IMG/VR virus record: IMGVR_UViG_3300027754_000306
Span: 1-31,084 of that record
DNA: 31,084 nt
DNA from: a virus
Direction: 5' to 3' (one strand)
Within the stretch, counting starts at the first letter, position 1. Each line of letters opens with the position of its first letter. A program made the translations under genes and the position numbers. Shown piece by piece: positions 1 through 31,084 of the stretch. Under the pieces are notes generated by a model. That model ran no database searches, had not been told where the DNA came from, and was given only the letters and a program-made list of their open reading frames with translations.

Positions 1-190
1 CTCTCGTAAAGACCCATCTATTACTTTGGACTCTATACAATGCCAGCCTTTAGCAATGACAGATGCCGATGCCTACAAAGTTATTAACGCTGATGTTCTT
101 GACCCTGTAACGCTGACCAAAAGTTATGCATCAGGTTCAATCACACGCACATTAACTATTCAAGGCATTAGCCACGACATTAGACCTGAT
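1..190. repeat. Left copy of the terminal direct repeat (contig circularisation overlap)
   Basis: Bases 1-190 match bases 30895-31084 throughout, apart from A at 63 versus G at 30957. The repeat lies inside one tail gene that is cut by both ends of the window. The simplest reading is that the sequence represents a circular or circularly permuted molecule of about 30,894 bp. The single difference changes Asp to Gly in the tail protein and looks like a population variant or a sequencing error. A genuine 190-bp terminal repeat of the virion DNA is less likely because the repeat sits in the middle of a coding region. Confidence 0.93.
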
Positions 191-295
191 ACATGGGATG
201 TTACATTTGAGTTGGCTGAACCTGTTGGTGGCGATGCCTTCGTTCTTGACTCAACTACTGCAGCGATACTTGATACCAATGTGCTGTCTTACTAA
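2..295 (+). CDS. Tail-tip/minor tail protein, C-terminal part (gene starts at 29951 across the junction)
   Basis: The reading frame is open from base 2 to the TAA at 293-295 and continues, through the terminal repeat, the gene that starts at 29951. Joined across the junction, the full gene would be 1,239 bases and encode 412 residues. This part carries about the last 97 residues, ending DTNVLSY, in a beta-rich stretch without recognisable catalytic motifs. It lies directly upstream of the first tail fibre, nine bases away, as expected for the tail-tip end of a siphovirus tail operon. A TTG at base 26 could be read as a start codon, but that would only be an artefact of the window edge. See the entry at 29951 for the N-terminal part and for functional reasoning. 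Confidence 0.85.
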   Translation, partial: SRKDPSITLDSIQCQPLAMTDADAYKVINADVLDPVTLTKSYASGSITRTLTIQGISHDIRPDTWDVTFELAEPVGGDAFVLDSTTAAILDTNVLSY

Positions 296-304
296 GGAAA
301 CAAC

Positions 305-1435
305 ATGGCTTATACAACCCTGAGTGTTGCATATATCAACGGAGATGTTTTCTCTGCAGGCGACATCAACAATACAAACACAGTTGCCAATGCTTTAAGC
401 AACGGCACAAATCAAGCACTCATTACAACCAAAGGCGACATACTGACAGGCAGCGCAACAGCAAACGCCTTAGCCAAAACTGCAGCAGGTTCAAACAACA
501 CAGTTCTTTATGCAAACAGCGCAGCATCAGGTGGCGTGTCATGGGGATTAGTAACATCAGCAATGATTACTGATGCCACTATTACAGGCACAGACATCGC
601 AGCAGGCACAATCACTTCTTCAAACATTACTGATGCCACTATTACAGGCACGGACATCGCAGCAAGCACAGTTACATCAAGCAACATTGCGGATGACACA
701 ATCGTTAATGCTGACATTAACTCTGCTGCAGCAATTGCACTAAGCAAACTTGCAACGACAGGCACAATGACAGCAACAACTTTTAGTGGCAGCGGTGCAT
801 CATTGACCAGCATCCCTAACAGCGCAACAACAGCAACATCAGCCAACACAGGTTCAGCAATCGTTGCCCGTGATGGTAGTGGTGAGTTTGCTGCAACCTT
901 TGCATCGTTTGCAGGTAGAAGCATTGGTGGTCTTGAATATGCACCAGCAATTACTTGTGGTGCTGCACCTACTACAAGTTCAACGGGTGTCTTGCGTGTT
1001 GGCAACTACACAAGCGGTTCAACTTGCATTACAACAAACAGCACAACAGGTGGAACGGTTTATCACATGGCGTTTCATTCAAGTGGAACTGTTGTAGGTG
1101 GCATCTCATCTTCTGGTGGCACAACCTCTTTCAATACTTCATCTGATTATCGGCTAAAAGAAAATGTTGTGCCTCTTAGCAATGCGCTGGCGCAAATTGA
1201 TTTGTTGCGACCAAAACAATACAACTTCATTATTGAACCTGATAAAACGCATCACGGTTTCATTGCTCACGAACTCGCAGAAATAGTGCCGTATGCAGTG
1301 ACAGGTGAAAAAGATGCACTAGATAATGAAGGCAACATACGCCCACAGCAAGTTGATTACTCAAAACTTACAGGCTTGCTTGTTGGTGCAGTTCAAGAGT
1401 TGTCTGCCCGTGTTAAAGAATTGGAGAACAACTGA
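305..1435 (+). CDS. Tail fibre/spike with C-terminal peptidase S74 intramolecular chaperone
   Basis: This 376-residue protein is built like a trimeric tail fibre. An AGGAAA ribosome site precedes the ATG. Residues 1-90 are Ala/Thr/Asn-rich. About residues 88-147 hold three 20-residue repeats rich in Ile, Thr, Asp and Ala, of the kind seen in beta-helical or triple-beta shafts. The C-terminal 97 residues from SSDYRLKEN match the peptidase S74 (endosialidase-type) chaperone domain: SDxRLKEN, then LRPKQYNF, GFIAHELAEIVP, a VDYSKL block and a final amphipathic LVGAVQELSARVKELE coiled coil. In this family the domain trimerises the fibre and then cuts itself off before the Ser, here Ser280. It is followed by a second virion protein overlapping at TGATG. 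The receptor is unknown; host binding is inferred from the architecture. Confidence 0.88.
   Translation: MAYTTLSVAYINGDVFSAGDINNTNTVANALSNGTNQALITTKGDILTGSATANALAKTAAGSNNTVLYANSAASGGVSWGLVTSAMITDATITGTDIAAGTITSSNITDATITGTDIAASTVTSSNIADDTIVNADINSAAAIALSKLATTGTMTATTFSGSGASLTSIPNSATTATSANTGSAIVARDGSGEFAATFASFAGRSIGGLEYAPAITCGAAPTTSSTGVLRVGNYTSGSTCITTNSTTGGTVYHMAFHSSGTVVGGISSSGGTTSFNTSSDYRLKENVVPLSNALAQIDLLRPKQYNFIIEPDKTHHGFIAHELAEIVPYAVTGEKDALDNEGNIRPQQVDYSKLTGLLVGAVQELSARVKELENN
566..685 (+). repeat. 60-base tandem repeat inside the first tail fibre gene
   Basis: Two consecutive 60-base units start at 566 and 626 and differ at a handful of positions. A third, diverged unit follows from 686. 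Each encodes 20 residues with the pattern ITDATITGTDIAA then G/S-T-I/V-TSSN; the third reads IADDTIVNADI. The period is a whole number of codons, so unit gain or loss would lengthen or shorten the fibre shaft without a frameshift. Confidence 0.85.
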
Positions 1436-1914
1436 TGGCAATTAACCCAAACACGGATTTCTCTGCTGGCGCAGTTCTGACTAGCGCACAACAAAATCGT
1501 TTTCCTCGTGGCGTAATGGCTTACGCCGTTTCAACTACTAACTACACTTTGACAACTTCAACAGCAATAGCAACAGGCATGACAGTGACATGGACTGCCG
1601 TTGCCAACCGTTACTATCGGATTAGTTATTATGAACCGTTAGTAGAAACTTCAACGGTAAGCGCCTCATATACTGCGTTATCACTAAGACCAACTAATGC
1701 TGCTGGCACATTAAATCAACAAGGCATTTTAACAACTGTTGCTGCCGTAAAAAATACTGGCTCATTAAATGTGTCAGTAATTTACAACACTACAGCAGGT
1801 TCAAAAACTTTTGTTGGTTGTGCTATTACAACAAGTATTACAGGAGTGCCGATCTTAGGCAGAAGTGTTTTTAATCCGTCGTATCTTTTAGTTGAGGACA
1901 TCGGACCTTTCTAA
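1435..1914 (+). CDS. Small beta-rich virion protein next to the tail fibres
   Basis: This 159-residue protein has no catalytic motif that I recognise. It starts MAINPNTDFSAGAVLTSAQQN, resembling the AG-x-LT-xAxxN opening common in short phage tail or appendage proteins, and continues with alternating Thr/Ser/Val-rich strands. Its ATG overlaps the previous stop as TGATG, and its TAA overlaps the next ATG as TAATG, so translation is probably coupled through the fibre operon. Its position between two S74 fibres suggests a tail appendage or fibre-associated role. That role is inferred from context only. Confidence 0.75.
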   Translation: MAINPNTDFSAGAVLTSAQQNRFPRGVMAYAVSTTNYTLTTSTAIATGMTVTWTAVANRYYRISYYEPLVETSTVSASYTALSLRPTNAAGTLNQQGILTTVAAVKNTGSLNVSVIYNTTAGSKTFVGCAITTSITGVPILGRSVFNPSYLLVEDIGPF

Positions 1915-1976
1915 TGAAAACGCTTTTGCTTGTTGCTGCTTTGGCTGTTGCTCTCATGGTGTTGGTTACTGCATGA
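1914..1976 (+). CDS. 20-residue hydrophobic micropeptide between the two fibre genes
   Basis: The ORF reads MKTLLLVAALAVALMVLVTA and stops. Its ATG overlaps the preceding stop as TAATG (1912-1916). Its TGA overlaps the next in-frame start as ATGA (1973-1976). A Lys near the N-terminus followed by about 17 hydrophobic residues would form a single transmembrane helix or a minimal signal peptide. The precise coupling on both sides argues for real translation: the ribosome would otherwise need to cross 58 bases between two virion genes with no obvious ribosome site for the second. It could be a membrane micropeptide, or mainly a coupling device for the second fibre. It has no recognisable homologue family. 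Confidence 0.55.
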   Translation: MKTLLLVAALAVALMVLVTA

Positions 1977-3112
1977 CATCTAACACAGCGTTTGGTGTTA
2001 GCACGCCTGTTAATTCAAGATCAATCAACAACGCTTTTGATGCCGTGTTGAACAATGGTTATGACTTCAGCAAGATTGTTGTAACAGGAGACATTACCGC
2101 TAGTACAGGTACTTTAATTTCATTGACTGTTACTGGTGATCTAACAGTAGATACCAATACTTTGAAAATTGACTCAACCAACAATGCTGTAGGTATCAAT
2201 GGTGCTGCTATTGCTAGTTATGGACTTCGTATTGCTAGTACGGGTGCTGGTACTGGCGCAACGGGCGCAGCATTATTGTTGAACGGAACCGTTGTTTCAA
2301 CAATGCTCAACTATCGTGGTGTTTTTCAAGCACCTATTTATCCAGCGTCAATGACAGCAAGCACTTTATATGAGTTTCTTGCTACTGTGGGAGTAGTACC
2401 TACCACTTCCTCTATTGGTACTGTTGTAGGTTTTCGTGCCGAGAACACGCTTAGTGCGCCCACTACTGGTGGTACTGCCGTTGTTACCAATGCTTACGGT
2501 TTCCAAGGTGTTATTGCAAGTGCTACCAACCGTTACAACCTATATATGTCAGGTACCGCCCAAAACTATTTGGCAGGAAACACAGGTATCGCCACAGCAA
2601 CACCTTCTTATCCTTTAGATGTCAATGGAACTACTAGAACTGTTACTGCAATAGTTACAGGCAATGGCATCTCCTACACTGGTTGCACTATTGGTGGCGG
2701 TACTGCAAATGATATGGGTTTGCGTTGGGACTCTGCTTCTTCTAGCATTATTGGAACTGTAGATAACTCTGTTTCAGCGGTTTTGGGTACTGTCTCTGAT
2801 AGGCGTTTCAAGACAAACATTGAAACTTTACAAAACGGATTATCAACAGTAAAACAATTGCGACCTGTTACTTACAGCCCGTTAGATGTTATTGGCTTTG
2901 ATCAAAACAACGAAATTATTATTGGCGATAAACCACCTGATAAAACTCTTGAAGGTTTTATTGCTGATGAAGTAGAACAGGTCGCCCCTTGGCTTGTGCA
3001 AGGCGGTGAGAACGGTGGTTATCAAAGCGTGAACTATGCGTTGATAACACCCATGCTAGTAAGGGCAGTACAAGAACTTGAACAAAGATTAACAGAATTG
3101 GAAGCAGCATGA
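1973..3112 (+). CDS. Second tail fibre with C-terminal peptidase S74 intramolecular chaperone
   Basis: Read from the ATG at 1973 the protein has 379 residues and begins MTSNTAFGVSTPVNSRSINN. A longer frame back to a TTG at 1892 would add a Cys-rich stretch overlapping the micropeptide and is unlikely to be the true start. The shaft is Gly/Thr/Ala-rich, with VVTGDITASTGTLISLTVTG resembling repeats that precede S74 domains. The chaperone domain starts at Ser275 (VSDRRFKTN), followed by LRPVTYSP, an insert, GFIADEVEQVAPWLV, VNYALITPML and a terminal coiled coil VRAVQELEQRLTELE. Self-cleavage before Ser275 is predicted from the family. The two fibres share the chaperone type but not the shaft, suggesting two receptor-binding specificities or a shaft built from two fibres. 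Confidence 0.85.
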   Translation: MTSNTAFGVSTPVNSRSINNAFDAVLNNGYDFSKIVVTGDITASTGTLISLTVTGDLTVDTNTLKIDSTNNAVGINGAAIASYGLRIASTGAGTGATGAALLLNGTVVSTMLNYRGVFQAPIYPASMTASTLYEFLATVGVVPTTSSIGTVVGFRAENTLSAPTTGGTAVVTNAYGFQGVIASATNRYNLYMSGTAQNYLAGNTGIATATPSYPLDVNGTTRTVTAIVTGNGISYTGCTIGGGTANDMGLRWDSASSSIIGTVDNSVSAVLGTVSDRRFKTNIETLQNGLSTVKQLRPVTYSPLDVIGFDQNNEIIIGDKPPDKTLEGFIADEVEQVAPWLVQGGENGGYQSVNYALITPMLVRAVQELEQRLTELEAA

Positions 3113-3267
3113 ACGAAGCACAAGTAGATGCCAATGAAGTTATTGAAGAATTGCTCAATCAACTTAAACAAGCCAACCTACAACTGGCAATTGCAAGATC
3201 AGTTATCAACAAGTTAAATGCAGCGACCACACAAGGGGATGCTGCACCATCAAATCTCGTTGGCTGA
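3109..3267 (+). CDS. 52-residue helical protein in the tail operon
   Basis: The ATG overlaps the fibre stop as ATGA. The product is 52 residues with a likely amphipathic helix, roughly residues 8-38 (VIEELLNQLKQANLQLAIA and onward), followed by an Ala/Gln-rich tail. Such a helix could self-associate or bind a partner coiled coil, for example the C-terminal helices released from the S74 fibres, but this is speculation. It has no Cys and no membrane segment. The stop at 3265-3267 overlaps a CTG in the frame of the next gene. Function unknown. Confidence 0.65.
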   Translation: MNEAQVDANEVIEELLNQLKQANLQLAIARSVINKLNAATTQGDAAPSNLVG

Positions 3268-4538
3268 TCTTCACGCCTGTTGCTTTCCTAGCGTTGTTTA
3301 CTACAGCGCATGCAGAAGCAAACCCAATCATTACTCAACCAACAGATTTCTGGTTTGAGTACACAGAGCCAACACACTTTCTGGCACTAACTTTCCAATC
3401 TGGCGAACTGCCAAGTGACCCTCAACTATGGCTTTACAACGCCACCACAGAAGAACTTATTATTTCAGTTGATGACTTTCTAGGGTTGCAGTCACGCATT
3501 GAAATAGATTTGCCTGCTGGTTCTTACCGTCTTAGGGCTAGTACTTGTTGTGGTGAACCTGATGTGTGGCGTGATGGTGTTGTTTGGAACATCCAATATG
3601 AGTTATCTTTCACAGGGGAACAGTCTTTGCCTACCACCTCTGTTGCGTTATCAACGACCACAACCAGTTCCACCACCACAACAACGACGACAACGGAAGT
3701 TCCCACAACAACCACAACAGAACCTCAGACAACCACAACAGAGCCGTTACCTCAAGCCACAACAACACAACCACTGATAGTGATATCAACCACCACGCCA
3801 GAAACTTCTTCATCAACTTCATTACCACATTCAACCACATCATGGGACATGCCAACAACATCCATAGTTATAACGACGACGAGTACTACTATTGTTCCAG
3901 AAACGATTGCGCCTGCAACGACAGAGGTAACGACATCGCCCCCACAAACAGTATCTTTGACGACGACGAGCACGCCAACGCCTACCAGCGTGCCATTGCC
4001 CACGCTTGGAACAACGCTGCCAACGACCTCATCAACCACATCAACAACAGATGTGCCTGCGAGTCTTGTACCAACAACAGTTCCATCAGCAGAGATACTT
4101 GATAACTCTGTTGGTGACACATTGAGTGATGAAGAGTTTGCATCAGTATTAGATGAGTTGATAACTGGTGATCTGACAACAGAACAAATCACAGAAGTAG
4201 TAACCCAACTCTTAGAGACAGACATCACTTCAGATCAAGCAACACAACTGGCAACCAATCCAGACATCATCGCAACACTTGATGGCGACGCAGCAGAGCA
4301 AATCTTTGAAGCACTCAACATCTCAGAGATAACACCAGAAGAAGCAGCAGCCATCGTTGAGGCAGTGCAAGAAGCATCTGATGAAGTGCGTGCAGCGTTT
4401 GAAGAGTCTGTAGATGTCTTTGGTGGGCAGGTTGATACTTATGTGCCGATTGGTTCTAGCGTGCCTGTAAAGACTCGCAGAGTGCTGATCGCTGCTGCTG
4501 TGGCTGCTGCCCCTGCTATGCGCAGACGCAGTATCTAG
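3264..4538 (+). CDS. Secreted Thr-rich surface protein with N-terminal beta domain and C-terminal helical domain
   Basis: The first standard start is TTG at 3294. However, the frame is open upstream, and reading from about 3249 gives K-S-R-W followed by LIFTPVAFLALFTTAHA-E, a textbook signal peptide with an AHA cleavage site. I place the start at a CTG (3264) that overlaps the previous stop as CTGA; ATC at 3249 is an alternative, and neither is proven. Counting from the TTG, residues 11-107 form a beta-sandwich-like domain with two adjacent Cys (STCCGEPD), residues about 112-262 are a Thr/Ser/Pro linker, and residues 270-385 are helical repeats with acidic patches (TTEQITEVV, TSDQATQLA, TPEEAAAIV). 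The end has a short hydrophobic stretch and RRRS, like a membrane anchor. The architecture resembles actinobacterial cell-surface proteins rather than a virion part. A host-modifying, adhesin or superinfection-related role is possible but unproven. Confidence 0.7.
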   Translation: MIFTPVAFLALFTTAHAEANPIITQPTDFWFEYTEPTHFLALTFQSGELPSDPQLWLYNATTEELIISVDDFLGLQSRIEIDLPAGSYRLRASTCCGEPDVWRDGVVWNIQYELSFTGEQSLPTTSVALSTTTTSSTTTTTTTTEVPTTTTTEPQTTTTEPLPQATTTQPLIVISTTTPETSSSTSLPHSTTSWDMPTTSIVITTTSTTIVPETIAPATTEVTTSPPQTVSLTTTSTPTPTSVPLPTLGTTLPTTSSTTSTTDVPASLVPTTVPSAEILDNSVGDTLSDEEFASVLDELITGDLTTEQITEVVTQLLETDITSDQATQLATNPDIIATLDGDAAEQIFEALNISEITPEEAAAIVEAVQEASDEVRAAFEESVDVFGGQVDTYVPIGSSVPVKTRRVLIAAAVAAAPAMRRRSI

Positions 4539-4544
4539 CCTAAC

Positions 4545-4625
4545 AAAAGCCCTGCTAGATCACATATTTTAGAAATGTTGTTGCAGTGCTTGCTTCTGGC
4601 TATCAGGTCTGCTTATACTTATCTC
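4545..4625 (+). promoter_or_regulatory. Repeated leaderless promoter cassette, copy A
   Basis: An upstream box GCCCTGCTAGATCACATATT begins at 4549. A TTGCTT (4590-4595) and TATACT (4614-4619) follow with an 18-base spacer, and exactly six bases separate TATACT from the ATG at 4626. Initiation about seven bases after the -10 hexamer would fall on the A of the ATG, giving a leaderless mRNA. The copy lies just after the surface-protein stop and probably starts the accessory operon 4626-5527. Four other clear copies occur upstream of 13561, 14728, 15810 and 16416. Confidence 0.8.
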
Positions 4626-4880
4626 ATGGAAAACAACACAACAATCACAATTAACAAATCAAAAAAGTACAACTCAACAATTACCACAACTCAAATTGAA
4701 ACAACTGAAATCAGAGGCTTTAATTTTTCAAAAGTGGTTCACGATTTCAGAGTGCAGAGATACGACGCACTTCATTTTGATGCTGGTTCAACCGAAGAAT
4801 ACTTTTGGGCATCAAACGAGATGAACCAGATTGTTGGGATTACAAAATTGGAATACGCTCAATTGATTGCAGGTGAGTGA
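4626..4880 (+). CDS. 84-residue accessory protein, MENN family start
   Basis: The product starts MENNTTITINKSKKYNSTI and has a polar Thr/Asn-rich N-terminus followed by a mixed segment (FRVQRYDALHFDAGS, FWASNEMNQIVGITKLEYAQ). I recognise no family. The frame extends upstream to an ATG at 4575, but that region is the promoter, and TATACT sits six bases before the ATG at 4626. There is no Shine-Dalgarno-like sequence, consistent with leaderless translation. Its first codons resemble those of the genes at 13561, 14728, 15810 and 16416, all behind the same promoter cassette. It is followed by the junction TGAGATGA into the next gene. Confidence 0.75.
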   Translation: MENNTTITINKSKKYNSTITTTQIETTEIRGFNFSKVVHDFRVQRYDALHFDAGSTEEYFWASNEMNQIVGITKLEYAQLIAGE

Positions 4881-4881
4881 G

Positions 4882-5235
4882 ATGAACCCTTGCCAAGAAG
4901 TTGCAGAACGACGCAACCAGCACATCACCATTTTTATTCCTGCAACTCTTGAGCGTGCAGGCATCAAATCTGAAACATTCACAAAAGTTCTGTTGAAGAT
5001 CACTGATGGTCGCACAAGCAATCTGGATGACATGACAGCACAGGAAGTTGCTAAGGCTCTTGATGAAGCGTGCAAGCGTGAAGATGCCAAGACAGCCAAG
5101 GTGAAGCGTGAAGCGTTGAAGGCTGATGGCAAGTGCTTGCGTTGTGGTGGTGCTGGTCAGGCTGACCAGTGGGCTGCAACTGGCTTTACTTGCTACGCCT
5201 GCAACGGCACAGGCAGGCAATCAAATGAACAATAG
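4882..5235 (+). CDS. 117-residue protein with C-terminal DnaJ-type double zinc finger
   Basis: I choose the ATG at 4882, one base after the previous TGA, over the in-frame TTG at 4867. The N-terminal 60 residues include a mixed helix/strand segment (TIFIPATLERAGIKSETF). The middle is a basic, helical Lys/Ala-rich segment, and the C-terminus has two CxxCxGxG motifs (CLRCGGAG and CYACNGTG) separated by about 11 residues. That is the pattern of one DnaJ-like or rubredoxin-like zinc site. Zinc-dependent protein or nucleic-acid binding is inferred. Its last 11 bases overlap the next gene. The function is otherwise unknown; co-transcription from copy A is likely. Confidence 0.75.
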   Translation: MNPCQEVAERRNQHITIFIPATLERAGIKSETFTKVLLKITDGRTSNLDDMTAQEVAKALDEACKREDAKTAKVKREALKADGKCLRCGGAGQADQWAATGFTCYACNGTGRQSNEQ

Positions 5236-5527
5236 AACCATCGTTGATACTTTTGGTTTGTGGAATGAGCGTTACGAGCACAACTCAAACAAGGCATACA
5301 GCCAAGGTCTAACACCATGCTGCATGTGCGGTAAAGGCGTAAAAGAAAACAGTGGTTTCAATGTATGGGTTGTGCTTGGCGGTTCAGGCTTGTTGCATGT
5401 AGATGAGTGGGATGCTCAATCACAAAAACAAAATGATGCAGGTGACATGGGCAGTTGGTTAGTTGGTCCAGAATGTGGCAAAAGTATTCCTGCCGATTAC
5501 AAGACAGCAAACGCAATACTTAAATAA
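5225..5527 (+). CDS. 100-residue putative zinc-binding protein, paralogue of the 14728 gene
   Basis: The start is placed at the ATG at 5225 (MNNRTIVDTFGLWNERYEHN), overlapping the previous gene by 11 bases. A longer frame from 5126 lies inside the neighbour and is rejected. A CCMCGKGV motif around residues 32-38 and a later PECGKSIP motif give a likely Cys cluster. Between them lies a Trp-containing segment, and near the end are GSWLVGPECGKSIPADYK and a helical tail. The gene at 14728 has the same order: CHLCGRLI, then a WW segment, then GWFPIGASCAKQIPSTHK. Both are linked to the repeated promoter cassette, so they look like products of duplication. Function unknown. Confidence 0.75.
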   Translation: MNNRTIVDTFGLWNERYEHNSNKAYSQGLTPCCMCGKGVKENSGFNVWVVLGGSGLLHVDEWDAQSQKQNDAGDMGSWLVGPECGKSIPADYKTANAILK

Positions 5528-5552
5528 GTACTTAATAAAAACTTATTAAAAC

Positions 5553-5587
5553 AAAGAACCGTTGGAGTTTTACTTCAACGGTTCTTT
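5553..5587 (+). terminator. Strong hairpin between accessory operon and lysis cassette
   Basis: AAAGAACCGTTG (5553-5564) pairs perfectly with CAACGGTTCTTT (5576-5587). The inner bases GAG/CTT can extend the stem, leaving a five-base TTTTA loop. The following bases are T-rich only in part (CATTTCTC). It sits right after the 5527 stop in a 105-base gap that has no gene, so it probably ends transcription from promoter copy A. An A/T-rich stretch just before it (5525-5550) contains a second imperfect inverted repeat, AATAAGT/ACTTATT. Confidence 0.75.
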
Positions 5588-5632
5588 CATTTCTCAATGT
5601 TGGCGTGATACATCGTTTGCAAGAATGGAACA

Positions 5633-5806
5633 ATGAAACGCCTTCTTGAAGATATAACTGCTTTGGCGTGGACACTCGCAGGCACAGGCTTAGTTCTCAT
5701 CACGCTCACAGGCAGCACACGCAAACTTGGAATGATCATTGCAGGCATCGGCTTGGCAATCAACCTTGTTGGCTTGCTTGCAAAGATGGGCAAGGACAAC
5801 CAATGA
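5633..5806 (+). CDS. Small holin-like membrane protein (57 aa)
   Basis: The product starts MKRLLEDITALAWTLAGTG and has two predicted membrane segments, about residues 9-26 and 33-50, joined by a short basic hinge (GSTRKLG) and ending KMGKDNQ. This is the size and topology of small phage holins or holin-like partners. Its TGA overlaps the next ATG as ATGA, and the next gene is also a small two-helix membrane protein, followed by the endolysin. The pair may be a holin/antiholin or two-component holin; which one forms the pore cannot be told from sequence. No strong Shine-Dalgarno site is visible. Confidence 0.75.
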   Translation: MKRLLEDITALAWTLAGTGLVLITLTGSTRKLGMIIAGIGLAINLVGLLAKMGKDNQ

Positions 5807-6033
5807 AAACAATTGTGCTGAGAGTTTCTGCAGTCTTTGCTTATTCATCTATGTCCATCATTGGTGGTGCATCTGTACTTGGTGGCATCCCTGTTTGGAA
5901 AAGCGCAGTTCTGGCAGGCATCGTTGCTGTTGCTCAGGTCGTTGAGAAACTGGCTAGAGCGTATGCAGACGATGGCAGGATTTCAAAACTAGAACTTAAT
6001 GAAGCCTTTGGCACAACAAAGAAAGTTGATTAA
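5803..6033 (+). CDS. Holin-like membrane protein (76 aa)
   Basis: I start the gene at the ATG at 5803 (MKTIVLRVSAVFAYSSMSII), which overlaps the previous stop as ATGA; the frame is open back to 5668, but that is inside the previous gene. Two hydrophobic segments (about residues 6-27 and 33-49) are followed by an amphipathic C-terminus, KLARAYADDGRISKLELNEAFG. The DDG-x-I-x-x-x-E-L-N-x-A-F ending is common in actinophage holins next to endolysins. It should form or regulate the inner-membrane lesion that lets the endolysin reach the cell wall. The next start is one base after its stop. Confidence 0.75.
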   Translation: MKTIVLRVSAVFAYSSMSIIGGASVLGGIPVWKSAVLAGIVAVAQVVEKLARAYADDGRISKLELNEAFGTTKKVD

Positions 6034-6034
6034 A

Positions 6035-6502
6035 ATGAGCGTTAGACCATACACAGGGAACAAAGACGCAGTGCACGCAGCAAAGCGTGAAGGCACAAAA
6101 GCATTTGTTGATTACTGCTGCTACTTATTCGGCGTAAAGAACATTGGCATCTTCAATGATCGCAACATGGTTGGCACAACACCAGCAAAGAAATCTGTGC
6201 ATGCAACATGGCGTGCAACCGATCTGCAAGGCACTGCAGAGCAACGCATCAAGTTAATCACCTTCTTGTTTGATCATCGTGACGCATTAGGTATTGAAGA
6301 GATACACGATTACGCAGGCAGTTACAAAGTGAACCCACTTGGTTGGGGTGCTGGTTACCGTTGTGATCGTGATGCTTGGCGAGTGTACGACAAGAACACG
6401 ATTGGTTCAAAGGGTGCTAATTGGGTGCATGTAGAAATCTCGCCTTCAATGGCTGATGATGTAAACGCTGTCCACGCAGCCTTCAAAACAATCTTTGGCT
6501 GA
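6035..6502 (+). CDS. Endolysin, M15/VanY-like zinc peptidase
   Basis: Starting at the ATG at 6035 the protein has 155 residues. The motif SVHATWRATDL (His56, Asp63) matches the S-x-H-x(6)-D metal-binding signature of the M15/LAS peptidases, and WVHVEIS near the end (His132, Glu134) matches the final H-x-E/H metal site. The family cleaves peptide bonds in peptidoglycan stem peptides or cross-bridges. A GAGYRCDRDAWRVYDKN segment lies between. There is no signal peptide, in line with holin-dependent release, and no separate cell-wall-binding domain. The gene sits between holin-like genes, which supports a lysis role. An in-frame ATG at 5999 would overlap the holin and is less likely. Confidence 0.82.
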   Translation: MSVRPYTGNKDAVHAAKREGTKAFVDYCCYLFGVKNIGIFNDRNMVGTTPAKKSVHATWRATDLQGTAEQRIKLITFLFDHRDALGIEEIHDYAGSYKVNPLGWGAGYRCDRDAWRVYDKNTIGSKGANWVHVEISPSMADDVNAVHAAFKTIFG

Positions 6503-6678
6503 TGAGCGAGGGAATTATAGTCGCTGTGATTAGCACAGTTGGCATTGTGCTGGCTTCACTTATTCAAGTTTTGCGTAAAGAAAACAAGACTGATCATGCT
6601 GCTGTTGTGCAAGGCATGAAGCGCATTGAAACAAAGATTGATGGGCACATTGGCGATCACGCCAGAGGCGACCTTTAG
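6502..6678 (+). CDS. Small membrane protein of the lysis cassette (58 aa)
   Basis: The ATG overlaps the endolysin stop as TGATG. The product has one N-terminal membrane helix (GIIVAVISTVGIVLASLIQVL, residues about 4-24), a basic hinge, and a helical tail with spaced hydrophobic residues (VVQGMKRIETKIDGHI). This layout recalls small membrane-anchored coiled-coil proteins encoded by phage lysis cassettes, such as haemolysin XhlA-like or actinophage DUF2746-like proteins. It may be an additional holin component or help disrupt the envelope. The family assignment is tentative. Confidence 0.7.
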   Translation: MSEGIIVAVISTVGIVLASLIQVLRKENKTDHAAVVQGMKRIETKIDGHIGDHARGDL

Positions 6679-6682
6679 TCAT

Positions 6683-6726
6683 GGTGGCGTGGGGTGGTGT
6701 TCGCTGCCCTGCCCTGCGCTGCCACC
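6683..6726 (+). terminator. Possible imperfect hairpin after the lysis cassette
   Basis: GGTGGC (6683-6688) can pair with GCCACC (6721-6726), and G-rich and C-rich halves between them could add pairs. The stem is imperfect and the loop long. It is followed by TTAAATAAAG with no clean T-tract. It lies in the 110-base gap between the lysis cassette and the recombination genes, where a terminator would be expected. The evidence is weak. Confidence 0.3.
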
Positions 6727-6776
6727 TTAAATAAAGAAATCTGGTAACAAAGCCAAACTCTGCCACACCCATGCGC

Positions 6777-6788
6777 TATATTATCAGC
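6777..6788 (+). promoter_or_regulatory. Candidate leaderless -10 element for the exonuclease operon
   Basis: TATATT at 6777-6782 is followed by exactly six bases (ATCAGC) and the ATG at 6789, the same geometry as in the five cassette promoters. No convincing -35 element or upstream box is present, so it would be a different promoter class. No ribosome site precedes the ATG, which supports leaderless translation. It also argues for the start at 6789 over the in-frame ATG at 6771, which would lie upstream of this element. Confidence 0.5.
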
Positions 6789-7709
6789 ATGAATAAAACA
6801 GAGATAATTAAACCAAAGCACGGCAGCCTCAAATGGCAAGCCGTAAGGCATCGTGACAGCAACAAGCATTGTGTTGTTGGCGCAAGTGAAGTAGCAGTAA
6901 TCATGGGCGACAGTCCATACGAAACTATTACTGATCTTGCTATTAGGAAACTCTTGCCACCACAAGTAACAGACACCAATGAAGCGATGGAGAGAGGCAA
7001 TGTTCTTGAGCCTGCACTCATCGCACACGCTGAGAAGAAACTCAAAGAACCATTGATGATGCCAAAGGTTATGTACTTGCACGGGCGCATCATTGCAACG
7101 CTGGATGCACGCAGCAAGACAAACCCCAACCGACTGGTTGAAGCAAAAACAAACAACACTTATATGCTTGGCAACCCTTTGCCTGCATCATGGATGTGGC
7201 AAGCGCAAGCACAAATGTTTTGCACTGGCGCAACAGAAGTTGTCTTTGTGATCTTAGATAAGAGCATGCGTCTTGGTCTTGAAACCGTGCAACGCCAAGA
7301 AGAACTCATTGAGAACATGGTTACTCAAGTGGAACAGTTCTGTGAAGCCATTGATGCACAACGATTGCCAACAGATGAGCCACTGACAGCACCTCAAGTT
7401 TCTTTGTTGCATCCAGAAGCAGCAGGTGAAGTGGAACTTGATGGCAATGGCTTTGCTTTGATTGAAGAGTGGGCAGCCATCAAGCACGCAATCAAAGACT
7501 TAGAAGATCAAGAGAAAGAAATCAAAGACGCTCTGGCTAACGCTCTTCTTGATAAAGAGTTTGGCACAGTCTGTGGACAGCGTGTCTTGTCATTCAAAGC
7601 ACAAACAACAAAACGATTTGACAGCAAGAAACTTATTGCTGACCATCCAGAACTTGAAAACAAGTACACAATCACGAGCACATTCCGTGTCATGCGGAAT
7701 GTGAGATAA
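6789..7709 (+). CDS. YqaJ-like (lambda exonuclease family) viral recombinase
   Basis: The 306-residue protein (MNKTEIIKPKHGSLKWQAVR) carries the YqaJ nuclease pattern. It has VGASEVAVIMGDSPY near the N-terminus, then GNVLEPALIAHAEKK with a conserved Glu, ATLDAR with the catalytic Asp, VEAKT with the Glu-x-Lys of the PD-(D/E)xK core, and WMWQAQAQMF. The family degrades double-stranded DNA 5' to 3' and feeds single strands to an annealing protein, here the adjacent ERF gene 11 bases downstream. The C-terminal third is helical and charged, ending in a mixed segment. Together they form a phage recombination pair used in replication or repair. The start is set by the -10 element six bases upstream. 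Confidence 0.88.
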   Translation: MNKTEIIKPKHGSLKWQAVRHRDSNKHCVVGASEVAVIMGDSPYETITDLAIRKLLPPQVTDTNEAMERGNVLEPALIAHAEKKLKEPLMMPKVMYLHGRIIATLDARSKTNPNRLVEAKTNNTYMLGNPLPASWMWQAQAQMFCTGATEVVFVILDKSMRLGLETVQRQEELIENMVTQVEQFCEAIDAQRLPTDEPLTAPQVSLLHPEAAGEVELDGNGFALIEEWAAIKHAIKDLEDQEKEIKDALANALLDKEFGTVCGQRVLSFKAQTTKRFDSKKLIADHPELENKYTITSTFRVMRNVR

Positions 7710-7720
7710 GGAAAACACCA

Positions 7721-8461
7721 ATGGAAATCATCAAGTTACTTAGCGCAGTCATGGAAGATGCTGGCGCTGTTCGCAAGAGTGAACGCAACACGCATCAAAA
7801 CTTCAACTTCAGGGGAATTGATGCAGTTGTTAATGCTGTATCACCAGCCCTGAGAAAGCATGGTGTGGTCGTGCTACCAACAATCAACAGTTGTGTTTAT
7901 GAAACTGTTGTGGTTGGTCAAAACAAAACCAGCATGGGGCATGTGCAAGTGAATGTTACTTACACTTTCTTTGCACCAGATGGCAGCAGCATCAACGCAA
8001 CGGTAAGCGCAGAAAGCATGGACTCTGGCGACAAAGCCACAGCCAAAGCAATGAGCGTTGCCTTTCGCACAGCACTCCTTCAAACCTTGTGCTTGCCAAC
8101 GGATGACGCTGACCCTGATGCCTTCACCTATGAGCGCACAACAGTCAAAGAAGTTGTTGCCAAACAGGTTGCCACAGCAAGCGAGCCTGCAAGAACCGCA
8201 CAAGCACCACAACGCACAACCAAGTTGGGCAGCGCAGGCGCTAAGGCATCTGAGAGCCAGATCAAGATGGCTGGCACTGTGCTTGGTCAGATTGATGGTG
8301 ATGATGAATTGCTCATGGAACTCACAGGCAGAAAGTCCTTTGGTGATCTGAGTGTGCCAGAAGCATCCAAAGTAATTGAGCAGTTGTTAGCCATCAAGCG
8401 TGGTGAAGCAAAGATCAGTTACGACACCAACGGACTCATCAAAGTTGAGGTGACCAAATGA
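7721..8461 (+). CDS. erf: ERF-family single-strand annealing protein
   Basis: An AAGGAA ribosome site precedes the ATG. The 246-residue protein has the ERF-family N-terminal block: NFNFRGIDAVVNAVSPALRK followed by HGVVVLP, then VTYTFFAPDG, and the diagnostic ESMDSGDKATAKAMSVAF with RTALLQTLCLPTDD. ERF proteins, like P22 Erf, anneal complementary single strands and form rings. The C-terminal part (from about residue 145) is an Ala/Thr-rich linker and a small helical domain (SESQIKMAGTVLGQIDGDDE). The gene directly follows the YqaJ exonuclease, the usual pairing. Its stop overlaps the next start as ATGA. Confidence 0.9.
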   Translation: MEIIKLLSAVMEDAGAVRKSERNTHQNFNFRGIDAVVNAVSPALRKHGVVVLPTINSCVYETVVVGQNKTSMGHVQVNVTYTFFAPDGSSINATVSAESMDSGDKATAKAMSVAFRTALLQTLCLPTDDADPDAFTYERTTVKEVVAKQVATASEPARTAQAPQRTTKLGSAGAKASESQIKMAGTVLGQIDGDDELLMELTGRKSFGDLSVPEASKVIEQLLAIKRGEAKISYDTNGLIKVEVTK

Positions 8462-8661
8462 ATATGAACATTGAGCAAGCACAAGCACAGATCAAAGAAC
8501 TAGAAGAGTTGCTGTTGATCTGGCGCAAGATCGCTGATGAACTTGTTTACACAGAGCACGACGATTACGACCACTACCACAGAAACCCTTTGAGCCGTTG
8601 CGTGCGTTGCGTGGCTCACGATCTTTACCATGACCAAGTGAGCATTGAGGAGAACCCATGA
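8458..8661 (+). CDS. 67-residue protein of unknown function
   Basis: The gene overlaps erf by four bases (ATGA) and the next gene by four bases. The N-terminus is a predicted amphipathic helix (IEQAQAQIKELEELLLIWR). The second half is His/Asp-rich (EHDDYDHYHRN) with RCVRCVAHDLYH, a CxxC plus His set that could bind a metal ion. I recognise no family. Its tight packing between erf and a winged-helix gene places it in the early recombination/replication operon. Confidence 0.65.
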   Translation: MNMNIEQAQAQIKELEELLLIWRKIADELVYTEHDDYDHYHRNPLSRCVRCVAHDLYHDQVSIEENP

Positions 8662-9173
8662 GCGAGCAACTAGAAATCTGGACTGCATATAACGACACTG
8701 AAGGCTATGTAGAGCGACCAGCGAGCCGTGAGCGTGCAATCAGGGAAGCACAGAACGGCACAGCAGGCGACAGGCAGCAGGCAATCTTGAGGTTGTTGGA
8801 TGCTGCAGGTCCACAAGGCATGACATGGAAAGACCTTGGTGATGAACTTGGTTTGCATCACGGCAAGATTTCAGGTTCACTCAGCAACATGCACTTAGGT
8901 GGTCTTGTGTTTATGTTGCGCAAAACCAAAGACAGATGCCATCCGTATGTTCATCCCAACTACAAAGATAACTGGTCTGCAGAAGAACGCTACGACGAAC
9001 CAGCACGCACACGAGCAGGCAAAGAGCGTGAGTTGCATGCAGCGTTGTTGCAGGCGTGTTGTGACGCTGCAGCATTTGGATGGTCAGAGAGTATTCACAA
9101 AGACATTGAAAGCATTGTGAGTATGATTAACCATTATGAAAGATACAACGAACCTGCTGAAAGAAAAGAATGA
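8658..9173 (+). CDS. Winged-helix DNA-binding protein
   Basis: This 171-residue protein has an acidic N-terminus and a winged helix-turn-helix around residues 40-95: AILRLLDAAGPQGMTWKDLGDELGL, then HHGKISGSLSNMHLGGLVFM as the recognition-helix region and RCHPYVHPNY as the wing. Similar domains occur in many actinophage early genes, where they are thought to be transcription or replication regulators. The C-terminal part is helical (HAALLQACCDAAAFGWSESI). The gene overlaps its left neighbour by 4 bases and the right one by 38 bases. DNA binding is well supported by the pattern; the target is unknown. Confidence 0.72.
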   Translation: MSEQLEIWTAYNDTEGYVERPASRERAIREAQNGTAGDRQQAILRLLDAAGPQGMTWKDLGDELGLHHGKISGSLSNMHLGGLVFMLRKTKDRCHPYVHPNYKDNWSAEERYDEPARTRAGKERELHAALLQACCDAAAFGWSESIHKDIESIVSMINHYERYNEPAERKE

Positions 9174-9606
9174 GTGCGAAGGCAACCAAGAGAAATGCAA
9201 TGCCACTGGTTGTCCATTGTTTGGCACGCTTGGCAAAGTTAATCGTGATGGCAAGCGTCGCATTAAAGGTTGTGGTGACCCTGTTGCGAGGGGCAAACGC
9301 AATAGAACAAAGGGCGACACGAAAGCACGCAAGGCACGGCAGGCATTGGGAATAGGTGGTGTGAACTCACGCCATGAGGAAGTTTGGGGTGGCGCTGTGC
9401 GTGTTGAAGTTAAAGCAGGCGCACAAGTAAACCCCATCGCAACTCGTTACATGATTGCCGAACAACAGAGCGAACAGCACAGACCAATTGGAGACAACAG
9501 ACCTTTTATGTTGGTCGCTATGCCAGATGGTATGGTTGATGGTCTTATCGTTATGCGCATCAGCCAGTTTGTGACATTTACTGGCACGGACATTCAAAAT
9601 ATGTAA
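9136..9606 (+). CDS. Putative PD-(D/E)xK-like resolvase/nuclease with N-terminal Cys cluster
   Basis: The 156-residue product begins with a Cys cluster (CEGNQEKCNATGCPLFG, later GCGDP), then a very basic segment (GKRNRTKGDTKARKARQALG). A core follows: SRHEEVWGGAVRVEVKAGAQ, IATRYMIAEQQSEQ and RPFMLVAMPDGMVDGLIVMRI. The HEE, E-V-K and Q residues fit the order expected for a PD-(D/E)xK nuclease, and proteins of this shape are often annotated as Holliday-junction resolvases in actinophages. It would act on recombination or replication intermediates with the YqaJ/ERF pair. It overlaps the upstream gene by 38 bases; no better in-frame start is visible. The fold assignment is inferred. Confidence 0.62.
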   Translation: MKDTTNLLKEKNECEGNQEKCNATGCPLFGTLGKVNRDGKRRIKGCGDPVARGKRNRTKGDTKARKARQALGIGGVNSRHEEVWGGAVRVEVKAGAQVNPIATRYMIAEQQSEQHRPIGDNRPFMLVAMPDGMVDGLIVMRISQFVTFTGTDIQNM

Positions 9607-9635
9607 TGGCGAGCCCGTCGCAAGGCTCGCCATTA
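9604..9635 (+). terminator. Perfect 12-bp hairpin after the recombination operon
   Basis: TAATGGCGAGCC (9604-9615) is the exact reverse complement of GGCTCGCCATTA (9624-9635), with an eight-base loop. It starts within the stop codon of the resolvase-like gene. No T-tract follows, so it may be a weak terminator, a processing site or an mRNA stabiliser rather than a standard intrinsic terminator. The next gene starts 22 bases downstream. Confidence 0.65.
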
Positions 9636-9657
9636 CCAACACAAGTAGGGGTGTGTT

Positions 9658-10269
9658 ATGGAAAATGATATCAGTGACCATGTGGTTACAAGCAACTTTG
9701 TGATCGTGCCTGAGTGGGTTTTGTTGCTGCCAATTACTGCGACAGCGTTGCGTGTTTACTGCGTCATCCGTAAGCATGCTGATAGCAAAACAGGTCAGTG
9801 CTTTCCATCAAGAAAACTTATTGCAACCAAAGCCAGATGCAGTGTTGCCACAGTTGATCGTTGCACCAAAGAACTTGCAACCAATGGCGCTCTTGTTATT
9901 CGCAAGCGCAAGAACAAAGCAGGAGACTGGACCAGCAACCTTTACACCATCGTTGCGCAACCCACAGATTGTCCACAACCTTATGAACAGGTAGCCACAA
10001 AAGATGCACTACCTACCCTCAAAAAAAGGGCTAGGGGTGGCATCAAAAGAATGGCATTAACTAGAACCATTACTAACCAGAAACAAGAACTGGTGAAGTA
10101 CGATTACAAACAACGACAAGACTTGTCTTTAGGTGCTGCCCTGTTCCACACGGGCACAACGCTTGCTGAGGTAAAAAAAGCAGCGCAAGACATGCAAGGC
10201 ATTAGAGAACTCGTAATTGGTGAATACCTACGACTCTGCCAAGTTCATAACATCCACCCAAAGGAGTAA
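9658..10269 (+). CDS. Replication initiator-like HTH protein (HTH_36 type)
   Basis: This 203-residue protein has an N-terminal helix-turn-helix of the replisome-organiser or HTH_36 type. It shows NFVIVPEWVLLLPITATALRV, then YCVIRKHADSKTGQCFPSRK, then LIATKARCSVATVDRCTKEL with NGALVIRKRKNKAGDWTSNLY as the wing. The order Phe-x-x-x-P-x-W, aromatic Tyr, PSRK, tvxRxxxxL and N-x-Y is that of phage replication initiators. The C-terminus is basic and ends with a helical KKAAQDMQGIRELVIGEYLR segment. No helicase loader or helicase gene is seen nearby, so it may recruit host replication proteins directly. A GGGG stretch lies 7-10 bases upstream of the ATG. Confidence 0.75.
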   Translation: MENDISDHVVTSNFVIVPEWVLLLPITATALRVYCVIRKHADSKTGQCFPSRKLIATKARCSVATVDRCTKELATNGALVIRKRKNKAGDWTSNLYTIVAQPTDCPQPYEQVATKDALPTLKKRARGGIKRMALTRTITNQKQELVKYDYKQRQDLSLGAALFHTGTTLAEVKKAAQDMQGIRELVIGEYLRLCQVHNIHPKE

Positions 10270-10273
10270 ACCA

Positions 10274-10825
10274 ATGAGAAAACAAATAAAGAAAACCACT
10301 ATCGCTGCAGTTCTGCTTTTTGTAGGGCTGATCGCTTATGCCAACACAGGTGGCGACCCTGCAGAACCTTCACCAGTGCCCCTAGAAACCACGCTGGTGC
10401 TCTTGCAACCAGTAGAAGCAACAACGACAGTGCCAATAGCAACAACGACCACCAGCACGACCACAAGCACAACAACAACTGAAGTGCCGTTGATGTCTGA
10501 CCCACTTGACTACATTGACGAACAACGCATGTTGCATGGTCGTTGTGGTGAATGGCATGACATGGCATTAGAAGTTGGTTGGCAGGAAAGCGAATGGGCA
10601 ACATTGTCAAATGTGATTTACCGTGAGAGCCGTTGTACCATTGATGCTTGGAACGGTTCAGATGCAGGCTTGACACAAATAAACAAAATCCATACCTCTT
10701 GGTTATCTGACATGGGATGGACACATCCAGAAGATATGTTTAATCCAAGAAACAATTTGCTCTTCGCATACCGCTTATGGGAAACATCAGGCTGGCGACC
10801 TTGGAAAGCAACATCAGGAAAATAA
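10274..10825 (+). CDS. Secreted lytic transglycosylase/lysozyme-like protein with Thr-rich linker
   Basis: A strong AAGGAG site lies 7 bases before the ATG at 10274, which I choose over an upstream in-frame start at 10217. The 183-residue protein has a basic N-terminus and one hydrophobic segment (residues 10-23, IAAVLLFVGLIAYA), making a signal peptide or anchor. A Thr/Ser/Pro linker follows (about 38-72), then a lysozyme-fold domain: NVIYRESRCTIDAW with likely catalytic Glu118, SDAGLTQINKIHTSWLS, and NPRNNLLFAYRLWETSGWRPW. That is the E-S-R, G-x-x-Q-I-N and A-x-x-l-w-x-x-x-G-W-x-P-W pattern of SLT/lysozyme-like domains in actinobacterial secreted proteins. It should cut peptidoglycan glycan strands outside the membrane. 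Its position among early replication genes, not with holin/endolysin, is unusual. Confidence 0.8.
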   Translation: MRKQIKKTTIAAVLLFVGLIAYANTGGDPAEPSPVPLETTLVLLQPVEATTTVPIATTTTSTTTSTTTTEVPLMSDPLDYIDEQRMLHGRCGEWHDMALEVGWQESEWATLSNVIYRESRCTIDAWNGSDAGLTQINKIHTSWLSDMGWTHPEDMFNPRNNLLFAYRLWETSGWRPWKATSGK

Positions 10826-10893
10826 GCGCACTGCGTAACACAACAACTGATAAAGTAAAAACCAATAACAACACACGAAAGCAGCGAAACAAA

Positions 10894-11142
10894 ATGGGCA
10901 TCCGCAAAGACAGAAAAGAACTACGCCAACACTCAGCAGAGTTGATCAAACAAGCACGAGTAAAAAACAATTGCAGCCAAATGAAACTTGCTGCATTGCT
11001 CTCAGTGTCTCAGCCTCTTGTGTCATCATGGGAATGTGGCAAGGTAACAGCAAGCATTGATGATCTTGTTGCAATTGAACAAGCATTAGAAATCCCTGCT
11101 GGACAGTTACTCAATGCGGTTGCCTATCCATCTGTCGCCTAA
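10894..11142 (+). CDS. XRE-family helix-turn-helix regulator (82 aa)
   Basis: From the ATG at 10894 the product has 82 residues: a basic helix (GIRKDRKELRQHSAELIKQ) and a Cro/C1-type HTH with SQMKLAALLSVSQPLVSSWE and CGKVTASIDDLVAIEQALEI, ending GQLLNAVAYPSVA. The residues fit the XRE pattern S-x-x-x-L-A-x-x-L-x-V-S-Q-x-x-V-S-x-W-E-x-G. The frame is open back to an ATG at 10777 inside the transglycosylase gene; starting there would add about 39 low-complexity Lys/Asn/Thr residues, so I prefer the shorter form. It may repress phage promoters, possibly through the box found in the promoter cassettes, but nothing in the sequence proves a target. Confidence 0.75.
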   Translation: MGIRKDRKELRQHSAELIKQARVKNNCSQMKLAALLSVSQPLVSSWECGKVTASIDDLVAIEQALEIPAGQLLNAVAYPSVA

Positions 11143-11176
11143 CAAAAGTTGGGTTGCAATTGCATAGGAGTTTTCA

Positions 11177-11449
11177 TTGGAAGAAATCCAGCAACCACAA
11201 ATCAATGATGTGTGGGAAACTCCATTACGAGCAAACAGGCTTAGCCCTTTGCCGTTGCTGCAATTAACAGAAGGCATGCCGTGCCGTGATGCTGCAGCAA
11301 TGCTTGGCATCAACGCAGGCACTCTCCAGAAGTGGCGCAATGGTGATACACACATTGGGTTGCACTATGCGCATGCAGATCGCATTGCAATCAGAAACCT
11401 TGGAACACATCCAGCCAATGTTTGGGGTGTTGAGTGGTGGAAATTGTGA
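11177..11449 (+). CDS. Small HTH-like DNA-binding protein (90 aa), TTG start
   Basis: An AGGAG ribosome site (11166-11170) sits six bases before the TTG at 11177, a good reason to accept the unusual start. The protein contains CRDAAAMLGINAGTLQKWRNG, a helix-turn-helix pattern, followed by THIGLHYAHADRIAIRNLGT and HPANVWGVEWW. The last block, with H-P-x-x-V/I-W-G-x-x-W, is found in small actinophage regulators. It follows the XRE gene by 35 bases, so the two likely form a regulatory pair. The target sites are unknown. Confidence 0.7.
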   Translation: MEEIQQPQINDVWETPLRANRLSPLPLLQLTEGMPCRDAAAMLGINAGTLQKWRNGDTHIGLHYAHADRIAIRNLGTHPANVWGVEWWKL

Positions 11450-11480
11450 GTGGTCGTAAAAGTTTTTTTGAGAAAGTTAT

Positions 11481-11597
11481 AAAAGCCCTGCTCAGAGGCA
11501 CAAAAATAATGTGCTTAAAGTTGCTTGGTGATAAACATAACTGATAAGGTTTCTGTATTGGGAAGGACAGACCAACCCACAAACAAGGAGAAACCAA
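11481..11597 (+). promoter_or_regulatory. Degenerate sixth copy of the promoter cassette, with a normal leader
   Basis: AAAAGCCCTGCT at 11481-11492 matches the start of the box in copies A and D, but the sequence then diverges (CAGAGGCACAAAAATAATGT). A TTGCTT (11521-11526) follows at about the same distance, with TAAGGT (11545-11550) after an 18-base spacer as a poor -10 element. Here transcription would start about 40 bases before the ATG, and an AAGGAG at 11585-11590 provides a normal ribosome site for the gene at 11598. This looks like an ancestral or decayed version that kept a leader. Confidence 0.55.
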
Positions 11598-11891
11598 ATG
11601 AACATCAAAGAAGCCCAAGCACTGATTGCAAATCAAGAACCGTTGAACAGTCCAGAGGCACGCAAGATTGTTACAAAGGGAAGGTACAACTGGAATTATT
11701 TTATTCCTGTTGCGCTGATCAATTCAGAGATTTCTACTTATAACGAGCGCACACGCAAAACCACTTTCAAGAATGTAAACAGGTTTATTGCTTACCGTGT
11801 TTACATCACATTTGATGGCGTTAAGACCATCAGCAACCAAGTTGTAATTCCAATTGCAAATGTTGAAACTTGTGGCAAGGTTGGTGCATGA
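11598..11891 (+). CDS. 97-residue protein of unknown function
   Basis: A clear AAGGAG lies 7 bases before the ATG. The product has a helical N-terminus (IKEAQALIANQEPLNSPEAR) and then an aromatic, beta-rich core (YNWNYFIPVALINSEIS, FIAYRVYITFDGVKTIS), ending ETCGKVGA. It has no membrane segment and no recognisable catalytic motif. It is followed by ATGAGATGA into the next gene and is likely first in an operon running to 13460. Function unknown. Confidence 0.72.
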   Translation: MNIKEAQALIANQEPLNSPEARKIVTKGRYNWNYFIPVALINSEISTYNERTRKTTFKNVNRFIAYRVYITFDGVKTISNQVVIPIANVETCGKVGA

Positions 11892-11892
11892 G

Positions 11893-12213
11893 ATGAAAAA
11901 CAAAACTAATGTTGTGTACCTCAGTGAGCGCAGCACAACCTTCACATTCCAAAACGGACACACAATCAACAGAGGAGATGCCGTAGCAGTGGCAGACACC
12001 AAAGGCACATGGCGCTTGTCTTATGTTTACCGCAACCAACCAGTGCTCTACGGTGGAGAACTTGGCTATGGCGAGTTGCGATCATTCGCAGTGGAACGAC
12101 TCAGCATCCCCAAGAAAAAGATCACACGCAACTTCACAGAACAACAACGACAAGCAATGGCAGAACGCATGGACCAAGTGCGAGCATCACGCAAAACAAA
12201 AGTAAGCGCATAA
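11893..12213 (+). CDS. 106-residue basic protein of unknown function
   Basis: I choose the ATG at 11893, one base after the previous stop, over an in-frame start at 11854 inside the neighbour. The N-terminal two thirds look like a small beta domain (VVYLSERSTTFTFQNGHTIN, RGDAVAVADTKGTWRLSYVY). The C-terminus is a basic helix (TEQQRQAMAERMDQVRASRK). The charge suggests nucleic-acid contact, but there is no recognised domain. It shares the ATGAGATGA junction with several other small genes. Confidence 0.68.
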   Translation: MKNKTNVVYLSERSTTFTFQNGHTINRGDAVAVADTKGTWRLSYVYRNQPVLYGGELGYGELRSFAVERLSIPKKKITRNFTEQQRQAMAERMDQVRASRKTKVSA

Positions 12214-12243
12214 CCCAACAACAACAAGTAGGAGAAACACAAA

Positions 12244-12672
12244 ATGGAAAAGATCAATCTCACAGAACACCAGTTATATGAAGTGCGAATAGTGTTCGCA
12301 GTTCCAGACTTTGGCACTCGTCAGTACAGCGCCTTAGACATCCTTGCAATGCACGATCTAGAACTGGATGGCATGCTTGTCATTGACATGAGCGAACTGA
12401 AGTTATGTCTGATGAGAGAAGTGCACGGTTTCAAAGACATAGCAACAGAAATAATGATTGCTGAAGAAAAGCAGCAGCCCACCAAGACACGCAAGCCACG
12501 CACCAAAGTTGCAGCACCCAACACTTATGACAAGTGGACAACTCAGCAAGTCAAAGCCCTGACACAGATGAAAGATGCAGGCATGCGCAACAAGAAGATT
12601 GGAACAGCGTTAGGGCGCACTGAGAAAAGCATCATCAATCAGGTTTACAAAATGCGCAATGGCGGTAAGTGA
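12244..12672 (+). CDS. 142-residue protein with C-terminal Myb/SANT-like HTH
   Basis: A TAGGAG site precedes the ATG. The N-terminal 75 residues form a mixed domain I do not recognise. A basic linker follows (KTRKPRTKVAAP), and the C-terminus carries DKWTTQQVKALTQMKDAGMR and NKKIGTALGRTEKSIINQVY, which matches the homeodomain-like Myb/SANT or GcrA-like pattern W-T-x-x-x-v-x-x-L-x-x-x-x-x-x-G-x-x-x-x-x-I-a-x-x-L-g-R-t. Many phage small regulators have such a C-terminal module. DNA binding is therefore likely; the regulated genes are unknown. Confidence 0.7.
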   Translation: MEKINLTEHQLYEVRIVFAVPDFGTRQYSALDILAMHDLELDGMLVIDMSELKLCLMREVHGFKDIATEIMIAEEKQQPTKTRKPRTKVAAPNTYDKWTTQQVKALTQMKDAGMRNKKIGTALGRTEKSIINQVYKMRNGGK

Positions 12673-12673
12673 T

Positions 12674-12883
12674 ATGCGTGTTGTAGATGAAACCAAATGG
12701 TTGCGAGCAAAGATCATCTGCGCAGTGGCATCAACCCTGTTTCTGTTCTGGTGCAGTCGTGGCGTGAACAATGACATTCAGTCAGTAAGGCTTGGCATGG
12801 CATGGCTGGTGCTTCCATTCTGGCTAGTGCTCATCATCAACCTCTATAAAGCCACCAGAGACAAGAACCAACCAGATGCCTAA
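12674..12883 (+). CDS. Small membrane protein with two hydrophobic segments (69 aa)
   Basis: Starting from the ATG at 12674 gives MRVVDETKWLRAKIICAVAS. An alternative ATG at 12659 adds five residues and overlaps the upstream gene by 14 bases. Hydrophobic segments at about residues 13-28 and 41-59 (MAWLVLPFWLVLIINLY) are separated by a polar loop. The C-terminus is charged. It resembles no known holin and lies far from the lysis genes. It may act at the membrane in takeover of the host or exclusion of other phages, but that is a guess. It overlaps the next gene by eight bases. Confidence 0.65.
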   Translation: MRVVDETKWLRAKIICAVASTLFLFWCSRGVNNDIQSVRLGMAWLVLPFWLVLIINLYKATRDKNQPDA

Positions 12884-13460
12884 CAACATACGCCTAGAGT
12901 TACAGAGGCTCTCTAAGCCCATCACAAGCATGCAGGCACATCCATCTAATGTGCGCCAAGGAGATGTTGGCATCATTTGTCAAAGCCTTGAGCATCACGG
13001 ACAGTACCGCCCAATCGTTGTGCACAAATCAACCAACAACATTCTGGCTGGCAACCACACATGGCAAGCAGCCAACGCACTTGGATGGGACAAGATCGCA
13101 TGCACTTATGTTGATTGCGATGATGAGCAAGCGTTACGCATTTTGATTGCAGACAATCGTGCAAATGATCTTGCCAGTTACGACGACGCAGCATTAGCAG
13201 AACTGTTAAAAGAACTTGCGAACAGTGAAGGATTAGAAGGCACGCTGTTTGAGCCAAGTGATCTGGATGATCTGCTTGCAATGCTTGATGCACCACTGCT
13301 ACCAAACTTCAACACTGATGACGACACAGGTAAAGCAATCGTGATCAGAGTGTCAGCATCAGTGCACGAAAGATGGCACAACACTTACGCTGATCTCACT
13401 GGAGACACAGACGATGAACGCATTTTGAGCCTGCTGAACGCATACGACGCACACAAATAA
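12876..13460 (+). CDS. ParB/Spo0J N-terminal-fold protein (ParB-like nuclease domain)
   Basis: The N-terminal 110 residues match the ParB/sulfiredoxin-fold domain: ITSMQAHPSNVRQGDVGIIC, QSLEHHGQYRPIVVH, ILAGNHTWQAANALGWDKIA and ALRILIADNRANDLASYDD. The usual G-x-H-R of ParB CTPases is replaced by G-N-H-T. The C-terminal 80 residues are acidic and helical, without the ParB helix-turn-helix. This type is common in phages, often beside DNA methyltransferases, where it may act as a nuclease or a specificity partner. No methyltransferase is present here. No ParA or centromere-like repeats are visible, so a partition role is not supported. It ends 20 bases before promoter copy B. Confidence 0.8.
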   Translation: MPNNIRLELQRLSKPITSMQAHPSNVRQGDVGIICQSLEHHGQYRPIVVHKSTNNILAGNHTWQAANALGWDKIACTYVDCDDEQALRILIADNRANDLASYDDAALAELLKELANSEGLEGTLFEPSDLDDLLAMLDAPLLPNFNTDDDTGKAIVIRVSASVHERWHNTYADLTGDTDDERILSLLNAYDAHK

Positions 13461-13480
13461 AGAAAAAGTTTTGGCACATA

Positions 13481-13560
13481 AGTCCTGCTAGATGACCTAT
13501 TTTTAAGAAATCTTGGAATGGTCGTTGCTAATTACTACTAGACCTGTTTATACTTGAGAC
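13481..13560 (+). promoter_or_regulatory. Repeated leaderless promoter cassette, copy B
   Basis: The box AGTCCTGCTAGATGACCTAT starts at 13481 and continues TTTTAAGAAATCTTGG. TTGCTA (13525-13530) and TATACT (13549-13554) are 18 bases apart, and TGAGAC (six bases) leads to the ATG at 13561. The -10 region and following bases (GACCTGTTTATACTTGAGAC) are identical to copy D. It should drive the small-gene island from 13561 onward. Confidence 0.82.
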
Positions 13561-13968
13561 ATGGAAAACACACAGACACCCACAAACGCCAACTGGATGA
13601 ACCAGAAAAAAGCAAACATCATCATTAGCACCAACGCAGACACCACCTACAAAGGCGTAGCGATTGGCAACTACAAGTCACAGGGCAACAAGACCAATGG
13701 TCGCATGCTCTTAATCTTGGATGAAGAGACAAACACTGAACTTGATTTGCCATGCCAAAGCCTTGCCAAAGTAAAAGTAATCATTGATCTGGCAATTGAG
13801 CATGGCTATAAAATCGTGAACAATCGTTTGGTTCTCAATCAGGATATGTACTGCAACATTGCTGCAATCCCTAACGACAGATACGGTTTCAAAAATGGGA
13901 TTGAGTCTTACACGCTCAACATGGCTGATGTATTCGCAAACTACGCAGCATGGAAAGCAGGCAACTGA
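13561..13968 (+). CDS. 135-residue accessory protein, MENT family start
   Basis: The gene starts directly after promoter copy B, without a ribosome site. The product begins MENTQTPTNANWMNQ. A central stretch, ADTTYKGVAIGNYKSQGNK followed by RMLLILDEETNTELDLPCQS, suggests a small beta domain, and the C-terminus is mixed (NIAAIPNDRYGFKNGIESYT). No known family is recognised. The shared N-terminus with the genes at 14728 and 16416 comes with the duplicated promoter. It is followed by the junction ACTGAGATGAAC into the next gene. Confidence 0.75.
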   Translation: MENTQTPTNANWMNQKKANIIISTNADTTYKGVAIGNYKSQGNKTNGRMLLILDEETNTELDLPCQSLAKVKVIIDLAIEHGYKIVNNRLVLNQDMYCNIAAIPNDRYGFKNGIESYTLNMADVFANYAAWKAGN

Positions 13969-13969
13969 G

Positions 13970-14194
13970 ATGAACACCACAACACAGATGCACAGACACC
14001 CAATGGGCTTGGTCACAACAGAAGGAGATTTTGTTGTGACCAATGAAGGCAGGAACAGTTGGGCAGTACGCCCAATGCTTGATGGAGAGATTGACTACTA
14101 CGACGAGGACAATCAAACCAGTTACTCACACATCACAAAACAAGAAGCGATTGCGCACATTGCGCACATGAGAAACCAGAAGGCAGGCAACTGA
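13970..14194 (+). CDS. 74-residue acidic accessory protein
   Basis: The ATG at 13970 lies one base after the previous stop; longer in-frame starts (13859) fall inside the neighbour. The product MNTTTQMHRHPMGLVTTEGD has a beta-rich middle (FVVTNEGRNSWAVRPMLDGE) and an acidic Tyr-rich stretch (IDYYDEDNQTSYSH), ending IAHIAHMRNQKAGN. The C-terminal KAGN and the following TGAGATGAAC repeat the end of the preceding gene (WKAGN), a sign that gene junctions were copied. Function unknown. Confidence 0.7.
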   Translation: MNTTTQMHRHPMGLVTTEGDFVVTNEGRNSWAVRPMLDGEIDYYDEDNQTSYSHITKQEAIAHIAHMRNQKAGN

Positions 14195-14195
14195 G

Positions 14196-14414
14196 ATGAA
14201 CACAACAGACCTAATTCCAACCAACGGCACTGTGCGTGGCACGCTGCATTACACAGTTGGTCTTGACTACAAAATGAAAGTTGTGCGAGGAGAGTTCTAC
14301 CGCAACGCCAGAAACAATGATCTGATTGTTTGTCGCAAGTTTCGTGGGCGCAACTGGTTTGCAATCGCCAACGAAAATCAGGTTTGCTTGTTTCAACCTG
14401 AAGAGGTGAAGTGA
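14196..14414 (+). CDS. 72-residue accessory protein, possible small beta-barrel
   Basis: The product starts MNTTDLIPTNGTVRGTLHYT. The rest has alternating hydrophobic residues (MKVVRGEFYRNARNNDLIVC, NWFAIANENQVCLFQPEEV) that would fit five or six short strands of an SH3- or OB-like barrel. No family match is known to me. Its TGA overlaps the next ATG as TGATG. Co-transcription from copy B is likely. Confidence 0.68.
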   Translation: MNTTDLIPTNGTVRGTLHYTVGLDYKMKVVRGEFYRNARNNDLIVCRKFRGRNWFAIANENQVCLFQPEEVK

Positions 14415-14638
14415 TGGAACGCAACTACCGAACAATCACAATCAGGATGGTTGATGAAACAGATGAGCAGTCTTACTTCTACAACTTCTTGAGTTCCCAT
14501 TGGTCAAAGAACATCTGGAGAAGCGAGCGCAAATCATTCAAAGCGATTTGCAAGCAAATAGATAAGCAGATTGACAGTGGAAGGCAGGTAGCGAACTCAG
14601 GTGGGATGTTGATACCAGTACCAAAGGAAGTGCAGTGA
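14414..14638 (+). CDS. 74-residue accessory protein, weakly similar to the 15051 product
   Basis: Start is the ATG of the TGATG overlap at 14414. The product (MERNYRTITIRMVDETDEQS) contains WRSERKSFKAICKQIDKQID followed by SGRQ. The gene at 15051 has ERSKRTSIARTCAKIDYLID followed by GGF at a similar place, so the two may be diverged copies of one small fold: strands followed by a Cys-containing helix. The stop overlaps an ATG (14638) that opens an in-frame 90-base stretch through promoter copy C. Function unknown. Confidence 0.7.
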   Translation: MERNYRTITIRMVDETDEQSYFYNFLSSHWSKNIWRSERKSFKAICKQIDKQIDSGRQVANSGGMLIPVPKEVQ

Positions 14639-14648
14639 TGGGTGCATT

Positions 14649-14727
14649 ACCGCAGGTCACAGGGTTATTTCAAGAAATCTTCCCTAAGAGTTGCATAAGT
14701 ACCATTAGAGATGCTTATACTGGACTT
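14649..14727 (+). promoter_or_regulatory. Repeated leaderless promoter cassette, copy C (variant box)
   Basis: The box ACCGCAGGTCACAGGGTTAT (from 14649) is the variant shared with copy E. TTGCAT (14691-14696) and TATACT (14716-14721) have a 19-base spacer, and GGACTT (six bases) leads to the ATG at 14728. Unlike copies A, B and D, the region is free of stops in the frame of the downstream gene, from an ATG at 14638 that overlaps the upstream stop. Ribosomes could therefore also enter from upstream and make a product 30 residues longer. Confidence 0.8.
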
Positions 14728-15051
14728 ATGAAAAACACACAGACAACCAACAACACATTCATCCACGATTGGCACACACACTCACACGAAGAGTTTGAAG
14801 CCAACCAACACAAGCACAACGAAAACACTAAAGGACATGAGTTCTGCCACCTTTGTGGAAGGCTCATCAGTGACAAAGCACTCCCAACTTCGTGGTGGGT
14901 TCATCAACGAACTGATGGTGCACTCATAGCAGTTGATTATTCGTCTGATCTTGGCGAGGGATTTCAGTCGCAGGGTTGGTTTCCAATCGGCGCAAGTTGT
15001 GCAAAGCAAATCCCAAGCACGCACAAGATGAAGTTTTCAGAGGTGATGTGA
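14728..15051 (+). CDS. 107-residue putative zinc-binding protein, paralogue of the 5225 gene
   Basis: The leaderless start at 14728 gives MKNTQTTNNTFIHDWHTHSH; an in-frame ATG at 14638 would add 30 residues encoded by the promoter. The N-terminus is His-rich. The core has GHEFCHLCGRLISDKALPTS, a WWVH segment, then GWFPIGASCAKQIPSTHK. The Cys-x-x-Cys-Gly, Trp, and G-W-x-x-G-x-x-C-x-K-x-I-P order matches the gene at 5225, so the two are paralogues and probably bind zinc. Function unknown. It ends in TGATG coupling with the next gene. Confidence 0.75.
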   Translation: MKNTQTTNNTFIHDWHTHSHEEFEANQHKHNENTKGHEFCHLCGRLISDKALPTSWWVHQRTDGALIAVDYSSDLGEGFQSQGWFPIGASCAKQIPSTHKMKFSEVM

Positions 15052-15296
15052 TGAGCACCACACACGAACTCACAACACGCACAAATCAAGATGGCAAGAA
15101 GATTGGTTACACCTATCGTGGTGTCATCATCAACGGTTGTGATGGGCGATCAACGCAGTTTGCAATGAAGGTCAGTTGGATTAACGGCATCAAAACTGAG
15201 CGCAGCAAAAGAACATCCATTGCACGCACATGCGCCAAGATTGATTACTTGATTGATGGTGGCTTTCGCACACCCAACGCAGAAGGCGTGATGTGA
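15051..15296 (+). CDS. 81-residue basic accessory protein
   Basis: The start is the ATG of TGATG at 15051; an in-frame start at 14976 lies inside the neighbour. The product (MSTTHELTTRTNQDGKKIGY) includes TYRGVIINGCDGRSTQFAMK and KTERSKRTSIARTCAKIDYL. The Y-R/K-G-x-x-I motif also occurs in the products at 13561 (YKGVAIG) and 16416 (YNGIDIYR), which hints at a common small fold. The helix at the end resembles the 14414 product. Function unknown. Confidence 0.7.
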   Translation: MSTTHELTTRTNQDGKKIGYTYRGVIINGCDGRSTQFAMKVSWINGIKTERSKRTSIARTCAKIDYLIDGGFRTPNAEGVM

Positions 15297-15769
15297 TGAG
15301 CGCAGACAAGAAAGCACAACAACTCATTGAGCACATCGGCTTTGATGTCCACAAAGAAGCAAACAAACTCTGGAAGATCATTGAGAAACAACACAAGGCA
15401 AGCAAGTCACGACTCATAATCAAAATGCCTGCACTGGTCATTCACAAATGTAATCGCAGGACTTCTTCAGGTATCTGCTACTACAACAAAAAGACTGTGA
15501 GCCTCAGCCTTGGTCGTGACACTGTAAGAGCATGGGTTGTGCTGGCACATGAACTCAACCATGCAGCAGGGTACATAGCGCATGACAGAGCCTTCTATCA
15601 CGCTCTCAAAGCCATCACGGAAGCACGATGGAAAACCAGAATTAGTTTCTATGAGGTGGGGCGCTATGGCTATGCCGTTGATGCAATCATTGAAGAACAG
15701 TTGAATAAGGCTGGTTCTGTCCAATTCAAAAGCCCTGCTAGATCACCTATTTTGAAAAATGTTGCGTAA
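15296..15769 (+). CDS. SprT-like zinc metalloprotease-type protein
   Basis: The 157-residue product contains AWVVLAHELNHAAGYIAHDRAF. His85, Glu86 and His89 form an H-E-x-x-H zinc site, and His96 in the H-D-x-x-F block is a good third ligand, as in SprT-like zincins. An Arg/Lys-rich region precedes it (KCNRRTSSGICYYNKKTVSL with two Cys). The last 13 codons (KSPARSPILKNVA) are not part of the domain: they are the upstream box of promoter copy D read in frame. The coding end was therefore probably replaced when the promoter cassette arrived, or the box evolved within coding DNA. A proteolytic role on a DNA-bound or host protein is possible. Confidence 0.72.
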   Translation: MSADKKAQQLIEHIGFDVHKEANKLWKIIEKQHKASKSRLIIKMPALVIHKCNRRTSSGICYYNKKTVSLSLGRDTVRAWVVLAHELNHAAGYIAHDRAFYHALKAITEARWKTRISFYEVGRYGYAVDAIIEEQLNKAGSVQFKSPARSPILKNVA

Positions 15770-15809
15770 TAGTTGCACAACCACCATTAGACCTGTTTAT
15801 ACTTGAGAC
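15731..15809 (+). promoter_or_regulatory. Repeated leaderless promoter cassette, copy D
   Basis: The box AGCCCTGCTAGATCACCTAT (15731-15750) continues TTTGAAAAATGTTG and overlaps the last 39 bases of the metalloprotease gene. TTGCAC (15773-15778) and TATACT (15798-15803) have a 19-base spacer, followed by TGAGAC and the ATG at 15810. The box is closest to copy A; the -10 segment is identical to copy B. Confidence 0.82.
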
Positions 15810-16049
15810 ATGGAAAACAACACAACCACCAAGACAACCAAGCGAGCACGCAAGAGCCGTTGCAACCATTGCAGCAGCGCAATCACTGAGAAGGCTTTGA
15901 TCAATGCCATAGACAGTGAAACCCACACCCTGAACTATGGCTATGAAGATGATGAACTGGTGTGGCTTGACAGCGAGAAAAGAGCAATGTGCTACGGCAC
16001 GCAATTCTCAACTTCTCACGCAACCGATAAAGAAGTGTGTGGCAACTGA
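15810..16049 (+). CDS. 79-residue basic accessory protein with CxxC motif, MENN family start
   Basis: The product starts MENNTTTKTTKRARKSRCNH directly behind promoter copy D, with no ribosome site. The N-terminus is Lys/Arg-rich and includes CNHC. Two later Cys (near MCYG and VCGN) could complete a zinc site. The middle is acidic (NYGYEDDELVWLDSEKRAM). The CNHCSSAITEKALI block resembles CHLCGRLISDKALP in the 14728 product, so both may derive from the same Cys-rich module. Function unknown. The end GNTGAGATGA repeats the junction seen at 13966 and 14192. Confidence 0.72.
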   Translation: MENNTTTKTTKRARKSRCNHCSSAITEKALINAIDSETHTLNYGYEDDELVWLDSEKRAMCYGTQFSTSHATDKEVCGN

Positions 16050-16050
16050 G

Positions 16051-16326
16051 ATGAGCGCCACATACATCACACGCACAGCAAGGCAGACAGGCACACTCAT
16101 CACAGTGGCTACAGCAGAAGAAGTCTCAATGGATGACTGTGAAGGTGAAACCAACTGGTACACGATCTGTGAAGCACACGGCACAGCCATAGGACACAAG
16201 AACAAATCAATGGCAACCATGTTTTCAGCAGTGCCCAAAGAATGGTGCGAGTACTGCGCAGGCACTCTCCACTGGTGCACAGCCCACTGGAACGACTCAG
16301 ACAACTGCGACTGTGAGGTGAAGTGA
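16051..16326 (+). CDS. 91-residue Cys-rich accessory protein
   Basis: The ATG at 16051 is one base after the previous stop; the longer frame from 15937 lies inside the neighbour. The product (MSATYITRTARQTGTLITVA) has a beta-rich N-terminal half with EVSMDDCEGETNWYTICEAH and a C-terminal cluster EWCEYCAGTLHWCTAHW followed by DNCDC. Seven Cys and two or three His suggest one or two zinc sites. I know no matching family. Its stop overlaps an ATG (16326) that opens the in-frame stretch through promoter copy E. Confidence 0.72.
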   Translation: MSATYITRTARQTGTLITVATAEEVSMDDCEGETNWYTICEAHGTAIGHKNKSMATMFSAVPKEWCEYCAGTLHWCTAHWNDSDNCDCEVK

Positions 16327-16331
16327 TGAGC

Positions 16332-16415
16332 GCATCACAGCAGGTCACAGGATTGTTTGAAGAAAAGGTTGGCAAAGGTTGCACAAGCACTACCAGAGAT
16401 GCTTATACTGGAGTT
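16332..16415 (+). promoter_or_regulatory. Repeated leaderless promoter cassette, copy E (variant box)
   Basis: The box CACAGCAGGTCACAGGATTG is the same variant as copy C. TTGCAC (16379-16384) and TATACT (16404-16409) have a 19-base spacer, then GGAGTT and the ATG at 16416. As in copy C, no stop interrupts the downstream frame from an ATG at 16326 that overlaps the upstream stop, and the two in-frame peptides are alike (QVTGLFxE, then RDAYTG). Confidence 0.8.
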
Positions 16416-16757
16416 ATGGAAAACACACAGACAGCCCAAACGACCAGCACCAAAGCAACCACATACAACGGCATTGATATCTACCGCAGTAATTTTTGCC
16501 GAAACACTCAGGCACGCACCAACAAAAACCCAATGGCATGGGTGTTCCACGATATTGGTCATTCAGTGTCATTTAAGACACTCAAAGCAGCCAAATCAGC
16601 AATTGATTTTTCTGCTGCAAAATATGAAGGTTATGCAACCACAGATTTCAAAGGTAACTTTTTTGCTCATCGTGCTCTGGATGGAAAGTTTGCAGTAGTT
16701 TCAATTACGCATGAAGAGTGGAAAGAACTTAGGCGCTCATTGAAGGCAGGTGCATGA
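16416..16757 (+). CDS. 113-residue accessory protein, MENT family start
   Basis: Leaderless start at 16416 gives MENTQTAQTTSTKATTYNGI. The core contains YNGIDIYRSNFCRNTQARTN, WVFHDIGHSVSFKTLKAAKS and a C-terminal ITHEEWKELRRSLKAG helix. The W-V/A-x-H-D-x-G and repeated FKT/LKAAKSAID pattern suggest a small alpha/beta fold in which a helix packs on strands. No family is recognised. An upstream in-frame ATG at 16326 would add 30 residues. Followed by GCATGAGATGA into the next gene. Confidence 0.73.
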   Translation: MENTQTAQTTSTKATTYNGIDIYRSNFCRNTQARTNKNPMAWVFHDIGHSVSFKTLKAAKSAIDFSAAKYEGYATTDFKGNFFAHRALDGKFAVVSITHEEWKELRRSLKAGA

Positions 16758-16758
16758 G

Positions 16759-16965
16759 ATGAACCTCTACCGCATCACATACATCACCAGAGCGCCACAG
16801 ACCTATGATCACTCAGATGGCTTTGGTGACTATTGCGACTGGACAGAAGCAACAGCAGGCACAGTAGAAGCAAACAACGAGAAAGAAGCCATAAACAAAA
16901 TGGTTACCTTTAAGCCGTATTACAAAGATGTAAAGAAAACAATGCAAGCGGTTCTGGTTGCGTGA
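16759..16965 (+). CDS. 68-residue accessory protein
   Basis: I start at the ATG at 16759; an in-frame GTG three codons earlier is possible. The product (MNLYRITYITRAPQTYDHSD) has a beta hairpin-like N-terminus, an acidic Tyr/Trp-rich centre (FGDYCDWTEATAGTVEANNE) and a helix plus strand (KEAINKMVTFKPYYKDVKK). It is the last gene of the small-gene island. The 139-base gap that follows holds no convincing gene; it has a minor GAGG/CCTC hairpin near 16980. Function unknown. Confidence 0.68.
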   Translation: MNLYRITYITRAPQTYDHSDGFGDYCDWTEATAGTVEANNEKEAINKMVTFKPYYKDVKKTMQAVLVA

Positions 16966-17104
16966 GGTTCTCAAAGTACTGAGGTTTCCTCATGGAGTAA
17001 TTGAAAGCCCGATGAAGCGACGCAACAAGCAGGCTTGACAGACTGGAGAGACAGACACCCACACACACGCACCCACCATCACGCAGAAGCGATACGCTCA
17101 CGAG

Positions 17105-17410
17105 ATGGCACAACCACCACGCCCCTGCCTCACCTGTCACGCACTCACCAACAACGGCACACGCTGCCCACAATGCGCAACAAGGTTTGAGACACAACGC
17201 ATAGGACACAGGGTACGACCACACTACGACGCTGCCTACAAACGAGAAGCAAAACGAGTCAGACAAACCGCAACGATCTGTTGGTTGTGCGGAAACGGAC
17301 CGAAAGACAACGACCCTTGGACAGCAGACCATGTACGACCTGCCGACCCAACCAGCCCACTGCTACCAGCCCACAGGTCATGCAACAGCAGCAGAGGAAA
17401 CAGAACATGA
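17105..17410 (+). CDS. HNH endonuclease adjacent to terminase
   Basis: This 101-residue protein has an N-terminal zinc ribbon (CLTCHALTNNGTRCPQC, Cys8/11/21/24) and a second Cys pair (CWLC, Cys59/62). The HNH core follows: WTADHVRPADPTSPLLPAHR with Asp75-His76 and His90, then SCNSSRGNR with Cys93 and Asn94. In HK97-like phages an HNH protein encoded beside the terminase genes works with TerL in cutting the packaging site. Here it is directly before the terminase pair, separated by 277 bases, which fits. A weak -10-like TACGCT ends six bases before the ATG, so it too may be leaderless, but no -35 element is visible. Confidence 0.85.
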   Translation: MAQPPRPCLTCHALTNNGTRCPQCATRFETQRIGHRVRPHYDAAYKREAKRVRQTATICWLCGNGPKDNDPWTADHVRPADPTSPLLPAHRSCNSSRGNRT

Positions 17411-17687
17411 CCACCAGAGGCACACCAGCGCCCCACAGCCATCAACAAAACAGATAATGGCACAAAGTCCCACCAGACAACCAAACAACGCTCAGAACCC
17501 AACCTGACACCCAATCCGACCAAACAGGTCACACACACACACCCCCCCACTACCACTTTTTTCCTGACATGAGCCGTAGTCTCCCCCCTGTGCCGTGCTT
17601 CTGTTTGTTTCCGCAAAATAAACCAGATTTCCGAAGAAGCAAATTGAGTATCAACCCTCTGCATGGTCTTGGTGGTAAGTTGTTGTG
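17411..17687 (+). other. Non-coding C/A-rich gap between HNH and TerS; candidate packaging (cos) region
   Basis: I see no gene in this stretch. The first 150 bases are very poor in G on the + strand and include a CA-repeat running into a C-run (around 17530-17548) and a T-run (17558-17563). After about 17570 the + strand becomes G/T-rich, and the terminase genes that follow are G/T-rich whereas the genes before 17410 are A/C-rich. A strand-composition flip at a terminase-proximal gap is what one would expect at the ends of the packaged genome or at an origin. The exact nick sites cannot be read from the sequence. Confidence 0.45.
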
Positions 17688-18167
17688 ATGGCTACTGCTG
17701 GTAGGAAACCAAAACCGCTTGAAGAGAAGTTGCGTGTTGGCAATGTTGGTAAACGCAAGTTGCCTGCGCTTGCTTCTATTGCTGCTCTTCCTGTTTCGTT
17801 TGTGCCTGAGCCTCATCGCCCTTTGATGGGTAGTCGTAGTGGTGGTTTGGGTGCAGGGCAGCAGTTGTGGAAAATGATTTGGGAGTCTGGCTCGCCTTGG
17901 TTGCGTGTTGAGTGTGATCTTGAATTGGTGATGATTGTTTGTGAGCAGACTGATGAGCGCACTTTGCTTAGAGATAAGTTGTTTCGCAATGGGATTGATT
18001 GGCGTGAGCGTGCTGGTTTGCGCATGCTTGAAAAACAGATTGCTAATAATCTTTCGCAGTTGGGTTTCACACCAACTGATCGTGCTCGCATGGGGACTAA
18101 CACTGTGAAGGTTGATGCACTACAGGAGTTCCGTGAGCGAGTTGCAGCCAAGCGCACTCAAGCCTAA
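17688..18167 (+). CDS. terS: Terminase small subunit, P27-like family
   Basis: From the ATG at 17688 the protein has 159 residues; a GTG one codon earlier is possible. It begins MATAGRKPKPLEEKLRVGN, the GRKPKP-x-x-x-K-x-x-x-GN opening of P27-type small terminases. It continues with a helical domain (GQQLWKMIWESGSPWLRVEC, LVMIVCEQTDERTLLRDKLF) and ends in SQLGFTPTDRARMGTNTVKV, the L-G-x-(T/S)P-x-x-R-x-x-M motif. The family recognises packaging sites on phage DNA and regulates TerL. The gene overlaps terL by about 35 bases and follows the HNH gene, a typical packaging module. Confidence 0.87.
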   Translation: MATAGRKPKPLEEKLRVGNVGKRKLPALASIAALPVSFVPEPHRPLMGSRSGGLGAGQQLWKMIWESGSPWLRVECDLELVMIVCEQTDERTLLRDKLFRNGIDWRERAGLRMLEKQIANNLSQLGFTPTDRARMGTNTVKVDALQEFRERVAAKRTQA

Positions 18168-19620
18168 GAAGGTTTGGCAGCCCACCTTCTTTACGCCTCG
18201 TATTAACAAGGCTACTGATGGCGACCTTGTTACGCAGTTTGGTTTGGAGTGGCTTTACACATCTAAGGGTGTGCGTGCTGGTGAACCTCTTGAGTTTACT
18301 GAGTGGCAACGCTGGTTATTTGGTGCGCTTCTAGAACGCAGGGAAGATAAGCGGTTGCGTTTTCGTCGTGCGTATATTGGCTTACCTCGTAAGCAGGGCA
18401 AGTCGTTGATGGGTAGCACATTGGCGTTGTATGGCTTGTTTGCTGGTGAGGCTGGTGCAGAGGTTTACAGTGCTGCAGGCGACAGGCAGCAGGCACGCAT
18501 TGTTTTCAATGAAGCGAAACAGCAGATACAAAACTCACCGATGCTTTCTAGCGAGTGCACTGTTTATCGTGATGCGATTGAGGTGCGCAGGTTTGGTGCT
18601 GTCTATCGTGTGTTGTCCAGTGATGGCAAGTTGCAGCAGGGTTTGAACCCATCGTTGGTTGTGTTTGATGAATTGCATGTGCAGCGCAATGATGATTTGT
18701 GGGATGCGCTCACTCTTGGTTCTGGTGCACGCCTTGACCCTTTGACAATTGGTATTACTACTGCTGGTTATGATCTTGATACTTTGGCAGGCAGGCTTTA
18801 CCAGTATGGCAAGAGTGTTGCTGCAGGAGAAATTAAAGATGATGCTTTTGGTTTCTTCTGGTGGGAAGCCAAAACGGATTGTGACATCAATGATGTTGAG
18901 CAATGGCATAAGGCAAACCCCAACCTTGCTCTTGGTTTGATTGACAAAGAAGATATGGAAGTCAGTGCACGCCAGACTTCTGAGATGGCTTACCGTCGCT
19001 TCAGGCTCAACCAGTGGGTGCGCTCTCAGGAGTCTTGGTTGCCTGTGGGTGCGTGGGAACAATCAACAGGTGATGCAAGTATCACCAAAACTGATGAGTG
19101 CTTTATAGGAATTGATATGGCGTTAAAGCATGACTCAATTGCGGTTGTGATTGCACAGCCACAGGACACAGGCAAGATACATTTGCACGCAAAGATTTGG
19201 CATCCAGATCAGACAGGCATTGACATTGCAGAGGTTGAAAATTACTTACGCTTCTTGCATACAGAATACGATGTTAAAGAGTTTGCTTATGACCCTGCTT
19301 TTTTTCAGCGCAGTGCAGAAGCCTTGATGGATGATGGCTTGCTCATGGTTGAGTTTCCACAGTCAGCCCAACGGATGATACCTGCGTGCGGTTCTGCGTT
19401 TGATCTGATCGTGTCTAACAGGATTGTGCATAATGGTTCACCAATGTTCACAGATCAAGTTCTATCTGCAGCACAACGCATGACAGAAAACGGATGGCGA
19501 CTCAGCAAAGGTAAATCACGCAGGAAAATTGACGCAGCAATAGCAATGTGCATGGCGCTTGATAGAGCAACAAGGCGACAGAGCAACACGCCATCACCTA
19601 CCATTGAGGCGGTATGGTAA
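18133..19620 (+). CDS. terL: Terminase large subunit
   Basis: AGGAG at 18124-18128 supports a GTG start at 18133 (495 residues). In-frame TTG/ATG codons at 18112/18115 would add seven or six residues. The ATPase domain shows a Walker A-type YIGLPRKQGKSLMGS (about residues 82-94), Walker B LVVFDELHV (about 176-184) and a coupling TTAGYD (about 209-214). The C-terminal nuclease domain contains FIGIDMALKHDSIAVV (Asp328) and ends with KIDAAIAMCMALDRA, whose Asp is a likely metal ligand. The protein is the motor and nuclease that packages DNA into the prohead through the portal. It resembles HK97/lambdoid TerL of actinophages. Confidence 0.93.
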   Translation: MSELQPSALKPKKVWQPTFFTPRINKATDGDLVTQFGLEWLYTSKGVRAGEPLEFTEWQRWLFGALLERREDKRLRFRRAYIGLPRKQGKSLMGSTLALYGLFAGEAGAEVYSAAGDRQQARIVFNEAKQQIQNSPMLSSECTVYRDAIEVRRFGAVYRVLSSDGKLQQGLNPSLVVFDELHVQRNDDLWDALTLGSGARLDPLTIGITTAGYDLDTLAGRLYQYGKSVAAGEIKDDAFGFFWWEAKTDCDINDVEQWHKANPNLALGLIDKEDMEVSARQTSEMAYRRFRLNQWVRSQESWLPVGAWEQSTGDASITKTDECFIGIDMALKHDSIAVVIAQPQDTGKIHLHAKIWHPDQTGIDIAEVENYLRFLHTEYDVKEFAYDPAFFQRSAEALMDDGLLMVEFPQSAQRMIPACGSAFDLIVSNRIVHNGSPMFTDQVLSAAQRMTENGWRLSKGKSRRKIDAAIAMCMALDRATRRQSNTPSPTIEAVW

Positions 19621-19624
19621 TTCT

Positions 19625-19762
19625 ATGAAGCAACGGATTATCTTTCTCACAGAACTCTTTGGTGGCATCGTGGCATGTATCGGCATTGCAATCTTTAATC
19701 CTGCACTGGCATTGATTGCAGCAGGCACGCTTATTGTTGTTGCTTGTGAGGCTAACTCGTGA
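19625..19762 (+). CDS. 45-residue membrane protein between TerL and portal
   Basis: The ATG at 19625 follows the terL stop by four bases; a longer frame back to 19559 runs through terL and is rejected. The product (MKQRIIFLTELFGGIVACIG) contains two closely spaced hydrophobic stretches covering most of residues 7-42, ending CEANS. It would be a one- or two-pass membrane protein. Its stop overlaps the portal start as GTGA. Small membrane genes at this location occur in some actinophages, but no role is known to me. Confidence 0.65.
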   Translation: MKQRIIFLTELFGGIVACIGIAIFNPALALIAAGTLIVVACEANS

Positions 19763-20934
19763 GCCTGTTTCGTGGTGAGCGTCGTGCTCTGCCTCTCAAC
19801 ATAGATGTAAACCAAGTTACTGCACGCCCTGCCTACTCCAATTGGTCAGGTGAAGTTGTCAATGACAGCACAGCCTTTACTTCATCAGCAATCTTTTCAT
19901 CAGTAACACTATTGGCAGACTCAGTAGCATCAATGCCTTTAGAAGTTGGCAGCCGTAAAGATGGGCGTTGGAAGGCAATAGAATTACCGCCAGTATTCCG
20001 CAAACCTAATGCAGAACAATCAATGTTTGAGTTTGTGCACCAGACGGTTGCCACAGTTTGTTTGCATGGCATGGCTTTTATTTGGTGTCCACAACAGGGC
20101 TTATATCCAACAGAGATGCGCAACATTCATCCAAACCTTGTAGGCATTGAATTGAATGAAGCCAATGAAGTTGTTTACAAAATTGGTCGTGACCTTTTCT
20201 CTAGTGACGATATCAAAGTTGTTAATTATATGCAGTTGCCAAACCAGTTGCGCAGCGTCAGTCCTCTTGACTCAATGAGAAATCTAATTGGAACTGATAT
20301 TGCTATTAGTCGTTTCCTTAGTGCGTTCTATGGTGATGGCGCAACGCCATCAAGCGTTCTAGAAACAGATCAACAACTCACATCGTCACAGGCAGAAATC
20401 TTGCGTGACACTTGGGTAGATACCCATTACAAGCGTCGTCGCCCTGCCGTGCTCACAGGTGGATTGAAGTGGCGACCCATCACCACAAGCGCAACAGACA
20501 TGGACACGATGGCGCACAGAGAACAGATCGTGCGTGAGGTTGCACGCTGCTACCGAATACCACAACACTTAATAGGCGCTGTTGGTGGCAGTAGCGAAAC
20601 TTATCAAAATGTTGAAAGCGCAGGCATCATGTTTGTGCGCCACACTTTGTTGCCTTGGATGCGCAGGCTAGAAGATGTGTTTAACGAAATGTTGCCTGCA
20701 GGTCAAACTTGCCATTTTAATGCTGATGAGTTCTTGCGTGCTGATTTGTCCACACGAGTACGAGCAGCACAAGGACAAATTGCAGCAGGCATGCTCACAC
20801 CCAATGAAGCACGCTTTATTGAAAACCGTGAACCTTATGTTGGTGGAGATGTGTTTGTGCTTAACCTTGCTGGTGCACCAATGGCTGGACCTGATAAAGA
20901 TAAGCCACTAGGCACGGATGCAGATACGCAATGA
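19759..20934 (+). CDS. Portal protein, HK97 family
   Basis: The GTG at 19759 overlaps the previous stop. The 391-residue protein has the order of HK97-type portals: AFTSSAIFSSVTLLADSVAS followed by MPLEV near the start, then LRSVSPLDSMRNLIGTDIAI, a stem/clip region (YGDGATPSSVLETDQQLTS), MDTMAHREQIVREVARCYRI with PQHLIG, SSETYQNVESAGIMF and LPWMRRLEDVFNEML, and LTPNEARFIENREPY near the C-terminus. The dodecameric ring is the DNA gate at one capsid vertex and docks the terminase and the connector. It is followed by an ATGA-coupled small gene. Confidence 0.92.
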   Translation: MSLFRGERRALPLNIDVNQVTARPAYSNWSGEVVNDSTAFTSSAIFSSVTLLADSVASMPLEVGSRKDGRWKAIELPPVFRKPNAEQSMFEFVHQTVATVCLHGMAFIWCPQQGLYPTEMRNIHPNLVGIELNEANEVVYKIGRDLFSSDDIKVVNYMQLPNQLRSVSPLDSMRNLIGTDIAISRFLSAFYGDGATPSSVLETDQQLTSSQAEILRDTWVDTHYKRRRPAVLTGGLKWRPITTSATDMDTMAHREQIVREVARCYRIPQHLIGAVGGSSETYQNVESAGIMFVRHTLLPWMRRLEDVFNEMLPAGQTCHFNADEFLRADLSTRVRAAQGQIAAGMLTPNEARFIENREPYVGGDVFVLNLAGAPMAGPDKDKPLGTDADTQ

Positions 20935-21185
20935 AATCAAATGCTGTAACGATAACAACATCAGCAACTTTGTTGATAAGTGCTGACAATCAAAATCGTA
21001 TTTGTTATTTACATTCAACAAGCGGAAGTACATATATGGGTGATAGCGCAGTAACCATATCTACAGGTTTGCATTTGCCTAATAACCAAACCATTGAAAT
21101 ATATTTGCCGTTAGGTGAAACGCTTTATGGCATCACTAATACTGGCACTACAAATGTGCGTGTCTTAACGCCTGATCTTGATTGA
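20931..21185 (+). CDS. 84-residue beta-rich virion-associated protein
   Basis: The ATG overlaps the portal stop (ATGA). The product (MKSNAVTITTSATLLISADN) has regularly alternating hydrophobic and polar residues with short turns (STSGSTYMGDSAVTISTGLH, IYLPLGETLYGITNTGTTNV), consistent with an all-beta barrel. Small proteins of this kind between portal and protease are common in actinophages, sometimes as capsid decoration. The function is inferred only from position. Its stop overlaps the upstream in-frame region of the next gene. Confidence 0.7.
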   Translation: MKSNAVTITTSATLLISADNQNRICYLHSTSGSTYMGDSAVTISTGLHLPNNQTIEIYLPLGETLYGITNTGTTNVRVLTPDLD

Positions 21186-21186
21186 T

Positions 21187-22506
21187 ATGCCTTTCGGTAT
21201 TAGCCAAAATCAAAGCGATTGCGAAACATGGGCAACCGTTAAAATCAATCCTGATGGAAGCAAAGAAACTATTGGCTGCCATATAATCAAACAAGACGCA
21301 ATAGATCACATGGTTGCTGCAGGTATCAACACTGGCGCAGAAATTATTGGTGAAGTAAGAAACGAAACGCTTACTGCAACAACACAAGAACTGATTGAGA
21401 TAAACACAAACAAAACTTCTATAAACAGCAGAGCCAAAGTTGATTTATCACCACCAAATTACATGCGTGATAATGCCAAGCGTGGTCTTGAGTTACATGA
21501 GCAAGGTTTGTCAGGTGATGGCATCGTTTCTCAAACTGTTGAAGATGCACGCAAGATGGCTTCTGGTGTAGTGACTGAGGAAAAGTGGCGCAAAATTGCG
21601 CCTTGGATAGCACGCCACCTGTCAGACTTGGACAATGTTAAAGAAGGTGAAGTGACTGCTGGTGTAGTTGCTCATCTATTGTGGGGCAGTAATGGCACTA
21701 AGAGTGGCGCAATCAAAACAATGAATTATGCACAAGGCATCATTGATCAAATGGAGAATAACAAAGTGGATAACACAACTGATGTTAGGGCAATCATCAT
21801 TGATGGCAGCGGTGAAGTTGTTGATGATTACAACACTGAAGAACCAGTTGAAGAAGATATGGCTGAAGAAGTAACTGATTTAGAAGTGTGCGTTGAGGCA
21901 ACAGTTACCATCCCTGCATCTTGGGTTGTAGCAATGAACGGCAATAGAAACATTGCTTATTCAAACATTGAATTGCGTGCAATGACAGATGGCAAAACGC
22001 TTGTTGGGTATGCAGCAATCTTTGACAGTCCTAGTGAGCCGTTGCCTTGGACAGAGTTTGTTAGGCGTGGCGCTTTCCGCAAGACCATCAAAGATGGCGC
22101 AGATGTTCGTTTGCTTATTGACCATGAAGGTGTGCCGTTGGCACGCACTAAGTCTGGCACGCTTACTCTTATTGAAGATGAAATTGGTTTGCGCATTGAA
22201 GCAGAGTTGGATGAAACCAACCCTGATGCAGCCAAGATCATTTCTGCTTTGCGTCGTGGTGATTTATCGCAAATGAGTTTTGCTTTTCAAACCGTGAAAG
22301 ATGCGTGGAGTCAAGATAGGCAAGTGCGTGAACTTAAAGAGGTGCGCCTCTATGATGTTTCCGTTGTTACATACCCTGCCTATGAACAGACAGTTGCAGA
22401 ATTACGCAACGCAAACAACACGGTAACTGATACCGTTATTGCTGTAAGTCCGTTGGCGCTACGGAAACGACAAATACAATTGCGCCAAATGCAAGCCGAG
22501 CACTAG
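21187..22506 (+). CDS. Fusion of an R-H / LWG-type domain with HK97-type prohead protease (peptidase U35)
   Basis: From the ATG at 21187 the protein has 439 residues; a TTG three codons earlier is possible. The N-terminal part has a small domain (CETWATVKINPDGSKETIGC) and a second domain with RDNAKRGLELHEQGLSGDGI, TVEDARKMASGVVTEEKWRK, IAPWIARHLSD and VVAHLLWGSNG, a pattern often fused to phage head proteins and of unclear function. An acidic linker follows. Residues from about 260 form the U35 protease: LVGYAAIFDSPSEPLPWTEF, VRRGAFRKTI, LIDHEGVPLART with His313, MSFAFQTVKDAW with Ser364, and LYDVSVVTYPAYEQT. This protease removes scaffold or delta domains during prohead maturation. The fusion is larger than the usual ~200-residue enzyme. 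Confidence 0.88.
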   Translation: MPFGISQNQSDCETWATVKINPDGSKETIGCHIIKQDAIDHMVAAGINTGAEIIGEVRNETLTATTQELIEINTNKTSINSRAKVDLSPPNYMRDNAKRGLELHEQGLSGDGIVSQTVEDARKMASGVVTEEKWRKIAPWIARHLSDLDNVKEGEVTAGVVAHLLWGSNGTKSGAIKTMNYAQGIIDQMENNKVDNTTDVRAIIIDGSGEVVDDYNTEEPVEEDMAEEVTDLEVCVEATVTIPASWVVAMNGNRNIAYSNIELRAMTDGKTLVGYAAIFDSPSEPLPWTEFVRRGAFRKTIKDGADVRLLIDHEGVPLARTKSGTLTLIEDEIGLRIEAELDETNPDAAKIISALRRGDLSQMSFAFQTVKDAWSQDRQVRELKEVRLYDVSVVTYPAYEQTVAELRNANNTVTDTVIAVSPLALRKRQIQLRQMQAEH

Positions 22507-22590
22507 CCGACATTGTGTCACTAGACAAACTCACTTGAGCGAACAAACAAACAAACCTACTTAACCACTCACTCACTCAGGAGATACCTA

Positions 22591-23886
22591 ATGTCAATGT
22601 CAGAAAAACTAATTGAAAAGCGTTCTGCGCTTCTCGCTGATGCACAATCAATTGTTGATGCTGCTGAAGCAGAAGCCCGTGATCTGACTGCAGAAGAAGA
22701 TGTAACCATTGGCGTTTCACTTCGCTCTGCTGCAGAACTTGACGCAACGATCAAGCAGCACCAAGAATTGGAACTGCGCAACAAAGAGGCAGCAGAACTG
22801 CGCAAGGTTGCTATTGGTGGTGCAGTCGTCAAGACTGAAGCACGCACCTACTCGCCAAAGGCAGAAACCTCATTTATTCGTGATGCTTATGCAGCACAAT
22901 TCAACAATGACTACATGGCTTCAGAGCGTCTTGCACGCCACATGGCTGAAGAGCGCATTGAGCGTCGTGATGTAACCTCAGCAGCATTTGCAGGCTTGAT
23001 GGTTCCGCAATTCTTGACTGATCTTGCTGCACCATTCGCCCGTGCTGGTCGTGTGACTGCTGATCTTGCTCGCAAGCATCAGTTGCCAAATGAAGGCTTG
23101 ACCCTCAGCATTAGCAAAGTCACCACTGGTTCTGGAACCGCATTGCAAACTGAAGGCGCTGCTGTTCAAGAAACGAACATGGATGACACCAAACTGGATT
23201 TAACGGTCAAAACTTTTGCTGGTCAGCAGAATGTTTCTCGTCAGGCTCTTGAGCGTGGCACTAACATTGACTCGCTGGTTATGGCTGATCTTGTCTCGTC
23301 GTATCACACGGTTTTGAACACTGCTGTTGTTGCTGAACTTCTTGCATCTGCAGGACAGACAGTGACCTACACCGATGCTTCACCGACTGTTGCAGAGTTG
23401 TATCCAAAGTTGGTTGATGCAATCCAGAAGGTGCAAACCACTTTCTTTGCAGGACCAAATGTCATCATCATGCATCCTCGCCGTCTTGGAATGATCTTGG
23501 CTGCAGTTGATGGACAGAACCGCCCACTGGCAGTTCCAACGCCATCAAGTTCAGGACAGCCTTCCTACGCTTACGGCAATGGCGCTGCACAGTATGGCAA
23601 CAGTGGTTACAGCATCCTTGGGTTGCCTGTTTACACTGACGCAACCATCAGCATCGTTGAAGGTGCTGGCACTAATCAGGACACCATCTACATTGGCAAC
23701 TCGCAAGAATTGCACTTGTGGGAACAGGGTTCAGGTGAGCCGATGATGCTTCGCTTTGAACAACCAAAGGCTGTTGAACTTGATGTGACCATGATTGTTT
23801 ATGGTTACTCAGCATTTACCGCTGCCCGTTATGCCAACGCATGGGCACAAATCAACGGTACAGGATTGATCACACCAACCTTCTGA
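22591..23886 (+). CDS. Major capsid protein, HK97 fold
   Basis: AGGAG lies eight bases before the ATG. The 431-residue protein has a predicted coiled-coil N-terminal delta-like region (about residues 1-75, KLIEKRSALLADAQSIVDAA, ELDATIKQHQELELRNKEAA) that the upstream protease likely removes, since no separate scaffold gene exists. The mature part shows GLMVPQFLTDLAAPFARAGR, KVTTGSGTALQTEGAAVQET, VKTFAGQQNVSRQALER, NVIIMHPRRLGMILAAVDGQ, and a C-terminal AVELDVTMIVYGYSAFTAAR typical of the HK97 fold. A strong hairpin follows the stop. Confidence 0.92.
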   Translation: MSMSEKLIEKRSALLADAQSIVDAAEAEARDLTAEEDVTIGVSLRSAAELDATIKQHQELELRNKEAAELRKVAIGGAVVKTEARTYSPKAETSFIRDAYAAQFNNDYMASERLARHMAEERIERRDVTSAAFAGLMVPQFLTDLAAPFARAGRVTADLARKHQLPNEGLTLSISKVTTGSGTALQTEGAAVQETNMDDTKLDLTVKTFAGQQNVSRQALERGTNIDSLVMADLVSSYHTVLNTAVVAELLASAGQTVTYTDASPTVAELYPKLVDAIQKVQTTFFAGPNVIIMHPRRLGMILAAVDGQNRPLAVPTPSSSGQPSYAYGNGAAQYGNSGYSILGLPVYTDATISIVEGAGTNQDTIYIGNSQELHLWEQGSGEPMMLRFEQPKAVELDVTMIVYGYSAFTAARYANAWAQINGTGLITPTF

Positions 23887-23900
23887 TTGATATAAGTTGA

Positions 23901-23931
23901 GGTTGGCGCAGTCCAGACGACTGCGCCAACC
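23901..23931 (+). terminator. Perfect 13-bp hairpin after the major capsid gene
   Basis: GGTTGGCGCAGTC (23901-23913) is exactly complementary to GACTGCGCCAACC (23919-23931), with a five-base loop CAGAC. A T-tract is absent. It probably acts as a partial terminator or 3' stabiliser that keeps capsid mRNA more abundant than the downstream connector and tail genes, a common arrangement. The next gene has its own AGGAG site 20 bases downstream. Confidence 0.75.
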
Positions 23932-23950
23932 AACACTTAGGAGAAACAAA

Positions 23951-24157
23951 ATGAGCAAGATTGAAAAACAAATACAAGCGTTAGTGAATGAGCGTGCAGG
24001 TTATGTCTTGCGCAAACTTCCTGCACGCATTGCGGAAGTTGATAAAGTTTTGCGTTTATTGGGCGTTAAGCCTGAAGTTGAAACTGCTACGGCACAACCT
24101 GTGATTGAGCGTGCTGCTAAGCCTGCCGTTGCTAAGCGTTCTGCTGGCAAGCAGTAG
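23951..24157 (+). CDS. 68-residue helical protein downstream of capsid gene
   Basis: An AGGAG precedes the ATG at 23951; the frame is open back to 23897, but that part lies across the hairpin. The product (MSKIEKQIQALVNERAGYVL) has an N-terminal helix with the pattern R-x-G-Y-V-x-R, then LPARIAEVDKVLRLLGVKPE, and an Ala/Lys/Pro-rich C-terminal tail. Equivalent small proteins with the E-R-x-G-Y-x-x-R and R-x-x-E-V-D motifs sit after the capsid gene in many actinophages. Their function is not known. Confidence 0.75.
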   Translation: MSKIEKQIQALVNERAGYVLRKLPARIAEVDKVLRLLGVKPEVETATAQPVIERAAKPAVAKRSAGKQ

Positions 24158-24159
24158 CA

Positions 24160-24759
24160 GTGGCAATCACCAATGGTTACTGCACCCTTGCAGAAGTTAA
24201 GGCTGCTTTGCGCCTTGCAGACAATGTTGATGACACGCTAATAGAAAACTCCATTGAGGGTGCGTCTAGGCGTATTGATGGTTACTGTGGGCGCTGGTTT
24301 TATAAGACTGCTTCCACTGCAGTGAAATTGTTTGCTTCTGATAATTACAATGTGCCTGTTAGAGACATTGCTAATTCAACCGTTATTGTGAAAACAGATA
24401 ACAATGGTGATGGTACTTTTGAGACAACATGGACTCAGAATGTTGATTACCAGTTGCAGCCAACAGATGTCATTCTAAGTGGTGACCCTTACAGTCGCAT
24501 TGTTGCTGTTGGTGGTAAAACCTTTCCGCTGACTGTGCAGCCACGCATGCCACAAGTTGAAGTAACTGCCTATTGGGGTTGGGATGCTGTCCCTGATGAT
24601 GTGCGTGAAGCATGCGTGCTTTTATCAATGCGAGGCTTTGCACGCCTTAATGCAGCACTAGGCGTTGTTGGCTTTGCTGATATGGCTTATCAGGTGAGAG
24701 CAGTGGACCCTGATGTGCGTGACCTTTTGAACCCTTATAAACTTATTGGCATTGCATAA
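24160..24759 (+). CDS. Head-tail connector protein, gp6-like
   Basis: The GTG at 24160 is two bases after the previous stop. The 199-residue protein shows the connector pattern: YCTLAEVKAALRLADNVDDT, LIENSIEGASRRIDGYCGRW with FY, a strand region VPVRDIANSTVIVKTDNNGD, and VEVTAYWGWDAVPDDVREAC with VLLSMRGFARL. These match the HK97 gp6-type adaptor family, which forms a ring below the portal and joins head to tail. The length is greater than the ~110 residues of HK97 gp6 but normal for actinophage versions, which carry the extra beta insertion. Confidence 0.82.
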   Translation: MAITNGYCTLAEVKAALRLADNVDDTLIENSIEGASRRIDGYCGRWFYKTASTAVKLFASDNYNVPVRDIANSTVIVKTDNNGDGTFETTWTQNVDYQLQPTDVILSGDPYSRIVAVGGKTFPLTVQPRMPQVEVTAYWGWDAVPDDVREACVLLSMRGFARLNAALGVVGFADMAYQVRAVDPDVRDLLNPYKLIGIA

Positions 24760-25166
24760 TGGCAGCATCAGTTCTTGCCGTAGCACAAGCAATCCAAACA
24801 CGCCTTGCAACTATTAGCGGTTTGCGTAATTACGCTTATCAGCCAGAACAACTTAACCCACCATTTGCTTACCCTGAACTCACACAGGTGAACTATCACA
24901 GGTCAATGGCTCTTGGTGATGTGCAGATGGAGTGGAACATCAATGTGATTGTTGGCAGATACACAGACCGAACAGCCCATGCCAACCTTGATGCTTACTT
25001 AAGCGCAACTGGTGCATCAAGTATTCGTGCAGCATTAGAAGCCGATGCAACCTTAGGTGGCGTAGTACAAGCCGTGCTAGTTTCATCTGCAGCAGATGTA
25101 ACAAGCATTACTGAAGCAGATGCACAATTTTTGCAAATCCAATATCAACTCACAGTTCACGCTTAA
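24759..25166 (+). CDS. Tail terminator/tail completion protein
   Basis: The ATG overlaps the previous stop as TAATG. The product (135 residues, MAASVLAVAQAIQTRLATIS) has an N-terminal helix, then GLRNYAYQPEQLNPPFAYPE, a strand-rich centre (MEWNINVIVGRYTDRTAHAN, with LDAYLS) and a C-terminal helix plus strand pair (TSITEADAQFLQIQYQLTVH). This is the order of tail terminators, which cap the tail tube and bind the connector. It is located directly before the tail tube genes. No separate stopper or HK97 gp10-like gene lies between connector and terminator; a gp10-like gene is found at 26623 instead. Confidence 0.75.
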   Translation: MAASVLAVAQAIQTRLATISGLRNYAYQPEQLNPPFAYPELTQVNYHRSMALGDVQMEWNINVIVGRYTDRTAHANLDAYLSATGASSIRAALEADATLGGVVQAVLVSSAADVTSITEADAQFLQIQYQLTVHA

Positions 25167-25175
25167 GGAAACATC

Positions 25176-25346
25176 ATGGCGCAATTCAAAGTTTTAAGTG
25201 ACAATTGCACACTTGGCAAACAAGGTGAAATAGTGAGCATTGATGATGAGTCTGGTCTTAATGTTGCTGCACTCATTGAAGGTGCGCATATTCAATCAGT
25301 AACATCAAAAACATCAAAGACAGAACAAGAAACCAAGGAGATTTGA
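25176..25346 (+). CDS. 56-residue protein before the tail tube genes
   Basis: AAGGAA precedes the ATG. The product MAQFKVLSDNCTLGKQGEIV has a short beta-rich section (SIDDESGLNVAALIEGAHIQ) and a Ser/Thr/Lys tail. The pattern K-x-G-E-x-V followed by N-x-x-A-L-I-E-x-G-x-I resembles small phage head-tail joining proteins, such as the 5-10 kDa proteins found beside the tail tube. The gene end includes the AAGGAG that serves as the ribosome site of the next gene, one base away. Function unknown. Confidence 0.7.
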   Translation: MAQFKVLSDNCTLGKQGEIVSIDDESGLNVAALIEGAHIQSVTSKTSKTEQETKEI

Positions 25347-25347
25347 A

Positions 25348-25755
25348 ATGGCTGTAGTAGTTCTTAAAGATGCAAGCATCACAATTAACAGCATTGCATT
25401 AAGTAGTAGTGCCACGAGCGTTACTCTCAATTATGAAATTGACTCTGTTGAAACAACTGCAATGGGTAGTGGTGGGCATATATTCACGGGCGGTTTGCAA
25501 AATCTGAGCGTTGAAGTAATGTTCAACCAAGATTACGCAGCAGCAAATGTTGAAGCAACGATCTATCCGCTTGTTGGAACAACTACCACTCTTGTTATTA
25601 AACCAACATCTGCTGTTGTTGGTGCAACCAATCCGAGTTACACAATCAGTAATGCTTTTCTTGCAGCGCACACGCCTGTTGCTGGTGCCGTTGGTGAACT
25701 TGCAACTACTTCGCTGACTTTCACTGGTGGCACGATTGTCAAGGCGGTTGTCTGA
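25348..25755 (+). CDS. Major tail tube protein, copy 1
   Basis: The 135-residue product is a beta-rich tail tube protein: VVVLKDASITINSIALSSSA, SVTLNYEIDSVETTAMGSGG, FTGGLQNLSVEVMFNQDYAA, YPLVGTTTTLVIKPTSAVVG and LAAHTPVAGAVGELATTSLT followed by FTGGTI. The T-Y/N-Y-E-I-D-x-(V/I)-E-T-T and final GELA-x-T-S-x-T-F-T-G-G blocks fit the actinophage-type short tail tube family. It stops in TGATG coupling with an obvious paralogue. Tail tube subunits polymerise around the tape measure protein. Confidence 0.82.
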   Translation: MAVVVLKDASITINSIALSSSATSVTLNYEIDSVETTAMGSGGHIFTGGLQNLSVEVMFNQDYAAANVEATIYPLVGTTTTLVIKPTSAVVGATNPSYTISNAFLAAHTPVAGAVGELATTSLTFTGGTIVKAVV

Positions 25756-26168
25756 TGGCTGTGCTCGTTCTTAAAGATGCTTCCATTTCTGTAGGTGGTC
25801 AGGATTTATCGTCACGCACAAACAGCGTGACGCTGAATTACGAAATTGACTCAATAGAAACAACTTCGTTTGGCGATACGGCACACAAGTTCATTGGTGG
25901 TTTGCAGAACAACTCTTGTGAAATTACTTTCAATCAAGATTTTGCATTGACGGTAACGAATGTTGAAGTAACGCTGTATCCATTAGTTGGAACTACAACG
26001 ACTGTGATTATTAAGCCTGTTGCTGGCACTACTACTACTACCAATCCTGCATACACTTTAACAGGCACCTACTTAGCAGCGCACACGCCTGTTGCTGGCG
26101 CTGTTGGCGAGTTAGCACAAACCTCAGTGACTTTCACTGGTGGTACAATTACTAAGGCAACATCGTAA
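25755..26168 (+). CDS. Major tail tube protein, copy 2 (tandem paralogue)
   Basis: This 137-residue protein shares nearly all motif blocks with the previous gene: VLVLKDASISVGGQDLSSRT, SVTLNYEIDSIETTSFGDTA, GGLQNNSCEITFNQDFALTV, YPLVGTTTTVIIKPVAGTTT and AAHTPVAGAVGELAQTSVTF followed by TGGTI. The differences are spread across the protein, so the duplication is not recent. It could co-assemble with copy 1 in a mixed tube, form a distinct end segment, or provide a decoration. The gene ends 26 bases before the tail assembly chaperone. Confidence 0.82.
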   Translation: MAVLVLKDASISVGGQDLSSRTNSVTLNYEIDSIETTSFGDTAHKFIGGLQNNSCEITFNQDFALTVTNVEVTLYPLVGTTTTVIIKPVAGTTTTTNPAYTLTGTYLAAHTPVAGAVGELAQTSVTFTGGTITKATS

Positions 26169-26194
26169 GAACAATTAGAAAAGAGCAGCGAAAC

Positions 26195-26488
26195 ATGAAA
26201 ATCAAAATGGCAGTTACCTTCAATGATGGGGTTGTGAAAGATATCACGGCAACCTTTGCAGATTTTGTTGGCTTTGAACGCACATGGAATAGAAGCGTTA
26301 CAAAGTTTGAAACAGAGTTGCGCCTTACTGACCTTGCGTGGTTGGCATGGCATGCAGAGAAGCGACACAACCCACAGATCAAACCGTTTGACCCTGATTG
26401 GGTTGGCACGATTGATGAAGTAAACATCAACAATGATGCTGAGCCAGCAGCCGAAAACCCTTTAGCCAAGGAAGCGCCCACTGGCTGA
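26195..26488 (+). CDS. Tail assembly chaperone, short (G-type) product
   Basis: This 97-residue product (MKIKMAVTFNDGVVKDITAT) has a helix-strand N-terminal domain with FADFVGFERTWNRSVTKFET, ELRLTDLAWLAWHAEKRHNP and a C-terminal acidic tail. The W/F-E-R-x-x-x-x-x-x-x-F and L-x-W-x-A-W-x-A-x-x-R motifs match actinophage tail assembly chaperones. It lies in the usual slot between tail tube and tape measure. A -1 slippery site near its end (26455-26461) leads to the longer product listed separately. It helps tape measure folding and tube assembly and is not expected in the finished virion. Confidence 0.83.
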   Translation: MKIKMAVTFNDGVVKDITATFADFVGFERTWNRSVTKFETELRLTDLAWLAWHAEKRHNPQIKPFDPDWVGTIDEVNINNDAEPAAENPLAKEAPTG

Positions 26489-26613
26489 TTTCGTTTCTTG
26501 CTATTGAGTCTGGCATCACTCCATCACAATTATTGATGGAAGATGAGACAATGCTTGAAACGATGTTGCAGGTAGTGAAGTGGCGTGCAAAGCAACAACA
26601 CGCAGGGCGCTAG
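26195..26613 (+). CDS. Tail assembly chaperone, -1 frameshift (G-T type) product
   Basis: After slippage on AAACCCT the frame continues from 26461 as FSQGSAHWLISFLAIESGIT, ending MLQVVKWRAKQQHAGR with the TAG at 26611-26613. The fused product would be 139 residues (89 + 50). The -1 frame has no start codon in a good position to be expressed alone. Its sequence has the W-L-x-S-x-L-A-I-E-S-G-x-x-P and V-V-x-W-R-A-K-Q motifs known from the T part of chaperone fusions. The conserved location and motif leave little doubt that frameshifting occurs, though its efficiency is unknown. Confidence 0.83.
26455..26461 (+). other. Programmed -1 ribosomal slippery site (AAACCCT)
   Basis: In the zero frame the codons are GAA-AAC-CCT. 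The heptamer A AAC CCT follows the X XXY YYZ rule, so tRNAs on AAC and CCT can re-pair with AAA and CCC. The zero-frame stop lies 25 bases further on (26486-26488), and the -1 frame stays open to 26613. No strong downstream hairpin is obvious. It controls the ratio of the two tail assembly chaperones. Confidence 0.8.
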
Positions 26614-26622
26614 ATTTATCTC

Positions 26623-27234
26623 ATGGCTGATCTGATTTTTGCAATTGATGTAACAGCATTTAAGCCAGTGTTGCAGGAGTTACTTTACATTGATCGTGAA
26701 ATGTATAAAGCCACTGAAAAGGGTTTGAAAGATGCAGCCAATCCATTAGTTACCAGAGTAAAGGCAGCGTTTCCAAACAAAACTCTTAGCGGTTTAATGG
26801 TTGAGTCTAAAACAAGCAAACGCAGTCATGGTCCTTACCCTGTTTACCGAGTAGGAAAAGTGCGTCAGGCTGTAACAGCAAGGGTTGGTGGGCGCAAAAA
26901 TAGTTTCACTGGTGCGTTCCCTATCTTGCGCATTAGACAACGCAACGGTGCAGCCATGATCTATGACATGGCACAACACGACAACGCACCAAAGGGAACT
27001 CTTGCAAAGAACTTGGTTGCTCAACACAAGAAAAGCGCATCACGCACCATGTATCCAACAGTCCGTGCCAACATTAAAATTATTGAAGCAGACTTGCGTG
27101 CAGAGATTGCTAAGGCAGAACAAAAAGTATCTGCAAGAATTGGTGCTGCTGGTGGAACATCTCAGTATCAGGCAGCAAGTGCACGAGCATCAGCACAATC
27201 ACGAGGCGCAAGCGGAAAGTTTGGTAATAGATAA
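26623..27234 (+). CDS. HK97 gp10-like minor virion protein between chaperone and tape measure
   Basis: The 203-residue product (MADLIFAIDVTAFKPVLQEL) has an N-terminal helix pair with LLYIDREMYKATEKGLKDAA and NPLVTRVKAAFP, then a basic strand region (VYRVGKVRQAVTARVGGRKN) and a helical Ala/Ser-rich end. The A-x-x-I-x-x-x-A-K-x-x-F/P-like pattern is that of the HK97 gp10 neck family. Its position after the chaperones rather than before the tail terminator is unusual, so it may be a tail component of the same fold. A TAGATT ends six bases before the ATG and resembles a -10 element; chance cannot be excluded. TAATG links it to the next gene. Confidence 0.65.
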   Translation: MADLIFAIDVTAFKPVLQELLYIDREMYKATEKGLKDAANPLVTRVKAAFPNKTLSGLMVESKTSKRSHGPYPVYRVGKVRQAVTARVGGRKNSFTGAFPILRIRQRNGAAMIYDMAQHDNAPKGTLAKNLVAQHKKSASRTMYPTVRANIKIIEADLRAEIAKAEQKVSARIGAAGGTSQYQAASARASAQSRGASGKFGNR

Positions 27235-29954
27235 TGGCAATTAACATTCCACTGATTACTACCTTTGACAGTAAAGGTATTACTAAAGCCATTCAGCAGT
27301 TTAAGAAACTGGAAGGTGGAACACAGAAAAGCGCTTTTGTTGTTAAGAACCTTGAGAACAATCTTGGTAGGGCTTTTAAGTCTTTTGCAATGGTTGGTGC
27401 TGGTGCTGCTCTTGCTGGTGGCGCTATCGCCAAAGTGTTGTTATCTCAAGCGTATGAAGCACAAAAGGTAACTGCTGAAACTAACGCCATCATTAAGGCA
27501 ACAGGTGGTGCAGCAAATGTCAGTGCTGCAGGCGTTGCAGCATTATCAGACAAACTCAGCATGCAGATTGGTGTTGATGATGAACTCATCCAGAAATCAG
27601 CAAACCTTCTATTAACTTTTAAGCAAGTACAAAACCAGACTGGTGCAGGTAACGACATCTTCTCGCAGGCTGTCACGCTTGCTCAAGACCTTGGCTCTGT
27701 GTTTGGTTCTACTGACTCTGCAGCAATGCAACTTGGTAAAGCGTTAAGTGACCCAATCGCAGGGCTTACAGCGTTAAAGCGTGCAGGCATCAACTTTAGT
27801 GAGTCACAAAAAGAAACAATCAAAAACCTTGTAGAGCAAGGCGATCTGCTAGGCGCTCAAAAGATCATCCTAAATGAAGTCTCTTCACAGGTTGGCGGTA
27901 CTGCTGCAGCATCGGCAACTGGTTTTGATCGTATGAAAGTGGCTGTTGAAAATGTTGCTGAACAACTTGGCACATTGTTGTTGCCTGCTTTTGAGGATTT
28001 AGCAAACTGGATAACAACAAATGTTGTACCTGTCATCTCTGAGTTTGCAACCATTGTTGGTGAGCAAGGTTTGGGTGCAGCCATCGGCAATCTGTCAGGC
28101 AAGTTCCTTGAATGGTTAGGCAACCTTAAAGGCACAGGCGAAATGGTTTATTGGGTGATTGCTGCACTCGCTGCACTTACTGTGGGCATCTATGCGTTTG
28201 CCATTGCAGAAGGCGTTGCAACTGTTGCTGTTGCTGCCTTTGGCGTGGCATGGAACGCTTCTGGTATTGGTCTTATTGTCACTGTGATTGCAATGATCGT
28301 TGTTGCTCTCGTTGCAATGGCTTTGAAGTGGCAAGGCTTCCGAGATGTGCTCATAGATGTTTGGAACGGCATCGTTACAGGCATCCAATACTATGTAAAC
28401 ATTTTTCTTGAAGTATGGGAAACAATGATCAACGCTGCGATCAAAGGTCTTAACCTTTTAATTCGTGGATTGAACATAGTTAATTGGGGCAAAGATATTG
28501 AATACATTGATGAACTTACTTTGTCTCTCAACATCATGGGCTTGCAGATTGATGACAATGCAAACAAGGTAAAAAAACTTTCTTATGGTATTGGTGGCAT
28601 GGGGCAAGTCTGGATGGCGCTTAGCGGTAAAACATTTACACCACCAGACCCACCAAAAAGTTTTGGCGCAGGCAAGACAATCAAAACTGCTGCAGAATTA
28701 CTTAAAGAGTTCACAGATAAACTTAAGAGTTACGGCAGTGAACTCAAAGCAGTCACATCAGCAACCAAAGGAATTGAAACAGCCAACAAAGATTTGGCAA
28801 AAGCAATCAAAGACATCACTACTGCTAATGACGAGTTGGCTAAGGCTTCTTCCGCTGTTGCTGACGCATTAGCAAACTTAGATCAAGTTTCTAGAGGCTT
28901 TGGCGTAGGAAGCGCACAAGCAACGGAAGCACAACGCAACCTTTCACAAGCACAACGAGATGGCATTAGGGCAAACATTGATCTTGCTGATGCTCAACAG
29001 GCTGTGGCAGCAGCGCAACAGAAGATCATTGATCTGCAAAAGGCTGCAGACCCAAGGACTATTCAAGAAGCCCAAGACGATATTACAAAGGCTACTTATG
29101 ATCTTGCTGATGCAGAGAAAGAGTTAGATCGTGCGCAGCGTCGTGGCAACATAAGAGAAATTGAATTAGCAACCATTGCTTTGCATGATGCACAAAATAA
29201 CTTGACTGATGCACAAACAGAACTTAACGATGCAAACGAGGCTGCTGACCCACAAGCACTCATTGATGCACAAGAAGAATTAACCAGCGCAGAACTAGAC
29301 GCAGAAGAAGCACGGTTGGCATTGATTGATGCCACAGATGCAATTACTGCTGCACAAACATTGCTTAATGAAGCCATCAATGGCGCTACCGTTGGCACTG
29401 ATGCTTATAACGCAGCGTTGGAATTGCTGAACACGGCAAGGGCTGATGAGGCTGCAGCAGCGCAAGCAGTGGTTGATGCCATTGATCGTGAGCGAGATGC
29501 ACGAGACAAAGTTACTGAAGCCATACAAAATGAGGCTGATGCAAAGCGTGATCTGGCTGAAGCAGAGAAAGAACTTAATGCAGTGCGTGGCACGCTCACG
29601 CCTGATCAGATCGCTGCAGCACAGGCAGCCACAGGCATCAACGCACCAGCCCTAGATTTCTCTGGTATTGACTTTGAAGCACTTGGCAGATACATGAAAG
29701 CAACAGGTTTCAAAGGTCGTGCTAATGGTGGACCTGTCATGGCTGGTACTCCCTACATTGTTGGTGAGCGTGGAAGTGAACTATTTGTGCCAAGTACTAA
29801 CGGCACGATCATTCCTAATGGTGCATCAGCCCAAGGCGGTATGAACATCATTGTTAATGTTGCTGGTTCTGTAACCACTGAACGCCAACTGGTAGAGCAA
29901 ATCCGTGTTGGATTATTGAAAGCACAGAAATCTGGAAGAGCAATGGTGTTATGA
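27234..29954 (+). CDS. Tape measure protein
   Basis: The 906-residue protein is the longest in the genome. Residues 1-50 contain LITTFDSKGITKAIQQFKKL, followed by a hydrophobic stretch (SFAMVGAGAALAGGAIAKVL), a helical domain with SDKLSMQIGVDDELIQKSAN and GSTDSAAMQLGKALSDPIAG typical of actinophage tape measures, a membrane-like block at about 303-370 (VYWVIAALAALTVGIYAFAI and onward), and a long Ala-rich coiled coil at about 490-800. The C-terminus has GGPVMAGTPYIVGERGSELF with VPSTNGTIIP, the G-x-x-Y-x-V-G-E-x-G-x-E-L-F motif common at tape measure ends. Tail length should scale with it, about 130-140 nm by the usual 0.15 nm per residue rule. I see no embedded peptidase or lysozyme motif. 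Confidence 0.92.
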   Translation: MAINIPLITTFDSKGITKAIQQFKKLEGGTQKSAFVVKNLENNLGRAFKSFAMVGAGAALAGGAIAKVLLSQAYEAQKVTAETNAIIKATGGAANVSAAGVAALSDKLSMQIGVDDELIQKSANLLLTFKQVQNQTGAGNDIFSQAVTLAQDLGSVFGSTDSAAMQLGKALSDPIAGLTALKRAGINFSESQKETIKNLVEQGDLLGAQKIILNEVSSQVGGTAAASATGFDRMKVAVENVAEQLGTLLLPAFEDLANWITTNVVPVISEFATIVGEQGLGAAIGNLSGKFLEWLGNLKGTGEMVYWVIAALAALTVGIYAFAIAEGVATVAVAAFGVAWNASGIGLIVTVIAMIVVALVAMALKWQGFRDVLIDVWNGIVTGIQYYVNIFLEVWETMINAAIKGLNLLIRGLNIVNWGKDIEYIDELTLSLNIMGLQIDDNANKVKKLSYGIGGMGQVWMALSGKTFTPPDPPKSFGAGKTIKTAAELLKEFTDKLKSYGSELKAVTSATKGIETANKDLAKAIKDITTANDELAKASSAVADALANLDQVSRGFGVGSAQATEAQRNLSQAQRDGIRANIDLADAQQAVAAAQQKIIDLQKAADPRTIQEAQDDITKATYDLADAEKELDRAQRRGNIREIELATIALHDAQNNLTDAQTELNDANEAADPQALIDAQEELTSAELDAEEARLALIDATDAITAAQTLLNEAINGATVGTDAYNAALELLNTARADEAAAAQAVVDAIDRERDARDKVTEAIQNEADAKRDLAEAEKELNAVRGTLTPDQIAAAQAATGINAPALDFSGIDFEALGRYMKATGFKGRANGGPVMAGTPYIVGERGSELFVPSTNGTIIPNGASAQGGMNIIVNVAGSVTTERQLVEQIRVGLLKAQKSGRAMVL

Positions 29955-31084
29955 GCCTGCCCAACATTACTGTTTCTATTAGACCTGATACATCTTTTAT
30001 TGCTAGTGGCAATGCTGTTTTAGGCACAAGTCTTTTAGGCACGATGGTTCTTGGACCAGCAGCAAATGCAATGGTTGATCTAACAGGCACAGTTACCAAT
30101 GTCAGCATCAAGCGTGGAAGAACTCGTGTTACAGACTCGTTTGATACAGGTACAGCATCAGTAACAGTTATTGACACCACAGGACAATTCAACCCTGATA
30201 ACACTCTTTCAGACCTTTACCCTTATGTTTTACCGCTGCGCCAATTTCGTATTAGTTGCGTTGTTAATGGCAACCTTGTGCAGTTGTTTAATGGTTATAT
30301 AAGTAAGTTCACTTATAACTATCAAGTTGGCACAGCAATTACTTATGTAACCATTGAGGCTGAGGATGCTTTTCGTGTTCTTGGTTTAGCCAATGTGGAA
30401 ATCATTGCTGGTGCAACTTTCGGTGAAAGCACAGGCACTCGCATTGATCGCATATTAAGCCAACTCGCTGTGCCAAGCACCTTGCGTGCAATTTCAACTG
30501 GTCAATCTGTTTGTTGGTATGACCCCGAAACTGTGCGAACAGGTTTGGAAGCAATACAACAAATTGAGGCAACAGAGTTAGGTGCTTTCTTTATTGATAC
30601 TGATGGCAAATATACTTTTAAGAGTCGCCACGAAATACAACAACTAGCAGCAGGGCTAGTAAACACGCCACTTGTTTTTAACGAAACAACAGATTTGCGT
30701 TACAAACAAGTTCAAGTTGGCTTTGATGACCAAGCAATTTATAACAGTGTTACTATCCAAGGCGAAGGCATTATTGAGACTTCCGTAACTGATGCAACAA
30801 GCATTGCTGATTATTTTACTAGAAGTTATGTGCGTGGCGGTTCTTTAATAACAACAGACGAAGAAGCAACATCACAAGCAACATTGCTGTTGAACTCTCG
30901 TAAAGACCCATCTATTACTTTGGACTCTATACAATGCCAGCCTTTAGCAATGACAGGTGCCGATGCCTACAAAGTTATTAACGCTGATGTTCTTGACCCT
31001 GTAACGCTGACCAAAAGTTATGCATCAGGTTCAATCACACGCACATTAACTATTCAAGGCATTAGCCACGACATTAGACCTGAT
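29951..31084 (+). CDS. Tail-tip/minor tail protein, N-terminal part (continues at base 2)
   Basis: The ATG overlaps the tape measure stop as ATGA. The 378 codons shown are open to the window edge and continue through the terminal repeat to the TAA at 293-295, for 412 residues in all. It begins MSLPNITVSIRPDTSFIASG, with ITNVSIKRGRTRV-like and SVTVIDTTGQFNPDN segments (TVTNVSIKRGRTRVTDSFDT, then GTASVTVID), a pattern seen in siphovirus tail-hub or tail-tip proteins that contain gp27-like folds. Beta strands dominate (FRISCVVNGNLVQLFNGYIS, YVTIEAEDAFRVLGL). A central GRIDRILSQL-like helix (GTRIDRILSQLAVPSTLRAI) matches this family. It follows the tape measure, the normal place for tail-tip proteins. 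Confidence 0.82.
   Translation, partial: MSLPNITVSIRPDTSFIASGNAVLGTSLLGTMVLGPAANAMVDLTGTVTNVSIKRGRTRVTDSFDTGTASVTVIDTTGQFNPDNTLSDLYPYVLPLRQFRISCVVNGNLVQLFNGYISKFTYNYQVGTAITYVTIEAEDAFRVLGLANVEIIAGATFGESTGTRIDRILSQLAVPSTLRAISTGQSVCWYDPETVRTGLEAIQQIEATELGAFFIDTDGKYTFKSRHEIQQLAAGLVNTPLVFNETTDLRYKQVQVGFDDQAIYNSVTIQGEGIIETSVTDATSIADYFTRSYVRGGSLITTDEEATSQATLLLNSRKDPSITLDSIQCQPLAMTGADAYKVINADVLDPVTLTKSYASGSITRTLTIQGISHDIRPD
30895..31084. repeat. Right copy of the terminal direct repeat
   Basis: These 190 bases repeat bases 1-190, with G at 30957 in place of A at 63. The repeat is within the tail-tip gene. Removing one copy gives a circular map of about 30,894 bp. Confidence 0.93.

Follow-up and report, generated by a model that had tools for sequence, protein, structure and literature searches.

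A predicted exported lysozyme-fold enzyme encoded directly behind a replication-initiator-like gene in an uncultured phage

Wall enzymes encoded by phages are usually taken as tools for entry or for late lysis, and a wall-hydrolase motif is said to occur in a tape measure protein. Bacteria of the actinobacterial group export lysozyme-fold wall enzymes of their own, the Rpf proteins. Exported SLT enzymes encoded by phages are already known: the kayvirus Tgl is a secreted SLT-type enzyme with a host-type early promoter, and it brings about lysis of S. aureus only if the membrane has been permeabilised (PMC7150955). The family of the protein described here is also represented in databases, by proteins of uncultured Caudovirales carrying an 'LT_GEWL domain' (in BFVD, for instance A0A6J5N1M1), with 86% identity over 81 columns; they are known from their database labels, and no functional study of them was found. 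The literature that we searched held no description of the family, and a term search of PMC6802176, PMC10202952 and PMC10914622 gave no mention of transglycosylase, lysin or peptidoglycan. New here are the position in a replication operon, the changes of anchor type, the tandem sets, which comprise two classes of active site, the model resembling c-type lysozymes and the Rpf partner of one relative.

The stretch of DNA analysed, hereafter called the window, comprises an entire IMG/VR record (31,084 bases). Profile matches identify a terminase gene (18112-19620) and a portal gene (19759-20934), and a tape measure gene lies at 27234-29954; tail fibres with chaperone domains (305-3112) and a RecE/Erf pair (6771-8461) were recognised by Pfam and PHROG. 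A small protein encoded at 15293-15769 carries a metalloprotease-like motif, HELNHAAG, and gives a weak WLM match. The gene of interest runs on the + strand from an ATG at 10274 to a stop codon ending at 10825 and encodes a protein of 183 aa, P0001, with an SLT-like domain recognised by Pfam. Directly upstream lies a replication-initiator-like HTH gene (9658-10269, + strand; PF13730, PHROG replication initiation), and directly downstream an XRE-type regulator gene (10894-11142, + strand; HTH_3), the start of which was set by its likeness to L088 5192-5458. Thus the location between an initiator-like gene and an XRE regulator, given in a preliminary description made from the letters, is borne out on both sides. 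The initiator stop codon (10269) and the ATG at 10274 are separated by 4 nt, and a Shine-Dalgarno-like AAAGGAG, read from the sequence, is situated within the end of the initiator gene (10260-10266, + strand). No Rfam match was obtained at the gathering score, and the promoter scan was uninformative, since it gave fewer matches than shuffled sequence.

With its basic and then hydrophobic N-terminus, P0001 is predicted to begin with an export signal or membrane anchor (residues 1-23; 10274-10342, + strand) without a lipobox Cys; the end of this segment, AYA followed by N, presumably fits the rule for signal peptidase I sites. It is followed by a linker (residues 24-71; 10343-10486, + strand), Thr-rich at its end (residues about 49-69) and containing a tandem 12-mer at 10445-10478, and by a catalytic domain with a predicted lysozyme fold (residues 72-183; 10487-10822, + strand), which was delimited by Pfam, model and structural alignment. 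The signal or anchor, the Thr-rich linker and the lysozyme-like domain with Glu118 had all been claimed before, and each agrees with our analysis. Compared with the nearest relative, L002, the catalytic domain has a dN of 0.028 and a dS of 0.194, and the N-terminal part a dN of 0.116 and a dS of 0.206. By this comparison of sequences the catalytic domain is under purifying selection, and therefore P0001 is not a chance ORF; the relatives found in scans of viral contigs rule out a chance ORF as well.

The relatives were gathered in two scans. A first scan of viral contigs gave 9 relatives of P0001; the second, in which IMG/VR was scanned using an alignment of the first relatives, gave 97 matches, and 80 of the 97 were kept. 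Together the two scans yielded 86 loci (some contigs twice) and 54 distinct domains; L061, truncated at a contig end, was left out, and 53 relatives plus the window make up the 54 rows of the alignment. As the search patterns were built around CGE[WY]HD and HPxDMF, the conservation of these motifs is partly by construction. ESRC was not among the patterns, and Glu118 (codon 10625-10627, + strand), the predicted general acid, is invariant in 54/54 rows despite its absence from them; C91, S119, C121, G132, L133, Q135, N137 and W177 are also invariant. Position 130 (codon 10661-10663, + strand) is Asp in 38/54 rows, the window included, and Ser in 16/54. The Asp and Ser classes are separated by one tree branch, and an insert and extra conserved cysteines can be read from the alignment in the Ser class. 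Profile searches of the records behind the loci covered 43 or 44 of these records, not every one; more than one family match was present in 16/43 records, and three in G015. In L030 (5215-6907) and other Ser-class loci, two or three genes for exported lysozyme-like proteins, divergent from one another, stand in tandem. A third tandem type, marked by the motif VPCQEW, obtains only a weak score with the family profile; two of its members were tried, and neither gave a Pfam match.

Outside these contigs, neither P0001 nor the Ser-class domain was matched in 50,697 records of isolated phages. Two scans of bacterial genome_contigs matched 97 stretches each, none of which encodes a relative; because each scan rests on two short peptide patterns, they do not show that the family is absent from cells. 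In PHROGs the best match of P0001 was no better than E 0.003, and in NCBIfam it had none. From the sequences collected, the family appears to be viral and to occur in many uncultured, apparently virulent phages.

The Pfam family SLT (PF01464) matches P0001 with 25.2 bits, above its curated cut-off of 21.3, and matches 54/54 alignment rows at E<=0.01. A check by structure prediction had been proposed in the preliminary description. A domain model predicted from the 54 rows (pLDDT 87.8), which superseded a poor full-length model made with 7 rows (pLDDT 58.7), has a lysozyme-like fold, for which animal c-type lysozymes gave the best structural alignment. A helix of the model spans residue 118, placing the Glu at the end of the core helix before the G-x-x-Q hairpin; E118, G132 and Q135 occur in 54/54 rows. 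When the predicted model was aligned with known structures by VIA-align, c-type lysozymes came first (Musca 2fbd, Z 11.1, rmsd 2.0 over 91 residues, 19% identity; hen lysozyme, about Z 10.2); the absence of SLT enzymes among the best 50 matches does not argue against one. Foldseek ranked c-type lysozyme, MltE and MltF together, the best E being 0.012 and none <=0.001. The hmmsearch profile search of PDB sequences gave EtgA (8urn and 4xp8; E 0.038 and 0.094) and Bombyx lysozyme (E 0.32), and in the resulting alignment E118 falls on the catalytic Glu of Bombyx lysozyme and D130 on the Asp of DYG. A phmmer search of P0001 against PDB returned linker noise only (IMP dehydrogenase). We take the Asp of DYG to correspond to Asp52 in hen lysozyme numbering. 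In Table 2 of PMC2976769, Asp52 of hen lysozyme is given as the general base.

Among known enzymes, the c-type lysozymes (GH22) share with the window domain the best structural alignment, the alignment of Glu118 and Asp130 with catalytic acids and a QIN motif. However, identity was 16-20% among the matches listed, the sequence E-values are not significant (best c-type chain 0.32), Pfam matches SLT and not c-type lysozyme, and the cysteine pattern of the window domain differs. The EtgA-type secretion-system lysozymes or transglycosylases gave the best PDB sequence matches and share the Glu and the D-x-G-x-x-Q-I-N motif, but the score is weak and no secretion-system genes were seen in the window. 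Profile, model and alignment together suggest that the window domain is an enzyme of the lysozyme superfamily. The name 'lytic transglycosylase', which had been given to the protein, describes one of two possible chemistries and is uncertain because Asp130 occupies the position where c-type lysozymes keep their general base; for the Asp class, to which the window belongs, the likelihood of a hydrolase is no lower than that of a transglycosylase. The family may form a link between SLT enzymes and c-type lysozymes.

Export is predicted for P0001 from its N-terminus, and it appears to be a property of the family. A hydrophobic stretch before the domain is present in 53/53 relatives with a readable N-terminus and in 52/501 other proteins of 100-300 aa from the same loci, a contrast that slightly favours the family in that the stretch was sought anywhere before the domain in relatives and in the first 45 residues only in the background. 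A lipobox was detected by pattern in 21/53 relatives and in 20/53 after L010 was removed by eye; the window, L002 and L022 are without one. The tree requires the N-terminus to have changed between the lipobox and other types at least 8 times, and 3 of these changes are forced by well-supported branches. With hydrophobic N-termini throughout, export would therefore have been kept while the kind of signal changed.

The gene order around P0001 is partly retained in relatives. Scanning with the initiator recovered L002 and L088; in L088, of which the initiator is 52% identical, the order of initiator, SLT protein, XRE regulator and HTH protein is kept, and the ATG of the SLT gene overlaps the initiator stop codon by 4 nt. 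Likewise in L074, of the Ser class, the SLT gene directly follows a relative of the initiator. Within 3.5 kb, 24 of 55 contigs have replication or regulator genes only (initiator, SSB, primase, SNF2 helicase, DUF932, WhiB, RecE or Erf), 14 have head or tail genes only, 17 neither and none both, the functions of neighbouring gene clusters having been checked on single members and the label 'tailasm' having been given by position only. In the 14 head/tail contigs the SLT gene is on the strand opposite to the head and tail genes in 8 and on the same strand in 6. Because these 14 contigs place the gene among head and tail genes, the early-like position is not family-wide; the word 'early' in the preliminary description suits the lineage of the window, together with the other early-like contigs among the 24, and does not extend to the family.

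The gene had also been described as lying apart from a lysis cassette, and a candidate holin and lysin pair is indeed found elsewhere in the window, at 5803-6502. Its first member is a small holin-like membrane protein (5803-6033, + strand), proposed from sequence and position and without a Pfam or NCBIfam match; the second is a candidate endolysin (6035-6502, within ORF 5999-6502, + strand). Under the thresholds applied, ORF 5999-6502 itself matched nothing in Pfam, PHROG or NCBIfam, and it possibly holds an undescribed catalytic domain. A longer homologue (L121 1216-1962; G026) carries PG_binding_1 and stands beside a small membrane protein like that of 5803-6033, which supports a lysis cassette at this place. 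VanY was found in 22/44 records and the ORF 5999-6502 type in 6/44 with no overlap, so that 28/44 records hold another candidate endolysin; for this reason the SLT-like protein is regarded as an extra enzyme and is unlikely to be the sole endolysin. Amidase_2, considered as the other lysin, occurs in 0/44 records. SLT and VanY genes on the same strand within 4 kb were seen in 0/22 VanY records, and on opposite strands within 3 kb in 6/22. The linker of P0001 had been likened to that of a surface protein at 3264; composition is indeed similar, with Thr runs followed by EVP, which is not evidence of homology. That Thr-rich protein is encoded at 3294-4538, no in-frame ATG being seen near 3264-3294, and has relatives in L006, L008, L033 and L035. 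In L120 and L121, Thr-rich proteins with a C-terminus like its own adjoin holin-like or lysin genes, and the protein may belong to the lysis region.

Starting from what can be read in the sequence, namely the gene, its operon-like position, the predicted fold, the conserved catalytic residues and the separate lysin candidate, we tentatively favour the explanation that P0001 is an exported accessory muralytic enzyme resembling kayvirus Tgl, which would load the wall before lysis; this account is well within reach but stops short of probable. That the protein is exported and active, when it acts and what it does in lysis are inferred, as follows. The protein would be translated together with or right after the replication initiator, and its N-terminal signal would carry it through the membrane. 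With the Thr-rich linker serving as a flexible spacer, the lysozyme-fold domain would then cut the glycan strands of the peptidoglycan of the infected cell, with Glu118 and probably Asp130 doing the cutting. For as long as the membrane stayed energised and repair of the wall continued, activity would be limited; holin action would turn the enzyme destructive, and the wall would be pre-loaded for the separate endolysin, as is proposed for Tgl.

Tgl (PMC7150955) shares with the window protein the phage origin and a C-terminal lysozyme-like or SLT domain with a catalytic Glu; its signal peptide with an AXA site, its promoter usable before late genes and the separation of its gene from that of the main endolysin have putative counterparts in the window. 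The Tgl gene is part of the lytic module, where few genes separate it from lysK, whereas the window gene stands between an initiator and an XRE regulator. The window protein further differs from Tgl in its Thr-rich linker, its c-type-lysozyme-like model and its relatives with lipobox or tandem copies, and the two are likened by description, not by sequence. In favour of an accessory lysin we count the SLT match, the c-type-like model, the invariant Glu118, the purifying selection, the hydrophobic N-termini, the initiator-SLT-XRE order in L088, the other endolysin candidates and the virulent-looking records. Against it stand the 14/55 contigs with the gene among head and tail genes and the fact that the gene is not beside the endolysin gene; moreover, a lysis helper need not be coupled to an initiator. 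Members with a lipobox would remain attached to the membrane, an arrangement as compatible with local remodelling as with lysis.

The main rival, somewhat unlikely in our estimation, is that the enzyme remodels the wall while infection proceeds, and not for lysis: a loosened wall would let a slow-growing infected cell enlarge, or would change septation, a job like that of Rpf. It would account for the coupling to replication genes and for the SSB, primase, WhiB and DUF932 genes near many relatives, and it accords with the multiple copies in 16/43 records, the variation of active-site letters across the family and the lipobox in 20/53. The 14/55 contigs with the gene among head and tail genes speak against it. 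As to Rpf itself, the family resembles it in being predicted as exported lysozyme-fold wall enzymes, but PF06737 matched 0/54 alignment rows at E<=0.01 in a search whose control, Corynebacterium glutamicum, gave a match; the window protein is thus not an Rpf, and the comparison to Rpf made earlier does not hold for it. One relative does have a true Rpf-domain gene as its neighbour, which favours remodelling: in the record that contains L059, the SLT gene shares a 4-nt overlap with a gene whose product combines an Rpf domain (PF06737, E 1.7e-14) and a further SLT domain; this is the only one of 44 records with PF06737, in another gene than the family member, and such rarity counts against it. 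The Rpf and SLT/lysozyme gene lies at L059 6336-7472 (G032 about 108226-109362) and has a hydrophobic start.

Superinfection exclusion, in which the exported protein would alter the wall or block the entry path of a second phage, is distinctly less plausible. Some phages have exclusion lipoproteins, and the gene is early-like, its product predicted to be exported and often furnished with a lipobox; it also behaves as an independent unit at variable places, running against the head/tail gene direction in 8/14 cases. On the other hand, an exclusion protein need not show invariant catalytic residues and purifying selection, and a muralytic exclusion factor was not found in the literature searched. 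That the protein is an inactive or binding-only lysozyme-fold protein bearing a Glu is very improbable: the second acidic residue is missing in 16/54 rows, but Glu118 is kept in 54/54 and both acids in 38/54, window included. Least credible of all is lysogenic-conversion cargo helping a dormant lysogen, for which the cargo-like position in some lineages would speak, as a tyrosine integrase was found in 0/43 records and a resolvase-type recombinase in 1/43, many records being perhaps incomplete. The phages of the family are apparently virulent, and the earlier suggestion of resuscitation or growth control of dormant lysogens gains little support from these counts.

WhiB-like genes, of one cluster with one member checked, are present in 16 loci. 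PMC10202952 presents WhiB as a mark of actinophages, and the presence of these genes suggests that part of the family infects actinobacteria; the cluster is not represented in the window, hence an actinobacterial host is for it a matter of extrapolation. A more ambitious proposal is one that we think unlikely though worth stating: the family might be a phage-specific wall-remodelling module of virulent aquatic actinophages, composed of 1-3 tandem exported lysozyme-fold enzymes of the Glu+Asp and Glu+Ser classes, joined in one lineage to an Rpf-domain gene and expressed with replication genes, which would keep the wall of a slow-growing host growth-permissive during phage multiplication and later be exploited for lysis. 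If this were true, viruses would possess in this module an equivalent of the Rpf system, with a domain resembling c-type lysozymes as its basis. An initiator-coupled, presumably exported wall enzyme with its active site kept in many uncultured lineages raises the question of what a phage gains from touching the wall long before lysis. With a domain of about 113 residues, one catalytic Glu and one optional Asp, the protein offers a compact and expressible test case.

Upstream of the operon-like pair, a perfect 13-bp inverted repeat with an 8-nt loop (9603-9615 and 9624-9636) is located 21 nt before the initiator ATG. The repeat is kept in L002 (3464-3476 and 3485-3497) with two paired changes, and a different hairpin of 15 nt is found at the same place before the initiator in L088. 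The inverted repeat of the window might act as a regulatory hairpin in RNA or belong to an origin.
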